From NCBI GenBank assembly GCA_017531225.1, contig JAFXLL010000003.1:108893-172892 (forward strand): a DNA stretch of 64,000 bases. Direction: 5' to 3'. Position 1 is the first letter of the stretch. The number at the start of each line of letters is the position of its first letter. The stretch comes from Bacteroidales bacterium (GTDB lineage Bacteria > Bacteroidota > Bacteroidia > Bacteroidales > F082). The position numbers and the translations under genes are program-made. Shown in pieces: positions 1 to 64,000 of this stretch. The notes under the pieces are model-generated. The model was not told the DNA's origin. It saw nothing but the letters and a program-made list of their open reading frames with translations, and made no database searches.

Positions 1-11
1 ATTTTTCCCAT
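1..11 (-). CDS. DUF6266 family protein, 5' end only
   Basis: The first 11 bases read, on the minus strand, ATGGGAAAAAT, the same start (Met-Gly-Lys-Ile) as the four complete DUF6266 genes to the right. The bases just upstream also match those in front of the copy starting at 729. This is therefore the start of a further array member that continues beyond the window. Only three codons are visible, so nothing can be said about whether it is intact. Confidence 0.6.
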
Positions 12-45
12 AGCTTTACTTGTTTTTAGGGGTTAGAAAATGAGT

Positions 46-729
46 TTATTTGCCCGTGCGAGGGTTGCGACGCTGACGGGCGGGACGATTGATGACACCC
101 AAGGTGCCGAAGAAGTGAGGCGCAGTGGTTGCGCCTGTGCTGAGCATGAAGCCGTTGAACTCGCTGGAGCCAATGCCAAAGGCATCGCTTTCAAGGCTGA
201 AGGACTGAGGGCCGGATGCGCCGACCGTCACTGTGGAATGAACCAGGAAGATCTTCTTCTGAGTGACATTGAACACACAGATGGTCGGGTACTCGTCCGC
301 GTGTTGGCTGCGCCAATCACTGTCGTCATCCCATGCGATGGTGACAGCGGAACGCGAGGCCGTGATGGTTACATCAGGCAGGTCTGCGGTTGGGGCATTG
401 CCGAGAGAAATGATGTCGGCCAGGTCGGCATGTTTGCCTTCCTCCGTTTCGATTGGATAGGCTGACAGTTGCTTCGTTAGAAGATTGCGGCGGGACATGC
501 CCTTGACCGAATTGGGGAACAGGAAAGCCAGCTGCTCATCCGAAAGCTGACCGACGAGTTCCTGGACTTCTTTGAAGAAGGCGCGCTGCTGAAGCTGCGC
601 TGCGGTCTTCGGGTTCTTGTGGGATTGGGCGAGGCCACGCATGTAGCTGATGCCGTTCCACGAGGCACCGATGACGGTGCCGACTTTACCTCTGAATCCA
701 CCGAGGATTCCTTGCTTGATTTTTCCCAT
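46..729 (-). CDS. DUF6266 family protein (array copy A)
   Basis: A 227-residue protein opening with MGKIKQGILGGFRGKVGTVI, the signature start of the Bacteroidetes family DUF6266, whose function is unknown. Other shared blocks are the Trp-Asn-Gly and Tyr-Met-Arg-Gly segment near residues 24-33, FLFPNSVKGMSRRNLL near 70-85, and NAPTADLPDVTITA near 111-124. I see no signal peptide, membrane segment or catalytic motif. The start is fixed by alignment with the three neighbours. It lies 27 nt downstream of copy B on the same strand, so the two are probably co-transcribed. The C-terminus is rich in Arg and Pro and differs from the other copies. Confidence 0.85.
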   Translation of the reverse strand: MGKIKQGILGGFRGKVGTVIGASWNGISYMRGLAQSHKNPKTAAQLQQRAFFKEVQELVGQLSDEQLAFLFPNSVKGMSRRNLLTKQLSAYPIETEEGKHADLADIISLGNAPTADLPDVTITASRSAVTIAWDDDSDWRSQHADEYPTICVFNVTQKKIFLVHSTVTVGASGPQSFSLESDAFGIGSSEFNGFMLSTGATTAPHFFGTLGVINRPARQRRNPRTGK

Positions 730-756
730 AGCTTTACTTGTTTTAGGGGTTAGACA

Positions 757-1431
757 TTAGTTGTTTTTCTTAGGTGGGCGGGCAGGACGTTCATTCACGC
801 TCAAAGTGGCGAAACCGACGAGCGGAATCTTGCCGCCAGTGCTAAGCATGAAACCGTTGTACTCGTCGGAGCCGACGCCGAAGGCGTCATGGCTGAGGCT
901 GAAGGATTGCACACCGGATGCGCCGACCGTCACTGTGGAATGCACGAGGAAGATTTTCTTCTGGGTGACATTGAGCACACAGATGGTCGGGTACTCGTCG
1001 CCATGTTGAGTGCGCCAGTCGTTTTCGGCATCCCATGCGATGGTGACAGTGGAACGCGAAGCGGTGATGGTGACATCGGGCAGGTCGGCAGTTGGAGCGT
1101 TGCCCAAAGAGGTGATGCTGGCCAGGTCGACATGCTTGGAGCCTTCGGCGACAAGCGGGTCGGCAGACAGCTGCTTTACCAGAAGGTTACGACGGGACAT
1201 GCCCTTGGCTGAGTTGGGGAAAAGGAAAACCAGTTGCTCATAGCTCAGCTGGCCAACGAGATCCTGGACTTCCCTGAAGAAGTCACGCTGCACCAATTGG
1301 GCAGCGGATTTGCGGTCTTTTGTGGATTGTGGAAGGCCGCGCATGTAGGCGATGCCGTTCCATGAGGAGCCGATGACGGTTCCCACTTTTCCTTTGAATC
1401 CTCCGAGGATTCCTTGCTTGATTTTTCCCAT
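757..1431 (-). CDS. DUF6266 family protein (array copy B)
   Basis: A 224-residue paralogue of the flanking genes, with the same MGKIKQGILGGFKGKVGTVI start, the central FLFPNSAKGMSRRNLL block and NAPTADLPDVTITASRSTVT near residues 111-130. It is closest to copy A: long stretches such as CVLNVTQKKIFLVHSTVTVG are nearly unchanged, which suggests recent duplication or gene conversion. The tail is basic (RPARPPKKNN). It has no signal peptide and no recognisable enzyme motif. It sits between copies A and C with gaps of 27 and 15 nt, consistent with one transcript. Function unknown. Confidence 0.85.
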   Translation of the reverse strand: MGKIKQGILGGFKGKVGTVIGSSWNGIAYMRGLPQSTKDRKSAAQLVQRDFFREVQDLVGQLSYEQLVFLFPNSAKGMSRRNLLVKQLSADPLVAEGSKHVDLASITSLGNAPTADLPDVTITASRSTVTIAWDAENDWRTQHGDEYPTICVLNVTQKKIFLVHSTVTVGASGVQSFSLSHDAFGVGSDEYNGFMLSTGGKIPLVGFATLSVNERPARPPKKNN

Positions 1432-1446
1432 GGTTTTTTACGATTT

Positions 1447-2220
1447 TTAAGGTTGGTTTTCTGACGTTTTAGCTTGCGAACTTGGTAGGGACTTGGTAGG
1501 GACTTGGTCAGGACCGGAATCGGGCTGTTTCTCGTCCTTTTCGTCCTTTGTTTTCTTGGGTGGCTTTTCGGGTCGTTTGGTGACTGACATAGTGCCGAAT
1601 CCGACCTTTGAACGGCCTTGGCTTGTGACAAACATGAAGCCTGAGAACTCGTCGCGCTCTCGCCCGTAGGGTTTGAGGTCGACCGCAAAGGATTGCTTGC
1701 CTGAGGCTCCCAGCGGTACGCTGGAGCCGATGAGGAAGAGCCGCTGCTGCGTGGCATTGGCCACCAAGATGACGGGGTAATCGTCGGGATGCTGGTCCCG
1801 ATAGTAGGTCACAGCCTCCCAAGAGATTTGCAGATCATCACGGTTGACAGCGACGGCGACCGCAGGAAGGGCGGTCGTCGGAGCGTTGCCAAGGGTGCTG
1901 AGGCTGTCGAGGTCAACGGTCTTGGACTTGCCGACGAAGGCGGCAAGCTCCGAGAGCTGCTTGACCAAAAGGTTACGGCGCGACATGCCTTTGGGCTTGT
2001 TCGGGTAGATGAACTTTAGATCCTCGTTGGAGAGGGACATGGAGAGAGTGACAAGCTCCTTGAAATAGCCTTGCTGCATCTTTTGTTTGCCCGACTTGCC
2101 GCCTTTCCTTGTAGACTGCGGAAGTGCTTTTATGTAGAAGATGCCATTCCAATAAGAGCCGACCACGGTGCCGACTTTGCCCCTGAATCCTCCGAGGATG
2201 CCTTGCTTGATTTTTCCCAT
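1447..2220 (-). CDS. DUF6266 family protein with extended C-terminus (array copy C)
   Basis: A DUF6266 paralogue of about 257 residues, the most diverged of the four. I place the start at 2220, where MGKIKQGILGGFRGKVGTVV begins, rather than at an in-frame Met eight codons upstream, because all paralogues begin there. The core (FIYPNKPKGMSRRNLL, then NAPTTALPAVAVAV) is kept. The C-terminus carries about 40 extra Lys/Asp/Ser/Pro-rich residues not found in the others. That tail is encoded over a short direct repeat (GGGACTTGGTA, near 1487-1508), so it may have grown by slippage. Function unknown. Confidence 0.82.
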   Translation of the reverse strand: MGKIKQGILGGFRGKVGTVVGSYWNGIFYIKALPQSTRKGGKSGKQKMQQGYFKELVTLSMSLSNEDLKFIYPNKPKGMSRRNLLVKQLSELAAFVGKSKTVDLDSLSTLGNAPTTALPAVAVAVNRDDLQISWEAVTYYRDQHPDDYPVILVANATQQRLFLIGSSVPLGASGKQSFAVDLKPYGRERDEFSGFMFVTSQGRSKVGFGTMSVTKRPEKPPKKTKDEKDEKQPDSGPDQVPTKSLPSSQAKTSENQP

Positions 2221-2241
2221 TGCTTTACGTTTTAGCGTTTT

Positions 2242-2271
2242 CAAAAAAAGCCGCCCGAAGGGACGGCTTTT
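2242..2271 (-). terminator. Intrinsic terminator after array copy D
   Basis: The stem AAAAGCCG/CGGCTTTT closes over a 10-nt loop. On the minus strand it is followed by a run of T, 20 nt after the stop of copy D. The same hairpin could also work on the plus strand. It separates copy D from copies C-B-A, so D is probably its own transcription unit. Confidence 0.8.
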
Positions 2272-2291
2272 GACGTATGGCCAAAGATGGT

Positions 2292-2963
2292 TTAGTCGCG
2301 CTTCTTGGGTCTGGCGGGACGCTTGGCGACGCCCATCGTACCGAAGCCCACAAGCGGGATTTTGGAGCCGGAGAGCATCATGTAGCCGCTGAAGGTGTCG
2401 CCTTCCTCGCCGTAGGCGGCCAGGCCGACATTGAAAGACACTTCACCAGTGTTGCCGAGGGCAGCGGTGGAGTTGACCAGGAAGACCTTCTTCTTGGTGA
2501 CGTTGGCCACGAATACCGTCGGGTATTCGTCGGCAGCTTCGGCACGGTTGACCGTGTCGCCATCCCAAGAGATGGTCAGGTTCTCGCCTGCGGCGGTGAT
2601 GCTGACTTCAGGCAGCTCAGCCGTCGGGGCGTTGCCGAGGGAATTGATGTTGCCCAGGTCGACGCTCTTGACGTCGCCATCGACGGCGGCGACAGCGGTG
2701 AGCTGCTTGACAAGGGCGTTGTGGCGGGTCATGCCGCTGGGAGCCGTCGGGAACAGGAAGGCCAGCTGCTCTCTGGAGAGTTGGCCAACGATGTCGAGGA
2801 CTTCCCTGAAGAAGCCGCGCTGCTTGGTTTGGGCTGCGGTCTTCGGGTTCTTGTGGGACTGGGCGAGGCCACGCATGTAGGCGATGCCGTTCCACGAGGA
2901 ACCGATGACGGTTCCGACTTTACCTTTGAATCCACCGAGGATTCCTTGCTTGATTTTACCCAT
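2292..2963 (-). CDS. DUF6266 family protein (array copy D)
   Basis: A 223-residue DUF6266 paralogue and the promoter-proximal member of the array. It begins MGKIKQGILGGFKGKVGTVI and keeps the block FLFPTAPSGMTRHNALVKQL near residues 70-89 and NAPTAELPEVSITA near 111-124. The end (GFGTMGVAKRPARPKKRD) is basic, as in copy B. No secretion signal or catalytic motif is visible. A minus-strand -7 box lies 133 nt upstream and a terminator follows the stop. Known family distribution: Bacteroidetes, often as tandem copies; role undetermined. Confidence 0.85.
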   Translation of the reverse strand: MGKIKQGILGGFKGKVGTVIGSSWNGIAYMRGLAQSHKNPKTAAQTKQRGFFREVLDIVGQLSREQLAFLFPTAPSGMTRHNALVKQLTAVAAVDGDVKSVDLGNINSLGNAPTAELPEVSITAAGENLTISWDGDTVNRAEAADEYPTVFVANVTKKKVFLVNSTAALGNTGEVSFNVGLAAYGEEGDTFSGYMMLSGSKIPLVGFGTMGVAKRPARPKKRD

Positions 2964-3095
2964 GATTTGTAAGTTTTTAGGGGTTAATGAATAGGTGAAT
3001 TACAGACCGTCGCCGTCATGGGCTGCGCAGCAGATCATAATCTTTATATTGTTTTTGGAGTGCGGCGTTTCATGCCTTTTTTGACGACAGCAGGG

Positions 3096-3103
3096 CAAAG
3101 ATA
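3096..3103 (-). promoter_or_regulatory. Bacteroidetes -7 box for the DUF6266 array
   Basis: On the minus strand this reads TATCTTTG, a match to TAnnTTTG, and would give a leader of about 125 nt before copy D. No convincing TTTG -33 box is seen at the usual distance. Confidence 0.45.
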
Positions 3104-3136
3104 GAAGAAAAGGGAAAAAAACGAGCTTAGTCGACT

Positions 3137-3166
3137 GATTTTGACCGATTTTGACCGATTTTGACC
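3137..3166. repeat. Three exact tandem copies of GATTTTGACC
   Basis: A 10-bp unit is repeated three times without change in the divergent intergenic region between the DUF6266 array and the nuclease gene. Closely similar sequence occurs at 28204-28225 and, inside the DUF3987 gene, at 30597-30621. It could be a protein-binding iteron. Confidence 0.8.
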
Positions 3167-3190
3167 TTTTCATTTGAAGAATTTTTGTAA

Positions 3191-3198
3191 TATTTTTG
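3191..3198 (+). promoter_or_regulatory. -7 box upstream of the nuclease gene
   Basis: TATTTTTG matches the Bacteroidetes -7 consensus and lies 24 nt before the chosen ATG. The GATTTTGACC repeats sit directly upstream, where a regulator could act. Confidence 0.5.
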
Positions 3199-3222
3199 CA
3201 GGGAACTCAAAACAATAGGATT

Positions 3223-3843
3223 ATGAAGAAATTTTTGATGTTGGCGGCTGCGCTTCTTATGCTTTTTTGCAGTTGCCAGAACGAAGTGAGAGAAAGCAGA
3301 CCGCCTGCGGGCGGGAGCCGCGTAGCGGCGAACGTGACAAAGTGCCTTTCAGGAAGTGACACCGTCGGTGTCATGCTAAAGGTGGAGCGCATCATCGATG
3401 GCGACACCTTTGAAGGGCATGTGATACAGAACCCCAAGACGGCCTACAATCCGGGCGTGAATCCTTGGATGGTGCAGCTGACCAAGATTGTGGTCCGCAT
3501 CACTGGCATCGACGCGCCTGAACGCGGGCAGTTCTACGGGGATGTGGCCACGTTGCACCTGCAGTGGCTCATCAGCGGGAAGGCCGTAGGTCTGAAGCTG
3601 AAGCAAAAAGATATGTACGGGCGATGGATAGCGACGGCGTACTACGACGGCGCAGACATCGGCGCGGAAATGCTGAAGGAGGGTTTAGCCTGGCATTATA
3701 AGGAAGTCGACGGCAATCCCTTATACGCTCAGCTGGAAGCTGAGGCGAAGCTGGCCGGATTGGGTTTGTGGTGCGATGACAGAGCCGTTCCCCCTTGGGA
3801 ATGGCGAAGGATGAGCAAGTTTGAGCGTGACGCTTACAGATAA
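3223..3843 (+). CDS. Staphylococcal nuclease-like (thermonuclease) lipoprotein
   Basis: A 206-residue protein with an N-terminal signal (MKKFLMLAAALLMLFCSC) that ends in a plausible lipobox, so it is probably an envelope lipoprotein. From about residue 50 it follows the SNase fold: DGDTFEGHV, then VRITGIDAPERGQFYG and DMYGRWIATAYY, which supply the Asp, two Arg and Glu residues expected for phosphodiester cleavage. The C-terminal part (EGLAWHYK, AKLAGLGLWCD) is also typical. Expected role: calcium-dependent DNA/RNA degradation outside the cytoplasm. I chose ATG 3223 over an upstream in-frame TTG because it gives a clean signal peptide. The M15 peptidase gene follows after 11 nt, probably in one operon. 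Confidence 0.85.
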   Translation: MKKFLMLAAALLMLFCSCQNEVRESRPPAGGSRVAANVTKCLSGSDTVGVMLKVERIIDGDTFEGHVIQNPKTAYNPGVNPWMVQLTKIVVRITGIDAPERGQFYGDVATLHLQWLISGKAVGLKLKQKDMYGRWIATAYYDGADIGAEMLKEGLAWHYKEVDGNPLYAQLEAEAKLAGLGLWCDDRAVPPWEWRRMSKFERDAYR

Positions 3844-3854
3844 GGAGGTGAGAG

Positions 3855-4217
3855 ATGGAACTATCAAAGTTGTCAATGGAACGGCTGGAAGGCGTCGATG
3901 AACGCCTGAAGGCCATCGTGATAGAGTGCGCTGCTCGATGCCCTTACCCTTTCAACGTGTCGGAAGGGCTGCGAACAAAGGAGCAGCAGCGCGAGTATGT
4001 GAGGCAGGGCAAGTCACGGACGATGAACAGCAAGCACCTCACAGGGAAAGCGGTTGACCTGTACCCGCTGACGATGAATCGGAAGCAGGTGGACTGGTCC
4101 AGGTTTGAGGAGTTGGCCGACCTGATGTTTCAGGTGGCCAGAGACCAGGACACTGAAATCGTCTGGGGTGGCCATTGGAAGACGTTCGTCGACAAGTGCC
4201 ATTTTGAGCTGAAATAG
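3855..4217 (+). CDS. Peptidase M15 family, phage endolysin-type
   Basis: A 120-residue protein without a signal peptide. SKHLTGKAVDLYP (residues 59-71, with His61 and Asp68) and CHFEL (His116) form the zinc-binding set of the M15 D-Ala-D-Ala carboxypeptidase/L-Ala-D-Glu endopeptidase family. IVWGGHWKTFVDKCHFEL is the usual end of phage endolysins of this type. A strong ribosome site (AAGGAGG) stands just before the ATG. Expected role: cutting peptidoglycan stem peptides. The small size and lack of a secretion signal suggest phage or mobile-element origin. I see no holin or structural phage gene in the window, so it may be a leftover or domesticated gene. A terminator follows. Confidence 0.88.
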   Translation: MELSKLSMERLEGVDERLKAIVIECAARCPYPFNVSEGLRTKEQQREYVRQGKSRTMNSKHLTGKAVDLYPLTMNRKQVDWSRFEELADLMFQVARDQDTEIVWGGHWKTFVDKCHFELK

Positions 4218-4262
4218 ACGGAGTCATCATCAACAAATACATTTTTTTCATTTTTTTCTGGG

Positions 4263-4297
4263 AAGCCCTTACCGTGATGACGGTGGAGGGCTTTTCT
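4263..4297 (+). terminator. Intrinsic terminator after the M15 peptidase
   Basis: AAGCCCT (4263-4269) pairs with AGGGCTT (4287-4293), an inner ACCG/CGGT stem extends it, and a T-rich stretch follows. It lies about 45 nt after the stop codon. Confidence 0.85.
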
Positions 4298-4349
4298 ATT
4301 TCTTCTCTCTGAAAAAAATGAGACGATTGCGCCTTTGTACAAAAACGAG

Positions 4350-4438
4350 GTGGTTAAAAAAGCAAGTTCCCTAACGGCAAGCGGAGACCCGCGATAGCGG
4401 GGCGGAGTTTATTTAGGGACTTGGCATTTTTTAAGCAC
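4350..4438. repeat. Long imperfect inverted repeat with inner GC hairpin
   Basis: About 25 bases at 4350-4374 pair, with a few mismatches and bulges, with 4413-4438 (core AAGTTCCCTAA against TTAGGGACTT). The 38 bases between contain the perfect hairpin CCCGC-GATA-GCGGG (4388-4401). The ends carry A- and T-runs, so it resembles a bidirectional terminator or a miniature inverted-repeat element. It marks the left edge of the ORF-free region. Confidence 0.65.
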
Positions 4439-4489
4439 CGTACCCATAGAATGAGATATTAAGCCTTTACGACAAACTCATTTCCCTAT

Positions 4490-4790
4490 TTCAGGGTGGT
4501 GGCGGGGACGATGGTGGTACGGAGCGGAGCGATACCTTTCCGAACTTTCGATTTAGGGTGGCGGTTGGGGACGATGGTGGTACGGAGCGAAGCGACAGCG
4601 GAGCGACACCTTTCCGAACTCTTAATTTAGGGTGGCGGTTGGGGACGATGGTGGTACCAGAGCGAAGCGATAGCGGAGCGACACCTTTCCGAACTCTCGA
4701 TTTAGGGCGGTGGTTGGGGACGACGGTGGTACCAGAGCGAAGCGGTAGCGGAGCGACCTGTTCCAAATTTAGGGGTGGTGGTCGGGGGTG
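4490..4790. repeat. Tandem repeat array, about five units of 62-75 bp
   Basis: Units begin near 4490, 4552, 4626, 4701 and 4768, each with TTTAGGG or a near match, then a G-rich block with GACGATGGTGGTAC, then GAGCGAAGCG, GCGGAGCGAC and TTTCCGAAC. The inner units are the most alike. The unit lengths (62, 74, 75, 67) are not all multiples of three, and the reading frames through the array look low-complexity, so I do not treat it as coding. Confidence 0.85.
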
Positions 4791-5245
4791 ACGGCGGCAT
4801 TGCCTGCGCGTTGGGAAAAACCGAAAGGGGGAAAAGCGCCTGCGGCCCAATCACGCGGGAGTTTCAGCAGAACGACAAACACTGCGCCCAAGAACTACGA
4901 CTGCGATGAGAACGACTGCGCCCCGTTCGCGCCGGGGAGCCCGACCCGCCCGACAGGAGTCCGCGCACGGTTTCAATCCGAAGCGGCGGCGGGCGTGCCT
5001 TTTGCGGCGGCGCACCCGAAGAGGCAGGCACCAGTATGGCCATCGCGGGGAGAGGTGGCAACGATGAGGGGGCGAAACACGATGCGCTTTAGCGCTCCGA
5101 CAAGGGAACCGCCGGGCGGGCGACCAAGCAGGGGCGCAAAACTAAAGGGGCGCGGCTGCACCCGACAAAAAGTTGCGAGGAACGAGAACCGCTTAGGGGG
5201 TACGGGGGCGGCCAAGAAAGCCCCGAGCGAGCAAGGAGCCACGAA

Positions 5246-5492
5246 AGCGGCTGGCCTTGGAGCCGCTGACGCTCGTCTGGAGCCGCGCCAGTGGAGCGCA
5301 GCGGAACGAGTGTCGCGGGACAGACGAAGGAAGCGGCGGTGTTGCGCAAGGGCGCTGATGAAAGCAAAAGCGCACGGAGCTTGCGGAGCTCAGCATTTTG
5401 TTTTCATCAACGCTCGTTATACCCTTGCGCACACCAAGGCAGGCGCAAGAAGCGGCGACACAGGGAACACCGATTTCCCCCTCGGTTTTTTA
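5246..5492 (+). ncRNA. Candidate structured RNA: four consecutive hairpins ending in a terminator
   Basis: Four stems follow each other: AGCGGCT/AGCCGCT (5246-5267, 7 bp perfect); GACGCTCGT/ACGAGTGTC (5268-5314, one G-U); a long two-part stem in which TGCGCAAGGG (5343-5352) pairs with 5422-5431 and 13 bases at 5357-5369 pair with 5396-5408 around an inner GAGCT/AGCTC hairpin; and ACCGA/TCGGT (5469-5486) followed by a T-run. The T-run suggests a plus-strand transcript ending near 5491. Where it starts is unclear; it could reach back to the tandem array. The overlapping 251-codon open frame is Arg/Ala/Gly-rich and unlike any protein in the window. Confidence 0.5.
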
Positions 5493-5532
5493 TTGGGTGG
5501 GTTGTGCGGTGGCAAAGATGCTTTACAATCCG

Positions 5533-5940
5533 TTAAAGCCTAAAGATAGTAGTTGAGTCAGCCGCTGGCGGGGTTTTTGCCCATCATCAAGCCTAAGAAT
5601 GTGGGTAAGGCGCGACGGCCTTTCATTAGATTTCCATAGAAGCAGGGACTTTCAAATAACCATTTGGCCGCTCTGGGCAAGTGTCTCAGCGGAGCAAGGG
5701 CCAAAAGAAAAAATGATGAAGCCCGCGACCGCGAGACTCTTGCCCAGGGCGATTTAGAAGTAGAGGCTGGCCGTCGCGCGGGCTGGGCGGCATTATTGAC
5801 GGGCAAAAAGTTGACACGAGGAACGAAGGGGCAACTTTTTGAACGGCAACATTGCCGAACAGCATTGGGGAGGCAGGGTTAAAGCCCAAGCTATGCAAAA
5901 ACCATGACAGCGGCGGCTTGGTCGGTATAAGTTAATAGTT
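5533..5940 (+). ncRNA. Candidate structured RNA, copy 1 of a 400-nt repeat
   Basis: First of two diverged direct copies. The predicted stems nest properly: P2, GCGCGACGGCC (5610-5620) with GGCCGTCGCGC (5769-5779), encloses P3, 5671-5687 with 5733-5749 (17 positions, one mismatch). Then come P4, CAAAAAGTTG (5804-5813) with CAACTTTTTG (5832-5841), a small hairpin at 5844-5857, and P6, CCAAGC (5886-5891) with GCTTGG (5916-5921). The P4 loop contains AGGAACGA. The copy 2 stems differ in sequence but keep the pairing, which argues for an RNA selected for structure. The strand is assumed; pairing alone cannot fix it. No known RNA family is recognised. Confidence 0.6.
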
Positions 5941-6002
5941 GGTTTTTTTGTACTGACGTGCTTTCGTCCTTTCGTGCTAACGACATGAGGTTTTCAAGTG
6001 CG

Positions 6003-6413
6003 TTGAAGCTTTAAGATAGTAGTTGAGACAGCCGCTGGCGCGGTGTTTTTGCCCATCATAATGCCCAAGCCGTGGGTAAGGCGCGACGGCCTTTCATTAG
6101 ACTTTCAGAGAAGTAGAGGCTTTCCAAATAACATGGTGCCGCCCCGGGCATGTGTCGCAGCGGAGCAAGGGCTAAAAGAAAAATACAAGAAGCCCGCGAC
6201 CGCTGCGACTCTTGCCCAGGGCGATTTAGAAGTAGAGGCAGGCCGTCGCGCGGCGCTGGGCGGTGATGTCGCCGAGCAGAGTGGTCTACCGCAGGAACGA
6301 GGACAGCCACCCTGCTCGGCGGCTTGACCGCACAGCTTTGGGGAGGCAAAGTTAAAGCCCAAGCTTTGCAAAAACCGTGACAGCGGCGGCTTGGTCGGTA
6401 GAGGCTAATAATA
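6003..6413 (+). ncRNA. Candidate structured RNA, copy 2 of a 400-nt repeat
   Basis: Second copy, about 60 nt after the first. P2 is unchanged (6081-6091 with 6241-6251). P3 (6141-6161 with 6202-6222) pairs at 18 of 21 positions, and a T-A pair of copy 1 has become G-C. P4 is a different perfect stem in the same place, GCCGAGCAG (6271-6279) with CTGCTCGGC (6312-6320), around a loop that still contains AGGAACGA. P6, CCAAGC (6359-6364) with GCTTGG (6389-6394), is kept. Best conserved in sequence are the start (GATAGTAGTTGAG), GGTAAGGCGCGACGGCC and the end (CAGCGGCGGCTTGGTCGGTA). Confidence 0.6.
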
Positions 6414-6591
6414 AGAGCTATAGGACGGATGGGACTTATAGTGATGGGTCGGTGCCCTCTTACGGGGTGCGGCTGCTGTTATTGGCCGCGGAGTGGAGTC
6501 CACAGGCGTTTTTGGGTGGGTGACGGGCGACCGACTGCGGCGGGTGTGGCTTATTCTAATCATAAAGCGTTAAGGCGGTGATGAAGCCAGC

Positions 6592-6681
6592 GACCTGACG
6601 ACGGACTGAAAGCGGAGCGAGCAGACGACGCTGGAGGTACGGAAGCGTCGTCTGCCCGACGGAGCGAAAAGGTAGTTGTCA
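6592..6681. other. Perfect 12-bp hairpin within a larger stem
   Basis: GCAGACGACGCT (6621-6632) pairs perfectly with AGCGTCGTCTGC (6644-6655) over an 11-nt loop. Outside it, CCTGAC near 6592 can pair with GTCAGG near 6676. No convincing ORF covers it, and it continues the structured character of the region. I cannot tell whether it belongs to the same transcript as the 400-nt repeats. Confidence 0.5.
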
Positions 6682-6734
6682 GGGCGCGGACCTTAGTAGA
6701 AGCTGAGGGAGTTCGTTAGCGTTGGCAACACCTA

Positions 6735-6776
6735 ATCCCCCGCCCTGCGGGCACCCCCTTTTAAGGGGGAAGGCGA
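6735..6776. repeat. C-rich REP-like palindrome
   Basis: A GCCC/GGGC hairpin is followed by CCCCCTT/AAGGGGG (6754-6769). A similar CCCCCTTT/AAAGGGGG palindrome occurs inside the terminator at 28241-28294. Such short C-rich palindromes recur between genes in Bacteroidales genomes. Confidence 0.55.
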
Positions 6777-7064
6777 CCGTAGCGGCGAATGGCAGCAGCT
6801 GGCCTTGTGTGGCTGGCGGGATGAACACGATGTGGAGCCACCTAAGCGATGCGAGCAGGCGAAGGGGACGGCAGCGCGGAGAGGCGTTAATGGAGCGGAG
6901 GCCACAGAGAGGTACGAACCGTGGCCGTAGCGAAATGATAGCCCGTAGCACTGACGGCCACAAGACAAACGCTTCGCTGGGGGCGGAACACCTTGACGGG
7001 GATGGGATGGTGATGACTTTGAACTTTTTTTTCTTTGAGCCTAAGATTAGTGAAAACTATTGAC

Positions 7065-7072
7065 TATCTTTG
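7065..7072 (+). promoter_or_regulatory. -7 box upstream of the 6S-like RNA
   Basis: TATCTTTG matches TAnnTTTG. It lies about 90 nt before the RNA hairpin, so the transcript would carry an A-rich leader, or the box serves something else. No good -33 box is seen. Confidence 0.35.
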
Positions 7073-7164
7073 CAGCGAATAAACGGAATAATAACGCAAT
7101 TTAGATAACCACAGAAAAGAATAGCATACAAATAGGCATATTATCATAGCATTGAGCTAATCTT

Positions 7165-7294
7165 GGCGCTTAAAAACTGGACACTTTTAAGTAGTATACT
7201 CAAACCAAGAACAAAGCAAGATGCTCACGTGTAAGCGTGGGCTTTGTTTAGTAATTAGTTGGTTTGAGTAGGTAGTCCAGAATCCTTAAGCGCC
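7165..7294 (+). ncRNA. 6S-like RNA (extended hairpin with central bubble)
   Basis: One long rod: GGCGCTTAA (7165-7173) with TTAAGCGCC (7286-7294); CTGGAC (7177-7182) with GTCCAG (7275-7280); an open bubble (7183-7197 against 7270-7274); ACTCAAACCAA (7198-7208) with TTGGTTTGAGT (7259-7269), 11 bp perfect; AACAAAGC (7210-7217) with GCTTTGTT (7241-7248); and a terminal CACG/CGTG hairpin. A closing stem, central bubble and long apical arm is the 6S RNA plan, in which the RNA mimics an open promoter and holds RNA polymerase. The Bacteroidales-1 motif, reported to be 6S, has this plan. I assign it by shape, not by sequence, so the gene symbol is left empty. Confidence 0.6.
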
Positions 7295-7376
7295 GATGAA
7301 AGCTAAAGAAGTTCGCGCTTATCTTTTTGTGTGAAATTGAATAATGAACACCGAGGAACAAAAACACAACTAAAAT

Positions 7377-9410
7377 ATGAAAACAAGGATTATCATCACC
7401 ATCATTGCAATGCTGTTTGGGCTACAGGTTTATGCACAAGACGTAAAACGCCCAGACACCTATTATTATAATAGAGGTATTGAATGCCTTCGCGAAGGAA
7501 AAGATTCTGATGCTTATGACTATTTTGAGAATGAAGTGCGTGATAATCCAAAGAATGGATACGCCCATACTTGGATGGCTTATATACTATATAACAATGA
7601 ACTTTATGGCGACGCACTAGCATCTTTGGAAAAAGCAGAAAAGAACGTTCCAAGAAAAGACAAGGAATTTGTCGGCTATGTGCTATCACTACGAGGAGAT
7701 GTATACTATGCTTTGGAAGAAAACGACAAAGCATTGGAGTGTTATGGGAAAGCCATTAAGACAAGCCCTAAAGATACAAATCTTTGGGATCGACGAGCTC
7801 AACTTTATTATGAGATCGGGGAATACGACCTGTCGGACAAAGACTATGACAAAATCATTGAATTAGATCCTTCGGGGGTGATGGGCTATATGGGTAAAGG
7901 GCGTAATGTCAAAATGCAGAATAGATACGAAGATGCCATCGGTTATTTCAATCAAGTGGCAAAACTACATGGCAAAGATTATTCGTCCTGCTACTCTTTC
8001 CGAGCTGAAGCATACGCCGGATTGAAACAATATGAGAAAGCAGCTGACGACATCATTACTGCTTTAAGTATTGATGGCGACGACAAAGCCTTCCATTTAT
8101 TGGGTAGCGTAATGGCAGACTCAGCCTCCACTATAATGACTTCAAAGCTTAAAATCCAACAACTGAAAGAGCCAAATAACTATTATTGGCCTTATTGTTC
8201 TGGAATTGTTTATGAAGAGAGTGCCAATTATAACAAAGCCATTGAATGTTACAAAAAATCAAATGAGATAAACACCACGAGCTTGACCTATGGAAGAATA
8301 GCATCTTGTTATGCGGAATTGGGCGACTATCAAAATGCAATACGTTCCATAGACCAAGCAATCCAAATGGAGCCTGACAAGACAATCAACAAATTATACA
8401 AATCCAACTACGAGTACGATGCAGGCATGACTGACGCTGCTCTTGCCGACATAGACGCATGTATAGTCGAAGTTCCTGATTTTTACTATTTCCATTACCG
8501 AAAAGGATTCTTTGAAGATAATCTGAACATGACTGACGAAGCTATTGAGGATTATTCGACTGCCATTCTTCTCAACCCTGATTACTTTTACTCAAATCTT
8601 GGTCGAGGAGATATGTATTCAAAAAAAGGAATGCAAAAAGAAGCTATGGATGATTACAGAACTGTTGTAAGCAAAGACACTATACCATCTACTGGTTCCT
8701 GCGCACAATATGCTTATTTTGCTTTAGGCGAGAAAGACAAAGCTATTGCATTCAACCAACGTATCATTGATTCATTTCCTAATGACCCAAGTAGCTATTA
8801 TGATGCGGCATGTCTGTATTCCAGAATGGGAGAAAATGGACAAGCCATTGACTACCTAAGAACTTCGCTTGAAAAAGGTTATCGTCGCATTGCGCACATA
8901 GAGCGCGATGACGACCTTGACGTTTTACGAGATACGAAGGAATACCAAGATTTGATTTCAGAATATAAGGCAAAATATACTATAAATGATACCCAAGAAC
9001 ACATTTTACAAGAGAATATAGAAGTCGAAATACCTTTCACCAAAGCGAATGGCGTTACAGAAGTACAATGCACCATCAATGGATTACCATTGCATTTTGT
9101 GTTTGACACGGGGGCAAGTGACGTAACCATGTCGATGGTGGAGGCCACTTTCATGCTGAAGAACAAATATCTAACTCCCTTGGATGTGGTCGGAAAGCAA
9201 AATTACCTCACTGCCGACGGAAACGTCAGCGAGGGTACCATCATCAACCTTAAATCTGTGAAGATAGGTGACCTTGAACTGACCAATGTCCGGGCTTCGG
9301 TGGTAAAGAGCCAAAATGCTCCTCTTCTACTCGGCCAAAGTGTGTTGGGCAGGTTGGGAAAGATTGAGATTGACAATGAGAAGAGGGTGATTAAGGTGAC
9401 GGGAAAATGA
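7377..9410 (+). CDS. Secreted TPR protein with C-terminal retropepsin-like aspartyl protease
   Basis: A 677-residue protein. Residues 1-20 form a signal peptide ending AYAQ-type (LQVYAQD). Roughly residues 25-530 are a string of TPR repeats, recognisable by recurring AxxxYxKAIxxxP patterns such as ALECYGKAIKTSPKDT. The last 130 residues form a single-chain retropepsin-like domain: VFDTGASDVTMS near residues 574-585 supplies the catalytic Asp-Thr-Gly, and LLLGQSVLGRLGKIEID near 642-658 is the usual second half. These proteases work as dimers. Expected location: periplasm. It is first in a same-strand run with the Hsp70 genes, 27 nt before the next start. Its substrate is unknown; membership of the same functional unit is inferred from position only. 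Confidence 0.8.
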   Translation: MKTRIIITIIAMLFGLQVYAQDVKRPDTYYYNRGIECLREGKDSDAYDYFENEVRDNPKNGYAHTWMAYILYNNELYGDALASLEKAEKNVPRKDKEFVGYVLSLRGDVYYALEENDKALECYGKAIKTSPKDTNLWDRRAQLYYEIGEYDLSDKDYDKIIELDPSGVMGYMGKGRNVKMQNRYEDAIGYFNQVAKLHGKDYSSCYSFRAEAYAGLKQYEKAADDIITALSIDGDDKAFHLLGSVMADSASTIMTSKLKIQQLKEPNNYYWPYCSGIVYEESANYNKAIECYKKSNEINTTSLTYGRIASCYAELGDYQNAIRSIDQAIQMEPDKTINKLYKSNYEYDAGMTDAALADIDACIVEVPDFYYFHYRKGFFEDNLNMTDEAIEDYSTAILLNPDYFYSNLGRGDMYSKKGMQKEAMDDYRTVVSKDTIPSTGSCAQYAYFALGEKDKAIAFNQRIIDSFPNDPSSYYDAACLYSRMGENGQAIDYLRTSLEKGYRRIAHIERDDDLDVLRDTKEYQDLISEYKAKYTINDTQEHILQENIEVEIPFTKANGVTEVQCTINGLPLHFVFDTGASDVTMSMVEATFMLKNKYLTPLDVVGKQNYLTADGNVSEGTIINLKSVKIGDLELTNVRASVVKSQNAPLLLGQSVLGRLGKIEIDNEKRVIKVTGK

Positions 9411-9437
9411 AATTTCGAATGATATACTGTAATTAAC

Positions 9438-11012
9438 ATGCTTAACATAATAACAAACAACCCATTCCGAATACTTGGCGTTTATTCCAACGCCAAACCG
9501 GCCGAAATTGTGTCGAATTGCGACGATATGGAGGCGTATTTGAGCATAGGGCAAAATGTTGAATTCGACTTGGACTTGAACAACCTGATGCCCAATGTGG
9601 TGCGCACCGTCAAAACCGTTGCCGATGCCAAAAAGCAAATCAACTTGCCGAAGGACAAACTGAAGTACGCGCTGTTTTGGTTTGTGAAAGACAATTCGTC
9701 GGCTCATGCCATGAACTATCTGAAAAGTGGCGATTTCAACAACGCCAACGACGTTTTTGAGATAGAAGACTCATTTGCCACGCGCATTAACAAGGCCGTG
9801 ATAGCCTTGATTCGAAACGATTTAGGCGTAGCCATCGCCAATGTGGCCGAATTGATACATGACTTTGATGATTTGGGACTACGTGACAATTTCGTAAAAA
9901 CCATTTGTGGCGATGCGTTTTCAATAACAGAAGAGGAGCTTGCGCACCTATATATAGATACACTTCTCGAAGAAGTGGATGCTGCGGAACTGCTCGAACT
10001 GTTCAAGGAGAACAGCGTTTCGCAGGATGATGATGATTATCTGGAAGGAAAAGTTGTTGACAAACCTATTTCCAGAATCAATGCCGAAATTGCTAAAGCG
10101 AAATCTGTACAACAGGACGATGTCGATGCCAATTATCGGGCAGGCAAAGAACTCATGAAAAACACAAAGGCGGACTTGGCAAAAGTGAAAAGCCTTCTGG
10201 TTGCAACCGATATGCAGTACCAAATGCTTGCCGATGGCTTGGCTAATGCTATTATGCAATGTGGTATAAACTATTACAATGCTTCGGAAGATAACGATAA
10301 GATTGAAAAAGCTTTGGAATTGCTAGAATACGCTAGCAAAATTGCAACTGGAAAAATATGTAAGGAAAGGTGTAATAAGAATATAGAGAGTTTAAAAACA
10401 GAGCTGGAAAATGCTGCACCTTTAAATGTTCGGAAAGAAGATTTCAACATCAAACAAGCTTTGGTTGAATTTAGTAAAAAGCCACATAAGATTTCCCATT
10501 CCATTGAATTGATAAAGGCTTGTGCGCCAATTTTGTTGAAAATAAAAGAGACGCTTGGTAAAGATGATCCATACTATTTGAAGATGTCAACATTGATAGT
10601 TAGTGTAGCTCTCAGTTATGTGATAGAAGAAGTAAACATAATTCAAAATAGACCTTTTACTAATCCTGACGACATAAGACCTATTGTCCAAAAAGCCTGG
10701 TGTGCAATGGGTGATATGAATAAACTAGATATGGAGTCTGATTTTAGAAATAATAGATTTAATACCAACTGGAAAACATTGAAGTCATTGGCTATTCGTT
10801 ATGGAGTAGTGAGAGAAACAGAAGATTATGGATGGGCTTTCATAATAGGAGCAATATTGATTCATTTGATATATGGTCTGCTGTTTATGAATACAAAAGA
10901 TGGCTTTTGGGGCGGGGTCGGTATTGGCCTATTTGGTTGGCTTATTCAAATTAATTTTCTTGTCTTAAAAGGCGTTTTTTGGATAATAGACAAAATTAGA
11001 GGAATTAAATGA
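9438..11012 (+). CDS. Membrane-anchored protein with degenerate J-domain-like N-terminus
   Basis: A 524-residue protein. The start (NNPFRILGVYSNAKPAEI) and a segment near residues 55-75 (ADAKKQINLPKDKLKYALFW) resemble helices I and IV of J domains, but no His-Pro-Asp motif is present, so it could not stimulate Hsp70 in the classical way. The middle (80-450) is helical and charged. Residues about 470-515 hold two hydrophobic segments (AFIIGAILIHLIYGLLFM and GIGLFGWLIQINFLVL), so the protein is probably anchored with most of it in the cytoplasm. It overlaps the next gene by ATGA, a sign of translational coupling. Role as an Hsp70 partner is inferred from resemblance and context. Confidence 0.6.
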   Translation: MLNIITNNPFRILGVYSNAKPAEIVSNCDDMEAYLSIGQNVEFDLDLNNLMPNVVRTVKTVADAKKQINLPKDKLKYALFWFVKDNSSAHAMNYLKSGDFNNANDVFEIEDSFATRINKAVIALIRNDLGVAIANVAELIHDFDDLGLRDNFVKTICGDAFSITEEELAHLYIDTLLEEVDAAELLELFKENSVSQDDDDYLEGKVVDKPISRINAEIAKAKSVQQDDVDANYRAGKELMKNTKADLAKVKSLLVATDMQYQMLADGLANAIMQCGINYYNASEDNDKIEKALELLEYASKIATGKICKERCNKNIESLKTELENAAPLNVRKEDFNIKQALVEFSKKPHKISHSIELIKACAPILLKIKETLGKDDPYYLKMSTLIVSVALSYVIEEVNIIQNRPFTNPDDIRPIVQKAWCAMGDMNKLDMESDFRNNRFNTNWKTLKSLAIRYGVVRETEDYGWAFIIGAILIHLIYGLLFMNTKDGFWGGVGIGLFGWLIQINFLVLKGVFWIIDKIRGIK

Positions 11013-11929
11013 TGAAACGATTACTATTGGTGGTGTTATTGTCAATGTTGATTGACAGCATGTCTGCTCAAACTTCAGACAGTCTTACTTTTTTACAACA
11101 TCAGATTTCTGCATTTGAACTTCAATTGCGAAGCATTGAGCAGCGTGATGAGACATTTAATGTTCAATTGAAAGAATTGAAATCACAGGTTGCTAGACTT
11201 TCCGATGAAAACTCCTCGCTTGATGATGCACTTCGGCAAAAGCAAGAATCTTTTGATTCGTTGGCGAGGATTGTTGCTAACAACTCAGCCAATATCAAGA
11301 CCACGGCTGATGAATTAGGAGTTAAAATTCAAACTACCGACAAAGCCGTTTCAAATAATGCAAACAGCATACGAACTAAAACCATATGGGGTGCCGTAGC
11401 CTTTATGCTTGCACTTTTGGCATCGGCTATGGTCTGGCTACTCCATATGAGGGCCCAAAAAACCTCAGATGACAAGATTGCCTTATTGAAAAATCAAGCT
11501 GACGAATTGAACGAGAAGATTGTCGGACAGTTCAGCGATGAAATGAGTGAATTGCAGAAGCTCAGTGATGTATTGAGAAATGCAGGTGGCAACGCTTTGA
11601 CGGAACCAGACCATTCGTTGGTGAAAACTCTTGCCGACCGCATTACTTTTATGGAAATGACGCTCTACCGAATGGACAGCTCAGTGAAAGGACACAAGCA
11701 ACTATCGAAGTCTATTGCGCAGATGAAAGACAACCTTTTGGCTAATGGTTACGAGATCGTGGATATGCTCGGCAAAGAGTATGATGAGGGTATGAAAGTG
11801 ACAGCCAATTTCAATGAAGATGAAAATATTGAGGCTGGTAAGCAGATAATAACAGGTATCGTCAAACCTCAAATCAATTATAAAGGTATAATGATTCAAT
11901 CAGCACAAATAACAGTAAGTCAAAACTAA
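11009..11929 (+). CDS. Coiled-coil membrane protein with GrpE-like C-terminal domain
   Basis: A 306-residue protein. Residues 1-20 look like a signal peptide (MKRLLLVVLLSMLI), residues about 25-115 are coiled coil, and residues about 125-147 form a transmembrane helix (TIWGAVAFMLALLASAMVWL). The rest includes another helical stretch and a compact end with EGMKVTANF, GKQIITGIVKPQINYKG and MIQSAQITVSQ. The spacing recalls the beta domain of GrpE, which follows a long coiled coil and ends RPARVVV-like. I propose a membrane-bound nucleotide-exchange factor for the Hsp70 encoded 16 nt downstream. The similarity is weak and judged by eye, so a neutral call would be coiled-coil membrane protein. Confidence 0.5.
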   Translation: MMKRLLLVVLLSMLIDSMSAQTSDSLTFLQHQISAFELQLRSIEQRDETFNVQLKELKSQVARLSDENSSLDDALRQKQESFDSLARIVANNSANIKTTADELGVKIQTTDKAVSNNANSIRTKTIWGAVAFMLALLASAMVWLLHMRAQKTSDDKIALLKNQADELNEKIVGQFSDEMSELQKLSDVLRNAGGNALTEPDHSLVKTLADRITFMEMTLYRMDSSVKGHKQLSKSIAQMKDNLLANGYEIVDMLGKEYDEGMKVTANFNEDENIEAGKQIITGIVKPQINYKGIMIQSAQITVSQN

Positions 11930-11945
11930 AACACAATAAGGAAAC

Positions 11946-14444
11946 ATGGCACAAGTAAAAATGAAATACGGAATCGACCTCGGTACGACCAATTCCGCCA
12001 TCTGTAGGATGGAGAATGGAGAGCCAACCATAAAAAAGGCTGACGACTTGAAAGACACAATGGCTTCGTGCGTGTCGTGGACCAAGAAGCAAGTTATTAG
12101 AGTTGGACAAGGTGCATACAATGATTTACGTCAAGACAAATCAAGAGCGACGAAAAAGTGGAGTGTTGGAAACGAGAATGTTTTCCTTGAATTCAAGCGT
12201 ACGATGGGACTTGACACAAAATATTCAAGTTCTAATATGGGACGTGATTACAGTTCAGAGGAACTATCTGCTGAGGTATTAAAAGCCTTGAAATCATTTG
12301 TGTCGGAGGATAACGTGAATGCCGCTGTAATAACTATTCCCGCCAAGTTCAAGGCCGATCAGATTGCAGCAACCAAACGTGCGGCCACATTGGCTGGTAT
12401 TGAGCATTGTGAATTGTTGCAAGAGCCTATTGCTGCGGCTATGGCGTACGGCTTAAGCGTAGAAAACAAAAACGGTTATTGGCTCGTTTTCGATTTCGGC
12501 GGTGGAACATTTGATGCAGCGCTTTTGCGTGTTGAGGATGGCGTTATGCAGGTGTTTGATACAGCAGGAGACAACTATCTTGGCGGAAAGAACCTTGATT
12601 TTGCCATTGTGGATGAAATAATTATTCCGTATCTGCAAGAGAACTACAAAATTGATAATATCCTTGCCGACAATACGAAAAAACAGATTTTGCGTGATGC
12701 TATGAAGTTCTATGCAGAGCAAGCAAAGAATCAGTTATCGTTCAAGGATAAATGTGACATCACCTCGCAACTCGATGAGTTTGGCGTTGATGATGATGAC
12801 AATGACATTGAACTTGACATGATTATCACTCAAGATCAACTGAAGGCGGTTGTTGAACCAATCTTCCAAAAGGCGGTTGACATCTGCAGGGATTTATTGC
12901 AACGCAACAATCTGAATGGTTCGCAATTAGATTCGTTAGTTTTGGTGGGTGGTCCTACTCATTCGCCTGTTGTTCGTCAGATGCTGAAAGAGCAGATTAC
13001 GCCCAATGTGGATACCAGCATCGACCCGATGACAGCTGTGGCAAAGGGCGCAGCCTTGTTCGCTTCCACTATCGACAGTGAAGCAAAAGAGGACGTGAAA
13101 GTCGGCACTATTCAATTGGATGTCAAATACAAATCGACAGCGGTAAAGAATGATGCTCCTGTTTCGGTGATTATTGCGCCAAACCAGAGAGATGTTCCAT
13201 CAAAATTATATGTGGAACTTGTGCGCGGCGACAAGGCATGGTCGAGCGGCAAAATGGAGATTGGAACTGGTGTAGTAGTCAAATGTAGCCTTAACGAGGG
13301 AAAAGCAAATGCATTCTCGGTAAATATCTATGATGAAAAAGGTACGGCATACCCTTGTTTCCCTAATGAAATAAACATAATTCAAGGTGTGAATGTGGGC
13401 GCGGCAGTGTTACCGTATAACATCGGTATAGAAGTTACTGACACGGAACAAGACAAGCAAGTGTTTGTTCCTTTGAAAGGTTTGGAAAAGAACCAGCAGA
13501 TACCAGCTGTAGGTGTGCGCAATGGGCTGAAAACCATGCGACAACTTCGTCCTGGAATGTCAGAGGACAAATTGGTTATTCCCATTTATCAAGGCGAAAA
13601 CAACGCGGAAGGCACCAATGCCATTTACAACGACCATGTATTTGACGTAGAAATAACAGGCGATGATGTGCCGCAACTGGTACCTGCCAATAGTGATATT
13701 GACATCACAATAAAAGTTGACCGCTCGCAATTATTGAAATTGGAAGCAACATTCCCCGTGATTGGCGAAACAATTGAAAAAGATGTCGATGTAAAGGCAC
13801 GTCAAGGTGTTGATGAGAGAGATTTGAAGAGTCGTTTGAGCGAGGCAAAACAAAAAATGTCCGCACTTTGTTCTGCTGATTCTGTATCACAATCGGAGAT
13901 AGAGGAAGCAGAAAAAATGCTGAATGATGTGGAAAGCCGTTTTGATGGAGAAAAAAACTCAGAAGATGGCAAGATGCACTTGTTAGCTGATTTGAGGCGT
14001 GCGTTCCTAAAGATGGAGGAGGTTGAAAAACGCCACGAATGGGACACCCTTGAAGCCGAACTACGCCATGAGTTTGACCGTCTTGAAAGAGCCAACAACG
14101 ATCTTGGTAACAAACACGACCAAGAAGTGAATGAATTGCGTAGGCAAACCGATGCTGTCATCCGCAGCCGTGATGTGAAAATGGGCCGCAAAGTGCTGAA
14201 AATGATTGATGAAGTTTTCTTCAAAGTCACATTCATTTACCAACTGATAGGCTTTATTAAGCGACATGAAGAGAACTTCGGACTTTATGCATGGCGCAAT
14301 GCGAGTCAAGCTCGTCAACTTCTCAACCAAGGCAAAAGCATGATTGCTAGTGGAAATATCGATGAGCAGCAACTACATGGCATTTGTGTAAGTGTGTTGA
14401 ATTTGCTGCCGGAAGATGAGAGAGATGGAGGAATTGGAATGTAA
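11946..14444 (+). CDS. Hsp70 family chaperone, long variant
   Basis: An 832-residue protein with the Hsp70 ATPase signatures: YGIDLGTTNSAICRME at residues 8-23 (phosphate 1), VFDFGGGTFDAALL near 179-192 (phosphate 2) and LVLVGGPTHSPVVRQML near 331-347 (adenosine). The substrate-binding half is diverged from DnaK, and an alpha-helical tail of about 220 residues makes it nearly 200 residues longer than DnaK. It lacks the EEVD-type end. It is flanked by a GrpE-like and a J-like protein, so it is probably a dedicated second Hsp70, not the housekeeping chaperone. The ATPase motifs are intact, so it should be active. Confidence 0.92.
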   Translation: MAQVKMKYGIDLGTTNSAICRMENGEPTIKKADDLKDTMASCVSWTKKQVIRVGQGAYNDLRQDKSRATKKWSVGNENVFLEFKRTMGLDTKYSSSNMGRDYSSEELSAEVLKALKSFVSEDNVNAAVITIPAKFKADQIAATKRAATLAGIEHCELLQEPIAAAMAYGLSVENKNGYWLVFDFGGGTFDAALLRVEDGVMQVFDTAGDNYLGGKNLDFAIVDEIIIPYLQENYKIDNILADNTKKQILRDAMKFYAEQAKNQLSFKDKCDITSQLDEFGVDDDDNDIELDMIITQDQLKAVVEPIFQKAVDICRDLLQRNNLNGSQLDSLVLVGGPTHSPVVRQMLKEQITPNVDTSIDPMTAVAKGAALFASTIDSEAKEDVKVGTIQLDVKYKSTAVKNDAPVSVIIAPNQRDVPSKLYVELVRGDKAWSSGKMEIGTGVVVKCSLNEGKANAFSVNIYDEKGTAYPCFPNEINIIQGVNVGAAVLPYNIGIEVTDTEQDKQVFVPLKGLEKNQQIPAVGVRNGLKTMRQLRPGMSEDKLVIPIYQGENNAEGTNAIYNDHVFDVEITGDDVPQLVPANSDIDITIKVDRSQLLKLEATFPVIGETIEKDVDVKARQGVDERDLKSRLSEAKQKMSALCSADSVSQSEIEEAEKMLNDVESRFDGEKNSEDGKMHLLADLRRAFLKMEEVEKRHEWDTLEAELRHEFDRLERANNDLGNKHDQEVNELRRQTDAVIRSRDVKMGRKVLKMIDEVFFKVTFIYQLIGFIKRHEENFGLYAWRNASQARQLLNQGKSMIASGNIDEQQLHGICVSVLNLLPEDERDGGIGM

Positions 14445-14460
14445 AAAAAGAGAGAATATT

Positions 14461-15078
14461 ATGGTATCAAAAGGAAGAAGTATGCTTCGGGCTTATATCG
14501 AAGATACAAGTGAATACTTATCGCATCTGTTAAATAGGTATCCAAACCTATTGGATGAGTGGATGTATGATAAAGAAAACGAATGCAGAAACATTGCAAA
14601 AGATTCTTCTGACGGAGATGTTGAAGTTGAAACAAGTATTTATCATTCATTGTTTCAAGGATATGAATCTTTTGGAGAGACGGAAGTACTATTTTATGAT
14701 GCTATGTTCATTATGGTATATTCATATTATGAAAGCGTATTGACCAAATTGTCAAAAAAATATGGATGTGATAACAGGCCAAGTGCCATTTGTGAATGTA
14801 ATCATACTCAACTGAGCAAAGAAGCACTTGAAAACACGTCATTTCTGTTTCATAAAATATTTATTCTCCGAAATCAGTTCTGCCATAACTTTTTAGGGAC
14901 AATCGGAGCAAGAGATGAATCTGATAAACAAATTGTAAACTATTTGATTCATGAATATCCCAATATGATACGCTTTGATGACACTTCAATTCACATTCTA
15001 AAAAGAGAATTTGTTTCTGAAGTTCTAGAAAAGGAAAGGTTTGTCCTTAATGAACTAATCATAAAACTTAAGTTATAA
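14461..15078 (+). CDS. HEPN-like protein (RX4H motif)
   Basis: A 205-residue helical protein. ILRNQFCHNF (Arg137 to His142) matches the RX4-6H motif of HEPN RNases, with the common Asn after the Arg. About 50 residues earlier, FIMVYSYYESVLTKL resembles the preceding HEPN helix. No other domain is visible. An in-frame ATG at 14416 would overlap the Hsp70 end by 29 nt; I prefer 14461, which fits the gap better. If active it would cut RNA, as in toxins and anti-phage effectors. It is the only likely nuclease in the Hsp70 gene set. The motif is short, so confidence is moderate. Confidence 0.55.
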   Translation: MVSKGRSMLRAYIEDTSEYLSHLLNRYPNLLDEWMYDKENECRNIAKDSSDGDVEVETSIYHSLFQGYESFGETEVLFYDAMFIMVYSYYESVLTKLSKKYGCDNRPSAICECNHTQLSKEALENTSFLFHKIFILRNQFCHNFLGTIGARDESDKQIVNYLIHEYPNMIRFDDTSIHILKREFVSEVLEKERFVLNELIIKLKL

Positions 15079-15109
15079 CCAGCCATATAATAGATTAACA
15101 TGTAATATT

Positions 15110-15649
15110 ATGGACATCTCAAATTACGAAACGGAGATTATTAAGGCTACACAAAATGTTTCCCGTGAGGTTCTTTCTTTATACGAAAAATCAGAAGAAA
15201 TACTTGACCAATTAATTGGGGCCAAAGCCTTGACAGATAGTGAGGCTTTGGCTTATACGACATTGGCACTGACGAGAGAATGCGTTCCTATATTGAATCA
15301 GATTAAACAGGTAATTGGAGCGGAACATCAATTGTACGGGCTCCAATCAGCAAAATTGTTCAATATTGTTATTAATTCCAGCAGTCATTGGACGAAATTA
15401 TTGACGCTTCATGTGAAAATGAAAACGGGAAAGACTTCTAGTGATGATACACAAAAGCAAATATCAGCTTATACTCTGTGTATGGAGGAAATGTCTAAAT
15501 TAACATTCTTGGGAGAAAACAAAAGTGAATTTGATAGGAAATACAAAGAGATGTGTGGAAAAGAAGTTGGGCCGTCAACAAACAAATCTGGATGCATGAC
15601 AGATGTAGCATTTCTTATTGTTTCTATTGTATTATTAAGTTTAATATGA
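15110..15649 (+). CDS. Small C-terminally anchored protein of unknown function
   Basis: A 179-residue protein with no recognised domain. Residues 1-155 are mainly helical and polar. The last 20 (CMTDVAFLIVSIVLLSLI) form one hydrophobic segment ending at the C-terminus, as in tail-anchored proteins. It lies 31 nt after the HEPN gene and 7 nt before the CpXC gene. It is AT-rich like its neighbours. It is likely part of the same operon, perhaps holding a partner at the membrane. Confidence 0.7.
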   Translation: MDISNYETEIIKATQNVSREVLSLYEKSEEILDQLIGAKALTDSEALAYTTLALTRECVPILNQIKQVIGAEHQLYGLQSAKLFNIVINSSSHWTKLLTLHVKMKTGKTSSDDTQKQISAYTLCMEEMSKLTFLGENKSEFDRKYKEMCGKEVGPSTNKSGCMTDVAFLIVSIVLLSLI

Positions 15650-15656
15650 AACAATC

Positions 15657-16181
15657 ATGAGCAAATTAGTTGACGCAACAATCACATGCCCTCATTGCGG
15701 CAAAGAATACCCGACAAAGTTGTTTAGAACCATTTGGGGCGAACATGATTCAAATCGCAATATGGTTTTGAATGACAAAATCAATGTTCCCAAATGCCCT
15801 CATTGTGGCTTCTCATTCAAAGCACCCTATCCATTTATGTATGTAGATGTCCATACAGGGTTTGCCGTTTGGTGGGAGCCTCAATATGATGCTGGGATAG
15901 ATGCTGATGCGCAAGGTTATGCACAAATGTTTGGCGCAAGCAGCTACTATGCAACTGCCCCAAGAATTGCAGACTGGGATGAGTTCAAACAAGTTATTAG
16001 AGAGTATTATCAAGGAAAGCGTGTTGGCGGCAAAATCGAGAAAATGGACGTCGGTGCATTAAAAAGGAGTATGGAGACACAGAAGAAAAGTGGCTGTTTA
16101 GGTTCTTTCGTGATAATCACCCTTGCTTCGATAGCGGCATTGGGCGGTACGTGCTATGGTTTGTATCACCTTTTAATCTGA
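15657..16181 (+). CDS. CpXC zinc-ribbon protein with C-terminal membrane anchor
   Basis: A 174-residue protein. Two CPHCG motifs, at residues 9-13 (ITCPHCGKEYP) and about 44-48 (PKCPHCGFSF), form a zinc ribbon of the CpXC type, followed by the family's FxxPYPFMYVD segment. The C-terminus has one transmembrane stretch (GCLGSFVIITLASIAALGG) near residues 143-165. CpXC proteins are conserved but of unknown function. Position between the HEPN/tail-anchored genes and the kinase-AAA gene suggests an adaptor. The stop lies 8 nt before the next chosen start. Confidence 0.78.
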   Translation: MSKLVDATITCPHCGKEYPTKLFRTIWGEHDSNRNMVLNDKINVPKCPHCGFSFKAPYPFMYVDVHTGFAVWWEPQYDAGIDADAQGYAQMFGASSYYATAPRIADWDEFKQVIREYYQGKRVGGKIEKMDVGALKRSMETQKKSGCLGSFVIITLASIAALGGTCYGLYHLLI

Positions 16182-16189
16182 GTTGCCTT

Positions 16190-17953
16190 ATGCCCACCCT
16201 CAATAAACAGCAATCAATCGGGAGTTACACCGTCGCTTTCCCCATCAAGGATAGCACCTACGCCGAGACGTATCGCGTGAAAGATGTATCGGGAAAGAAT
16301 TATTTCCTGAAACTCTTCAACTACGCCAAACTGCACCATACTCAGTTTGACGAGAATGGAAACGTTTTGGAACTCGTCATCTCAAAGCGACTAAACCATC
16401 CAAATCTAACGCACTACCATGACAACGGAGAATTGGTATTGAACGGACAGAAAATGGCTTACATAGTCTATGACTTTATCAGTGGCGAGACGCTTGCCCA
16501 AAAGACAGGACGCGAAAGAGGTTGCTCCGTATATCAAGCCAAGCAATATGTATTGGGAGTGTTGGAAGGCGTAAAGTTTTTGCACAATCTTCCCGAACCT
16601 GTCATTCACAATGAACTGACAACGGAGAATGTAATGCTTGACATGAAGGACAATATGCCTAAAATAATTGATTTTGGTTATGCTCGATTTTTGCCACAAA
16701 ATAGGAGCACATTCCAGAAAGAAGGCTTGAATCCCTATTATATGGCGCCAGAGGCATTCAATGGTGTGTTTACTGCACAATCAGACCTCTATTCCGTTGG
16801 TGCAATGTTGTATCATCTGCTGTTTGGTATGCCGCCATATTATGTGAGCATCCCTCAATATCAAGCCGACCGTAGTTCTATGGTTGACATTCTTTTGAAA
16901 GAGCGACAAAAGCCTCTGCCAATGCTTATCAAAGACAAGCCCAACATGGATGAGCAATTAGAAAATACACTGCGGAAAGCTTTGGCATGCAATATTGAAG
17001 ACCGTTTTAAAACCGCTGACGAGTTCTTCAAGGCCTTGAACAATGAAATGATGGTGGAGGCATTGCCACACCAAACCAAAGTCAAGCCTAAACGAGAAGA
17101 AGTCAAACGCTCCAAAACAGGTAATGGCTTTGCCGATGTGGCAGGCATGGATGAATTAAAGGAACAGATGCGCTTGGAAGTGATAAATGCATTGAACAAT
17201 CCGGAGGAATATAAAGGATATGGCATTACCATACCCAATGGCATGTTACTATATGGTCCTCCTGGTTGTGGCAAAACCTATTTTGCAAAAAAGTTTGCCG
17301 AGGAAGTGGGATTCAATTTTTTGGTAAAAACACCAGCTGACTTGAAAAGCCGCTATGTAAACGCAACGCAAGAAAATATAAAGGCCATGTTTGAAGAAGC
17401 ATATGAAAATGCTCCTACTATTATTTTCATAGACGAAATAAACGAGCTTGTTCCAGACCGCAATGCCGATATTCATGAAATGGCAGAAAGTGCTGTCAAC
17501 GAAATGCTTTCGCAAATGGATAGAACGGGCGAAAAAGGCGTGTTTGTTATTGGAGCAAGCAATCTCCCACAAAAGATTGATACTGCAATTCTTCGAGCTG
17601 GACGATTGGAAAAGCATTTTTATGTTGGGCCGCCTGATTTTACCGCAAGAAAACTATTGTTCGAAATGTATCTAAAAAATCGCAAGGCTTTGGACTTCGG
17701 GATTGATTACGAGAAGTTAGCCAGAATGACCGAAAACTATGTTTCTGCGGACATTCAATTGATTGTTGATGATGCTGCAAGACAAGCTTTGTATAGAAAA
17801 GAAAAGATCACGATGCAGATTCTCGAAGAAACCATCAAGAATAAAAAGCCTTCTTTAAGTGTTGAACAAATTAATCAATACAATATCCTAAGGGATAATT
17901 TTGAAGGCAACGCTGAAAAGAAGCCGGAAAGAAAACCGATAGGATTTAAATAA
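16190..17953 (+). CDS. Protein kinase-like domain fused to AAA+ ATPase
   Basis: A 587-residue fusion. Residues 10-290 follow the Ser/Thr kinase fold with Lys41 (YFLKLF), DFG at 161-163 and an APE motif (MAPEAF), but the catalytic loop reads VIHNELTTENVML (139-150) in place of HRDLKPEN, so the catalytic Asp is Glu142 and the loop Lys is Thr. It is probably a weak kinase or pseudokinase. Residues 315-560 are a classical AAA+ module: Walker A GPPGCGKT (356-363), Walker B IIFIDE (411-416), sensor ASNLP and RAGRLEK, giving an arginine-finger region as in FtsH/Cdc48 relatives. I start at ATG 16190, after the CpXC stop. Expected role: an ATP-driven remodelling machine steered by the kinase-like domain. 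Confidence 0.85.
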   Translation: MPTLNKQQSIGSYTVAFPIKDSTYAETYRVKDVSGKNYFLKLFNYAKLHHTQFDENGNVLELVISKRLNHPNLTHYHDNGELVLNGQKMAYIVYDFISGETLAQKTGRERGCSVYQAKQYVLGVLEGVKFLHNLPEPVIHNELTTENVMLDMKDNMPKIIDFGYARFLPQNRSTFQKEGLNPYYMAPEAFNGVFTAQSDLYSVGAMLYHLLFGMPPYYVSIPQYQADRSSMVDILLKERQKPLPMLIKDKPNMDEQLENTLRKALACNIEDRFKTADEFFKALNNEMMVEALPHQTKVKPKREEVKRSKTGNGFADVAGMDELKEQMRLEVINALNNPEEYKGYGITIPNGMLLYGPPGCGKTYFAKKFAEEVGFNFLVKTPADLKSRYVNATQENIKAMFEEAYENAPTIIFIDEINELVPDRNADIHEMAESAVNEMLSQMDRTGEKGVFVIGASNLPQKIDTAILRAGRLEKHFYVGPPDFTARKLLFEMYLKNRKALDFGIDYEKLARMTENYVSADIQLIVDDAARQALYRKEKITMQILEETIKNKKPSLSVEQINQYNILRDNFEGNAEKKPERKPIGFK

Positions 17954-17959
17954 TTAGCT

Positions 17960-18451
17960 ATGAATACAGGAGAATTATACCTAAAAACCGCCTTCGCTTG
18001 CATGGCGTGCGATGGCGAGATCGCAAATGAGGAACTCGAACTAGTAAAACACTTTGCTACCAGTTCAACCTTGTTTGAAGGACTTGAAATCGAGAAACAG
18101 CTCAATGAATATGTTGCTGAAATAAATGTCCAAGGACTTAGTTTCTTGGCTGGATACATTAATAGCATCGTCAATGCGCAGCTTACCGAACAACAAGAAT
18201 TGGATCTTGCAAAAATTGCCATCAAAATGATTGAGGCAGACAAAAAGATTGAGTATTCGGAAATCAGCTTTTTTAAGCGAATTCGCAGCAAACTCAGGGT
18301 GAGCGATGACAAGCTTCTTGAAATCTTCAAGGATGAAACATTGTTTGACAAGTTTCCTGAGGTGAAACCTGAGGACTTTTTGTTGCCAGACATTATAGTA
18401 GATGATGATTTGAATTGGAATGTGACGTTTGAGAATATTGAGCTATTATAA
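17960..18451 (+). CDS. TerB-like protein
   Basis: A 163-residue acidic helical protein. The start (LKTAFACMACDGEIANEELELV) carries the Asp-Gly-Glu-Ile motif typical of TerB-like domains, and the related KMIEADKKIEYSEISFFKRI near residues 92-111 is the second half. TerB-like domains often accompany membrane-linked stress and defence gene sets, where they are thought to bind metal or scaffold. It begins 7 nt after the kinase-AAA gene and is the last gene of the run; nearly 500 nt of non-coding DNA follow. Confidence 0.75.
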   Translation: MNTGELYLKTAFACMACDGEIANEELELVKHFATSSTLFEGLEIEKQLNEYVAEINVQGLSFLAGYINSIVNAQLTEQQELDLAKIAIKMIEADKKIEYSEISFFKRIRSKLRVSDDKLLEIFKDETLFDKFPEVKPEDFLLPDIIVDDDLNWNVTFENIELL

Positions 18452-18937
18452 CGAGTGTTTTCGCTGAAATAAACTTCTAAAATGTGAGGAAATGAGAATG
18501 TCAAAACACTGCAATTGAAGGTTTTTGACATATTTCACACTGTCTAATCCAGATTATTACAATGCCGTTTTTTTTATTTGTTTTTTTAAGAGAACGGTTT
18601 TGTACTCAGAGGACTAAATGCTTGCACCTTATTTAGCATAGTTGATTGCAATGAGCCGTATAAGATATTTGAGAGAATTCTGAAATGTGAAATGGGATAA
18701 TACTAACAGCATTTGGTATTATATATCGTTAGACATGGAATGAAAAACTTGTACGACTGAATACATAAAAAACAAATAATCCTTATTTTTGCAAAACAAA
18801 TGCCCACTCCATTAAGACGGGAGGATCTTCTTTACTATACAATTATTTGAATCAAAAAATGGAGTGTAGTACCCGTTGGCAGAAGATGAGGCGATAGCAC
18901 TTCGCAGATGTAAGTTTTCACAATACAGCAAGAAAGC
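18452..18937. other. Intergenic region with repeat and -7 box
   Basis: I see no gene here. Bases 18484-18542 (TGAGGAAATGAGAATGTCAA, then TTTTTGACAT and CACACTGT) resemble 28178-28236. A TATTTTTG box at 18783-18790 could drive the defence operon, giving a leader of about 140 nt. The rest is AT-rich and featureless. Confidence 0.5.
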
Positions 18938-21900
18938 ATGAAAAACGTATTAAATATTTTTTTCTCTTGGCAAACGTCTTCAAAGACAGACAAACTCAAC
19001 AATAAAGAGTTTATACTGTCGTGCATTCAGGAGGCCGCTAATAAGGTGAAAGGAAGAAATGAATTGAAGGATGTAGACTTCGAAGTCCTTCAAGGTACAG
19101 GTGGTGAACCTGGCACACCAGATATGATTGCCACTTGCTTGAATAGGAACGACCATTGCCATATTTTCATAGCGGATATTTCGGTAGATAAACAATTCAA
19201 TAAGATTCAATGTTGGGTTAATAAACAACCGGATTTGAGAGAACGTCCCAACGAAAACGTGATGTATGAGTTGGGGCGTGCTGATGGTCATCTCTCTTAT
19301 AAGCAAGTGATACATGTCGCGAACACTGTGTTTGGCGATGTGAGCAAGAACGACTATTTGAGACCTGTTGATATCCGTGATAAACGTAGACCTATTACTT
19401 TCTGTCTTACTGCCAATGATGCTCCAGACGCTGAGAAGGTGAAGAGTGATTTGGTTGAGATCCTGAAAAAAGCGATTAGAAAATCAGCTATTGCGGCATT
19501 GGAACATATCCACGAAGAGTTAAAACCCTTCGACAATTGTGAGCAGGTTGTTAAAGAGCTAAAGTTTCAGAAGAAATTCATCTTTAACGATAATCTTAAG
19601 AGTATAAAGCAGGCAATCTCGGAAAACAAAGGAATCCTGAGAGTATTGGGCGTGAACGGTGTTGGGAAAACCAGATTGGTCATTGAGACTTTATTGAAAG
19701 AAGAGTCAGATATTCCCAAACTGTATTGTGATTGCATACTTAATACGGATTCAGAGATTATTAAGACAACGACCAAAATACTAGAAAATCAACTGGCGGT
19801 TGTTTTAATCTTAGACAATTGCGAAGTAGGTCTATTTTCGAAAATCGTAGAAATCTACAAGCGGAAGAATGCCAAGAACAGGTTGTATGCTATTGTTGAT
19901 GATCCAAAAGAACCTGTTAGTAGAGAAGATTATTCAGTATCAAGATTTGAATACGCTTATGAGGATGTGGTGGAAGGAATCATCAAAGGACTTTATGGGA
20001 AGCAGGATGAAGTAAGTGCCAGAATAAAAGAGTTTGCCAGTGGTAATCCGTTGTTTGCAGTTCAGGCGATTGATTGCGTAAAGAAAACAGGTGATATTAG
20101 AGATTTCAATAATCGGAAACTTATTGCCAACCTCCTTTCTGCTCCGGAAGGAAGTGAAGAAAGAATAATAGCTACCACACTATCATTATTCTCAACAATT
20201 GGGTTTGATGGAGATGCTCATAAAGAAGTAGAAGCCATAGCGTTAAACAAAAACATAACGGGGCTGAACGGTGATTCCGTGATGTTGATTAATAAGTTTG
20301 ACTCACTGATTACCCAATATCTTGAGCGGAACATTATGCAAAGGGTAGGTGTATTCGTACGTTTCCGTTCGCCTGTCTTTTCAAAGATGCTGAATGATGA
20401 ATGGTTCGAGAAATGCACGGCCAAGCAGCTTGAGAGCATTATATATACGTTAGTTCAAATGAGTATGGTAGTCAACCTTGTCCCTCCTTTCTTTGAAAAA
20501 ATTAGAGATACAGAAGGAGGAGGACAAGTAATGGGGCTGTTGAACGAACTGCTACAGCCAGGAAGATTGCTCACAAAAAGGGAGTTCCTAAATACGGAAG
20601 TAGGTTCCAAGATATACCGGTCTTTAGTGGACATTGCGCCAGACTTGGTTTGTGATAGTCTTTTTCAAACACTTGGTGGGTTGGGATTGGAAGAATTGAG
20701 ACAAATAAGAGAAGGCCGTAGGGAATTGGTGTGGACTTTAGAGAAACTGTGCTACAAACCGGAGACTTTTTTGAAGGCTGCCAGACTTATGTTAAGATTG
20801 GGATGTTCGGAAGTGGAACATATATCAAACAACGCTACGGGCCAGTTTGTTTCGCTGTTCCCAGTGCGATTGCCCACCACCTCTGTCTCGTTGTCTGACA
20901 GATTGAGCTTTCTAAAGTCTGAAATGAATAGTCAAGAAGAGAAACCCGTATTGATGAAAGCATTGAACAGGGCACTCTGTACAGCCAATTTTATCCGTTT
21001 CGGAGGAGATGTGACTATTGGTCAGCAAACATACACATTTTATGACCCGACCAATTTCCAAGAGATAATTGACTACATTACAGGTTGTCTGGACTTGTTG
21101 CAAAAAGAGATTGACGGTAATACGGCCTATCGGGAGGCTAGTATCAAGATGTTGGCTTCGAACTTCCGTTCATTGAACGCTTATGGCCTATTTGATCTTA
21201 TTATGCCTAGAATGGAGATAATTGCAGCCCAACTTAACAATGATTGGGATGATTTGCTCCATATATTGCATTTTGCGAGAAAGGATGCGGAAATAAAGTT
21301 GAACGATCAACGCTTACAGAGGATTGAACAATTAATAACCTCATTAAGCAAAACGGATTTAGTAACACGTTTCGCTCAAGTGGAGAGCTATGAATGTAAT
21401 GACTATTTTGGATTGTCGGATAAAGAACATACCGATATAGTTAATGCGAAATACGAAAAAATAGCAGAGGAGGTAGTGGCTCAAAAACTATATAGTAAGG
21501 AGCTATTAAAAGGGATATTTCAAGCGCAGACCTTTTTGCCACAAGTTTTTGCCATAAAGCTGTCATCGCTGAGCAGCCCAGAAGAACAGCTGACTTTTGT
21601 ATCAGACTCAATAGACTTAATGGAGGACAGGGCTCATAGTATTTTTGTTTATTACGTGAAGGATGTCAGCGAGGATGTGTTTGCCCGAATAGTTGCACTT
21701 ATTGAAGAAAAGGGAAAACAATGGCTTTTGTTCCCGTTGGTGGCCATAAGAAATTATGACTTTAACCACCCATACGTGGATAAACTGTTCGGTTTGGCAC
21801 AGAGGAGAATTGCTGATACAGAATGGTTTGTCACTTATTGGCATTATGTGCGACTGGATAGGCTGAGCACTCCTGAAGCTGTAGGTCTACTTGCACGGGT

Positions 21901-22741
21901 CTCCACTTTGCCGGATTCCTTTATTGTTGCATTGCACATGGCGATGTCACAGTACCTGAGTAATACTGTCAAGCATCCCGAGATGGATAAATTATTTGAG
22001 GATGAGATGATTAAAAGGGCAGATGAAACAGCTACCCTTATTATGAATCCTCATTATTCACATATCCTAGGGTTTTTGCTTTCAAACGAAGAACGAAAAG
22101 ATTTAGCCAAGGCCTTGGCTAAGGGGATTTTTAAACATGTCATTGAATCTGACCAACCTTCTTTGAGGTATGAGGTGGAAAAGGTTCTTCAAGTTCTGTT
22201 TGAAAAGTATTTTGACATAACATGGGACGAGATGGCTGGTCTGATGACGGGTGAAGATGGTGACGATAACTATATTAAGTTTTACTTTGCCTTTGGATTC
22301 AGCATGATTCACAATCCATTCCCTGCGTTGATTTTCAGGATGGAAAACCAGAAGATGGTAATGGACTGGTGTAAGTCACATCCAGAAGGGGCTTATAAGG
22401 TAATGTCATTGGCGCCTCTTATTGACGGTGATAAGCTTTCTGCGCCTGTAATGGAGATAATTGACAACTACGGAAGCGACAAACTTGTAAGAGCGGCATT
22501 AAGTGACAAACTGGGTTCGTTTTCGGGGTCTTTTTCAACCTACTATACAAGAGCAGAACTGATAGAGCCATTAACAAAACATTACAATCCGGATGTTAGC
22601 ACTTGGGCCTCATTAGAAATTGGCCGTTTGAAGCATTATGCTGAGCAAAGTCAGAAGATAGAGGACAATTTCATGCTCCCAGGAAGACTGCCCAATTATC
22701 AGTGGACTTTAAACGATTTGGAAAAATATGAAACTGAGTGA
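18938..22741 (+). CDS. TIR-like domain fused to STAND-type NTPase, probable defence sensor
   Basis: A 1267-residue protein. Residues 1-130 look like a TIR-like effector: NIFFSWQTSS, then GTPDMIATCL, HIFIADIS and NVMYELGRA, where Glu111 sits in the place of the usual catalytic Glu. An NTPase follows, with Walker A GVNGVGKT (238-245) and Walker B VVLILDNCE (288-296). The remaining 900 residues are helical repeats of the kind used for ligand sensing in STAND proteins. Expected action: sensing an invader, oligomerising, then NAD+ or nucleotide attack by the TIR-like part. The stop overlaps the ApeA-like start by 14 nt. The domain order is clear; the exact TIR subclass is not. Confidence 0.78.
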   Translation: MKNVLNIFFSWQTSSKTDKLNNKEFILSCIQEAANKVKGRNELKDVDFEVLQGTGGEPGTPDMIATCLNRNDHCHIFIADISVDKQFNKIQCWVNKQPDLRERPNENVMYELGRADGHLSYKQVIHVANTVFGDVSKNDYLRPVDIRDKRRPITFCLTANDAPDAEKVKSDLVEILKKAIRKSAIAALEHIHEELKPFDNCEQVVKELKFQKKFIFNDNLKSIKQAISENKGILRVLGVNGVGKTRLVIETLLKEESDIPKLYCDCILNTDSEIIKTTTKILENQLAVVLILDNCEVGLFSKIVEIYKRKNAKNRLYAIVDDPKEPVSREDYSVSRFEYAYEDVVEGIIKGLYGKQDEVSARIKEFASGNPLFAVQAIDCVKKTGDIRDFNNRKLIANLLSAPEGSEERIIATTLSLFSTIGFDGDAHKEVEAIALNKNITGLNGDSVMLINKFDSLITQYLERNIMQRVGVFVRFRSPVFSKMLNDEWFEKCTAKQLESIIYTLVQMSMVVNLVPPFFEKIRDTEGGGQVMGLLNELLQPGRLLTKREFLNTEVGSKIYRSLVDIAPDLVCDSLFQTLGGLGLEELRQIREGRRELVWTLEKLCYKPETFLKAARLMLRLGCSEVEHISNNATGQFVSLFPVRLPTTSVSLSDRLSFLKSEMNSQEEKPVLMKALNRALCTANFIRFGGDVTIGQQTYTFYDPTNFQEIIDYITGCLDLLQKEIDGNTAYREASIKMLASNFRSLNAYGLFDLIMPRMEIIAAQLNNDWDDLLHILHFARKDAEIKLNDQRLQRIEQLITSLSKTDLVTRFAQVESYECNDYFGLSDKEHTDIVNAKYEKIAEEVVAQKLYSKELLKGIFQAQTFLPQVFAIKLSSLSSPEEQLTFVSDSIDLMEDRAHSIFVYYVKDVSEDVFARIVALIEEKGKQWLLFPLVAIRNYDFNHPYVDKLFGLAQRRIADTEWFVTYWHYVRLDRLSTPEAVGLLARVSTLPDSFIVALHMAMSQYLSNTVKHPEMDKLFEDEMIKRADETATLIMNPHYSHILGFLLSNEERKDLAKALAKGIFKHVIESDQPSLRYEVEKVLQVLFEKYFDITWDEMAGLMTGEDGDDNYIKFYFAFGFSMIHNPFPALIFRMENQKMVMDWCKSHPEGAYKVMSLAPLIDGDKLSAPVMEIIDNYGSDKLVRAALSDKLGSFSGSFSTYYTRAELIEPLTKHYNPDVSTWASLEIGRLKHYAEQSQKIEDNFMLPGRLPNYQWTLNDLEKYETE

Positions 22742-24026
22742 CCCCTTTGAGTTTAAAGGATACTGGTGGAAACCAGATGCCCCTGATAATAAGGTGGCCG
22801 GTGTGCTTTCATATCTGCCAGGAGAAAGCATTTCTCTTGAACTAATAGGCTCTTTGGACAAAGAGGAGGATGCTGTCGTTTCTTTCTTAAAAAAATCGGA
22901 TGAACTAATTATCCACGGAGCATTAGAGAATGCCAAACGGGTAACGCTGGTGAAATGTTATCCATCAGGAAGGATGAATATGTCAAGTTCATTTCCAATC
23001 ATCAGATATACTTGCATTTACTGCATTATCGGAAGGCATTATACTGGGATGGATGATGGCGGGCGATTTCGGATGGAGGTTCATTATCCAGAATTGTCTT
23101 ATTGGTGCCACCCTGGGATGTTGAGGGAAACGTTATTGGATGATAAAGAGCATAATGGACAGATTATAAGTTTTTCCTTTGACGCCATTGTTGGTGGTAA
23201 AACGTTGGATGAGATTAAACTAGATGACGGTTTCAAAATTCAATTTAAAGCAGGGGCAAGCCTAACGAGTGATCATGCTTTGCTGAATAATAATATAGGG
23301 CAGTCAACTTGGTTAGAGATTTCAAGTGATGAAACAGTGTCGTTCAATAAGTTGCTATCACATGCCTATCAATTTGATGAATTTCTTTCGATGGCTACTT
23401 TGAGGGTCGTGGAAGCATCTGAGGTATTATTCTATGATGAAGATTATTATCAGGAGTTTGGGAAAGGAAACAAACATTATCATTCCATCTCTTTCATTTC
23501 GAGTCATTGGAGAGGAAAAGATAAGGAGAAGGTGGATTCAATACGATTCCTTTTTGGGTATGAAGCGATTAAGGATCGGTTTGGTGAGATAATTCGGTCA
23601 TGGTTTTCGGACAAGAACGATATGTATCCCGTGAGGAATAACCTTGTTGACAGTTTGGAAAAGAAAAGAGTGTTCAGCAATATGGACTTTCTGATATTGG
23701 TAAGAGCGCTTGATGGGTACTGTATTAGGTCGAGAATTAAGGGTAACATCAATATCCGTATGAATACCGTTATAGAGAAGTTTTCAGAAATATTACGTAT
23801 AAAGAAGGACGACATCAATGTAGATGAGTTGGTGGATTCCAGAAATTATTATGCTCACTACATGCCACGGGCAAGTAAGAAGCATATTCTTGACGGTTTT
23901 GAACTGCATGATTTAACTCAGAAAGTTCGACGGCTCGTTATATGCTGTGTGCTTTCCGATTTGGGTTTCGATAATAAAGCCATAGATTCCATATTCAATA
24001 ATAGTAATAGTAGATATATTACATAG
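22728..24026 (+). CDS. ApeA-like HEPN defence protein
   Basis: A 432-residue protein. The start (EFKGYWWKPDAPDNKVAGVL) has the Gly-x-Trp-x-x-Pro pattern of the ApeA N-terminal domain, followed by a beta-rich region to about residue 260. The C-terminal part is helical and contains VDSRNYYAHY, where Arg372 and His377 make the RX4H motif of HEPN RNases. ApeA is an established single-gene anti-phage protein that acts on RNA or tRNA. Here it is translationally coupled to the TIR-STAND gene and 7 nt ahead of a PD-(D/E)XK gene, so it may act as one effector of a three-protein system. Confidence 0.75.
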   Translation: MKLSDPFEFKGYWWKPDAPDNKVAGVLSYLPGESISLELIGSLDKEEDAVVSFLKKSDELIIHGALENAKRVTLVKCYPSGRMNMSSSFPIIRYTCIYCIIGRHYTGMDDGGRFRMEVHYPELSYWCHPGMLRETLLDDKEHNGQIISFSFDAIVGGKTLDEIKLDDGFKIQFKAGASLTSDHALLNNNIGQSTWLEISSDETVSFNKLLSHAYQFDEFLSMATLRVVEASEVLFYDEDYYQEFGKGNKHYHSISFISSHWRGKDKEKVDSIRFLFGYEAIKDRFGEIIRSWFSDKNDMYPVRNNLVDSLEKKRVFSNMDFLILVRALDGYCIRSRIKGNINIRMNTVIEKFSEILRIKKDDINVDELVDSRNYYAHYMPRASKKHILDGFELHDLTQKVRRLVICCVLSDLGFDNKAIDSIFNNSNSRYIT

Positions 24027-24033
24027 TAGATAA

Positions 24034-25818
24034 ATGATGAGGCAGACCACGCTTGAAATTAGAAGAATAATAGAATATAGTGCTTTCTTTGTTGGTGAAG
24101 AACCAATTGATATTAGAGCCACATTAAAGCACTTTAGCCGTAATACTCTTGTTCGGATGGCAGCAATACTCAGCCTCCATTACGGTAACATGTGTTTCCC
24201 TGACAATCAAAACACATTGTTCTCTGAGAGTAGCAAAAGGCATATGCCATATTTGAACAAGCTTTTCAAGGCATATTATAAAAGATTGGGGTTAAATCAA
24301 AACCAAAAGGTTGAAGTCTTGACATATAGGACAAGTCTTGAACTATGGCGGCAGGTATTTGCAATACCAGTAGATGAATTCTATAATGATGTTGAAGACA
24401 CAGACGCAGAATTGATTCTTTTCAAGGTCGTACTTACTATAAATGAGAAAATTGTTAGTTTCACGCATGAGAAAGAACAATACAAACTTGATGAACTCAT
24501 TTTTCTCAATAGCTTTTTGACAAATGATAGCAACAACTATGATTTCAGGAATGTTTTACAACCGCAACTGTATTATTTTCATCAATTAGTCAAATTCATA
24601 CCTTCAAATGAAGTACTAAAAAAAGCAACTGAAGTATTATTCGACAATTGGGGTATAGAGAGTTGGCAGCAGTATTATACTACACTTTTCATTATTGCAG
24701 AACAAACTGACGGATATATTAAGCGAAAAGATAATGGTGTTCCAATTATTACCATTGATAGGATAGAAATTAACAAAAAGTTCATTTCGTTTTCTCTTAT
24801 TGACAATCTTAGCATTGACGAGGATGAATACATCCCCTACAATGATGATGATGCATCAAAAAGAGAATTGAACATAGACTACCGAAGATTCCGTTCTAAA
24901 CCACTTGTAAAATTAAAAGACGGTTCTGGATATGTCGTAATTAATAATCAACTTGTTTGTGAACGATTATATAATAGCCTTTTCTTTGACTATAATCCAT
25001 TAATCAATAGTAATAAGAACAGTTGCGGATTCTTTGACTTTAATAAGGGTTTTGTTGAAAAAGTACTTTTCCGCAATACTTTCTTTAAGTGTTTACCTTC
25101 AAGTTGCTATACGTTTCCCGCAAAAAGCGACAGTGATCTACCAGAAAAGTCTAAAGAACCGGATTTCTATGCTCGTACTAAACGAGGAGAGTTGGTAATC
25201 GTGGAATGTAAAGCTATCAAAATGAACGGAGAATGCCGGGACGATGGCGATTACGAACGACTTCTTGATGAACTGCATGAAAAGATCGTTCGCAAAACAC
25301 GCAATCTTGACCCAACAAGGAAAGAACTCAAAGGAGATTCAGAGCCTATTGGTGTCGGACAATTAATCTATCATATAGATTCTATAGAGGCGGATGCTTT
25401 TGAGTGGGACAAGAATATACCAGATGATGTTATTTATTACCCTCTTCTGGTTTTTGAGGATGTTAAACTGGTTCAAAAGGGCATTTTGTCAATAGTAAAC
25501 CGTTGGTTTTATGAGGAAGTGAAAAAAGAGAAAGAACTATCTATGTCAGATACGGCCTGCATGCCAATTATGGTAGTTTCAATTAACACCCTTTATCTTT
25601 ACGATAAACTCTTGCAAAAGAAAGGTCTGACGAATGTCATAGATACATTTGTGGCGGAAAATACTAAGAAAGATTCTCTAACAGGTGAATATCAAATTTC
25701 TGAAGTGGCAGATTTTGATGAATATCTACGAAATAATCCTTTCAATAAAAGAAGTGACATGAAGAGATGGCATAAAAACTTATTGAGTGGATTGGAGGAA
25801 GATGCTTCCGTCTCATAG
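24034..25818 (+). CDS. PD-(D/E)XK nuclease-like protein of a defence operon
   Basis: A 594-residue protein without a close family I can name. Residues 1-330 are helical. Near residues 365-405, KEPDFYARTKRGELVIVECKA fits the PD-(D/E)XK core: Asp in PDF, then Glu-x-Lys in ECK, after a hydrophobic strand. A Tyr/Phe-rich stretch before it could be the preceding helix. Expected activity: endonuclease. There is no methyltransferase nearby, so it is not an ordinary restriction enzyme. Two Met codons start the ORF (24034, 24037). It is the last gene of the tight operon; about 190 nt separate it from the next gene. Confidence 0.65.
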   Translation: MMRQTTLEIRRIIEYSAFFVGEEPIDIRATLKHFSRNTLVRMAAILSLHYGNMCFPDNQNTLFSESSKRHMPYLNKLFKAYYKRLGLNQNQKVEVLTYRTSLELWRQVFAIPVDEFYNDVEDTDAELILFKVVLTINEKIVSFTHEKEQYKLDELIFLNSFLTNDSNNYDFRNVLQPQLYYFHQLVKFIPSNEVLKKATEVLFDNWGIESWQQYYTTLFIIAEQTDGYIKRKDNGVPIITIDRIEINKKFISFSLIDNLSIDEDEYIPYNDDDASKRELNIDYRRFRSKPLVKLKDGSGYVVINNQLVCERLYNSLFFDYNPLINSNKNSCGFFDFNKGFVEKVLFRNTFFKCLPSSCYTFPAKSDSDLPEKSKEPDFYARTKRGELVIVECKAIKMNGECRDDGDYERLLDELHEKIVRKTRNLDPTRKELKGDSEPIGVGQLIYHIDSIEADAFEWDKNIPDDVIYYPLLVFEDVKLVQKGILSIVNRWFYEEVKKEKELSMSDTACMPIMVVSINTLYLYDKLLQKKGLTNVIDTFVAENTKKDSLTGEYQISEVADFDEYLRNNPFNKRSDMKRWHKNLLSGLEEDASVS

Positions 25819-25980
25819 GACAGACTAAAGTTAGACGGGCGACTGACAAGATGTTTGTTTCCGTGCAGAGCGGTAAGAGGTGTCGTTTCATCAGCATACA
25901 TACTAATGCTCTTACGAAGTGGGGACTTATAGGGCTGAAGGGACTTAGACTTGCTCTGAGAGGGAGAAAGAAAAAAGTTG

Positions 25981-25988
25981 TAATTTTG
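25981..25988 (+). promoter_or_regulatory. -7 box upstream of the AlbA_2 gene
   Basis: TAATTTTG matches TAnnTTTG, 23 nt before the ATG at 26012, so this gene probably has its own promoter despite lying after the defence operon. Confidence 0.5.
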
Positions 25989-26011
25989 TGGGCTGAAACA
26001 ACAACACGACA

Positions 26012-27670
26012 ATGGATATCTACGAGGTTTTCAATGGGTTGCGGTATCATCATGAAGATGAGGTAGTGGAATTCAAGAAGGCGGAGAATAACTTCGACTT
26101 CGATGACTTGGGCAAGTATTTCTCAGCACTGAGCAACGAGGCCAATCTGAGAGACAAGGCGTTTGCGTGGCTGGCATTTGGCGTGCATGACAAGACGCGA
26201 GAGATATTGGGTACATCGTTCAAGAACAGCATGAAGAGCCTCCAGAAGTTGAAACAGGACTTGTCGCAACACACCACCGACAACCACACTTTCAGGGAGA
26301 TTTACGAGTTGAAGATAGAAGGGAAACGGGTGTTGTTGTTCCAGATACCCGCCACTCCTCGCGGCATTCCGATGGCTTGGAAAGGACATTTCTACGCCAG
26401 ACGTGGAGAGAGCCTTGGAGCGTTGGATATGGGAAAATATGAGGAGATTCGTAGGCAGGTGGTGGATGAGGACTGGTCGAAGGAGATTGTGGAGGGGGCA
26501 ACGATAGAAGACCTTGACCCAGAAGCCATAAAAGAGGCTCGAAAGAAGTACGGCAAAAAACATCCTGACCTTGTGAAGGAAATGAAAAAGTGGGATGACA
26601 TCACGTTTCTCAACAAAGCCAAGATAACCCTAAAGGGTAAGATAACCAACACGGCCATCCTGCTGGTTGGCCGCACGGAGAGCGAATATCTCATATCGCC
26701 AGCGGTGGCAAGAATAAGATGGATATATAAAGATTCGAAGGGCAATGAGCGTGACTTTGCCATTGAGACATGTCCTTTCGTTTTGGCCACGGACAAGATT
26801 TATGGCAAGATTCGGAATTTCAAGTACCTCATTATGGATTCGGAACTTACCTCACTGGTACCAGACAATCTTGACACATACGATCCTTTCATCATCCGCG
26901 AGGCCTTGAATAATGCTATCGCACATCAGGACTATGGCTGCCATGGAATGATTAACGTGGTGGAGGAAGAGGACAGACTGATATTCACCAATTTGGGTAG
27001 TTTTATTCCCAATAGTGTGAGGAGCGTACTTGAAAACGACGCTCCCGAAGAGCATTACAGAAACAAAATGCTGGCCAACGCCATGGTGGAACTGGGAATG
27101 GTAGACACTATTGGCAGCGGCATCAAGCGGATGTTTGACAAACAGCGCGAGAGACTATTTCCCATGCCGGATTATGATTTCAGCGAAAACAGGGTAAAAG
27201 TGACTGTTGTGGGAAAAGTGCTGGATGTTGACTATGCCAGACTATTGACCAGAGATAAGACACTCAGTTTGCTCGACATCGAGATGCTGAGCAGGATACA
27301 GATGCACCGATCGCTGAGCAAAGAAGAGATTGACTATCTGAGGAAACGTAAGCTTGTTGAGGGACGGAAAAATGCATTGTATTTCGCCAAGAGTGTGGCT
27401 GGAGCCACAGGACAAAAAGCGGAATATACACGTAATAAGGGCTTTGACGATGAGTACTACAGGGATCTTATCATGAAGGCATTGGAGCAGCATGAGAGGA
27501 TGAGCCGTCCAGAGATTAATGCTTTGCTGATGAATAAGCTACCTGAAGCTTTGACGGAGAAACAAAAACTATCAAAGATTGGGCATTTGCTTACCTATTT
27601 AAGGCAGTCGGGAAAAATTGAAATTGGTGATAAAAAGCAATGGCAACTCAAAGAGTTCTCTCAAAAATAA
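26012..27670 (+). CDS. AlbA_2 (Schlafen-like) / RecG-like DNA-binding protein
   Basis: A 552-residue protein. The start (EVVEFKKAENNFDFDDLGKY) is the AlbA_2 domain, with LAFGVHDKTREILGT and FYARRGES later in it. Residues about 275-390 carry the ATPase-like block of RecG-related transcriptional regulators: REALNNAIAHQDY and GSGIKRMF are diagnostic. The C-terminus has winged-helix features (EQHERMSRPEINALL). Such proteins are abundant in Bacteroidales and often sit in variable islands; AlbA_2 domains relate to nucleases. Whether it regulates the neighbouring defence operon is unknown. A short homologous tail follows at 27830. Confidence 0.82.
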   Translation: MDIYEVFNGLRYHHEDEVVEFKKAENNFDFDDLGKYFSALSNEANLRDKAFAWLAFGVHDKTREILGTSFKNSMKSLQKLKQDLSQHTTDNHTFREIYELKIEGKRVLLFQIPATPRGIPMAWKGHFYARRGESLGALDMGKYEEIRRQVVDEDWSKEIVEGATIEDLDPEAIKEARKKYGKKHPDLVKEMKKWDDITFLNKAKITLKGKITNTAILLVGRTESEYLISPAVARIRWIYKDSKGNERDFAIETCPFVLATDKIYGKIRNFKYLIMDSELTSLVPDNLDTYDPFIIREALNNAIAHQDYGCHGMINVVEEEDRLIFTNLGSFIPNSVRSVLENDAPEEHYRNKMLANAMVELGMVDTIGSGIKRMFDKQRERLFPMPDYDFSENRVKVTVVGKVLDVDYARLLTRDKTLSLLDIEMLSRIQMHRSLSKEEIDYLRKRKLVEGRKNALYFAKSVAGATGQKAEYTRNKGFDDEYYRDLIMKALEQHERMSRPEINALLMNKLPEALTEKQKLSKIGHLLTYLRQSGKIEIGDKKQWQLKEFSQK

Positions 27671-27829
27671 TTGAAGTTTGAGAGAAGTTTGAGAGAAATA
27701 AAGTGATAAATTGCTTGTTATCAGGTGGATAGCGTATAAATAGTTATGCGAGATTGTGTGATGTATGAGAGAAGTTTGCGAGAAGTTCTATGGTTTTCCT
27801 CACGAAAATAGTAAGTGAGAAATAAGGAA

Positions 27830-27973
27830 ATGAGGAACATTGGATATCATGTGCGGATAGGCGAAGAGAAACCGTACAGAAAATTGCAACGACAGATGCA
27901 AGAGCTGATTAAAGAAGGTAAAGCTGAACAGACCGGAACAAAACGATGGACACAATATCGGCTTGTTCCATAA
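27830..27973 (+). pseudogene. Remnant of an AlbA_2/RecG-like protein C-terminus
   Basis: A 47-codon frame from ATG 27830 to TAA 27971 contains KLQRQMQELIKEGKAEQTGT and ends YRLVP, like the last winged helix of AlbA_2/RecG-type regulators. No upstream part is present. The short stretch just before it repeats GAGAGAAGTTTG motifs from the end of the preceding gene, suggesting duplication and deletion. Confidence 0.5.
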
Positions 27974-27999
27974 GTATAAAAACCAAAAAAATGCGTTGA

Positions 28000-28236
28000 A
28001 AACGAGTTTTGGTTTTTAGAATGGTTTTTAGAAAAATATTCTTTTTGTTGATAATCAAATAGTTGATAAAAACCGATAAAACACGATGGTTTTTAGAGTG
28101 TTTTTAGAACGGTTTTTTGGTTTTTACATCAGAAGCACGCTGAAAAAACGAAAACTGATTTTGAGGATTTGAGGATTTGAGGAATGAGGATGTCAAATGA
28201 CGGGTTTTGACGGATTTTGACATTTTGCACGGTGTT
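28000..28236. other. AT-rich intergenic stretch with GGTTTTTAGA and TGAGGATT repeats
   Basis: No gene is visible. GGTTTTTAGA-like words recur between 28013 and 28125. Then GAGGATTTGAGGATTTGAGG and GACGGATTTTGACATTTTG follow. The last 60 bases resemble 18484-18542 on the other side of the defence cassette. Confidence 0.5.
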
Positions 28237-28296
28237 AAAAAGCCCCCGCCAATCCCCCTGACCCCCTTTAAAGGGGGAAGGGATGGCGGGGGCTTG
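28236..28296 (-). terminator. Large GC-rich terminator of the VirE/DUF3987 gene run
   Basis: AGCCCCCGCC (28241-28250) pairs with GGCGGGGGCT (28285-28294), with CCCCCTTT/AAAGGGGG inside. On the minus strand a T-run follows. It lies just after the last small gene of the minus-strand run. Confidence 0.75.
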
Positions 28297-28318
28297 GTGA
28301 ATTGAAACGTGTTCTCTC

Positions 28319-28567
28319 CTACCCTATTTCACTGGGTGGAAACAGCGGTTCGATGGGGATTTGACGGATTGAGAAAAAGCCGTTCAGACCATCGGAGCGT
28401 TGGAAGGCACGGCAAGGAATCAGCTCACACTCTTCAAAAGACTGTGAGCGATGAAAGATGCAGTGCAAACATGCCCAGGCTTCGGACTTGTTTTTTGGTG
28501 CTGGATAGAATCGGCAAACTCCCCAGAGGGAAGATTTGACGGTGTTTTCATCAATGACCCTATTCAT
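28319..28567 (-). CDS. Small unknown protein of a mobile element
   Basis: An 82-residue frame with several Cys and aromatic residues (AWACLHCIFHRS, ECELIPCRAF). No family is recognised. It is kept because it lies on the same strand as the mobile-element genes, 59 nt after the 90-residue gene and just ahead of a strong terminator. A plus-strand frame over the same bases is less likely because it runs against the operon. Confidence 0.4.
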   Translation of the reverse strand: MNRVIDENTVKSSLWGVCRFYPAPKNKSEAWACLHCIFHRSQSFEECELIPCRAFQRSDGLNGFFSIRQIPIEPLFPPSEIG

Positions 28568-28626
28568 GGCGTTATTACTTTGGTTTTACGAAAAGCAGGG
28601 GTTGAAACCGCCTGCCTGTATTCGCA

Positions 28627-28899
28627 TCACCCCTTTGGGGTTCTTTTGGTTTTACTTTTTTTAGGCGCTTTGCGTTCATAGGGCGTTGATGTGAGTGTGA
28701 AATCAGCTGGGGAATGGTAGCCCTTGCTCTCCAAGGCTTTGATAAGGTCATCAAAAAGATGATCTTTTTTTGTATTGATGACCAAATCATAATCCATTGT
28801 GATTTTACGCTTTACGATGTTAGACTTGTTTGCTATCGATGCAATAGCACTGTAAACAAACATTGAATGGGTTTTGAATTCGATTTTGAAATACGGCAT
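28627..28899 (-). CDS. Small unknown basic protein of a mobile element
   Basis: A 90-residue protein. MPYFKIEFKTHSMFVYSAIA and DYDLVINTKKDHLFDDLIKA look like alternating strand and helix, and the tail is very basic (KAPKKSKTKRTPKG), suggesting nucleic-acid contact. It starts 5 nt after the stop of the 81-residue gene. No known family is recognised. Confidence 0.55.
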   Translation of the reverse strand: MPYFKIEFKTHSMFVYSAIASIANKSNIVKRKITMDYDLVINTKKDHLFDDLIKALESKGYHSPADFTLTSTPYERKAPKKSKTKRTPKG

Positions 28900-28904
28900 A
28901 ATGG

Positions 28905-29150
28905 CTAGGTTGTAGAGGGTTGTGAAATGTTTTGAAGTGTGATGATGGCATACTCGGAACGGTGAATGCCTGCGTTTTGTGCTGCGTTTTTGACAACATC
29001 AGCAAGATAGGCGTAATCAGTCATGTTGATTGTGGCCGAAATGGTGAGGCCACACACGCCGAAGGTGCCAATGTTGGTTGAAACAACAGCGGGACGGATG
29101 GCGCGGTACGCGGCCATCGTATAGGTCTCGATGTGGACGGTGGCTTTCAT
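28905..29150 (-). CDS. Small unknown protein of a mobile element
   Basis: An 81-residue protein with an alternating hydrophobic pattern (MKATVHIETYTMAAYRAI, then TFGVCGLTISATINMTDYAY) typical of a small alpha/beta fold. It lies downstream of the DUF3987 gene, 96 nt away, and directly upstream of the 90-residue gene. Similar short genes accompany VirE/DUF3987 pairs in Bacteroidales islands. Function unknown. Confidence 0.55.
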   Translation of the reverse strand: MKATVHIETYTMAAYRAIRPAVVSTNIGTFGVCGLTISATINMTDYAYLADVVKNAAQNAGIHRSEYAIITLQNISQPSTT

Positions 29151-29246
29151 ATAGTTAGGAGTTTGGAGTTAATAGTTTGGAGTTATAGGACGGATGGGAC
29201 AAATAGGACAGATATTGATGTGCTATCGTTATACGTGCTATCGTGC

Positions 29247-31067
29247 TTACGATGGGGGTTTTAGGTATTTGTCAATAGCTGGATGGGAAAGCAAGCCTGA
29301 CTTGCAGAGGTCGGAGATATACCGCTCAGCGGTTTTCTCCGACACGCTGAGCGAAGCGGCCGCTTTGAGATAGGCCGCACGGTCGAAGACATCAGGAAGG
29401 GCGGCAAAGAAGGCTTGACGGCGGTCGTTGGTGTTGCGGTGGCCACGAGGCTTATAGAAATCGTGACGCGGCAAGGTCTGAAAGACCGCTGCCGAGTGCT
29501 GCAGCAGGACTTTGACCATCGCGAGAGCGGTGGCAAAGTCGGCATCAGCACAAACAAGGATGGATTCAGGACGATGGCCTTCCTCGTTGCCGGAAGGCAA
29601 CGGGAAAGCGCCATCGTCCATCTGGCGGAGCACCGTCAGGATCATCGCGAAGCGAAAGAGGATAAGCCCGAGGCGACGTACTGAAGCTATGATGTCGTCG
29701 CCAAAGAGGGCTGCATATTCCTCTTGTGTTTGGGTAAAGAAGGCGTTGAACTGGCGTTGCTGGTCGGTGGTAAGCGTGAAACGAATGTACTGAGCAGACA
29801 GCATTTTGTGGAACTGGCAGAAGTCGCGACCGATTTCCTTAAAGAGGTCGTCGGCGGTGGTGTCGCTGTCGGCTGAAAACATATCATGCCAAACGATTTC
29901 CGTGGGCATGACATAGAAGATGAAACGGCTGAAAAGGCCGTTTTCAGCGGATGGAATCAGGTTGAAAACCTGTTGCGGAGTGCCGGACAGAATGGCCGAA
30001 AACTTGGGTTTAGTGATTTCCACATATTCGCGGTCTTTCTTGCGAAGGTAGGAAATTGTTTCGTGGTGAAACGCTTTGCGGAAACCATCGGAGTAGTTGC
30101 CCAGGTCCGAGTTGAAAGCATTGGCCAAGGTGTCGCCTTCTGTTTCAAACAGGAGGCCGACACCGTCATTTTGGGACAATGTTTGATAGACCACTGTGGC
30201 CGTGCTGTTGGCTGGGATGAACAAGGTGAGAAAGGGCGGTTCCTGCGGCTCAGTCGCTTCGCCTTTCTTCTTGTTTAGGACATACTGCAATTGGTCTTGT
30301 TTGTACTTTTCCATGGATTTGCGGTACTGCTCGCGCAGCTCTCGATGGATTGGAGCCACCAGATGACGGCAAAGGGACAAACGCCCCTTCCCTGCCGATG
30401 CTCGTGCAGTGACGTACAGGAAGAGATTGGAAAAGACTTCACGGCGATCATATACGCCGTACACATTCGGCAGACATGCCGAAAAGACGGTAAGAGAGCC
30501 AAGGATGAGCAGATCTGCATCGACATCTGAAACGGAGTCGGCCACGACTCGTTTCAGTATGTCGGGCAGCTGCTCGCGGACGGTTTGTGAAAAAGTACCG
30601 ATTTTGACCGATTTTGACATCCTCAAATCCTCACCGTCCTCAAATTGAGAATGTGAGGACGAAGATTTTGGGGATGGCTTTTGAGGTGCGCGGGGCTGTT
30701 CCCATCGTACACCGTGAAGGTGTGCGATGTGGAACAGCGAAGCGATGGTAATTTCACGACTGCCATCATTGAGACAGTGGGAATACTGGCGGTCGGTCTC
30801 TTCATACTCATAGTGAGGATTGAAGCGGCTGAGCCGCTGAAAGATTGAGCGGCCATCTTCGCCAAGCTCTGAGACCAGGGCAAAGGCGATGGAAAGCCAA
30901 TCCGAGTAGGTGGGCGTGATGTCGATGCCGGAGGCTTCGACAGCACCCACCAAAGCGAGGATGGCGGGGAGATTGGACGACGAAGCCACGGCTGGAGAAA
31001 GTGCAGCAGGCACTTTCTCCACCGGGGCGGAGTTCCAATCATCGGGGTTGAAGACTTGGCCACTCAT
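29247..31067 (-). CDS. PriCT-2 / DUF3987 protein (replication-type)
   Basis: About 606 residues from ATG 31067, chosen because it overlaps the VirE_N stop as ATGA; 23 further upstream codons are in frame but lie within that gene. Residues about 40-115 match the primase C-terminal PriCT-2 domain (YSDWLSIAFALVSELGEDGR and SLFHIAHLHGV). The rest is DUF3987, a helicase-like domain, with TARASAGKGRLSL as its P-loop-like motif. Such proteins sit in plasmids, phages and integrated elements of Bacteroidales and probably serve their replication. The C-terminal end has a helix-turn-helix-like segment (LSVSEKTAERYISDLCKSGL). Confidence 0.85.
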   Translation of the reverse strand: MSGQVFNPDDWNSAPVEKVPAALSPAVASSSNLPAILALVGAVEASGIDITPTYSDWLSIAFALVSELGEDGRSIFQRLSRFNPHYEYEETDRQYSHCLNDGSREITIASLFHIAHLHGVRWEQPRAPQKPSPKSSSSHSQFEDGEDLRMSKSVKIGTFSQTVREQLPDILKRVVADSVSDVDADLLILGSLTVFSACLPNVYGVYDRREVFSNLFLYVTARASAGKGRLSLCRHLVAPIHRELREQYRKSMEKYKQDQLQYVLNKKKGEATEPQEPPFLTLFIPANSTATVVYQTLSQNDGVGLLFETEGDTLANAFNSDLGNYSDGFRKAFHHETISYLRKKDREYVEITKPKFSAILSGTPQQVFNLIPSAENGLFSRFIFYVMPTEIVWHDMFSADSDTTADDLFKEIGRDFCQFHKMLSAQYIRFTLTTDQQRQFNAFFTQTQEEYAALFGDDIIASVRRLGLILFRFAMILTVLRQMDDGAFPLPSGNEEGHRPESILVCADADFATALAMVKVLLQHSAAVFQTLPRHDFYKPRGHRNTNDRRQAFFAALPDVFDRAAYLKAAASLSVSEKTAERYISDLCKSGLLSHPAIDKYLKPPS

Positions 31068-31726
31068 AGCAAAGATGGATTTAAGTATGCAGCAGGGTCG
31101 TGAGGCAGGAAGCAAGCACGAGACAGGTTGCGGCATGAGCGGTCAACTTCAACATCATAATGGTTGAAGATGTAATTGTAGAGGCCTGCAAAGAAACGGA
31201 CTTGGTAATCGCTGTAGGATTCACCATCTTTGCCATAACGGAAATAGGAATCATGGAAGGATATGACCCATTTGAGGCCATCCCCCGAGGGGCTGCGGAA
31301 AAGCAGCAAGGTCTCAAAATAGGTGTCCTCCTTCAGGGCCTCAAAGATGGCTTCGACATCCTTCAGGTGGTCGAAGTCCAGGCATATAAGCCCTGAGTGC
31401 TGAATGATTGCCTTATCAGTACGGGCGGAGAAAATACCGCTGAAGGTGCAATAGTCAAATTTATTGGCTTTGTACTGGCGGCGATATCGATCATCTTTGA
31501 TGGTGCGGAGTTCGTTGGTGCGGTCTTTGGCGTAGTCGCTGATGATGTAGTTGAAGACATCTATCAGGTTGACGACTTGATAAGGGTGTTTGTTGGTGAT
31601 GGGTCGTCTGAAGATGGAAAAGCTTGGCATATTCTTCAGGTCACAAGAAGGCGACGGCTTGACAGCGTAGTTGTTAGGAGTGCCCCAGAAGTACATGGCG
31701 GGAGCGCTAGACTTATCGGTGTTCAT
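31064..31726 (-). CDS. VirE_N / BT4734-like protein
   Basis: About 220 residues from ATG 31726 (MNTDKSSAPAMYFWG). The sequence RRQYKANKFDYCTFSGIFS and IQHSGLICLDFDHLKD match the VirE N-terminal (BT4734-like) domain, which resembles an archaeo-eukaryotic primase and is usually followed by DUF3987, as here. GDGLKWVI and the final NLSRACFLPHDPAAYLN are also typical. With the coupled DUF3987 gene it probably forms a primase-helicase for a mobile element. Confidence 0.85.
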   Translation of the reverse strand: MNTDKSSAPAMYFWGTPNNYAVKPSPSCDLKNMPSFSIFRRPITNKHPYQVVNLIDVFNYIISDYAKDRTNELRTIKDDRYRRQYKANKFDYCTFSGIFSARTDKAIIQHSGLICLDFDHLKDVEAIFEALKEDTYFETLLLFRSPSGDGLKWVISFHDSYFRYGKDGESYSDYQVRFFAGLYNYIFNHYDVEVDRSCRNLSRACFLPHDPAAYLNPSLL

Positions 31727-31935
31727 GGTTTGAAGGTTTGATAGTGGGAATACATGAAGCATTCAATGTCTTGACGCAAGAAATAGACTTTGTTTTTGAC
31801 GCGGCAGCACTTCAACTCACCTTCAGAGCACCATTCTTTGAGGGTGTTTTTGGTGAGGTGAAGCATTAGCTTCAGGTCGGACATTTCTATCCAATCATAA
31901 ATGAGCGGGATAGAATTAAGATCTTTATTCGTCAT
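31723..31935 (-). CDS. Helix-turn-helix protein, excisionase-like
   Basis: About 70 residues from one of two adjacent Met codons (31938 or 31935). LKLMLHLTKNTLKEWCSEGE and KNKVYFLRQDIECFMYSH follow the MerR/excisionase-type HTH with a beta wing, as in small DNA-binding proteins upstream of VirE genes. It overlaps the end of the preceding HTH gene by about 11 nt and the start of the VirE_N gene by 4 nt, so translation is probably coupled. Confidence 0.65.
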   Translation of the reverse strand: MTNKDLNSIPLIYDWIEMSDLKLMLHLTKNTLKEWCSEGELKCCRVKNKVYFLRQDIECFMYSHYQTFKP

Positions 31936-32308
31936 CATCGTCGAGGCCTCCAAATTCCATTTGTTGGTGCTGAGCAAGAATCTTGGCATCACGGATGGCA
32001 TTACGCTCCTCTCTTGACATGTGGCGGCTTGAAGCAATCCAGGCATCAATTTCAGACTTCTTGAACCTGACGCGGCGGGTTTCTTCATCTTTATAGAAAG
32101 GAATATAACCAAGCCGCTTCCAGCGGCGAACGGTTTGATGGGAAGGATGGTCGGGATGATAGGCGCACAATTCCTCAATGGTCATGTAAGCGTCTTTTCC
32201 CTGGCCATTCTCTCGGAGTTCTTCGCAGATGGATTTGATCTCTGCGATGCCGTCGAGAATTGTCGAGACGGCTTGCGGAAGTTGGTCGAATGTGATTGTG
32301 TCTAACAT
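31925..32308 (-). CDS. Helix-turn-helix protein of a mobile element
   Basis: About 127 residues from ATG 32308. The N-terminus is a helix (FDQLPQAVSTILDGIAEIKS). Residues 40-95 form an excisionase-type HTH (YMTIEELCAYHPDHPSHQTV, then RRWKRLGYIPFYKDEETRRV and KSEIDAWI). The end is acidic (GGLDDDDE). This is the usual first gene of Bacteroidales VirE/DUF3987 modules, probably a regulator or directionality factor. A terminator lies directly upstream. Confidence 0.75.
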   Translation of the reverse strand: MLDTITFDQLPQAVSTILDGIAEIKSICEELRENGQGKDAYMTIEELCAYHPDHPSHQTVRRWKRLGYIPFYKDEETRRVRFKKSEIDAWIASSRHMSREERNAIRDAKILAQHQQMEFGGLDDDDE

Positions 32309-32351
32309 GGTACTTTGTTTTAGGCGTGAGCCATCTTTACGGTACCAATAA

Positions 32352-32382
32352 AGAAAAAGCCCACGGTGGTTAAATCGTGGGC
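32352..32382 (-). terminator. Terminator after the 342-codon unknown gene
   Basis: GCCCACG/CGTGGGC (32359-32365 with 32376-32382) is followed on the minus strand by a T-rich run. It lies between the 342-codon gene and the HTH gene. Confidence 0.75.
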
Positions 32383-32442
32383 AAAGATGGTGGGTTGTAA
32401 TCAATAAATCCCTTTAGTAAGGCTGGACTAAAGTCGTTTTTT

Positions 32443-33438
32443 TTACATTTTCAACTCCCCTTGTGAGTATTCCTTAGCATCGGCCTTGGTGCTTTTACCA
32501 GCCATATTTTGGGGGTCGTCATCTTTAAAGAAATAATTACGCGCTTTTTCTTTCATTGTATCGAAGTCTTTCAAGTATGTCTCCTCTTTTACTTGTCGGC
32601 CTTCATAAAGGAGATTGCTGATTGTGGAGGTCTGCTTTGTATTCAGGAAACAGCAGAAAGAAGAAGCCAGGTCTTCAAATTTCTCTACGTATTGGTTTCT
32701 CTCATCTAGAAAGATATTCAGCTTCCATATTGTTCGCAAGATTTTTATAAATCTGGAGGTTTGACCATCGCGGAGGTGGAATCTGCTTGTGTAAAGGACG
32801 GTCTCAGAGCGCAAGAAGGCGTGTTCCTTGGCCATTTGGAGGATTGTATGCCAGTCACCTTTGTCAAAAGCGACGGCAGCGCTGACGATGTCCAAAACCA
32901 GCTTTGCATCGTCAGGAGGCAAGCGCTCAGCGAGAAGGATGAGCGTTGGAATTTTGATGTACCCGCAATCCGCATGGGAGTTGCCGGACTGCGGCAGTGG
33001 CAAGTATGGATGCTCATCGAAGCTGATGGTGCCAGGGAACTCCTGAGACAGCTTGTCGGCATCCTCTATCAGATGACAGGACAGCTCGGGCATCTGTGCT
33101 TCAAGCATGGCACGAACATTCAACAAAAAAGGCCGCAGCATGGCGGCCTCTTCGTGGAATGATAGCAAGTAGTAGACGAAGCTATAATGAAGAAGGGAAG
33201 ATCGTGGCGCCTTCCCTCCCATCGAAGGGAGTGAGGCGCTTCGAGCGGTTTCGATGTCAGGCTCTGCCAGGACATTGATGCAGGTTTGGTATGCCTCGTT
33301 GAAAGCTTCCAAGATGGTTTCATCCGGAAGGTCGATGTGGGCCTTGAGGCAATGGTAAAGGAAATGGTTGGGAAGGTTTTCGGAAACGAAATCGGCCACT
33401 GATTTCCTTTTCGCGAATTGGAATCTTAGATGAGCCAT
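32443..33438 (-). CDS. Unknown protein at the island edge
   Basis: About 331 residues from ATG 33438 (MAHLRFQFAKRKSVADFVSE). It is mainly helical with no recognised motif; a mildly hydrophobic block (IPTLILLAERLPPDDAKLVL) lies near residue 165. It is followed by its own terminator, so it is separate from the HTH-VirE run. The position between that run and the tRNA-Leu pair suggests mobile-element cargo, but I recognise no family and no integrase motif. Confidence 0.6.
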   Translation of the reverse strand: MAHLRFQFAKRKSVADFVSENLPNHFLYHCLKAHIDLPDETILEAFNEAYQTCINVLAEPDIETARSASLPSMGGKAPRSSLLHYSFVYYLLSFHEEAAMLRPFLLNVRAMLEAQMPELSCHLIEDADKLSQEFPGTISFDEHPYLPLPQSGNSHADCGYIKIPTLILLAERLPPDDAKLVLDIVSAAVAFDKGDWHTILQMAKEHAFLRSETVLYTSRFHLRDGQTSRFIKILRTIWKLNIFLDERNQYVEKFEDLASSFCCFLNTKQTSTISNLLYEGRQVKEETYLKDFDTMKEKARNYFFKDDDPQNMAGKSTKADAKEYSQGELKM

Positions 33439-33546
33439 AACTGAAAAGATTAAAGGGTCGCGAGGCGACATGTGTTTCAGTCACAAGTATAGGCAAAAAA
33501 GTGGATGTTCGTGAGCAAGTCCTATAGGAGTAAAAGGTTGCGAAAT

Positions 33547-33652
33547 CCGTGTCAACGGAGAGAAAAAAGTCACCAATTTTGACAACAATTTTCGGGGGTG
33601 GTGTCAACGGTTGTGCAAATTTTTGAAAATCGGTTGACACGTGGTTGACACG
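33547..33652. repeat. Four copies of GTTGACA-type words in both orientations
   Basis: CGTGTCAAC (33548-33556) and GTGTCAACGG (33601-33610) are inverted relative to GTTGACACG at 33633-33641 and 33644-33652. They lie between the last island gene and the tRNA-Leu genes, where recombinase arm sites or an operator would be expected. Confidence 0.55.
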
Positions 33653-33675
33653 GCAGGGGGACTTTTGGGCAAGAA

Positions 33676-33708
33676 AAAACCCTAACTCGTTGATTTTCAG
33701 AGTTAGGG
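33676..33708 (-). terminator. Terminator of the tRNA-Leu transcript
   Basis: CCCTAACTC (33680-33688) pairs with GAGTTAGGG (33700-33708). On the minus strand a run of T follows. It lies 15 nt beyond the 3' end of tRNA-Leu(CAG). Confidence 0.8.
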
Positions 33709-33722
33709 ATTTTTGTTGAGCG

Positions 33723-33804
33723 TGCCCCGAACAGGAGTCGAACCTGCACTCCTCTCGAAATACGCACCTGAAACGTACGCGTCTACCAATTCCGCCATCG
33801 GGGC
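33723..33804 (-). tRNA. tRNA-Leu (anticodon CAG)
   Basis: An 82-nt class II tRNA on the minus strand. GCCCCGA and TCGGGGC form the acceptor stem. The D arm (GGAATTGGTAGACGC) is typical of tRNA-Leu. The anticodon stem TACGT/GCGTA (last pair G-U) holds the loop TTCAGGT, giving CAG. A long variable arm and the T arm (CAGGTTCGACTCCTG) follow. It is the nearest tRNA 3' end to the mobile-element genes. Confidence 0.93.
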
Positions 33805-33831
33805 TAAGGAGTCTGATTTGTTATCGATTGG

Positions 33832-33915
33832 TGCCCAGGACAAGAGTCGAACTTGCATGCCGTAATCGGCACTACCCCCTCAAAGTAGCGTGTCTACCAA
33901 TTTCACCACCTGGGC
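33832..33915 (-). tRNA. tRNA-Leu (anticodon GAG)
   Basis: An 84-nt class II tRNA. GCCCAGG/CCTGGGC form the acceptor stem. The anticodon stem CTACT/GGTAG holds TTGAGGG, giving GAG. The long variable arm (GCCGATTACGGC) is a hairpin, and the T arm is AAGTTCGACTCTT. It is transcribed with tRNA-Leu(CAG), 27 nt away. Confidence 0.93.
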
Positions 33916-33928
33916 TTGATTTCGGCGG

Positions 33929-33936
33929 CAAAGGTA
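33929..33936 (-). promoter_or_regulatory. -7 box for the tRNA-Leu pair
   Basis: The minus strand reads TACCTTTG, a TAnnTTTG match, 14 nt before the 5' end of tRNA-Leu(GAG). Confidence 0.65.
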
Positions 33937-33982
33937 CTACTATTTTTGAAACCTGCAAGCGTTTTTTTCATTTTTTTCAAAT

Positions 33983-34015
33983 AAAAAAAAGCACGACCCT
34001 GAGATCGTGCTTTTT
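33983..34015 (-). terminator. Terminator of the thrS-infC-rpmI-rplT operon
   Basis: GCACGA (33991-33996) pairs with TCGTGC (34005-34010), flanked by A- and T-runs, 20 nt after the rplT stop. Confidence 0.88.
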
Positions 34016-34034
34016 ATCGTCATTGAAACGTGAC

Positions 34035-34379
34035 TTATTTCACCTTTTCAACGATAGCCTTGAAGGCTTCTGGGTTGTTCAAAGCGAGGTCGGCCAACAC
34101 TTTGCGGTTGATCTCGATACCAGCCTTGTTCAGCTTGTCCATGAACACGCTGTACGACATATCGTACTCGCGCACTGCTGCGTTGATACGGACGATCCAC
34201 AAGCTGCGGAAGTCACGCTTCTTGTTTCTTCTGTCGCGGTAAGCGTAGGTTTGTCCTTTTTCGTAGGAGTTTTTCGCCACAGTCCAGACGTTCTTTCTGG
34301 TTCTGAACTGACCTTTGGTCTTCTTGAGGATTTTCTTGCGCCTTGCTCTTGAAGCAACGGCATTGACTGATCTTGTCAT
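34035..34379 (-). CDS. rplT: 50S ribosomal protein L20
   Basis: A 114-residue basic protein beginning [20 protein letters not shown], with the L20 blocks [20 protein letters not shown] and [16 protein letters not shown]. It binds 23S rRNA early in 50S assembly. It is the last gene of the operon with infC and rpmI, the usual order. The length is normal for Bacteroidetes. In other bacteria L20 represses this operon by binding its mRNA; the sequence here does not show whether that holds. Confidence 0.97.
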
Positions 34380-34455
34380 GTTTTGTAAGTTTTTCGTTCA
34401 GCGCCCCGCCCCATTGCGGGATCTTTTCTGCTGCAACAAAGGTTAAACAATTAAT

Positions 34456-34650
34456 TTACGCTAAAAGCATTCTCTTGACAACCTTCTCGTCTGCTCTCTC
34501 AACGATTGCAGTGTGATCCAGATTGCGTTTTCTCTTCTGGCTCTTCTTGGTCAGAATGTGGCCATGATAGGCATGCTTTCTTTTGATTCTACCGGAACCC
34601 GTCAATTCAAAACGTTTCTTTGCTCCGGAATTTGACTTCATTTTTGGCAT
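34456..34650 (-). CDS. rpmI: 50S ribosomal protein L35
   Basis: A 64-residue very basic protein ([20 protein letters not shown], then [20 protein letters not shown]), a full-length L35. It lies 37 nt after infC and 76 nt before rplT in the conserved operon. Confidence 0.97.
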
Positions 34651-34687
34651 CTTACAATTTATTTTTAACAGTTAAAAATGAGTTTCT

Positions 34688-35257
34688 TTATTTCTTGGTG
34701 CTCTTAGGAGCGATCATCATCATCATGCGTTTGCCTTCCAGCTTGGGCATCATCTCCACCTTACCGATCTCTTCAAGTTCCTGTGCGAAGCGGAGCAGCA
34801 TGATCTCACCCTGATCCTTATAGACGATGGAGCGGCCTCTGAACAGCACTTCCACTCTTACCTTGTTACCGTCTTGCAGGAAACGGCGTGCGTGGTTCAG
34901 CTTGAACTCGAAGTCGTGGTCATCGGTCTGGGGTCCCAGGCGGATTTCCTTGACGACCGTCTTGCTGGCGTTCTGCTTGATCTCCTTCTGTTTCTTCTTC
35001 TGGTCGAAGACGAACTTTTTGTAGTCCATGGCCTTGCAAACCGGAGGATTCGAGTCGGGAGAGATCTCCACCAGATCCAGTCCCAGGCTCTCGGCGATCT
35101 TGAGTGCCTCGCGCACGGGATAGATGTTGGTTTCAATGCCTTCGCCAACCAGTCTCACCATCGGAGCCTTGATTTCTTCGTTGATCCGATGCTGGTCGTC
35201 GCCTTTCTTGTTGTTGTTGCGTGGCGCGTTGTTTCCTTTGTTAGGGAGTGGTGTCAT
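34688..35257 (-). CDS. infC: Translation initiation factor IF-3
   Basis: A 189-residue protein. After a poorly conserved Asn/Lys-rich start of about 20 residues come [19 protein letters not shown], then [20 protein letters not shown], the domain linker, and [20 protein letters not shown] of the C-terminal domain. IF-3 keeps 30S subunits free and checks the start codon. The start is a normal ATG, although infC often uses a rare start; it overlaps the thrS stop as ATGA, suggesting coupled translation. Confidence 0.97.
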
Positions 35258-37194
35258 CTAATGCTTTGTTCTTCTTTTACTTTTTCGTTAATCATCTTGG
35301 CGAAAGCATCGAGGCTCATCGTTCCCAGATCGACTTGGCCGTGAGCTCTGACGGAGACGGCCTCGTCGGCTTCCTCCTTCTCGCCCACGATGACCATGAA
35401 GGGGTATTTCTTCATTTCGGCGTCGCGGATCTTACGACCGATCTTCTCGTTGCGTTCGTCAATGAGGCTGCGAATATCGCACTTTTTCAGATATGATTGC
35501 ACTTTTTGTGCAAAATTCAGGTATTTTTCACTTACGGGCAGGATGATCACCTGGTCGGGAGCCAGCCACAGCGGGAACTCGCCGGCGCAGTGCTCAAGCA
35601 GCACGGCCACAAAACGTTCCATCGAGCCGAAGGGAGCGCGGTGCACCATCACGGGACGGTGTTTCTCGTTGTCGGCGCCGATGTAGCTCAGGTCGAAACG
35701 CTCAGGCAGGTTATAGTCCACCTGGATGGTACCCAGCTGCCATTTACGGCCGAGGGCGTCCTTCACCATGAAGTCGAGCTTGGGACCGTAGAAGGCGGCT
35801 TCGCCGTATTCCACGTGAGCCGGCAGACCTTTTTCTTCGCAGGCCTCCTGGATGGCGGCCTCTGCCTTTGCCCAGTTCTCGTCGGTACCAACGTACTTCT
35901 CATGGTCGTTAGGATCGCGGAGTGATATTTGTGCTTCAAAGTTCTTGAAGTCAAGAGCCTTGAAGATGATTTCGATGATTTCCATCACGCGGATGAACTC
36001 TTCCTTCACCTGGTCGGGACGGCAGAAGATGTGGGCGTCGTCTTGGGTGAACGAACGCACGCGGGTCAAGCCGTGGAGCTCGCCGCTCTGCTCGTAACGG
36101 TACACGGTGCCGAACTCAGCGCAGCGGAAAGGCAGGTCTTTGTAAGAACGAGGCTTGTTCTTGAAGATCATGCAGTGGTGAGGGCAGTTCATGGGTTTCA
36201 GCAGGTACTCCTCCCCTTCTTCAGGAGTGGTGATCGGGCGGAAGCTGTCGGCGCCGTAGTGCTCCCAGTGACCGGAGGTGACGTAAAGCTGTTTGCCGCC
36301 GATGTGTGGGGTGATCACTTGTTCGTAACCGTATTCCTTTTGGATCTTGGTTAGGTAGTCCTGCAGACGAAGACGGAGTTCGGTGCCTTTGGGCAGCCAG
36401 ATCGGCAGACCCTTGCCCACCATGTCGCTGAACATGAAGAGCTCCAGTTCCTTACCGAGCTTGCGGTGGTCGCGTTTCTTAGCCTCTTCCAGGAGCACGA
36501 GGTACTCGTCGAGTTCCTTCTGCTTGGGGAAGGTGATGCCGTACACGCGGGTGAGCTGCTTGCGCTTCTCGTCGCCACGCCAGTAGGCGCCAGCCAATGA
36601 GGTGAGCTTCACAGCCTTGATGAAGCTGGTGTTCGGGATGTGGGGACCACGGCAGAGATCCGTGAAGTTACCATTTTTATAATAGGTAATGGTGCCGTCT
36701 TCGAGATCGTTGATCAACTCGACCTTGTAGGGGTCGCCCTTTTCGGTGAAGTACTTGAGGGCGTCGGCTTTGCTCACCTCAACGCGTTCGAAGGTCTGCT
36801 TCTCGCGGGCCAGCTCCAGCATCTTCTTCTCGATGTTGGCGAGGTCGGCCTCGGTGAGGGTCATGTCGCCGGTGTCGATGTCATAGTAGAAGCCGTTGTC
36901 GACCGAAGGGCCGATGCCGAACTTCACGCCGGGGTACAGAGCCTCGATGGCAGCGGCCATCAGGTGGGCTGATGAGTGCCACATAGCGGCTTTACCTTCG
37001 GGGTTGTCCCAGGTAAAGAGCTGGATGGTGGCGTCTTCGTTGATGGGGCGCATGGCATCCCATTTCTGGCCGTTGACGCTGGCGGCAAGCACGTTGCGTG
37101 CCAGGCCTTCACTCAGGCTCTTAGCGATGTCAAGCGGTGTAACACCGGATTCATATTGTCTGACGCTCTGGTCAGGGAAGGTTATATTGATCAT
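35254..37194 (-). CDS. thrS: Threonyl-tRNA synthetase
   Basis: About 646 residues from ATG 37194. The TGS domain ([20 protein letters not shown]) is followed by the editing domain and the class II catalytic core: [10 protein letters not shown] (zinc Cys and His) and [18 protein letters not shown] (motif 3 region). The C-terminal anticodon-binding domain ends the protein. An in-frame Met nine codons upstream is less likely. It begins the thrS-infC-rpmI-rplT operon, with a -7 box 25 nt upstream. It charges tRNA-Thr in the cytoplasm. Confidence 0.97.
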
Positions 37195-37218
37195 GATTTT
37201 ACCTTTTGAAAAAGCGTG

Positions 37219-37226
37219 CAAAAATA
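37219..37226 (-). promoter_or_regulatory. -7 box of the thrS operon
   Basis: The minus strand reads TATTTTTG, 25 nt before the thrS ATG. Confidence 0.6.
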
Positions 37227-37276
37227 CACATTTTTTTCATATAAAATACTATACAGGCAAAAAAAATAACAATGAA

Positions 37277-38146
37277 TCAAAGAGTTCTGATTTCTTCCAG
37301 GGTCAGACCGGTGTATTTTTCGATCATTTCTTCCGATAAGCCATCTGTTTTCATTCGTTTAGCCGTTTCTGTTTTCTCTTTTTTCATGCCTTTCTTCATC
37401 CCCTTCTCCTCGCCTACTTCCTCTGCATATCTAACGCTGTTGCGAATGTCAAGGTAAGTCTTTGCGCTTTCCCAGTAGCTACGGTATTCATCGTGGGTAA
37501 GTCGGGCCACCTCGGCTTGTTCGAAGAGCTTTTCGAAAACCTTTCCCTGTAAAAAATCCGGACGTTCTTCGAATTGCTGGAGGTGTTTTAGCGCATAGAG
37601 CCATTTGTCGAGTGGCGTCTCCAGTTCATCTACTGTCTTGTTGAACTTGGGCATTTCCAGATAGATGAAAGTAAGCTTGTCGTAAAACACGGTCTTCTTT
37701 TTGGTATCCATAAGCATGACCACGTGATGGAGGTATTCAGCGTCGTCCTCATACTCATCAAAGACGAAGTTAAGGATGCAGACGGTATAGACTTTTTTCA
37801 GCTTAAAATCCCACTCCTTTCCTATTGGCGCTTGTTCTTGGATAGGGAAAGTGGCGTAGTACACGCTACGATCCTTGTAGTACTTTTGGTAGGCGTTCTG
37901 CATCTCCACGATGAAGTTGTCGCCGTTCTCGTTTTCGCAATACACGTCGAAGATGGCGCGTCGGCCGCAGTATTGGCTTAGTCGTTCGTTCGGCAGGTAA
38001 CGGATATCCTTGATGTTCTCTTGGCCCATGAACAGTGCGTTAAGGAAGCCGATGAGCAAGTCTTTGTTCATCTCGGTGCCGAAGAGTTTCTTGAAACCGT
38101 AATCGTTATAAGAGGCAATGTAGCGATCATGTTGGGAGTTCTCCAT
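37277..38146 (-). CDS. Rpn family nuclease / PD-(D/E)XK transposase-like
   Basis: About 289 residues from ATG 38146. The start (RYIASYNDYGFKKLFGTEMN) is the Rpn/PDDEXK_2 signature, and FDVYCENENGDNFIVEMQNA provides the Asp and Glu-x-Gln version of the nuclease core, as is normal in this family. The C-terminus has Gly-Met-Lys repeats (EKGMKKGMKKEK) and a short helical end (GLSEEMIEKYTGLTLEEI). Rpn proteins are DNA endonucleases, abundant and variable in Bacteroidales. A -7 box lies 26 nt upstream. Confidence 0.88.
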   Translation of the reverse strand: MENSQHDRYIASYNDYGFKKLFGTEMNKDLLIGFLNALFMGQENIKDIRYLPNERLSQYCGRRAIFDVYCENENGDNFIVEMQNAYQKYYKDRSVYYATFPIQEQAPIGKEWDFKLKKVYTVCILNFVFDEYEDDAEYLHHVVMLMDTKKKTVFYDKLTFIYLEMPKFNKTVDELETPLDKWLYALKHLQQFEERPDFLQGKVFEKLFEQAEVARLTHDEYRSYWESAKTYLDIRNSVRYAEEVGEEKGMKKGMKKEKTETAKRMKTDGLSEEMIEKYTGLTLEEIRTL

Positions 38147-38171
38147 GGTTATTTTGTTTCTAATTACGATG

Positions 38172-38179
38172 CAAAGATA
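38172..38179 (-). promoter_or_regulatory. -7 box of the Rpn gene
   Basis: The minus strand reads TATCTTTG, 26 nt before ATG 38146. Confidence 0.6.
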
Positions 38180-38326
38180 CAACAAAAAAGAGCATTTGTC
38201 AATACCTTTTTGTATTAATTATTATTTCAGTTGAAAATAAAAATGTAACGTTACTTTTCCCATTATAACAATTAATACTATTAATTAATATAAGTAGAAA
38301 ATTATTATTTATTATATATAAATTTA

Positions 38327-38386
38327 TACCTTTGCGAAAAAATATCGTTGAACCAATTGCTTTTTAATAAAAAAGCATTATTTTTG
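38327..38386 (+). promoter_or_regulatory. Two -7 boxes upstream of hicA
   Basis: TACCTTTG (38327-38334) and TATTTTTG (38379-38386) both match TAnnTTTG; the second lies 14 nt before the ATG. Two boxes fit the dual promoters known for some hicAB operons, but the exact start is not shown. Confidence 0.5.
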
Positions 38387-38399
38387 CAAAGCTAAAACA

Positions 38400-38588
38400 A
38401 TGAAGTATTCGGAATTGGAAAGATTTCTAAGGAAAAACGGATGTTATGATACAGGAGGGGCGCTTTTTGGACATCCTAAATGGTACAGCCCTATTACCGG
38501 AAAGTACTTCGCCATGAGCCATCACCACTCCGCCGAAGTAAAAACGAAAACACTTATTAATATTTTAAAAGATGCTGGAATCAACTAA
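38400..38588 (+). CDS. hicA: HicA-like toxin
   Basis: A 62-residue protein of normal HicA length. MKYSELERFLRKNGCYDTGG, then GHPKWYSP and VKTKTLINILKDAGI match the family. The His near residue 25 (GHPKW) is the likely catalytic residue, although the usual Gly-Ser-His-His motif is altered. HicA toxins cut mRNA and are inhibited by HicB. The end overlaps the next gene by 17 nt. Confidence 0.78.
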   Translation: MKYSELERFLRKNGCYDTGGALFGHPKWYSPITGKYFAMSHHHSAEVKTKTLINILKDAGIN

Positions 38589-38994
38589 AACAACGAAAAC
38601 AAAGATTATCGCCCATGTTGAAGGAGGTAACGACGAATGGTATTCTGTTTATTTCAACGAAGATTTGCCCTTCGGATGTTTCGGAGAGGGGCGTACAATA
38701 GAAGAAGCCAAGATAGACTTTTTAGGGACCTTTGATGCTTTTCGTCAAGATCATTTCCAGCGCACTGGTGAAAACATAGAAGCTGAATTTGAATTCGTTT
38801 ACGACGCATCGGCTTTCCTTCAGCATTACAAAGGAATACTTACCTTATCAGGACTCTCAAAGATCACTGGTATCAACAAGGTTCAACTCTCGCAATACGT
38901 TTGTGGCAGGCGTCATCCTTCACAAAAAACGCAGCAAAAAATCAAGGCCTCGGTTATCAGTTTTGCCGAAGAGCTGAAACATGCTTTGGCGTAA
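38572..38994 (+). CDS. hicB: HicB-like antitoxin
   Basis: A 140-residue protein. The N-terminal half (WYSVYFNEDLPFGCFGEG, then TIEEAKIDFLGTFDAF) is the degenerate RNase H-like HicB fold that covers the toxin. The C-terminal half is a helix-turn-helix (LTLSGLSKITGINKVQLSQY, then GRRHPSQKTQQKI) that would bind the promoter and repress the operon. It overlaps hicA by 17 nt. The toxin-first order is usual. Confidence 0.82.
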   Translation: MLESTKTTKTKIIAHVEGGNDEWYSVYFNEDLPFGCFGEGRTIEEAKIDFLGTFDAFRQDHFQRTGENIEAEFEFVYDASAFLQHYKGILTLSGLSKITGINKVQLSQYVCGRRHPSQKTQQKIKASVISFAEELKHALA

Positions 38995-38995
38995 A

Positions 38996-39030
38996 CAAAA
39001 AAAATAGCCGCATGGAACATGCGGCTAATT
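38996..39030. terminator. Bidirectional terminator between hicB and the small secreted protein
   Basis: TAGCCGCATG (39005-39014) pairs with CATGCGGCTA (39018-39027), a perfect 10-bp stem with A-runs on the left, so it terminates best on the minus strand. Confidence 0.85.
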
Positions 39031-39051
39031 TCATAAGAAGACGATTTTTTC

Positions 39052-39321
39052 TTATTTCTCGTTTCTCTTCTTCAGAGCGTAAGCTGCGCCGAAGCCGATG
39101 AGCAGCAGGGCACCAGTGCCCAGTGGGGTCGGCTGGTCTGTTTCCTCTCCGTGAGTACCAGGAAGGCTAAGCAGACCTGCACCAGTACGGTAAGAATCTT
39201 CTTGTTCGGTCATGTAGCCGCGTTGGTCACCCATGCCAAACAGACCGCCGCCTTGCTTTTGTGCCACAGCGCCAAGAGTCATTCCGAGAACGATTGCGAT
39301 TGTTAATAAGGTCTTTTTCAT
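39052..39321 (-). CDS. Small secreted protein with C-terminal sorting-like signal
   Basis: An 89-residue protein. Residues 1-21 form a signal peptide (MKKTLLTIAIVLGMTLGAVA). The middle is Gly-rich and polar. The end has three parts: a short motif (PTPLGTG), a hydrophobic helix (ALLLIGFGAAYAL) and a basic tail (KKRNEK). This resembles the plan of sorting signals such as LPXTG or PEP-CTERM, though the motif is neither. It lies 33 nt after the stop of the T9SS protein, separated by TTTTATC repeats, and is probably co-transcribed. Confidence 0.7.
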   Translation of the reverse strand: MKKTLLTIAIVLGMTLGAVAQKQGGGLFGMGDQRGYMTEQEDSYRTGAGLLSLPGTHGEETDQPTPLGTGALLLIGFGAAYALKKRNEK

Positions 39322-39354
39322 AGTATGTAATTTTTATCTTTTATCTTTTATCTT

Positions 39355-42300
39355 TTATCTAATAACAATTTTCTGAGTCTTCACGTCGGTGCCGTTGATC
39401 AAGCGCAACACATAAACGCCGGCCTTGGCGTTGATGGCCTTACTGCAGGTGCCGTTGATGTTTTCGTTGGCAACTACACGACCGGTGACGTCGATCACCT
39501 GAAGGGTAGCCTCACCCTCGTTGGCGATAACGAGCTGACCGTTGCTGATGAAGGCGAAGTCCTCACCCATCTCGGCGTTGACCATGGTTGTGCTGAACAC
39601 CAGACGGAAGCGGCTCTCGTAGTCGTCGGCCTTGGCGCTGAAGGTGTAGCTCGGGGTAGCCAACAGGTCGATATCGTTGCCACTAATATTATCAATAAGG
39701 TGTAAGTAACCCATCTCCACCTCTTCAGGATTGACGGTGATGGTGTACTCGCCAGCCACGTAAGCTCTGAAGTTAACGGGCATTTCGCCTTGGGCGTTGC
39801 TGCTCACGATAGCATATTCCTCGTTGTCCAACGGAATGTAGATGTTGGCGTTCTGTGTGCCGAAGTAGAACTTAGGCAGCTCAGAGCCTTCGTTGAAGCT
39901 CAGGATGGCCTTGTCGAGGGTTGCCATGCTTTCAACGCCACGGGTGGTGTGGGTCTGAGCCAGTGCAATATTGATGTTGCCATTGTTAGCTCCAACCGAT
40001 TGGTCTGTTTTGGTGAAAGTGACATTCTCTTCTGTTGTGATTTTCACGAGAACGCCCGTGCATGGAGCGATGGCAGCGTTGTTATTCACGATTTCAATGT
40101 CATTGCGATCATCGTTCAGTTTGTAGTAAGGTCTATTAAGATATGTGTTGTATGTGAACGGGTTGCCCACAAGGTTCCAGCCAGCACTGACGCCAACGTT
40201 TTGGCTTGCAGCGGATGCTTTTACTGTACCTGCGAAATCTACAGTGAGTCCTGCATTATTGGCATAGAGATAAGCCTCTCCGTTAGCGAGCGTGAAGCCC
40301 GGATTGTCGTTGCCGTCATGGGTTTTGTAATTCTCCCAAGTGGCAGTGCCAGGATTGAGGTGGTAGAGGTCGTAGTCGCCAGTGGTAAGCATAGACGGAG
40401 TAACCTCGTCGCTATTAAGTGGCAGGGCGATGAAGTACCAACCGTCTGGTGTATACTCTCCTGCACCCCAATTGTTCGCTTTTTCAACATTCTTCTTCAC
40501 CGTAGCTGCCACAGCATTGCTCGTAATGAGCTGACCGCCGTCTTCGATGATGAGGTTGGCTGGATCGGTGTTGACAAGAACACCTGTTCCCTCTACAGTT
40601 AATGTTTTACCACTTGGGATGGTGACAGGTGATTCGATTGATAATGCGCCTGAACTGATAGTGATGTCATTTGTCAATTTTCCTTCATTGTTGATATATT
40701 CATTTTCTGTAATATCAGTAACTGAAGTGCAGTAGTTGGAATAACTGGCACACGTCACTTCGACATTCCATATACGTGCAGCTGCCGTAACTTGTACATA
40801 TACTTCGCTTACAGATGATGTTGGAGAAACATTTGCGATATTGTTTGATACAGAGTTCGTATAACCGAGATTACCCGAAGTTTGTTCAGTTGCATTTGCC
40901 GTTGCAGAACTTAGAAGAACGATACAACCAGAAAATGCACTATGATTAGATATCTCACTGGTTGATTGTCCTGTTTCTGTGGTTGTATTAGTAATTGTGA
41001 ATCTAATATTGCTGATATTGTTTGATGCCGTAATCTTTAAATACGCTACTGTACTGTTTTTACGCAACTGTATCCAAGGAGCTCTATTTGGGGCATAACC
41101 TTTTACAGTCCAAGTAATACCATCGTCTGTATCAGTATAGGATTTTGGATCGTTATTATATGCCATTGCTGCATTCGTAAAATTAGTTGTGATTTCAGAT
41201 GTTGTAAGAGCACCCGAAGTACCAGTTTGAGTTGCAAACACAGCCTTCAAATCCAAATCACTATTGATAGCATCGCCATTTTTAATGAATGACGGAGCTG
41301 CATTGTTTAGAGCGTAGTCATCACCATACCAGCCCATGAATGTGTAGCCTGCTGGAATGTTTGCTGGTGTAGGTGTTGCTAATCCGCTGATAGGAGCGCC
41401 TTGATAAACATAAGTTGAGGCTTCTTGTGTGCCGTTGGTGGTATAGCTGATTTCATATCTATATTCATCAAAGTTGGCAGGAACTTCAACATTGATCACC
41501 TCGCTGTAAGCTGTTCCGGCAGCGTTGGTGGCGTATGAACGGACATGATATGTTGCATCAAGCGTGGCATTTTCTATGGTTGCCTCAAATAGGTCATCCA
41601 CAGCAGGTTGTGAGTCACCAACTTGAACCTTCGTGCAGTTATCAGCACCCACTTCAGGAGTAGCAACTGTTGTGCTGTAAACAAAGCCATAATCGAAGAT
41701 ATCGCAACCGCCAAGCACATCGACGGATGAAGAGAGATTGATGTCGAATCTCTTATTACCGCTGTTGTAATTATAAACGGCAGCACCCGTTGTGGCGTTC
41801 ATTGTAGCTGCAAGCACACATGCTTCGCCCCATTGTGCGTACAATTCATATCCTGCGGTTGTCATTGTGACTTTTTCTCCAGGATTCTTAGTGATACCCT
41901 CTCCATCAGCCTGAGTGTTCCAACTTGTAAACTCTTTGCCTGAAGGAGCTGTGAAAGCGTTTGCAAGAATGGTCACCTCTGTGCCTACTGCATAAGGGCT
42001 GTTAGCATCAACTGTTGAACCTGTGGGATTTTCGTAATTAGCATAGTATGTAATTGGGTAGCACTGCTTGGCAGTGAAGTCTTTTATAAAATATTGGGTA
42101 GCATTTCCAGAACCTGTTGCCGATGTGTAAACAAATGCCAGATAGATTGGTGTAGAATTTGTCAAAGGATCGGTGCTTGTTGATAATTCTGAAATTACAA
42201 CATTACCTGACGAAGTCCATGATGAGAATCCACTATTAGGTGCAGTTGCAATCGTTGGACTCAAAGTCTTCCATGTTGCGCCCGATGGAGCTCCATAACC

Positions 42301-44073
42301 ATTATAGTTCGTTGAATATTTAACAACCAAGGTATAATTTGAGCTGTAGTATCTCGCAACTGTACTAAATGACACGACCACTTTACCATTTTCAGCTGTC
42401 ATTTTTGGTGAAATCAGCCAATCTTCGTTATTTTCCTGATAGCCGTTAATATTGGCACCAGTATAAGTAACTTGGCTGGCTGTGACCGAACCTTGTGCCC
42501 AAACCTTATCACCTGTTACATTATATGCATACCATAATCCTAATGAAGAGTTGAAACTTTCGCTGTAAACTCCATCTGTAAATGCCGCCACATTCGGCTG
42601 AACAATGATAATCTCTTGTGAAACAATCTGACTATCGCCATAGCCGTCGAATATTGCGATGGCTTTGATGGTGCATGAATTAGTAACTGCAAAAGGAGCA
42701 CCATACTCGGTTGAAGCATCTGAAGGATCAGAACCATCTGTAGTATAATAGATGGATGCACCTTCTTCTTGATTTATTGTGATTGTCGCTGTCACATAAT
42801 AAGTGTTAGCTGTTCCGTTGCTCACACCTGTAACGTTGAAAGTAGGATTTGAGAGGTTTTCGAGCCATTGGGCTTCAAATTCGACATGGCCAGTAACTGT
42901 ATAACTCGCACCAGCAGCGTATGTTTGCAAATCAGCATCACACATCCAGCCATCGAAGGTGTGGCCTGCGTAAGTTGGGGCTGCGGGCAGTGTAATTTGT
43001 GTACCATCTAACACAGTAGCATTATCAGGACAGCCGGATTCACCACCGTTACAATCATAGGTTACCGTATAGCTTGCTGTAGCCGACCATTGTGCATATA
43101 ATTCTAAATTATCGGAAATGGTAATTACCTGATCAACAGCATAAGTTGTTCCTTGCCCGTCAGCTTGGGTGTTCCAATTCACGAAGTTTGGGGTTGCACC
43201 TGGTGCTGTCCATGCGTTAGGTTTTCCTGTTATTGTATATGAACTGCCGCAATTAAGATTACTGACAACAGAATTTTCTCCAGTTGCACCATTAGGTTTG
43301 TATGTAACTGAATATTTGTTGAGAGTCCAATCTGCTGTCAGTGTCAAATCTGAAGCTGGGCACGGATAGGTTTCACCCAACTCATATTCAATCAATTCAT
43401 CATCAAACCAACCACCGAATGTATAACAATCTTTTGTTGGGGCTGTACTTGGAATGGTGAAGTCATCGCCTTCATCAAGGTCTTCGATATCGTCTGGGCA
43501 ATTTGCTGTACCGCCGTCGCAGTCGAAGAAGACGGTATAGGTTGATGGTGCATTTTCATATGTAATAGTAATAGATGTAATATACATTGCTTTAGTATTA
43601 CCACTGCCTGCTTGTATAGTAATAATAATACTACCACTAGTAACATTCAAATTATTAGCACCATATGAACTTGCACTAGTCGTTAGATTTCCACTCGCAA
43701 TTGTAGAACCGCCAGCACTAATTGAATATGTAGCTGGTGTTTCGCCACAATGTAATGATGCATGTACAGATGTTATCTTTTTGTTATCACCAAAATTAGA
43801 AACTGGTGTTTGGAAGGACCACGCTGTAGTTTGTGCGGAATTCTTTTTACCAATTTGAAGCATACCTGACTGAATTCCAATGTATGTTGATTGCGAATAA
43901 GTCCACTCAATACCTGAAATTGTTTGGGTACCTCCAGAAGTTGAATAGGAACCAGTTCCTGTAAAAGAAGTAATAGAATATGTACTTCTTTGCCCCACCG
44001 CTTTCCCCGGTAGGTTGATCATTGTCAGCAGCATCAACGCCGCTGCGATTAGAAATGTAAATCTTTTTCTCAT
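39355..44073 (-). CDS. Large T9SS-secreted surface protein with InlB-type repeats
   Basis: A 1572-residue protein. An N-terminal signal (about residues 1-28) is followed by a beta-rich region. Several Listeria-Bacteroides/InlB B-type repeats (for example YTVTYDCNGGESGCPDN and FDGWMCD) lie between about 175 and 410. A chitobiase-like module (IYYTTDGSDPSDASTEYG) and a cleaved-adhesin-like domain (NEDWLISPKM) follow. More repeats and a beta-helix-like region lead to a C-terminal T9SS sorting domain (GVYVLRLINGTDVKTQKIVI). Expected location: cell surface or secreted. The ligand is unknown. Confidence 0.85.
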   Translation of the reverse strand: MRKRFTFLIAAALMLLTMINLPGKAVGQRSTYSITSFTGTGSYSTSGGTQTISGIEWTYSQSTYIGIQSGMLQIGKKNSAQTTAWSFQTPVSNFGDNKKITSVHASLHCGETPATYSISAGGSTIASGNLTTSASSYGANNLNVTSGSIIITIQAGSGNTKAMYITSITITYENAPSTYTVFFDCDGGTANCPDDIEDLDEGDDFTIPSTAPTKDCYTFGGWFDDELIEYELGETYPCPASDLTLTADWTLNKYSVTYKPNGATGENSVVSNLNCGSSYTITGKPNAWTAPGATPNFVNWNTQADGQGTTYAVDQVITISDNLELYAQWSATASYTVTYDCNGGESGCPDNATVLDGTQITLPAAPTYAGHTFDGWMCDADLQTYAAGASYTVTGHVEFEAQWLENLSNPTFNVTGVSNGTANTYYVTATITINQEEGASIYYTTDGSDPSDASTEYGAPFAVTNSCTIKAIAIFDGYGDSQIVSQEIIIVQPNVAAFTDGVYSESFNSSLGLWYAYNVTGDKVWAQGSVTASQVTYTGANINGYQENNEDWLISPKMTAENGKVVVSFSTVARYYSSNYTLVVKYSTNYNGYGAPSGATWKTLSPTIATAPNSGFSSWTSSGNVVISELSTSTDPLTNSTPIYLAFVYTSATGSGNATQYFIKDFTAKQCYPITYYANYENPTGSTVDANSPYAVGTEVTILANAFTAPSGKEFTSWNTQADGEGITKNPGEKVTMTTAGYELYAQWGEACVLAATMNATTGAAVYNYNSGNKRFDINLSSSVDVLGGCDIFDYGFVYSTTVATPEVGADNCTKVQVGDSQPAVDDLFEATIENATLDATYHVRSYATNAAGTAYSEVINVEVPANFDEYRYEISYTTNGTQEASTYVYQGAPISGLATPTPANIPAGYTFMGWYGDDYALNNAAPSFIKNGDAINSDLDLKAVFATQTGTSGALTTSEITTNFTNAAMAYNNDPKSYTDTDDGITWTVKGYAPNRAPWIQLRKNSTVAYLKITASNNISNIRFTITNTTTETGQSTSEISNHSAFSGCIVLLSSATANATEQTSGNLGYTNSVSNNIANVSPTSSVSEVYVQVTAAARIWNVEVTCASYSNYCTSVTDITENEYINNEGKLTNDITISSGALSIESPVTIPSGKTLTVEGTGVLVNTDPANLIIEDGGQLITSNAVAATVKKNVEKANNWGAGEYTPDGWYFIALPLNSDEVTPSMLTTGDYDLYHLNPGTATWENYKTHDGNDNPGFTLANGEAYLYANNAGLTVDFAGTVKASAASQNVGVSAGWNLVGNPFTYNTYLNRPYYKLNDDRNDIEIVNNNAAIAPCTGVLVKITTEENVTFTKTDQSVGANNGNINIALAQTHTTRGVESMATLDKAILSFNEGSELPKFYFGTQNANIYIPLDNEEYAIVSSNAQGEMPVNFRAYVAGEYTITVNPEEVEMGYLHLIDNISGNDIDLLATPSYTFSAKADDYESRFRLVFSTTMVNAEMGEDFAFISNGQLVIANEGEATLQVIDVTGRVVANENINGTCSKAINAKAGVYVLRLINGTDVKTQKIVIR

Positions 44074-44128
44074 TTTTTTTGTGTTTGTTTTTTAGTGTTT
44101 ATGTTTTGTTTCTATTTTTTTTCGGGCG

Positions 44129-44136
44129 CAAAATTA
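44129..44136 (-). promoter_or_regulatory. -7 box of the T9SS protein gene
   Basis: The minus strand reads TAATTTTG, 55 nt before the ATG at 44073. Confidence 0.5.
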
Positions 44137-44241
44137 GTAAAAAAATCGAATAAATGGGTAATTATTATGATTTTATTTTATAAGGTGTTTTGATGTATTG
44201 AAAATGTTTTTATAATTAATACAATAATAGATTAATAATAT

Positions 44242-44600
44242 TATCTTTGCAGATGAAAATAATAGATAATAATATGGCTAAATAGATAGCTGTTCAATTT
44301 CAAAAAGGAGGGAAATACTATTACAATATCGAAATCAACAAAAAGAAAACCCACACTTGAAAGGAGCAATGCTTAACCTTATCCGCAGTGTGGGTTATTC
44401 TTTTTTCCAACTTGCCTTTTCGATGGCAAAAATACTAAATTTTATCTCACGTCGCAAGGATAATTAATCAAAAAATGGGATTGCTATTTCTTAAACAACA
44501 ATAAAAGCCGTTGGAATTACAAGAGACTTTTCGTAGGAGATGTTTTTCCTCCAATGGTTCCTATAATTCACTGAAATCTTTTCATATACTTTTAATGCTA
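44242..44600. other. Intergenic remnant of a small-gene cassette
   Basis: A TATCTTTG box at 44242-44249 is followed by a leader at 44310-44335 that resembles the bases just before the 136-residue gene at 44676 (GAAATACTATTA, then ATATCGAAAT). A terminator-like hairpin (AACCCACACT with AGTGTGGGTT, ending near 44397) follows. Near 44513-44570, CCGTTGGAATTACAAG resembles the terminator at 45090. The coding part is missing. Confidence 0.5.
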
Positions 44601-44628
44601 AGCATTCTTCGATAGGATATTTGTGAAG

Positions 44629-44636
44629 TATTTTTG
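44629..44636 (+). promoter_or_regulatory. -7 box of the 136-residue gene
   Basis: TATTTTTG, 39 nt before the ATG at 44676. Confidence 0.5.
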
Positions 44637-44675
44637 CATAGAAAATAATGAAAATACTATTATTATATCGAAATT

Positions 44676-45086
44676 ATGATAATACCAATTGGAACTGAGA
44701 AAGAAGATTTAAAAGCTCGAAAAAACATCATTACAGCTTTTTATGCTGAATGGAATCGAAATAATCCAGAACGACGAGTATTTAACGATGACCTAAACGA
44801 TTACATATATGTGGTTTATCTCTCAATGGATGAAACACGCCGTCATGCTGCAAAGAGGTATAATTCAACTCTAGCTGTATTACAACTTGATACGATTCTA
44901 AAGAAAGCGAAACGCATTGGAAATCCATTGCCTGTAAAACAAGGCTCAAAGAATCAGAAAGTATTTTCCAAAATACTAAAGATGGAATGTGAATTAGAAG
45001 AAATCGGTACGGTGAAGCTGTTGGTTGGTATAAAGAAAACGACTGGCGAGAAGATCCAATATTGCATTACAACACTTGAACAATAA
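44676..45086 (+). CDS. Small unknown protein, paralogue 1
   Basis: A 136-residue helical protein that I do not recognise. By eye it aligns over its length with the protein at 45341: IP near the start, R-x-x-II, ER near residue 32, LN-x-x-IY near 40-46, AVLQLDTILKKA near 66-77 and the end LLVGIKKTTGEKIQYCITTL. No signal peptide or catalytic motif is seen. A strong terminator follows the stop. Confidence 0.65.
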   Translation: MIIPIGTEKEDLKARKNIITAFYAEWNRNNPERRVFNDDLNDYIYVVYLSMDETRRHAAKRYNSTLAVLQLDTILKKAKRIGNPLPVKQGSKNQKVFSKILKMECELEEIGTVKLLVGIKKTTGEKIQYCITTLEQ

Positions 45087-45087
45087 T

Positions 45088-45150
45088 AATAAAAAACCGT
45101 TGGAGTTACAAGGGGTCTCCCGTATCGGAGCTTCCCGTCCAACGGTTTTT
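45088..45150 (+). terminator. Terminator with long loop after paralogue 1
   Basis: AAAAACCGTTGGA pairs with TCCAACGGTTTTT around a loop of about 33 nt that holds an inner CTCC/GGAG hairpin. It ends in a T-run. A degenerate version lies near 44513-44570. Confidence 0.8.
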
Positions 45151-45253
45151 CTGCTGCAAAAGTACAAACTATTTTCATACCCCGCAAGGGGTTTAATAAT
45201 AATACTTAAACAATAATATGAAATAGAAAACTTGCTATTTGAAAAAATTATTG

Positions 45254-45261
45254 TATCTTTG
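45254..45261 (+). promoter_or_regulatory. -7 box of the dual-hairpin RNA
   Basis: TATCTTTG ends 6 nt before the first hairpin, so transcription would begin about at its first paired base. TTGC at 45232-45235 is a possible weak -33 box. Confidence 0.55.
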
Positions 45262-45267
45262 CAGCAT

Positions 45268-45358
45268 GAATCGCAGATCGGCTTTTGCATGGATTAACTG
45301 CGATTCTTAAAAAAAACGTGTAGATCGGCTTATGCATGGATTAACTACACGCTTTTTT
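45268..45358 (+). ncRNA. Dual-hairpin small RNA with near-identical 21-nt loops
   Basis: Hairpin 1: GAATCGCAG (45268-45276) with CTGCGATTC (45298-45306). Hairpin 2: CGTGTAG (45317-45323) with CTACACG (45345-45351), then a run of seven T. The two 21-nt loops differ at one base only (ATCGGCTT, T or A, TGCATGGATTAA), while the stems share nothing. A promoter box just upstream and the terminal T-run make it a compact RNA gene of about 90 nt. Hairpin 2 also overlaps the end of the minus-strand gene at 45341 and could terminate it on the other strand. The function is unknown. Confidence 0.6.
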
Positions 45359-45760
45359 TATATACTCCAAACTATACTGAACGTGCTTTCCATCTTTCTT
45401 CACTCCAATAACCAGTTCAATAGTGAAGTTCATATGGTCTAACTTCTTGTTATTAAACGCATATCGAAGTTTTATCAATTCAACATATTTAAGTACCGCA
45501 TACGTGGTTTGCCAATTCCTTGTGGCGTTATTAGTCGCTTTCTGGAAGCTCTCCTTCCAAATGATGTAGATAGACTTGTTTAAAAACTCATTCTTGATAT
45601 AATTCCTTTCTCCTAATTTTGAAAGCAAAAGTTGGTAGGCATCACGAATTATATCTCTTCTGTCACTCCTGAGTTCCTTACGAGGATCTGTTGGAATTCT
45701 GAAATGCTTTCTTGTGTTCTGGAGATTGGTGTCAATAAATTCAGGTAGTGTTCGTTTCAT
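45341..45760 (-). CDS. Small unknown protein, paralogue 2
   Basis: A 139-residue protein, related to the one at 44676 and convergent with it. Shared pattern: IPTDPRKELRSDRRDII, then ERNYIKNEFLNKSIYII, TTYAVLKYVELIKLRYAF and LVIGVKKDGKHVQYSLEYI. It is basic and mainly helical with a beta hairpin near the end. The stop codon lies inside the loop of hairpin 2 of the dual-hairpin RNA. No family is recognised; it resembles no known toxin in a way I can defend. Confidence 0.65.
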   Translation of the reverse strand: MKRTLPEFIDTNLQNTRKHFRIPTDPRKELRSDRRDIIRDAYQLLLSKLGERNYIKNEFLNKSIYIIWKESFQKATNNATRNWQTTYAVLKYVELIKLRYAFNNKKLDHMNFTIELVIGVKKDGKHVQYSLEYIKKACS

Positions 45761-45798
45761 TCAATGGCACCAATCGCCAAAATAAATAGGAAAAAGTC

Positions 45799-47451
45799 CT
45801 ACTTCAATGCTTCCTTAGCATGTGCCAAGGCAGCATCGAAGTTGTCGTGGATGTTGCCGGGGCCAATGAGTGCCGAGATGCTGCTCTTGTCGAGCGACTT
45901 GCGCACGTTGGGCTGCACTCCCGAAAGGATGATGGTCTTGTTATCTGTCTTAAGCGACTTGATAGCCTCCAGGAAGTTGCGCTCGCCGGTCTCATCCATA
46001 AACGGCACATGCCGCATACGTATAATCAGGATCTTGGTGGTGTCGGGCCTACCCTTCAGCACCTCGCTAAACTGCTTGGCAGCGCCAAAGAAGAACGGTC
46101 CACTGATCTCATAGATCTCGATACCCTGCGGGATGTCGTCGTAGTTTTCCATGGTGTTGGTGTCCAAATCGTTCATCAACACAGCCTCGCCATTGTCGGC
46201 CATGCGCTTCATGAACATCAAGGCAGCCAGCACGATACCCACCTCGATGGCCACAGTTAAGTCGACCAACACGGTGAGGAAGAAGGTGACGAGCAAAATG
46301 ATGATGTCGTAAGGCGAGCCACGGAGGATGGATCTGAAGCTGCGCCATTCACTCATGTTGTAAGCCACCACGATAAGGATACCTGCCAGGCACGACATGG
46401 GGATCAGCTTGGCGTAGTTGCCCAGACACAGCATGATAAGCAATAAAGTGATGGCGTGGACGATACCCGCGATAGGCGTACGACCGCCGTTCTTGATGTT
46501 GGTTGCCGTTCTGGCGATGGCACCCGTAGCGGGAATACCGCCAAACAAAGGCGTGATGATGTTGGCAATGCCCTGCCCTATCAACTCGGTATTGCTACGG
46601 TGATGGCTACCGATCATACCATCGGCCACAACGGCTGACAGCAACGACTCGATGGAGCCTAACAAGGCGATGGTGATGGCCGGCTGTACGTAATGGCCGA
46701 AGTTCTCCCAATGGACCTCGGGGATGTTCATGGAGAAACTTCCCTTGATCTCGCCAAACAGGCTCTCGATGGTGGTGACAGGGATGTCGAAAATGGTAAC
46801 GACGGCTGTCACCAAAATGATGGCTACAAACGAGCCTGGAATCTTGTTGGTCAGCTTGTTGAAAAACAGGCTGATGAAGATGGTGACTAAGGTGATACCC
46901 AAAGCCCAGTAGTTCATGGTTCCGAGGCTGTCAATGTAAACCGCCCACTTGTCGATGAACTCCGCTGGAACTGCATCAATTTCAAGTCCTAAAGCGTCCT
47001 TGATTTGGGTGGAGAAGATGGTGAGTGCGATACCGCTTGTGAATCCAACCACCAAGGGATGCGGGATGAAACGAAGCAGGGAGCCTAACTTCAGCAATCC
47101 GAACATGACCATGAAGATACCCGCCAAGATGGTGGAGATCATCAATCCGTCGAGCCCGTATTGCGCCACGATGCCCGAAATGATGATGACGAAGGCTCCG
47201 GTAGGACCGCCGATCTGCACGCGGCTGCCACCCAACAAAGAGATCAGGAAGCCGGCGATGATGGCGGTAACGATGCCCTTGTCAGGCGACACGCCCGAGG
47301 CCACCGCAAAGGCGATTGCCAATGGCAGAGCCACGATGCCCACGATGATGCCGGAAAACAGGTCCTTGGTAAATTGCTTCTTGGTGTACCCCTTCTTCAG
47401 CACGCTGAAAAACTTGGGGTAAAATACATCCTTGATGTCAAACTTTGCCAT
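45799..47451 (-). CDS. SulP family anion transporter with STAS domain
   Basis: A 550-residue membrane protein. KDLFSGIIVGIVALPLAIAF and ASGVSPDKGIVTAIIAGFLI near residues 30-70 are the SulP signature, and about ten to twelve hydrophobic segments follow. The C-terminal cytoplasmic STAS domain (about 440-548) contains GAAKQFSEVLKG and MDETGERNFLEAIKSL. SulP proteins move sulfate, bicarbonate or other anions; the substrate cannot be told from sequence. It starts 3 nt after the STAS antagonist gene, an uncommon link between a transporter and a partner-switching module. Confidence 0.9.
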   Translation of the reverse strand: MAKFDIKDVFYPKFFSVLKKGYTKKQFTKDLFSGIIVGIVALPLAIAFAVASGVSPDKGIVTAIIAGFLISLLGGSRVQIGGPTGAFVIIISGIVAQYGLDGLMISTILAGIFMVMFGLLKLGSLLRFIPHPLVVGFTSGIALTIFSTQIKDALGLEIDAVPAEFIDKWAVYIDSLGTMNYWALGITLVTIFISLFFNKLTNKIPGSFVAIILVTAVVTIFDIPVTTIESLFGEIKGSFSMNIPEVHWENFGHYVQPAITIALLGSIESLLSAVVADGMIGSHHRSNTELIGQGIANIITPLFGGIPATGAIARTATNIKNGGRTPIAGIVHAITLLLIMLCLGNYAKLIPMSCLAGILIVVAYNMSEWRSFRSILRGSPYDIIILLVTFFLTVLVDLTVAIEVGIVLAALMFMKRMADNGEAVLMNDLDTNTMENYDDIPQGIEIYEISGPFFFGAAKQFSEVLKGRPDTTKILIIRMRHVPFMDETGERNFLEAIKSLKTDNKTIILSGVQPNVRKSLDKSSISALIGPGNIHDNFDAALAHAKEALK

Positions 47452-47454
47452 TAC

Positions 47455-47766
47455 CTATTTTAATTCTTGGATTTCGAACAGATTGAGGAATCCCGTCATC
47501 ATAAACACGCTGCGGATGTCGTTGCTGATGCCGCGAACGATGACCTTGCCGCCCTTTTCGGAAGCGGCTTTGCGGAGCGTGAGGAAAATGCGGAGACCCG
47601 AGCTGGAGATGTAGCTCATCTCAGTGCAGTCCATGATGATGGTACCTGAGGCGTTCTCTGACAAGCCTTCCAGTTGCTGCGAAACCTCTTGGGATGCCAA
47701 TGTGTCAAGGCGACCTTTAAGGAACACCGTTACGACTTCATTTTGTTTTTCAATTACAACTTCCAT
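47455..47766 (-). CDS. STAS-domain anti-sigma factor antagonist
   Basis: A 103-residue protein covering one STAS domain. DCTEMSYISSSGLRIFLTLR holds the conserved Ser-Ser-Gly phosphorylation site found in SpoIIAA/RsbV. It would be phosphorylated by an RsbW-like kinase and dephosphorylated by a PP2C phosphatase; both functions are present in the protein encoded 4 nt upstream. It probably passes the signal on in a partner-switching pathway. Confidence 0.9.
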   Translation of the reverse strand: MEVVIEKQNEVVTVFLKGRLDTLASQEVSQQLEGLSENASGTIIMDCTEMSYISSSGLRIFLTLRKAASEKGGKVIVRGISNDIRSVFMMTGFLNLFEIQELK

Positions 47767-47770
47767 GGTA

Positions 47771-49963
47771 TTATAGGTTTTTTATCATTCTTAAATAGTT
47801 CTTATTGTCTTTTCTTTCGTAGCTGACGGAATCCATCAGTTCGCGCACCAGGTGGATGCCCAGTCCGCCGATGGGACGATCCTCTGCCGGAGCATCGAGG
47901 TTGACCTCGGGAGCGGCTGTGGGATCGAAGGGGATGCCGCTATCGACGATGATGAACTCCAGTGAGGACTTACGCAGGTAGGCCTCCACGTCCACCAAGC
48001 CGTCGGTTTCCTTAGGATAAGCGTACAGGATCACGTTGCTCACCGCCTCTTCAAGGGCTAAGTTGATGCCCATGGCCATGCTCTGGCTCAGCTGTTTCTC
48101 TTGTGCGATAGCCTCAACAAACTTGGCGAGTTGCGGGATCTGTTGGATGTCGTTGTGAAGCACCAGATGACGTTCCTGCAGCTGTGCATCTTCCTTGGGG
48201 AGATAATGGATGAAGAGCATGGTGAGGTCGTCGCTTTGTGGCGCTTCGCCTACGAATTCCTTCACGGCTGCCTGCATGGTCTCCAGGTGTTGCTGTGAGC
48301 TGCGTCTAGTACGGAGCACCTCCTCTACTCTATCGAGACCGAACTGTTGCTCTTGCATGTTCTCGGCTTCGGTGAGGCCGTCCGTGTAGAGTAATATGGA
48401 GTCGTCATAGTGCAAATCAATTTCCTGCTCGTTAAACGCAGCACCGTGTACAATACCCAATGGAATATTAGGCTGGACGGGCAACAGACGGATGGCGTCA
48501 GTGAGGATGATCGGTGGGTTGTGACCGGCGTTGCAGTAATGCAGATGACCCGTAGCCAGGTTAAGCACACCGCAGAAGAAGGTCACAAACATATTGCTGT
48601 CGTTCGTCTCCGCCATGGTATTGTTCATAGCCGTCACGATGCGCTGTGGATTGGTCTCATGGGTTGAAGTAGCTCTAAACAGGCTTCGTGTGACTGCCAT
48701 CACCAATGAGGCGGGAATGCCTTTTCCAGAGACGTCGCCGATGCAGAAGTAAAGCATTTCGTCACGGATGAAGAAGTCGTATAAGTCGCCGCCCACTTCC
48801 TTGGCTGGGACGATGGAAGCGGCAAAGTCCAGATCTGTTCGATCAGGGAAAGGCGGGAATGTCTTGGGGATCATGGCCATCTGTATCTTGCTGGCGATAT
48901 GGATCTCATTCTCCATCCTTTCCTTTTGTTCGTTCATTTTATGGTATCTTGCTTGGTTTTTGGTGGCTATCCTGAGAATGACAATAAGCATGGCCACGCC
49001 TAGTAATTGCAGCAACTTTACAATCATTCCAATCTTGCGAACGCCGCTGTAGAGCTCTTTCTCGGGCAACACAATTGACAAGGACCACCCTGTTTTTTCC
49101 ACTGGTGCGAAATACACACGGTTGAGTTGTCCTTTATAGCGAACGGGCAACTCGCCCGACTGTCCTGAAAGCATGGCCTGGTTGACTTGGTTGAGGGCTT
49201 CGTAGTCCTCAGATTCCAAGGCAAACTCATTAACGTTGGTTTGCATCACTAAGGTCTCCACGGGACACACCATAATCTGTCCGCTATGGCTGATGACCAT
49301 GTTGACGGCGTGAGGATATACCTTGATGTCTTGCATGAGCTCGGTGAGCCAGTCCAACGAGATGTCGGCGGTTAGGATGGCCGCCACCTTGCCGTTTTTG
49401 TCTTTCACCGGTACGGAATAAGTGGTCATCAAAATATCACCGCCATTTTCGTCGAAATAGGGCTCCGACCAATAGCTGTCATTCAGCTCCATGGGTTTGG
49501 TGAACCACTCTGACGAGGGATAGTCGTATTCCTCTGTGGCCAGCGAAAGCATCTTTATTTCACCGGTATTCAAATCCTTTGCGGCGTAGGGCGCATACAA
49601 AGGCTTCTTTTCGAGGTAGCCGGGAACAAGCGCAATGGTTGATCCGACTACGACGGGGTTTTTGCCTACCACCAGTTGGGGGATGCGTGTCAAGCTGTCA
49701 GGATTCTCCAAGCACCACTCGGCAATCCAGATGTTATTGTGGACGGCGGCCTCGGCTTGGTTCACAATATCCATGATCTTGTTCTCGGCGCTTTTCAGCT
49801 CGCTTTCAGCACGGAGTGAGGCCTCCTGCTTGATTTCCCTTTGGGCAAAGACGAACTGAATGATGGCAGTGGCTTCCAGGGTGAGGGTGGCCACAATCAC
49901 CAGCATCAATCTGGCTCTCATGGAGATGCCGTCTGTTTTGGTATCTTTTTTTTCGATATTCAT
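47771..49963 (-). CDS. Membrane sensor with SpoIIE phosphatase and HATPase domains
   Basis: A 730-residue protein. A transmembrane helix near residues 18-40 and one near 310-330 flank an extracytoplasmic dCache-type sensor. Then comes a coiled linker (RMENEIHIASKIQMAMIPKT) and a SpoIIE/PP2C phosphatase (AKEVGGDLYDFF, FCIGDVSGKGIPASLVMA, LLYTDGLTEAEN, SDDLTMLFI). The C-terminal 130 residues are an RsbW-like HATPase (GINLALEEAVSNVILYAY, GGLGIHLVRELMD). Holding both opposing activities with a separate STAS target next door makes it a self-contained partner switch responding to an outside signal. Confidence 0.92.
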   Translation of the reverse strand: MNIEKKDTKTDGISMRARLMLVIVATLTLEATAIIQFVFAQREIKQEASLRAESELKSAENKIMDIVNQAEAAVHNNIWIAEWCLENPDSLTRIPQLVVGKNPVVVGSTIALVPGYLEKKPLYAPYAAKDLNTGEIKMLSLATEEYDYPSSEWFTKPMELNDSYWSEPYFDENGGDILMTTYSVPVKDKNGKVAAILTADISLDWLTELMQDIKVYPHAVNMVISHSGQIMVCPVETLVMQTNVNEFALESEDYEALNQVNQAMLSGQSGELPVRYKGQLNRVYFAPVEKTGWSLSIVLPEKELYSGVRKIGMIVKLLQLLGVAMLIVILRIATKNQARYHKMNEQKERMENEIHIASKIQMAMIPKTFPPFPDRTDLDFAASIVPAKEVGGDLYDFFIRDEMLYFCIGDVSGKGIPASLVMAVTRSLFRATSTHETNPQRIVTAMNNTMAETNDSNMFVTFFCGVLNLATGHLHYCNAGHNPPIILTDAIRLLPVQPNIPLGIVHGAAFNEQEIDLHYDDSILLYTDGLTEAENMQEQQFGLDRVEEVLRTRRSSQQHLETMQAAVKEFVGEAPQSDDLTMLFIHYLPKEDAQLQERHLVLHNDIQQIPQLAKFVEAIAQEKQLSQSMAMGINLALEEAVSNVILYAYPKETDGLVDVEAYLRKSSLEFIIVDSGIPFDPTAAPEVNLDAPAEDRPIGGLGIHLVRELMDSVSYERKDNKNYLRMIKNL

Positions 49964-50790
49964 AAGATGGGTTTTAACGCTACACGAAGTTCTGGCTTGG
50001 GACGTTTACTGTCTCTTTCCACGATCAGGGTTTTAAGCCCGGCGTAAGGAAGTATCATAGTCTCGATTTCTTTCAACGGAACGCCAGTCCCGAAATAGGC
50101 TTGAGCGAAGCATTCCCAGAAACGGATGGACAACGCTTTGGGCATGTGGAAGGTTTCTATAATGAAGTCTTCTTTGCTGAGGCAGCAGCAGAGGTACACC
50201 ATCCCGAGGTCGAAGAGGTGGTTGCCCCAGCAGAAGTCGCCTAAGTCGATGAAATAGCGCTGGTCGCCCACAAAGATGGCGTTGCTATATTGGAGATCGC
50301 CGTGGATGGCCGTATCCTCGTCAGGGGTGTCGGCGATGAAGCGGGCGAGTTTGTCTTTCTCGGCTGGCGTGAAGAATGGATTCTCTTTTAAGAGGCGGTA
50401 GTAGCGATCCTTGACGTTCTCGAACAATGTGGTATCCACATGGGTGGCATGAAGCTGGAGGCACATCTGGGCGAAATCGGAGGCAAACTGTGCCACCTTT
50501 TCGGGCTCGTCGCCTGTGGCACGCGAATAGGATTTCTTTCCCATGATACGCTTGAAGCGGATGCCATAGCGACCGTCGTCGGTGACTACATAGTCGCCAG
50601 GTTCAGGTGTGGGGATGCCTGCCTCATACACCTTTCGGGCGAGGTTCATCTCGTCGAGTGGCTGCTGTATCTTGCCAGGAAGATAGAGCTTGAGCATTAT
50701 CGAAGGATCGGTCTTATGGTTAAAGCTCTCTCCGTTGGCGCCGCCGCCGGTGAGCACATAGTCGTTGAGGGTGATTTTAAGCGGTTCCAT
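49960..50790 (-). CDS. Phosphotransferase of the TIGR02172 / aminoglycoside kinase-like type
   Basis: A 276-residue protein with kinase-like fold. ETAIHGDLQYSNAIFVGDQR-type sequence (IHGDLQYSNA near residues 167-176) gives the catalytic His-Gly-Asp and Asn, and FIDLGDFCWGNHLFDLG gives the metal-binding Asp. It belongs to the APH/choline kinase group, close to the TIGR02172 family first noted in Fibrobacter. The substrate is unknown; there is no reason to call it a resistance gene. It overlaps the SpoIIE gene by 4 nt and the HD gene by 1 nt, so it is part of the signalling operon. Confidence 0.8.
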   Translation of the reverse strand: MEPLKITLNDYVLTGGGANGESFNHKTDPSIMLKLYLPGKIQQPLDEMNLARKVYEAGIPTPEPGDYVVTDDGRYGIRFKRIMGKKSYSRATGDEPEKVAQFASDFAQMCLQLHATHVDTTLFENVKDRYYRLLKENPFFTPAEKDKLARFIADTPDEDTAIHGDLQYSNAIFVGDQRYFIDLGDFCWGNHLFDLGMVYLCCCLSKEDFIIETFHMPKALSIRFWECFAQAYFGTGVPLKEIETMILPYAGLKTLIVERDSKRPKPELRVALKPIL

Positions 50791-51365
50791 TAGTTAAACA
50801 CTTGGTTGATGAGTCGTTCAAATTCTTGAAAAGCACTGGTGTCGCTAAGCTCGCGAAGGGCATCGGCCAAGCCGCGGTAGTGCCATTCGTGGTCCTTGGG
50901 GTTTTTAGAGTGAAACCGGTTCCAGAGGGCGTCGCCAATCTCGGCATAGTCACGGGCAATGGCTCTCATATTGGAAAGCTTGTCGCCTAAGGCTACGATC
51001 TTGGCATCGTGTGATGCTTTGGCCAGATGGTTGATGGCGGCTCGCTTACGGTCGTGCCAGCTCTCTTCGTCGCTGAGGCCATTGGGCCGTTCTTCGCTCT
51101 CGTCAGCCACCAGTGTGGCGATGCGGTCGCCAAACTCAGCCCGGATCTGTTCCACGGTCACGTCGGTGTCCTCCACGGTGTCGTGCAAGGCGGCTGCGGC
51201 GAGCAGTTCTTGGTCGGGGGTCATGGTTGCCACAATCTCCACCGCCTCTAAGGGATGGACGATATAGGGATAGCCCTTCCCTCGGCGTTCGGTGCCTGCA
51301 TGGGCCTTCACGGCGAAGATGATCGCTCGGTCGAGCAGTGCGGTATTGAGAGGTGCGTTTGCCAT
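50790..51365 (-). CDS. HD-domain (p)ppGpp hydrolase-like protein
   Basis: A 191-residue protein. HAGTERRGKGYPYIVHPLEA (His before residue 40), AAALHDTVEDTD (His-Asp) and GDKLSNMRAIARDY (Asp) form the HD metal centre in the arrangement of SpoT and MESH1. It has no synthetase or regulatory domain, so it would be a small alarmone hydrolase. It starts 4 nt after the RelA/SpoT-type synthetase gene, suggesting opposing enzymes made together. Confidence 0.88.
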   Translation of the reverse strand: MANAPLNTALLDRAIIFAVKAHAGTERRGKGYPYIVHPLEAVEIVATMTPDQELLAAAALHDTVEDTDVTVEQIRAEFGDRIATLVADESEERPNGLSDEESWHDRKRAAINHLAKASHDAKIVALGDKLSNMRAIARDYAEIGDALWNRFHSKNPKDHEWHYRGLADALRELSDTSAFQEFERLINQVFN

Positions 51366-51369
51366 GGCT

Positions 51370-52464
51370 TTATTGATTCATGAATGCTAAGTCCTTTGTT
51401 TGTTCCTCCAGCATGTCGGCCAAAATTTCGTTCGCCTCGGAGGGACCGTTCAGCGTGTCGAACATCCACTTCAGTCCAACGCGGCCTCCGCCTTTTTTGA
51501 GGATGTAAGCCGTGCAGAGGTTTTGTGGCGCTACGGACGACGACAGGATGTCGATGTCGGTCAAGCCGATCTGATAGCAGGCAATCTGGTAAGCCGCATC
51601 ATAATAGTTCTTTATCAAGGCGTCGATATCTCCAAGCGTCTTGAAGCCCATGGCCAAGAACAGATTGAGGAATGGAGAAAGGTTCACCGGTTGGATCTCA
51701 GCCTGGTTGATGGAGGCGATTCGGCGCATCAATCCGTCGAAAGGTCCTATTTCAAGATAGCTCTTGAAGGCGTCGCCATCGAGCGGGATCTCGCTCAGGT
51801 TGCCCGATGCCACCAGCTTTTGCACCTGACGGCGGTAGTCGGCGAGTTCATGGCGGATGCGGCTAAACTCGTCGTCGACCAGCTCGAGCATTCCTGCCAA
51901 GCGGCTCAGGTTACGCTTGTACACTCTGGGGATCTCTACCCCACTCTTGTAGCCTGTGTCGTGGTTCATATTGGCCCAGGCGTGCTGGAGCACGGTCCTC
52001 ATCTGCACCTCAAAACGGATCTCGTTCATTTCGGGATACTTGGGGTCGGTGTAGGTCTCCGTGGGGATGCTGCAGATGTAATGCAGGGAGAGGTAGCCAA
52101 AGCTATCGATCTCAAGCGCCTTCCTTTTGTCGATGGAGTTCTCCCAGTCGACCACAAAAAGACGTTCCAGCACGGAGGTCACCTTACCCACGTCGTCATT
52201 ATAAAATGTGATCACGCGGATACCCACAATGTCGGTGACATCGTTGATGTGATGGTATTTTTGTCCTTTGAGTTGAAGTTTCCCAGTGAGGGATTTCTCA
52301 GTCTTTATACGATGCTCCACGGAAGCCACGATGATGCCTGCTTCGGCGAAAAAGTTCCTCAGCATTCCAGGGACCAAGTCACCCATCTGCTCATAAACGG
52401 GCAGCAGCTGATGGTATTGCGTCAGCAATTCTTGGACGTGGGGATCGAAGGTCGTTTCGTTCAT
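51370..52464 (-). CDS. RelA/SpoT-domain protein, small alarmone synthetase type
   Basis: A 364-residue protein. RIKTEKSLTGKLQLKG, then DVTDIVGIRVITFYNDDVGK, SFGYLSLHYIC and EIRFEVQMRTVLQHAWANMNHD match the RelA/SpoT synthetase domain, including the Glu-x-Gln motif for pyrophosphate transfer. It has no HD domain or TGS/ACT domains; the C-terminal 170 residues are helical and unassigned. Expected reaction: making (p)ppGpp from ATP and GDP/GTP. It is first in the operon, with a TATCTTTG box 39 nt upstream. Confidence 0.88.
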   Translation of the reverse strand: MNETTFDPHVQELLTQYHQLLPVYEQMGDLVPGMLRNFFAEAGIIVASVEHRIKTEKSLTGKLQLKGQKYHHINDVTDIVGIRVITFYNDDVGKVTSVLERLFVVDWENSIDKRKALEIDSFGYLSLHYICSIPTETYTDPKYPEMNEIRFEVQMRTVLQHAWANMNHDTGYKSGVEIPRVYKRNLSRLAGMLELVDDEFSRIRHELADYRRQVQKLVASGNLSEIPLDGDAFKSYLEIGPFDGLMRRIASINQAEIQPVNLSPFLNLFLAMGFKTLGDIDALIKNYYDAAYQIACYQIGLTDIDILSSSVAPQNLCTAYILKKGGGRVGLKWMFDTLNGPSEANEILADMLEEQTKDLAFMNQ

Positions 52465-52502
52465 AGTTCAGTCGCACAGGCTTTATTAATGGTGCGAAGC
52501 TA

Positions 52503-52510
52503 CAAAGATA
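52503..52510 (-). promoter_or_regulatory. -7 box of the alarmone-SpoIIE-SulP operon
   Basis: The minus strand reads TATCTTTG. Genes from 52464 down to 45799 follow with gaps of at most 4 nt, so one promoter could drive all six. Confidence 0.6.
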
Positions 52511-52551
52511 TGAAAAATTGGAATACATAACGCTATTCAGGCGAGAATTCT

Positions 52552-52559
52552 TAATTTTG
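52552..52559 (+). promoter_or_regulatory. -7 box upstream of the TonB-receptor remnant
   Basis: TAATTTTG, 23 nt before ATG 52582. It may now serve the outer-membrane protein gene at 52753. Confidence 0.5.
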
Positions 52560-52581
52560 CGCACTAATTTTTGAAACTATA

Positions 52582-52725
52582 ATGAAATCCATAAGAATAA
52601 TTTTTTTATTGGCATTGACACTGTTTGGCAACTGGATTGTCGCGCAGGAGACCGATGCCAATATCTTTGGCCATGTGATCGATAAGCAGACACATGAGCG
52701 CCAAGGACTTACTACATGGGATTAA
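52582..52725 (+). pseudogene. N-terminal remnant of a TonB-dependent receptor or similar
   Basis: A 47-codon frame: a signal peptide (MKSIRIIFLLALTLFGNWIV, cut after AQ) and the first strand of a carboxypeptidase-regulatory-like domain (NIFGHVIDKQTHE). Receptors of this kind run to 700-1000 residues, but a TAA follows at 52723. The rest appears to have been deleted and replaced by the gene starting 27 nt later. Confidence 0.6.
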
Positions 52726-52752
52726 AACTAAAGCTTTAACGTTATTGAGATT

Positions 52753-53778
52753 ATGAAAGTACGTCTATTAATAGCTATATTGCTTTTCTCCCCTATAGCT
52801 GTCACCGCTGAGAACCATCCTTTCAGCGATGGCCTGTTTCGTTATTCATCATTCGGACAGAGCCTGCTGGCAGACATTCATCCCAATTTTGTCCGTCTTG
52901 ACGTGGCGAGTGTGACCAACCATCAAGAATGGGATTGGGGACAGACGGGCAAAGCCAGACGATGGAACACCTTTGGCGTCATGGGAATCAACGTGCCACT
53001 GTGGTCGGGCGAAGCGGAGGGAAAAAACGCTTTTCTGTGCGTCTCCCTACCCCTCTCCTCTGCTATCTGGCTTGATTTAGGCGAGCCTGTCACGGCACCC
53101 GTGGTCAACACCGATTATCGAATTGCCTTGCCAGTCTTTACCTACGTCCGCAAACTGAATCGGAACTTTTTCAGGAACTATTCCATCAGCTTAGCTCCAT
53201 ACAAGCACGAAAGCACTCATCTGGGCGATGAGATCACTTTGCAGCGTGTTGAAAACCAACTTCCTCTGCTTCGTGTAAATGTTTCTGAGCATTATTCAGA
53301 GTTGGTATTCAGTATTAATGAAGCCGACCGTGAGGATAGCTATTGGCATACGTTCAGGGTGGGCCTGATGGTGCTTTGGAATGCCCGTCGCGGATGGTAT
53401 TTCATTGATGCCACCGACGGAGACGCCTCTTTGGCAAAGCCACGGTTTTCTCCATGGGAAGCCTATTTGCAATACCAATTCCAATCGCCGGTGAGGCACT
53501 GTTTCCAATGGGTCGTCTCAGCTGAAATCCGCAATAGGGCTTTATACGGCTATCCAGAGTTCACTTGGTCGTCGGATGGCGTGCACTATGAAATGCAGGA
53601 CGAGAGCCGTATCTTTACGTACAACTTGTTCTGCGGATTGCGTTTTTGTGGCAATCGCAAAGGCATGTTTTCACGCATGTCGGTCGGCATGAGACTTTAC
53701 CACGGAAACAACCCTTACGGACAGTTCCGCAACCACAAGGATTTCAATCACCTTGGGGTCTGCATTATTTTTGAATAA
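52753..53778 (+). CDS. Outer membrane beta-barrel protein, DUF1207-like
   Basis: A 341-residue protein with a signal peptide (MKVRLLIAILLFSPIAVTAE). Alternating hydrophobic strands run through the rest, and SLAPYKHESTHLGDE near residues 146-160 resembles the central motif of DUF1207 outer-membrane proteins. The last residues (GVCIIFE) end in Phe-Glu, not a strict barrel end. It overlaps the convergent gene at 53765 by 14 nt. Function unknown; the preceding receptor remnant suggests it once belonged to an uptake locus. Confidence 0.65.
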   Translation: MKVRLLIAILLFSPIAVTAENHPFSDGLFRYSSFGQSLLADIHPNFVRLDVASVTNHQEWDWGQTGKARRWNTFGVMGINVPLWSGEAEGKNAFLCVSLPLSSAIWLDLGEPVTAPVVNTDYRIALPVFTYVRKLNRNFFRNYSISLAPYKHESTHLGDEITLQRVENQLPLLRVNVSEHYSELVFSINEADREDSYWHTFRVGLMVLWNARRGWYFIDATDGDASLAKPRFSPWEAYLQYQFQSPVRHCFQWVVSAEIRNRALYGYPEFTWSSDGVHYEMQDESRIFTYNLFCGLRFCGNRKGMFSRMSVGMRLYHGNNPYGQFRNHKDFNHLGVCIIFE

Positions 53779-54463
53779 AGTTGTAAGGGTTCGCTTCTTT
53801 ATCCCAAACCTTATAGTTCAATTGGTAGTCGGTTACTTCCCAACGGCTTCCATCCTCGTCAACACGTTTGAGCACAAGGCCGTTGGAGGGGTCGATCCAC
53901 CAGCAGCTGGAGCCATATCCGCTGACGCCTTTGCCACGAAAGTCGAACACCCAGCATTTGACGCCACAGATGGTCTCTTCGCCTTTGTAGAACTGGGCCA
54001 GAACTTCGGGTTTCCTGTTGTATTGTCTGATACGCTGCATGACGATGCCGGGTTCCAAGTCGGGATCATTTATGTTGTCACGGCCGAAGTCAGACAATTC
54101 ACCGCAGACCCAAAGAGTCTCTGGTGAAGGAGCCGGAGCATACAGGCTGAACTGCTCGTGATCATCATCTCCTGTGTACATAAACTGACCTGTTTCGGTA
54201 TAAGTACCTTGGTAGCCTTTCTCCCTTGCAAAGTCGTATTTTTCCCATACCTTGAAATCTCCGGGATGATCCTCTACAAAGCAATAGACATCACCGATCA
54301 TCGCATAGATGTATGCTGCTTCCAATTGACCGCTTTCGCTGTAGCGTTCTGTAGCGATGCGGAAGTTATTCTTTGGGAGTGAAAGTTGATACGTTCCGGT
54401 CCACTGGGCGAAGACGGACAAACCTGCAGCGAGCAATGCTGCTAAAGCAAAAAACTTTTTCAT
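53765..54463 (-). CDS. Secreted protein of unknown function
   Basis: A 232-residue protein with a signal peptide (MKKFFALAALLAAGLSVFAQ). The mature part is beta-rich with many aromatic residues; ICGVKCWVFDFRGKG and GSSCWWIDPSNGLVLKRV near residues 165-200 suggest a repeated strand pattern similar to outer-membrane lipoprotein sorting-like folds. The four Cys residues could form disulfides. It lies 4 nt after the OmpA-like gene and probably shares its promoter. Confidence 0.7.
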   Translation of the reverse strand: MKKFFALAALLAAGLSVFAQWTGTYQLSLPKNNFRIATERYSESGQLEAAYIYAMIGDVYCFVEDHPGDFKVWEKYDFAREKGYQGTYTETGQFMYTGDDDHEQFSLYAPAPSPETLWVCGELSDFGRDNINDPDLEPGIVMQRIRQYNRKPEVLAQFYKGEETICGVKCWVFDFRGKGVSGYGSSCWWIDPSNGLVLKRVDEDGSRWEVTDYQLNYKVWDKEANPYNFIQK

Positions 54464-54467
54464 AGAC

Positions 54468-55565
54468 TTACTTTTTTACAAATTCCACACGGCGGTTTTT
54501 GGAGCGACCTTCAGCGGTACTGTTGTCAGCGATAGGTGAATGTGAGCCTTTGCCCACTGCTGTGAGGCGATCACTTGCAATACCTTGTTTAACAAGAGCG
54601 GCAACGATGGCTTCTGCCCTCTGCTGTGACAGCGGGTCATTCACTTTGTCGGAACCGGTATTGTCGCAGTGTCCCTGCACCTCAAAACTGATTTCGGGAT
54701 GATCTTGCATCAGCTTGGCAACACGGTTGATTTCTATGATGGATTCAGGCTTGATGTCGGCCTTGCCAGTCTCGAAGGTGATGGCGTAGGTGATGATCTT
54801 GCCATCGGTTGTGAGACGGTCGTAAAGCGGCACAGCGCCTTGAGCGATACGCACATTGCTCAATCCCGTATAGCGATAGAACGATCCGCTGGAGAAGAAG
54901 AGGTAGCCTGGGGCCATCATTGCTGGCACGTTGATCATACGCACGCCGTTCACGTAGCCTTTGAAAGCCCTCTTGTTGAACGAGAAGGCAAAGTGGTTCC
55001 ACTCCCCCGCGACTATTGGGTTGTCCTTTTCCAAGTAATCGGAAGTGCCTGGGGTCAGTCCCAGCATCTTCTCTCCACCTGCCATGTCGCTTCCGTCCGG
55101 TTTCAATAAGCTCCACGACAGGCTGCATGACCCGTCTTCCCTGTACCAGAAGCGCACATTGCTTGGCGCATTATAGTAGCTGTTGTCACCGCGTTCACCG
55201 AAACTAATGCTCATCTCGAGCGCCGTTTCATCATCTTCGGTTAATGGAGCCACGTAGAGGTCAAACTCCACCGTGAACACTTCTGGCAGCCAATCCCATT
55301 TCTGTTTCATCAGCGGCATCACCTGTCCTAAACCATCGTCGGTGAACGCCAGAACATTGCGTCCTTTCTGCTGTGCTGTCTCTGCATATCCGTCCAGCAA
55401 GTCCCACCTCAGCGGGAACTCGCCTAACTTTTCCATATCAAAATTGTCTTCAAAGATGATTTCATCGCCAGGAACGAAATCGCATTTAGCATATACTGAT
55501 TCCTGTGCGTAGATTGACGATACGGCAAATAACAATATCGCCATGGTAGTAAATAAGCTTTTCAT
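54468..55565 (-). CDS. OmpA family protein with N-terminal lectin-like domain
   Basis: About 365 residues from ATG 55565. A signal peptide (MKSLFTTMAILLFAVSSIYA) is followed by a jelly-roll-like domain (FEDNFDMEKLGEFPLRWDLL; VFTVEFDLYVAP) to about residue 220. The C-terminal 110 residues are an OmpA peptidoglycan-binding domain (ITYAITFETGKADIKPES, VQGHCDNTGSDKVNDPLSQQ, SKNRRVEFV). Expected location: outer membrane, linked to the wall. A TATATTTG box lies 30 nt upstream. Confidence 0.88.
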   Translation of the reverse strand: MKSLFTTMAILLFAVSSIYAQESVYAKCDFVPGDEIIFEDNFDMEKLGEFPLRWDLLDGYAETAQQKGRNVLAFTDDGLGQVMPLMKQKWDWLPEVFTVEFDLYVAPLTEDDETALEMSISFGERGDNSYYNAPSNVRFWYREDGSCSLSWSLLKPDGSDMAGGEKMLGLTPGTSDYLEKDNPIVAGEWNHFAFSFNKRAFKGYVNGVRMINVPAMMAPGYLFFSSGSFYRYTGLSNVRIAQGAVPLYDRLTTDGKIITYAITFETGKADIKPESIIEINRVAKLMQDHPEISFEVQGHCDNTGSDKVNDPLSQQRAEAIVAALVKQGIASDRLTAVGKGSHSPIADNSTAEGRSKNRRVEFVKK

Positions 55566-55594
55566 AAGCAATGATGTTTTTGAGTTTCAGTCTG

Positions 55595-55602
55595 CAAATA
55601 TA
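55595..55602 (-). promoter_or_regulatory. -7 box of the OmpA-like gene
   Basis: The minus strand reads TATATTTG, 30 nt before ATG 55565. Confidence 0.55.
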
Positions 55603-55735
55603 AAGTTTAATTTTTATTCTTGTCACCTAAATAGAATTTACTTTGGGTGCGACCAATTAAATATTTTCCACATTCGTATTCATTCCCAAAGGTGGAAGAA
55701 GAATAGTTTGTGCGTTTTTTTGTAGTTTTGCAACC

Positions 55736-55813
55736 ATGAAATGGGGTCACCGAGCCGCCATCCTTGATATGCGTATCGAGCACCTGACGGGCAAACGGGT
55801 GAAAGAGAATTAA
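55736..55813 (+). other. Short 25-codon frame after a -7 box
   Basis: TAGTTTTG at 55723-55730 precedes an ATG frame that reads MKWGHRAAILDMRIEHLTGK and stops at 55811. It may be a remnant or a leader; I see no family. A second box, TACTTTTG (55836-55843), lies 17 nt before the reductase gene at 55861. Confidence 0.25.
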
Positions 55814-55860
55814 CTAAGGAGGCGACTTTTTTTTGTACTTTTGCAGCAAAATAATTAAAA

Positions 55861-56478
55861 ATGAAAGCACTACTCATCAACGGCAGCCCACATGCCAACG
55901 GCTGCACCTTCACCGCCTTGAGCATTGTGGCGGAAGAACTACAGAAAAACGGCATAGAGACCGAAATCGTCCACATCGGGAACAAGGACATCCGAGGCTG
56001 CATCGCCTGCGGCAAGTGCGCCGAATTGGGGCATTGCGTGTTCAACGATATGGTGAACGAAGTGGCACCCAAGTTCGAGCAAGCCGACGGCCTCGTGGTC
56101 GGCTCACCGGTGTATTATGCCGGTCCCAACGGAACGCTCACCAACCTGCTCGACCGCCTGTTTTTCAGCACCCCATTCGACAAGCGGATGAAAGTGGGTG
56201 CAGCCGTCGTATCGGCACGACGTGGCGGCACTACAGCCGCTTTCGATAGGCTCAACAAGTATTTCACCATCAGCGAGATGCCTATTGCGAGCAGTCGCTA
56301 TTGGAACATGGTGCATGGCCACTCTGCTGAAGATGTGATGCAAGACGAAGAAGGCGTGCAAATCATGCGCATCTTGGGCCGCAACATGGCCTTCCTCATC
56401 CGTGCCATCGCCGCCGAGCGTGAGCACAACGGACTGCCTGAAAAGGAAGTGACGAAATACACCAATTTCATCCGATAA
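55861..56478 (+). CDS. Flavodoxin-like NAD(P)H-dependent FMN reductase
   Basis: A 205-residue protein. LLINGSPHANGCTFTAL at the start is the FMN phosphate-binding loop. CIACGKCAELGHCVFND near residues 50-66 has three closely spaced Cys, and VGSPVYYAGPNGTLTNLLDR is the typical second flavin contact. It belongs to the iron-sulfur flavoprotein/NADPH-dependent FMN reductase group. The gene is followed after 9 nt by a relative, a common tandem in anaerobes. The physiological substrate is unknown. Confidence 0.88.
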   Translation: MKALLINGSPHANGCTFTALSIVAEELQKNGIETEIVHIGNKDIRGCIACGKCAELGHCVFNDMVNEVAPKFEQADGLVVGSPVYYAGPNGTLTNLLDRLFFSTPFDKRMKVGAAVVSARRGGTTAAFDRLNKYFTISEMPIASSRYWNMVHGHSAEDVMQDEEGVQIMRILGRNMAFLIRAIAAEREHNGLPEKEVTKYTNFIR

Positions 56479-56487
56479 GTCTTAACC

Positions 56488-57024
56488 ATGAAAAAAGTAA
56501 TCGTAATTTCAACCAGTCTCCGCCCCGGCTCGAACAGCCACGCTTTAGCGGAGCAGTTTGCCAAGGGCGCGGAAGCCGCCGGGCATCAAGTGAAACTCAT
56601 CTCACTGAGAGGCAAGGAAATCAAGTTTTGCATCGGCTGCCTGTCGTGCCAAAAGACGGGCGCCTGCGTCTTCAAGGACGATGTGCCGGCCATCATGGAA
56701 AGCGTCCTGAACGCCGATGTGGTATGCTGGGCCACGCCCATCTATTACTACGAAATGAGCGGCCAGATGAAGACCCTCATCGACCGTATGAACGCGATGT
56801 ACCCCAAGGATTACAAATTCCGTGAAGTCTATCTGCTGACCACGGCGGCCGAAAACGAAGAGTTTGTGCCAAAGCGCGCCGAAAGCGGTCTTACTGGTTG
56901 GATTGACTGCTACGGCAAGTCAAGTCTCAAAGGCCATATCTTCTGTGGCGGTGTGGGTGCTCCCAAAGAAATTGACGGTAATGCCAAGTTACAGGATGCT
57001 TACGAATTGGGCAAACAAGTGTAA
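56488..57024 (+). CDS. Flavodoxin-like NAD(P)H-dependent FMN reductase, second copy
   Basis: A 178-residue relative of the preceding protein: VISTSLRPGSNSHALAEQFA at the start, FCIGCLSCQKTGACVFKDD with the same Cys pattern near residues 48-66, and WATPIYYYEMSGQMKTLIDR. It is shorter at the C-terminus. Its stop overlaps the esterase start by one base, so the three genes are probably one transcript. Confidence 0.88.
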   Translation: MKKVIVISTSLRPGSNSHALAEQFAKGAEAAGHQVKLISLRGKEIKFCIGCLSCQKTGACVFKDDVPAIMESVLNADVVCWATPIYYYEMSGQMKTLIDRMNAMYPKDYKFREVYLLTTAAENEEFVPKRAESGLTGWIDCYGKSSLKGHIFCGGVGAPKEIDGNAKLQDAYELGKQV

Positions 57025-58628
57025 TGAAAAAAATTGTTTTCTTTCTCTTTTTGGCTTCGATGTGTCTGCTATTATGTACCCATCTATTTGGAAACGATAG
57101 CACACCTGACCCTATCATGTCTATGAAAGGGAGTTGTTTCCCCATCATTGAGACTCCCTCCGTTTTCAAAAGCACTATTGGAGACAAGGACTTTCTTGTG
57201 TTCATCGAGTACAGCGACAGCCTGAATATCAAAGGGCATTACATGTCTTTGGAGGAAACCATGACAGACACCCTTCCTTTCAAACTGGAAGCCGAAGGTC
57301 AGAATGCCGTTCTTTATTACGAGGACCACGAGGAGATTTTCCGTCCTTGTGTTGAATTCATGGATGAGCTACAGGTCTATGGCTATACTCAATTAAGTAC
57401 ATTGGACACTGCCATTTTCTGTTTTCATATTCATGAGGCACCGGCTTTTCAGGATTTTGAGAACAAACGTTATCAGGATACCTTGTTTGCGGTGGAGAAA
57501 ATCAGCGACATCTGCTACGCCAATTCCCCTGGCTTTTGGTCGGAAATAGACGACAATACCAAACCCATTGGCAAGATTCTCCGGGTAGTTGATGTCAGAA
57601 GAACAGTCCCGTTGGATCTCTGTCTTGACATATTCAGACCGCAAAACGACACATTAAAAAAACGTCCGTTGGTGATGTTGATTTACGGTGGCGCGTATTA
57701 TTTCGGGTCGAAAGACGATCCAAAAATCACCAACTGGTGCCGGTACCTCGCTTCGTTAGGTTATGTGACGGTTTCCATCGACCACAGGTTAGGCTTCTTT
57801 CCTGGCAAGGTAGGCATTGAACGGGCGGCTTATCGTGCGGTTCAGGATGCCCATGCCGCCATGCGTTTTTTGGTCTCGCATCATGAAGACTATGGTATCG
57901 ACACTTCCATGATCTTTGTGGGTGGCTCCAGTTCTGGAGCCGTCACCGCACTCAGCCTCGCTTTCATGACCAATGAAGACCGTCCTAAATACGCCCGCAA
58001 AGGCTTATTTCGTCCTGACCTTGGTGACATCGACACTTGCGGTAATGCCATCCGGACCAAATTCCGCATCAGGGGCGTTGCCGAAATGTGGGGAGCTATG
58101 TCCGACACCTCCAAAATTAATGGACACAACGTTTCGATATTGGCTTTCCATGGCGATGCCGATGACATCATGCCTTACGAATATGACCGTCCCTTTAGTG
58201 TCGCCAAACCATTTAACAGGCTGGCAGCCGACCCGATGTACGGCGCGTCGTGCATCGTCGACCGTGCCAACAAACTGGGATATCACGCCCGTCTGGTCAC
58301 TTTTGCCGGTTACAAACACATGCCACACGTAGACCCAAAAACAAAAATCATTAACGACAATTTCTATATCGTCCGAGACACGATGTCGGAGTTTTTCCAC
58401 GACATTATCGTGCCACAAGAACTCGAAATCGTGGGAGAAGACGGCCATTATTATGTGAGACCTTATCCTTTGAAGGTTAGCTGGATAGTAGAAGGGGGCG
58501 TCATCCTCTCTACGGAAAACAATACCGTGGAAGTGGCATGGATCAAGAATGCGCCCCAACATAGCATCACGGTATCGGCCTTGTTGCGATACGGCGTCGG
58601 ACTTACTGAAACCAGGTACTTCAAATAA
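57024..58628 (+). CDS. Secreted alpha/beta hydrolase (esterase-like)
   Basis: A 534-residue protein with an N-terminal signal (MKKIVFFLFLASMCLLLCTH), possibly a lipoprotein. The first 190 residues have no match. From about 195 it is an alpha/beta hydrolase: LDICRPQ-like LCLDIFRPQ, VMLIYGGAYYFGS (oxyanion region), FVGGSSSGAVTALSLAF (nucleophile Ser in Gly-Ser-Ser-Ser-Gly), AFHGDADDIMPYEYD (Asp) and GYKHMPHVD (His). The last 60 residues form a beta domain. Expected to cleave an ester outside the cytoplasm; the substrate is unknown. Confidence 0.82.
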   Translation: MKKIVFFLFLASMCLLLCTHLFGNDSTPDPIMSMKGSCFPIIETPSVFKSTIGDKDFLVFIEYSDSLNIKGHYMSLEETMTDTLPFKLEAEGQNAVLYYEDHEEIFRPCVEFMDELQVYGYTQLSTLDTAIFCFHIHEAPAFQDFENKRYQDTLFAVEKISDICYANSPGFWSEIDDNTKPIGKILRVVDVRRTVPLDLCLDIFRPQNDTLKKRPLVMLIYGGAYYFGSKDDPKITNWCRYLASLGYVTVSIDHRLGFFPGKVGIERAAYRAVQDAHAAMRFLVSHHEDYGIDTSMIFVGGSSSGAVTALSLAFMTNEDRPKYARKGLFRPDLGDIDTCGNAIRTKFRIRGVAEMWGAMSDTSKINGHNVSILAFHGDADDIMPYEYDRPFSVAKPFNRLAADPMYGASCIVDRANKLGYHARLVTFAGYKHMPHVDPKTKIINDNFYIVRDTMSEFFHDIIVPQELEIVGEDGHYYVRPYPLKVSWIVEGGVILSTENNTVEVAWIKNAPQHSITVSALLRYGVGLTETRYFK

Positions 58629-58640
58629 ACATACCCTTTT

Positions 58641-59843
58641 ATGAAAATTCTCTTCGTTATAGACATTTTAGATACCCACAACAACGGAACAAGCATCTCG
58701 GCACAGCGTTTTGCCAAGGAACTGGAGCGGTGTGGACACGAGGTGCGAGTATTATGTGCTAACCCTCAGGAGACGGATGAAAAAGGCGTGGCATTGCCAG
58801 TGGAAGTGACAGGGAAATACAATGTACCGGAATTTATAGTACCTTTGTTTGACTCGCTAATCAAGAAACATGGTTTCGCATACGGTGATTTTCTGCCCAG
58901 GTCAAGACCTATCATCCATGAGGCGGTAGAGTGGGCAGATGTTGTACACACTTTTTTCCCTTTCCCTCTTGATATAGTGGCAAGCAATTATGCGGCAAAG
59001 ATTGGGAAACCCAACACGGGGGCATTCCATGTCCAGCCCGAAAACATAACGATGTCATTGCATTGTGGGAAAGTGAAATGGGTACAAAACATGCTTTACC
59101 GGCTTTTCCGTAACACGTTTTACTACAAGTATCGCCATATCCATGTGCCGTCGGCCTTTATGGGGCGTATGCTTGAGGAGAGGGATTACAAGGCGAAGAT
59201 TCATGTCATCAGCAACGGCATACAGGATGCGTTTATGGAGGCTGGGGAAAACAAGATTGCCAACGGCAGGCCGCCGAAGTTGCCGGAATACCAGGACAAG
59301 ATTGTGATTATGATGGTTGGACGTCTTGCGAAGGAAAAACGGCAAGATGTCATCATCAATGCAGTGAATTACTCAAAATATGCCGACAGAATACAGTTGG
59401 TTTTTGCCGGAAAGGGGCCTCAATATGAAAAATATGTGAAACTGAGCGAAAAGCTTGCCAATCCACCGCGGTTTGTGTATGTCAAACAGGAAGAACTGAT
59501 AAAACTGCTTCTCCAGTGCGACTTGTACGTACATGCCAGCGACATGGAGAGCGAGGCTATCTCGTGCATTGAGGCTTTCGCCACGGGTTTGGTGCCTGTC
59601 ATCGCCAACAGCGAACTCTCAGCCACGCGGCAGTTTGCGTTGGATGACCGATCGCTGTTCCTGCCAGGTAACCCGAAAGACCTTGCCCGTGCCATCGACT
59701 ACTGGCTCGACAATCCGAAAGAGCGTGAAAACATGGAAAAAACCTACGTCAAGGCTGCCAAAAAGTACAGTCTGGCCATTTCCGTGCGCATGTTCGAGGA
59801 GATGCTGAACGAGGAAGTCGAGGATCAGAAGCCAAAAAAATGA
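58641..59843 (+). CDS. Glycosyltransferase family 4 (GT-B)
   Basis: A 400-residue protein. MKILFVIDILDTHNNGTSIS and FAKELERCGHEVRVLCAN form the acceptor-side domain. MMVGRLAKEKRQDVIINAVN and LVFAGKGPQYEKYVKL begin the donor domain, and DLYVHASDMESEAISCIEAF holds the Glu-x7-Glu motif of GT4. Expected role: sugar transfer from a nucleotide sugar to a lipid or glycan. It is 12 nt after the esterase. The Lys-rich tail ends close to an operator-like palindrome. Confidence 0.88.
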   Translation: MKILFVIDILDTHNNGTSISAQRFAKELERCGHEVRVLCANPQETDEKGVALPVEVTGKYNVPEFIVPLFDSLIKKHGFAYGDFLPRSRPIIHEAVEWADVVHTFFPFPLDIVASNYAAKIGKPNTGAFHVQPENITMSLHCGKVKWVQNMLYRLFRNTFYYKYRHIHVPSAFMGRMLEERDYKAKIHVISNGIQDAFMEAGENKIANGRPPKLPEYQDKIVIMMVGRLAKEKRQDVIINAVNYSKYADRIQLVFAGKGPQYEKYVKLSEKLANPPRFVYVKQEELIKLLLQCDLYVHASDMESEAISCIEAFATGLVPVIANSELSATRQFALDDRSLFLPGNPKDLARAIDYWLDNPKERENMEKTYVKAAKKYSLAISVRMFEEMLNEEVEDQKPKK

Positions 59844-59856
59844 AAAAAAATCAAAA

Positions 59857-59905
59857 ATATCGCTTGCGATATAAAAATAATGTGTAATTTTGCATCGTGA
59901 ACGAT
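59857..59905 (+). promoter_or_regulatory. Two palindromic operators flanking a -7 box
   Basis: ATATCGC-TT-GCGATAT (59857-59872) is a perfect palindrome upstream of the -7 box TAATTTTG (59885-59892), and ATCGT-GA-ACGAT (59894-59905) lies just after it, where it would overlap the transcription start. This is a natural place for autorepression by the MarR/OhrR-type protein encoded at 59919. Confidence 0.65.
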
Positions 59906-59918
59906 ATAAATAAGTGAG

Positions 59919-60374
59919 ATGGAATACGAACAACTCAAATTGGACAATCAACTTTGCTTCCGTCTTTATACTGCGGCGCGCCTCACGATAGGGGCCTATC
60001 ATCCTTATCTTGACCCGCTTGGCATCACCTATCCACAATACCTTGTATTATTAGTGTTGTGGGAACAGGACAAGCAACCGGTGAACGACATCGCGCACAA
60101 GCTGTTTTTGGAGACCAACACCGTCACGCCGCTCCTTCAACGCATGGAAAAAGCGGGCTTGGTCAAACGCGCCAAGGGCAAGGAAGACACCCGTCAGCGC
60201 ATCGTCTCGTTGACAAAAAAAGGCATTGAAATGCGCGAGCAGGCCAAACACATTCCAGATTGCCTTAGTGACGAAATCATCCAAATAACAGGCGAAGAGG
60301 AAGAATTTGTCAGAATGATTCCCACACTCGACAAACTTATCGAAGGACTTAAACGTACAACAAACAACAAATAA
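59919..60374 (+). CDS. MarR family regulator, OhrR-type
   Basis: A 151-residue protein. LDNQLCFRLYTAARLTIGAY at residues 8-27 holds the N-terminal Cys (Cys13) that senses organic peroxides in OhrR. The winged helix follows (VNDIAHKLFLETNTVTPLLQ, KAGLVKRAKGKEDTRQRIVS). Oxidation of the Cys would release it from the palindromes upstream. The next genes encode a ferritin-like protein and a glutathione peroxidase, matching a peroxide response. No ohr gene is adjacent. Confidence 0.85.
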   Translation: MEYEQLKLDNQLCFRLYTAARLTIGAYHPYLDPLGITYPQYLVLLVLWEQDKQPVNDIAHKLFLETNTVTPLLQRMEKAGLVKRAKGKEDTRQRIVSLTKKGIEMREQAKHIPDCLSDEIIQITGEEEEFVRMIPTLDKLIEGLKRTTNNK

Positions 60375-60393
60375 TAATTTAAATCTTAAAGCT

Positions 60394-60855
60394 ATGACAA
60401 AAGAAGAAGCATTAAAAGGATTTGCTCTGTTAGGAGCTGCCTGGTTTGGAAACAGCAAACAACATTTCGCCTTCTCGGCATACGACCGCTTCAACGGTTG
60501 GAACAAACTCGCCGACAAGTGGAAAGAGGAAGCCGAAGAAGAATGGGACGAAGCAGAAGAGGTGCTCAACCGCCTTGTGGAACTCGGTTGCAAGCCCGCC
60601 GACCTGCAAGAGGCCATGAAGACCATGGAATTCCCGTTCTATGACGACCCGAAACAGCAGATTGAGTCGGATTATCAACCCAAGGCTATTGAGGAAATGA
60701 GCAAGTTGGCCGCAGCCTTCGCCGATGACTATATCACTCAGAAGCTGATTTATAAATGGATTGAAGGCGAGAAGGCTCACATGGATTGGGAAAGACAATA
60801 CCTCAGCTACATCGACAAAGTCGGTTATGAGAATTTCCTCATCGAAATGATGTAA
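60394..60855 (+). CDS. Ferritin-like protein (bacterioferritin-type)
   Basis: A 153-residue helical acidic protein. WKEEAEEEWDEAEEVLNRLV and KLIYKWIEGEKAHMDWERQY, then YIDKVGYENFLIEMM, resemble helices B, D and the end of bacterioferritin (for comparison, its EEEHIDWLETQ segment). The Glu and His residues fit a di-iron centre, but not all ligands can be placed. Position between an OhrR-type regulator and a glutathione peroxidase fits iron or peroxide handling. Similarity is judged by eye. Confidence 0.6.
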   Translation: MTKEEALKGFALLGAAWFGNSKQHFAFSAYDRFNGWNKLADKWKEEAEEEWDEAEEVLNRLVELGCKPADLQEAMKTMEFPFYDDPKQQIESDYQPKAIEEMSKLAAAFADDYITQKLIYKWIEGEKAHMDWERQYLSYIDKVGYENFLIEMM

Positions 60856-60872
60856 TTCTAAAAAAAAGAAAA

Positions 60873-61421
60873 ATGGCTACGATTTATGACTTTAAGGCCC
60901 TGAACAACAAGGGTGAAGAAGTGGACATGGCTCAATATAAGGGCAAGGTCCTAATGATTGTCAACACCGCCTCGAAGTGCGGTTTTACTCCCCAATACGA
61001 CGGCTTGGAAGCCCTCTACAAGAAGTACAAAGACCAAGGTCTGGTGATTCTCGGCTTCCCCTGCGACCAATTCAAGCACCAAGAACCCGGCTCCGATGAG
61101 GAAATCGCTGAGTTTTGCCGACTCAACCACGGCGTGACCTTCCCGCTGATGAAGAAAATCGACGTCTTCGGCGAGAATGCCCACCCGATTTTCAAGTATC
61201 TTTGCGCTCAGGTGCCCGACGAGGAAGTGCACGGCCTGAAAGACAAGGCTACGATGAAACTCGTTGACGGCTTGAGCAAGGCCGAAGGACGCAAGGACGG
61301 CGAAATCCGCTGGAATTTCACCAAGTTCCTCATCTCGAAGGACGGTAGCCTCATCAAGCGTTTCGCTCCTGTGGCCAAGCCCGAGGACATGGAGGCTGAT
61401 ATTGAAGCTATGCTGAAGTGA
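60873..61421 (+). CDS. Glutathione peroxidase family protein
   Basis: A 182-residue protein. VNTASKCGFTPQYDGLEALY at residues 30-49 carries the catalytic Cys in place of selenocysteine, LGFPCDQFKHQEPGS gives the Gln region and WNFTKFLISKDGSLIKRF the Trp. Such Cys-type enzymes usually use thioredoxin and reduce hydroperoxides. It lies 17 nt after the ferritin-like gene in the OhrR-headed operon. Confidence 0.93.
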   Translation: MATIYDFKALNNKGEEVDMAQYKGKVLMIVNTASKCGFTPQYDGLEALYKKYKDQGLVILGFPCDQFKHQEPGSDEEIAEFCRLNHGVTFPLMKKIDVFGENAHPIFKYLCAQVPDEEVHGLKDKATMKLVDGLSKAEGRKDGEIRWNFTKFLISKDGSLIKRFAPVAKPEDMEADIEAMLK

Positions 61422-61446
61422 GTTTTGACAATAGGACAATGACTTG

Positions 61447-61520
61447 TGACAATGACTATGACCGCTTAAACAAAAGAGAAAACTTCATTCCATAAGTAAA
61501 AGCGGTCATTGTCATAGTCA
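61447..61520. repeat. Imperfect hairpin of TGACnATGAC words
   Basis: A 21-base arm at 61447-61467 pairs with 61500-61520 except at two positions. Each arm is itself built of TGACAATGAC/TGACTATGAC repeats. A related 12-bp perfect hairpin occurs at 63878-63940. It has no clear T-run, so it is a REP-like element or a weak terminator for the peroxidase operon. Confidence 0.6.
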
Positions 61521-61571
61521 ATGGTCATAGTCAACACATAAACAATCATTTAACACCAAAACAATACTAAA

Positions 61572-61751
61572 ATGGAAGCAAAAGATCAAGTTCTGCAAGC
61601 TATGCGCGAGATTGGCGCACCCGTCAACGCGGGAAAAATCGCTGAAGTCACCGGTCTCGACCGCAAAGTGGTCGACAAGGCCTTCGACGCCCTGAAGAAG
61701 GAAGGCGTCATCGTGTCGCCCGTCCGCTGCAAGTGGGAACCGGCCAAATGA
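61572..61751 (+). CDS. Small winged-helix protein
   Basis: A 59-residue protein (MEAKDQVLQAMREIGAPVNA, then GKIAEVTGLDRKVVDKAFDA and LKKEGVIVSPVRCKWEPAK). It forms one short winged-helix DNA-binding domain with a single Cys near the end. Similar short proteins occur in Bacteroidales as MarR- or ArsR-type transcription factors without a sensor domain. It ends just before the radical SAM gene, so the two were probably one unit. Confidence 0.7.
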   Translation: MEAKDQVLQAMREIGAPVNAGKIAEVTGLDRKVVDKAFDALKKEGVIVSPVRCKWEPAK

Positions 61752-61758
61752 TGTGAAA

Positions 61759-62701
61759 ATGGATCTCAGTTCCTATATGGCGGGAAGCATCCGCAACATC
61801 ATGACGACCGCCTACCTTAACGTGCTGAGCAATCCGCGCGAGGCCCGTTTTGTGTCACGGATGCAACGCGTAATAGGCAAAGCCGAACGGCGGCGCAAGA
61901 AGTGCCTCGAAAAAGAGGGACTTGAGGTGCCGCCGTTCCTCATCGCCAGCATCGCCACCACCTGCAACCTGCAGTGTAAGGGCTGCTATGCCCGCAAAAA
62001 CGGCATCGCTGGTGACACCCCGACCAAAGCCACCCTATCGCCCGACCAATGGCACACTTATAGGGGCACTCTACACCGAGTTCTTCAAACGACACCTCAA
62101 CATGATTCCCGTCATCAGCCTCGAAGGAGAGCTGACGGCCACAGATGGTCGACGAGGGAAAGGCGTTTTCCAGCGTGCGCTGCTCTCGATGGAGATGCTT
62201 CAAAAAGAGAAACTCTTCTTCGGCACTAGCATAACGGTCACCACGGAGAACTACCTCGAAGTGACCTCCGAGGAATTTCTCTCCCATCTTGCTTCGCTGG
62301 GTTGCAAACTCGTTTTTTATGTGGAATATGTGCCTTTCGACGAGAGCACCGAGCATCTTGCCTTCCGCGACGAGCATGTGGCCGAAATGGAGCAGATTTT
62401 GGAAGAACGCCGTGAGCAATATAAGAAGATGATTTTCCTGAGTTTCCCTGGCGACGAGAAAGCCCTCGACGGCTGTATGGCTGCCGGACGTGGCTTCTTC
62501 CACATCGGTCCTGACGGTAGCGCCGAGCCATGTCCCTTCTCGCCTTTCAGCGACCGCAATGTGGCACAGACTGGTCTCCGCGATGCCATAGCCTCTCCCC
62601 TATTCCGCAAAATCCGGGATGCCCGCGCCCTCGGCTGGGAACACACAGGTGGCTGTACCCTCTACGAGCATCGCGATGAGGTGAAAAAGATGATCGGCTG
62701 A
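61759..62701 (+). pseudogene. Radical SAM protein, broken by an internal out-of-frame deletion
   Basis: The first part (from ATG 61759, or GTG 61753) holds the radical SAM cluster motif CNLQCKGCYA and continues in frame to LSPDQWH near 62055. From there the sequence continues in another frame with TNGTLIGALYTEFFKRHLNM, NMIPVISLEGELTATDGRRG and the SPASM-like end (GRGFFHIGPDGSAEPCPFSP). In relatives about 40 residues separate these parts, including the GGEP motif needed to bind SAM. Here that piece is missing and the frame is shifted at the joint (CCAATGGCAC, 62048-62057). The protein cannot be functional unless another copy exists. Confidence 0.82.
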
Positions 62702-62752
62702 ACTCAGATACTTGATTTTACAGCAGTTTCATGACTGTATTTGAGAATTATG

Positions 62753-62760
62753 TATTTTTG
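62753..62760 (+). promoter_or_regulatory. -7 box of the DUF362 gene
   Basis: TATTTTTG, 29 nt before ATG 62789. Confidence 0.55.
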
Positions 62761-62788
62761 CCACATTGTAATCCAACTCCTCAACACT

Positions 62789-63781
62789 ATGAACAAAAAC
62801 ACCATTATTATGGCTCTAATTTGCATTTCAGGGATGGCTTCATGCCATGCACAGACACATCAACCCGCCCCACCCACGACCGAAGGCGAGACTGCAACAG
62901 TTTATATGACTACCGACATCAGTCCGGAAGGGCTGGTACGCATCTATGAAGCCTTAGGCGTGGAGGCTCATGGTCGTGTGGCAGTGAAAATCTCCACTGG
63001 AGAGTCATCGAAGAGCAACCATTTGCGTCCCGAACTTATAAGGAACCTGGTGCAAAAGGTGAACGGCACCCTCGTGGAGTGCAACACGGCCTACGGCGGC
63101 AACCGTAGTAGCACTGAGAAACATCGTCAAGCCATTGCCGAACGAGGCTACAACGACATCGCCACTGTTGACATCATGGACGAAGAAGGCGAAATCCAGC
63201 TTCCAGTCAAAGACACCAAGCACCTGAAATATGACATCGTCGGATCGCACCTGCAAAACTATGATTTCATGATCAATCTGGCACACTTCAAAGGGCACGC
63301 CATGGGAGGCTTCGGCGGCGTGCTGAAGAACCAGTCGATAGGCGTGGCATCGAGTGCCGGAAAACTCTACATCCACTCCGCTGGCAAGAGCCAAAAGCAC
63401 TGGACAATTGCCAACCAAGACAATTTCCTTGAGTCGATGGCCGCCGCGGCTCAGGCCGTGCACGACTACTTCAAGCAGGATGGCAAGGACATCATCTACA
63501 TCAATGTGATGAACAACATGTCGGTAGACTGTGACTGCGATGGACAACCTGCCGCACCACGCATCAAGGACATCGGCATTTTGGCCTCCACCGACCCTGT
63601 CGCCCTCGACCAAGCCTGCCTCGACCTCGTGTTCAACCATGTCAGCAGCCAAGGCGACGATGCCAAGCCGTTGCAAGACCGCATCAACAAGAAACATGGC
63701 ACCCATACCGTGGAGTTCGCCGAACATATTGGCCTTGGAACGCGAAAATATACCATTGTCAGTATAGACAAAAAAGATTGA
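62789..63781 (+). CDS. DUF362 domain lipoprotein
   Basis: About 330 residues from ATG 62789. The signal peptide (MNKNTIIMALICISGMASC) ends in a lipobox, so the protein is probably an envelope lipoprotein. The rest is DUF362: VYMTTDISPEGLVRIYEALG, AVKISTGESSKSNHL, INLAHFKGHAMGGFGGVLKN and ASTDPVALDQACLDLV. The usual C-terminal ferredoxin motifs are absent. DUF362 has been linked to iron-sulfur proteins, but its activity is unknown. An earlier in-frame Met at 62741 would put the signal peptide inside the protein. Confidence 0.85.
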   Translation: MNKNTIIMALICISGMASCHAQTHQPAPPTTEGETATVYMTTDISPEGLVRIYEALGVEAHGRVAVKISTGESSKSNHLRPELIRNLVQKVNGTLVECNTAYGGNRSSTEKHRQAIAERGYNDIATVDIMDEEGEIQLPVKDTKHLKYDIVGSHLQNYDFMINLAHFKGHAMGGFGGVLKNQSIGVASSAGKLYIHSAGKSQKHWTIANQDNFLESMAAAAQAVHDYFKQDGKDIIYINVMNNMSVDCDCDGQPAAPRIKDIGILASTDPVALDQACLDLVFNHVSSQGDDAKPLQDRINKKHGTHTVEFAEHIGLGTRKYTIVSIDKKD

Positions 63782-63877
63782 TAATTTAGGTATTTTGAGA
63801 TGCAAAACCACAAAGCAATAAAGATGTGCCTTAGTTTGCATATTTAACTTGTAGACAAAGCACTTCCACTTGTAAAA

Positions 63878-63940
63878 ATGACCATGACCCCTTCCATCAA
63901 GTGCTGAAACATCAGCATTTCAGGAAGCGGTCATGGTCAT
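63878..63940 (+). repeat. Perfect 12-bp hairpin with inner stem, REP-like or terminator
   Basis: ATGACCATGACC (63878-63889) pairs with GGTCATGGTCAT (63929-63940), with CTTCC/GGAAG and GCTGA/TCAGC (63903-63916) inside. GGTTTT follows. It probably terminates the DUF362 gene and is kin to the hairpin at 61447. I see no further gene between 63782 and 64000. Confidence 0.6.
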
Positions 63941-64000
63941 GGTTTTAATGGCAAAGGGAAAGTCTCTTCAACACTATCCCTGAGCCTGACACTTATTTCA

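Follow-up and report, generated by a model that had tools for sequence, protein, structure and literature searches.

At positions 7377–18451 of the window, the 64,000-nt stretch of Bacteroidales DNA analysed here, we found nine ORFs, all on the + strand (Table 1), with intergenic gaps of 27, −4, 16, 16, 31, 7, 8 and 6 nt when starts are set by homologues (14461 for the HEPN-like gene; the ATG at 16190, not the GTG at 16151, for the kinase-AAA+ gene). A run of nine same-strand genes with mostly small gaps, as a sequence-only reading of this DNA had described, was therefore borne out, the largest gap being 31 nt. That reading treated all nine as one set; the Hsp70-based membrane gene set is indeed coherent, but only five of the genes are core and the rest are exchanged or peripheral. 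The conserved unit, about 7.5 kb long, consists of the genes for the J-like protein, the membrane GrpE-like protein, the Hsp70, the probable pseudokinase-AAA+ fusion and the TerB-like protein. Homologues of the TPR-aspartyl protease gene lie immediately upstream of the cassette in loci L002, L003 and L106, and the maps of L004 and L107 showed none.

Table 1. Genes of the cassette and adjoining features (window positions).
Position	Strand	Feature	Match or evidence
7377..9410	+	Periplasmic TPR protein, clan AA aspartyl protease at its C-terminus; peripheral, outside core	Pfam TPR; gag-asp_proteas 8.5e-18
9438..11012	+	Core 1, J-like: no HPD in the N-terminal NPFRILGV.. region; middle part helical; anchor at the C-terminus	
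11009..11929	+	Core 2: signal sequence/anchor, coiled coil in the periplasm, single TM, GrpE-like domain predicted to be cytoplasmic	
11946..14444	+	Core 3: Hsp70, ATPase motifs conserved, C-terminal half long and divergent	HSP70 3.8e-68
14461..15078	+	Cargo slot: HEPN-like protein, R-X4-H motif	HEPN_Cthe2314 E 0.015, below cut-off
15110..15649	+	Cargo slot: tail-anchored protein	Terminal TM 161–179
15657..16181	+	Cargo slot: CpXC zinc-ribbon protein, C-terminal TM	CpXC 3.5e-13
16190..17953	+	Core 4: probable pseudokinase-AAA+ fusion	Pkinase 8.2e-32; AAA 2.6e-35
17960..18451	+	Core 5: TerB-like protein	TerB 19.3 bits, below cut-off
18938..24026	+	Neighbours outside cassette: PD-Lambda-4_A-like protein and ApeA-family protein (anti-phage-type)	

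The first four core genes occur in the same order and on one strand in 18 of the 20 Bacteroidota loci whose Hsp70 is complete, and the AAA+ and TerB-like genes are missing in L028 and L110 (2/20); this count left out contig fragments (L026, L031, L109, L142, L143) and six proteobacterial relatives without the kinase-AAA+ fusion (L043–L045, L100–L102). Among 393 genomes taken from the order in a single draw, the cassette-type GrpE-like gene was present in 12, two-domain kinase-AAA+ matches in 15, with 11 among those 12 (p = 2.2e-17, or 5.0e-16 using all 18 matching genomes), and the TerB-like gene in 11, with 10 among the 12 (p = 3.3e-17), these p values being overstated because the sampled genomes are relatives from one order and not independent. 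The same 11 genomes are the only ones with a kinase-AAA+ match at E ≤ 1e-140, a limit chosen after the matches were known (next match, 1.5e-138). Homologues scattered without neighbours, which would have spoken against a functional set, were thus not the pattern found: the kinase-AAA+ gene accompanies the GrpE-like gene in 11 of 12 genomes. The cassette is rare (3/61 genomes of the genus and 5/174 of the family), and its description as part of a variable island agrees with this sparse occurrence at varied sites.

Among the chaperone parts, the Hsp70 is the clearest. Its best-matching stretch is residues 9–384, to which the DnaK model is also confined, its ATPase motifs are conserved in 20/20 homologues (by eye), and the family profile of the cassette Hsp70 aligns nearly full-length to the six proteobacterial relatives. 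The core 2 protein scored 10.8 bits against the GrpE Pfam model (PF01025; cut-off 25.8), and its GrpE-like domain is colinear with canonical GrpE over 91–92 columns, with scores of 27.7 and 28.3 (highest among 50 shuffles, 22.6) and of 38.6, a score without a shuffle run, when short proteobacterial forms were added; these comparisons support at most a remote homology to the GrpE family. Hydropathy places a TM in 20/20 core 2 homologues. GrpE-like membrane proteins are also found adjoining a GldL-like gene. For the J-like protein, the hhalign score against canonical J domains was 30.3, from an alignment of only 15 columns (highest among 50 shuffles, 19.4), a hydrophobic C-terminal stretch occurs in 14/20 homologues, and the AF2 model has helical repeats at about 180–455 and pLDDT <50 in the J-like region. 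None of the 20 J-like homologues has an HPD motif within its first 100 residues. Of the full chaperone cycle tied to the membrane that had been proposed, the membrane-tied Hsp70 set stands, but the cycle must be called atypical because its J-like protein lacks HPD (20/20). The canonical grpE and dnaJ of this genome are on a different contig.

Both domains of the kinase-like/AAA+ fusion were matched, as first read, but the kinase half is probably a pseudokinase and presumably inactive, a name that we prefer because the HRD Asp is replaced in 14/16 core 4 homologues, the window protein among them. Walker A is present in 16/16, and the C-terminus carries a hydrophobic-GF motif in 17/18 homologues (IGF in 14). 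A TerB-like homologue follows core 4 in 15/18 cassettes; the window's core 5 scores 19.3 bits against the TerB Pfam model (cut-off 24.4), and RefSeq labels its Haliscomenobacter homologue TerB family. Kinase-AAA+ relatives without Hsp70 exist too, for example near a gyrB-like gene.

The slot after the Hsp70 has a different content in all six close cassettes and is empty in cassettes beyond close relatives. In the window, the HEPN-like slot protein scores 15.7 bits against HEPN_Cthe2314 (cut-off 27.1); a homologue with 26% identity (5e-20) that retains R-X4-H lies in the slot of L004, and none was found in those of L002, L003, L106 and L107. The place of the tail-anchored protein is taken in L002 by a protein resembling it in the anchor alone, while CpXC homologues occupy the slots of L002 and L106 (54% identity in L106) and are absent from those of L003, L004 and L107. 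DNA identity of 78–85% flanks the replaced slot stretch on both sides in L002 and L003, and among the 13 proteins found in the slots of the six close cassettes, 9 are predicted to carry a TM or anchor. The HEPN-like, tail-anchored and CpXC genes are exchanged slot cargo, not core. The proposed pairing of the chaperone with a possible RNase consequently applies to the window cassette, with its HEPN-like putative RNase, but to only two of the six close cassettes.

The adjoining anti-phage operon noted in the first reading is real, with matches to ApeA_NTD1 (1.5e-41), HEPN_Apea (4.7e-14) and PD-Lambda-4_A (1.7e-21), but L002, with the same cassette and a similar upstream flank, showed no DNA match to it. 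Recognised defence genes lay within 6 kb in 8/19 loci versus 1/16 control stretches (p = 0.018), in a comparison of 102 with 123 proteins that was scored by hand and in which cases were scanned more than controls; p was 0.07 when the two weakest cases (L022, L110) were dropped and 0.06 with one more control. None were recognised within 6 kb in 11/19 loci, and L004 is surrounded by metabolic genes. ORFs of <150 residues or without a stop in the stretch were excluded, as were L002, which is the same site as the window, and control proteins L118:3839-11290 and L126:5668-8925. Raw PADLOC matches at E ≤ 1e-15 were similar (103 families in cases versus 95 in controls), 25 families being listed for each. 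The control families, traced to their source protein except two, included 38 from a UvrD-like helicase in L111 (housekeeping by eye), 7 and 47 from type I RM in L113 and 1 from a subtilase in L121; listed case matches to RTasDUF1848 (L028), HEAT-ARM (L042), PDC-M16A, PDC-S68 and RtcR-like models stayed outside the defence count, as did a DUF6602 gene inside L023. Defence enrichment around the cassettes is suggestive, not firm.

Individual loci place the cassette in mobile and defence settings. In L029+L144, it lies within a BREX operon that also carries Zorya II and a defence reverse transcriptase, the order on one strand being brxA, brxB, brxC, cassette, pglX, zorA, zorB, zorE, RT_UG19 and partner, pglZ and brxL. 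A complete cassette adjoins brxL and pglZ in L042, on plasmid pHALHY02 of Haliscomenobacter hydrossis DSM 1100 (HALHY_RS33400 to RS33420). Cassette relatives occur on plasmids too; one proteobacterial relative follows tnsE of a Tn7-like element, another is about 4 kb from zorA, and recombinase-like genes (by eye) adjoin L024 and L048.

We lean, by a little, towards the cassette being a mobile, membrane-anchored, chaperone-gated defence module, with the defence role inferred from context and the mechanism a conjecture. The 'possible undescribed chaperone or defence system' of the sequence-only reading thus survives as an Hsp70 membrane set sometimes in a defence setting, but its defence half comes from context, and that context is lacking in 11/19 loci. 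In such a module, the J-like protein would recruit the dedicated Hsp70 to the inner membrane, the GrpE-like domain would control its ADP/ATP exchange, and the coiled coil of core 2, predicted to be periplasmic, could signal disturbances of the envelope, phage entry among them. Slot proteins (in the window, the HEPN-like putative RNase and the two proteins with membrane anchors) would be kept inactive by the Hsp70 until changed nucleotide exchange, or competition from phage proteins for the chaperone, freed them; the AAA+ ring might act as remodeller, the pseudokinase and the TerB-like protein might play regulatory roles, and the outcome would be abortive or dormancy-type protection. Where the slot is empty, the AAA+ machine may itself be the effector, or the effector may be located at another site. 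The most elaborate version, an immune system with its own complete Hsp70 cycle, in which the membrane-bound Hsp70, GrpE-like and J-like proteins together with the pseudokinase-AAA+ ring would sense infection via the envelope and hold or release interchangeable slot effectors, one chassis arming many, is offered only tentatively.

A mobile-element-borne cassette for envelope or membrane-protein quality control and stress, whose own membrane Hsp70 and AAA+ proteins would as a pair insert, unfold or remove membrane proteins, while slot proteins served as clients or adaptors and defence proximity was due to shared islands, seems to us rather unlikely. In its favour, the core is made up largely of chaperone and AAA+ components, a TM or anchor is predicted for 9/13 slot proteins, membrane proteins resembling GrpE are found next to a GldL-like gene as well, and 11/19 loci have no recognised defence neighbours. 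A sparse, patchy distribution, cargo that differs across all six close cassettes and a cassette inside a BREX operon with Zorya II and a defence RT argue against this reading. A location flanked by brxC and pglX (L029) or next to brxL (L042) would suit an accessory of neighbouring systems (BREX, Zorya, type I RM), which the Hsp70-AAA+ set would assemble, disassemble or threshold without being a defence system itself, and passages of PMC7159879 already propose chaperones as threshold switches; we nevertheless hold this improbable, as the neighbouring system varies by locus, none is recognised within 6 kb in 11/19, and close cassettes carry their own variable cargo.

Least probable is a selfish, toxin-antidote-like module maintaining plasmids or islands, with slot proteins as chaperone-held toxins. 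One complete cassette is plasmid-borne, relatives lie on plasmids and a Tn7-like element, recombinase-like genes sit beside L024 and L048, and the HEPN-like cargo would fit, but slot cargo is often missing, slot toxins are putative only, and a core of about 7.5 kb is big for an addiction module. 

Returning to the chaperone-gated module, a membrane Hsp70 cassette with swappable cargo suggests a putative, undescribed kind of bacterial immunity. If true, a portable Hsp70 and AAA+ cassette with exchangeable cargo would make chaperone-gated immunity directly testable, and would suggest a role for Hsp70, TerB and AAA family genes annotated on plasmids or among defence genes without an assigned function.

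The housekeeping DnaK-DnaJ-GrpE machine has, by resemblance, the same three roles as the cassette and shares an Hsp70 ATPase domain with conserved motifs (20/20), whereas the cassette is membrane-anchored, lacks HPD, has a divergent Hsp70 C-terminal half, adds AAA+ and TerB-like partners and occurs sparsely. Each half of core 4 matched a PADLOC model over most of the model's length, the kinase half PD-T4-6 (2e-37) and the AAA+ half IetA (1.1e-34). PD-T4-6 is a stand-alone active Ser/Thr kinase, and IetAS pairs the AAA+ IetA with the subtilisin-like IetS. Core 4 differs from both in joining the two halves in one protein with the HRD Asp replaced (14/16, including the window), and we rejected it as a PD-T4-6 kinase. 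Membership in IetAS was likewise rejected: no subtilase family is among the matches listed for the nine proteins, and NCBIfam scores of core 4 are far under cut-off (IteA equivalog, 100.8 bits versus 510; MAD6, 95.1 versus 460). The TerC, TerD or TerE partners of the Ter stress system are absent from the matches listed for the nine proteins and ten neighbours scanned, and the TerB-like score is itself below the cut-off.

We found no account of this gene set in open-access PMC literature or in defence catalogues up to PADLOC 2.0.0 (2023), in line with the earlier statement that no described system has this combination. In that literature, the nearest precedent is the HSP70/GrpE/DnaJ theme of GAP1-N2 GTPase-centric conflict systems, for which passages of Kaur et al. 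(2020; PMC7159879) propose a membrane-proximal role and chaperones as threshold switches. These predicted conflict systems unite HSP70, GrpE and a DnaJ-domain partner, a combination that the cassette may share: its Hsp70 is clear, its GrpE likeness comes from profile comparison alone and its J-like protein lacks HPD. As those passages describe them, they are built on GAP1 and zinc-ribbon GTPases, with the HSP70 theme mostly in actinobacteria and firmicutes; the cassette, in Bacteroidota, instead has a pseudokinase-AAA+ fusion, a TerB-like protein and a cargo slot, and no GTPase or GAP1 family appears in the Pfam lists of the nine proteins, which give the best 25 matches for the TPR, CpXC and kinase-AAA+ proteins.

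CoCoNuT, in the passages of PMC11090510 that treat it, also has an Hsp70-like protein (CnuD) alongside HEPN proteins in a predicted defence operon, but is defined by a McrB-type GTPase and CnuC; neither a McrB-type GTPase (NxD) nor CnuC/McrC is among the Pfam/NCBIfam matches listed for the nine proteins. Its Hsp70-like proteins are predicted there to hydrolyse ATP poorly at best, whereas the cassette Hsp70 keeps its ATPase motifs, and the same passages name no membrane GrpE-like protein. BREX components (including BrxC and PglZ) are absent from the Pfam/PADLOC matches listed for the window cassette proteins, yet the cassette can sit inside a BREX operon (L029+L144); the main text of a BREX survey (PMC12839542) does not mention hsp70, dnak, chaperone, terb or zorya. 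Finally, phage sensing by bNACHT25 is reported (PMC12169576) to need host DnaJ; both systems would involve a chaperone in phage sensing, bNACHT25 relying on the host's DnaJ and the cassette on a dedicated system.

The sequence-only reading had placed nine genes on one strand with small gaps, and this is borne out: all nine ORFs lie on the plus strand, with a longest gap of 31 nt when the starts at 14461 and 16190 are picked from homologues. Four of the domain assignments are backed by Pfam and NCBIfam, namely TPR with aspartyl protease, Hsp70, kinase fused to AAA+, and CpXC; TerB, HEPN and GrpE matches of window proteins fall under the curated cut-offs. Canonical grpE and dnaJ sit on a different contig of the same genome, so the cassette comes on top of the housekeeping co-chaperones. 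DNA matching the tandem ORFs near the window start (table) also occurs upstream of the cassette in L002, a close relative.

The close relatives L002, L003 and L004 turned up in a single scan of public genomes. A profile built on the coiled-coil (GrpE-like) gene matched in 15 of 393 genomes of the order and 6 of 395 of the phylum, an Hsp70 profile found the gene in 3 of 61 genomes of the genus (E ≤ 1e-150) and 5 of 174 of the family (E ≤ 1e-100; all five in the genus), and tblastn found further relatives on plasmids. On gene maps, 18 of the 20 Bacteroidota loci with a complete Hsp70 have the order J-like, GrpE-like, Hsp70, kinase-AAA+ on one strand (window, L002, L003, L004, L022, L023, L024, L025, L027, L029, L030, L042, L046, L047, L048, L049, L106, L107), with a DUF6602 gene inserted between the J-like and GrpE-like genes in L023 and the J-like gene present twice in L107. 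The TerB-like gene comes next in 15 of the 18; it is absent in L025, and in L027 and L049, also without it, the contig ends within 170 and 530 bases respectively. L028 and L110 lack AAA+ and TerB and carry the other three genes (J-like, GrpE-like, Hsp70), the gene order of L110 differing from that of other cassettes.

In the 393-genome draw, the cassette-type coiled-coil gene was present in 12 genomes, and a weaker relative, in other operons, in three more. Kinase-AAA+ matches at E ≤ 1e-80 occurred in 18 of the 393, including 11 of the 12 carriers (all 11 at E ≤ 1e-140); four other genomes have two-domain matches (1e-138 to 1e-107) and three match the AAA+ part. Of the 11 genomes among the 393 with the TerB-like gene, 10 belong to the 12 carriers, and the other has it at a contig end. 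With kinship ignored, association with the coiled-coil gene gave Fisher p values of 2.2e-17 for kinase-AAA+ in the 15 two-domain genomes, 5.0e-16 in all 18, and 3.3e-17 for TerB-like. The exceptions among the 12 are G387, the genome of L028, without AAA+ and TerB, and G218, that of L025, without TerB. Homologues scattered without neighbours in most genomes, which the sequence-only reading had named as refuting it, are thus not what we found. The core is almost certainly a real, coherent cassette.

Loci and features in the window, its relatives and control stretches
Locus	Position	Strand	Feature
window	46–2963	−	four similar tandem ORFs; 2292–2963, the only one tested, is DUF6266
window	7377–18451	+	nine-ORF set
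window			slot: HEPN-like, tail-anchored and CpXC proteins
window	26012–27670		Schlafen AlbA_2 protein with HATPase_c_4 domain
L002			slot: different tail-anchored protein, CpXC
L003			slot: two other small proteins; Sel1 protein between AAA+ and TerB
L004			slot: HEPN-like, membrane protein
L106			slot: 78-residue protein, CpXC
L107			slot: two other membrane proteins
L022			defence neighbour: type II restriction enzyme-like
L029			defence neighbour: BREX
L030			defence neighbour: TOTE domains
L042			defence neighbour: BREX
L047			defence neighbours: type I RM, ThsB
L049			defence neighbour: NACHT
L110			defence neighbour: LeoA-like
L110	15367–19900		after reduced cassette: LeoA-like protein, short Hsp70-like (425 aa), two GTPase-like (by eye)
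L031	644–5385		contig fragment, genome of L027: TerB-like, J-like, other gene, GrpE-like (rearranged version)
L047	14226–14525		small membrane protein near TerB, DUF6804 (1.7e-35)
L024	9167–9487		small membrane protein near TerB, like that of L047 by eye
L046	16973–17308		as L024
L048	3979–4281		as L024
L113	1121–1798		orphan J-like protein (by eye), genome of L028; control stretch bearing type I restriction system
L034	8873–10156		relative of GrpE-like membrane protein
L035	11378–12439		relative of GrpE-like membrane protein
L032	458–1666		relative of GrpE-like membrane protein
L137	8248–9912		second kinase-AAA+ family member
L138	8280–10016		second kinase-AAA+ family member
L139	8325–10067		second kinase-AAA+ family member

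The Hsp70 keeps its ATPase motifs in 20 of 20 homologues (by eye); the DnaK model covers only residues 9–384, and a full Hsp70 family profile matches the plasmid relatives (Sinorhizobium, Pseudomonas, Aminobacter, Polaromonas, Vibrio, Shewanella) almost end to end. Hydropathy predicts a transmembrane segment in all 20 coiled-coil proteins, and the domain after it is colinear with canonical GrpE over 91–92 columns, scoring 27.7 and 28.3, where the highest of 50 shuffles reached 22.6. Short proteobacterial proteins aligned with this domain (49.3 against 16.8) and with GrpE (29.0 against 16.7), and the two groups pooled scored 38.6 versus GrpE, a score without shuffle control. The GrpE-like relatives in L034, L035 and L032 (E 5e-14 to 6e-23) lie directly 5′ of a gene of ~172–182 residues, GldL-like (PF22827; tested in L034 only), in what by eye resembles a gliding or type IX secretion operon. 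The J-like protein has helical repeats in its middle and, in 14 of 20 homologues, a hydrophobic stretch at the C-terminal end. It resembles J domains over only 15 columns (30.3 against 19.4 for the best of 50 shuffles), and HPD was absent from the first 100 residues in all 20.

In the kinase-AAA+ fusion, the HRD Asp is replaced in 14 of 16 homologues and DFG changed in 4 of 16, Walker A is present in 16 of 16 and Walker B DE in 15 of 16. The C-terminus carries a hydrophobic-GF motif in 17 of 18 (IGF in 14), also found on a Shewanella AAA+ protein and on paralogues elsewhere in the genus. The kinase half matches the defence model PD-T4-6 (2e-37) and the AAA+ half IetA (1.1e-34); scores for the related NCBIfam equivalogs were far under their cut-offs. 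In two other genus members a second family member (L137–L139), which has the same IGF motif, a partner of ~134–138 residues and no Hsp70 alongside, adjoins what by eye is a gyrB-like gene. The window's genome also has this second, weaker copy, near the same metabolic genes and with one TGA within the match, as the search reported.

Between the Hsp70 and AAA+ genes, the six close cassettes carry differing cargo (table), and in cassettes beyond them the two genes are adjacent. L002 matches window DNA at 85% up to 14449, five bases beyond the Hsp70 stop, and resumes at 15608 (81%), taking in the final 42 bases of the tail-anchored gene. In L003 the match (78% on both sides) breaks off at 14446 and resumes at 16188, two bases 5′ of the AAA+ start. 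The window and L004 have homologous HEPN-like proteins (26% identity, 5e-20), each with R-X4-H, an RNase motif. The TPR-aspartyl protease gene lies upstream in 4 of the 6 close loci.

The cassette had been read as lying beside anti-phage genes, and PD-Lambda-4-like and ApeA genes are indeed within 6 kb in the window. Recognised defence genes occurred within 6 kb in 8 of 19 loci; control stretches taken on these contigs gave 1 of 16, the type I RM of L113 (p 0.018). Dropping L022 and L110 raises p to 0.07, and counting one more control raises it to 0.06; none was recognised at that distance in 11 of the 19, and L004 has metabolic genes all round (by eye). L029 together with L144 makes the best case, with, in order on one strand, brxA, brxB, brxC, cassette, two small genes, pglX, two small genes, zorA, zorB, zorE, RT_UG19 with RTas1465, pglZ and brxL. 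Haliscomenobacter hydrossis plasmid pHALHY02 carries the entire cassette adjoining brxL and pglZ, and the Polaromonas relative lies ~4 kb from zorA. A defence or defence-accessory role is probable. As to mobility, flanks of L106, L107 and L110 are unlike the window's, L024 and L048 adjoin recombinase-like genes (all by eye), and in the Shewanella relative the gene comes after tnsE of a Tn7-like element. Compared with the window's Hsp70, identity is 55% in L106, 51% in L107, 38% in L110 and 48% in Haliscomenobacter. The Schlafen protein in the window lies downstream of the ApeA-type gene; BREX-linked members of the Schlafen family that carry a minimal histidine kinase are named in PMC12839542. 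The gene group in L110 recalls the conflict systems with GTPases and HSP70 that Kaur et al. described.

What the data show is the make-up of the cassette, its gene order and conservation, the predicted topology and the genomic context. The J-like and GrpE-like partners might control Hsp70 at the membrane, Hsp70 would keep the slot cargo bound, and infection could lead to its release, assisted by the AAA+ ring. We rate such a chaperone-gated cargo mechanism as less likely than not, and its chief difficulty is the absent HPD, given which the J-like protein might merely recruit Hsp70, or a housekeeping J protein might assist.

The combination had been thought undescribed, and we found no description in the open-access literature searched. 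Term searches returned no hsp70, chaperone or zorya in the main text of the BREX survey (PMC12839542) and no chaperone, dnak, hsp or terb in DefensePredictor (PMC13092281); a death-domain paper (PMC8195603) mentions HSP70 as one of the domains fused within oyster proteins and in a cited reference, and phage sensing by bNACHT25 is reported to be DnaJ-dependent (PMC12169576). CoCoNuTs, as presented in PMC11090510, combine Hsp70-like and HEPN proteins, with McrB as their defining gene. Although the defining genes of GAP1-N2 GTPase systems, as given in PMC7159879, were not found in the cassette, the HSP70/GrpE/DnaJ theme of those systems is its closest precedent.
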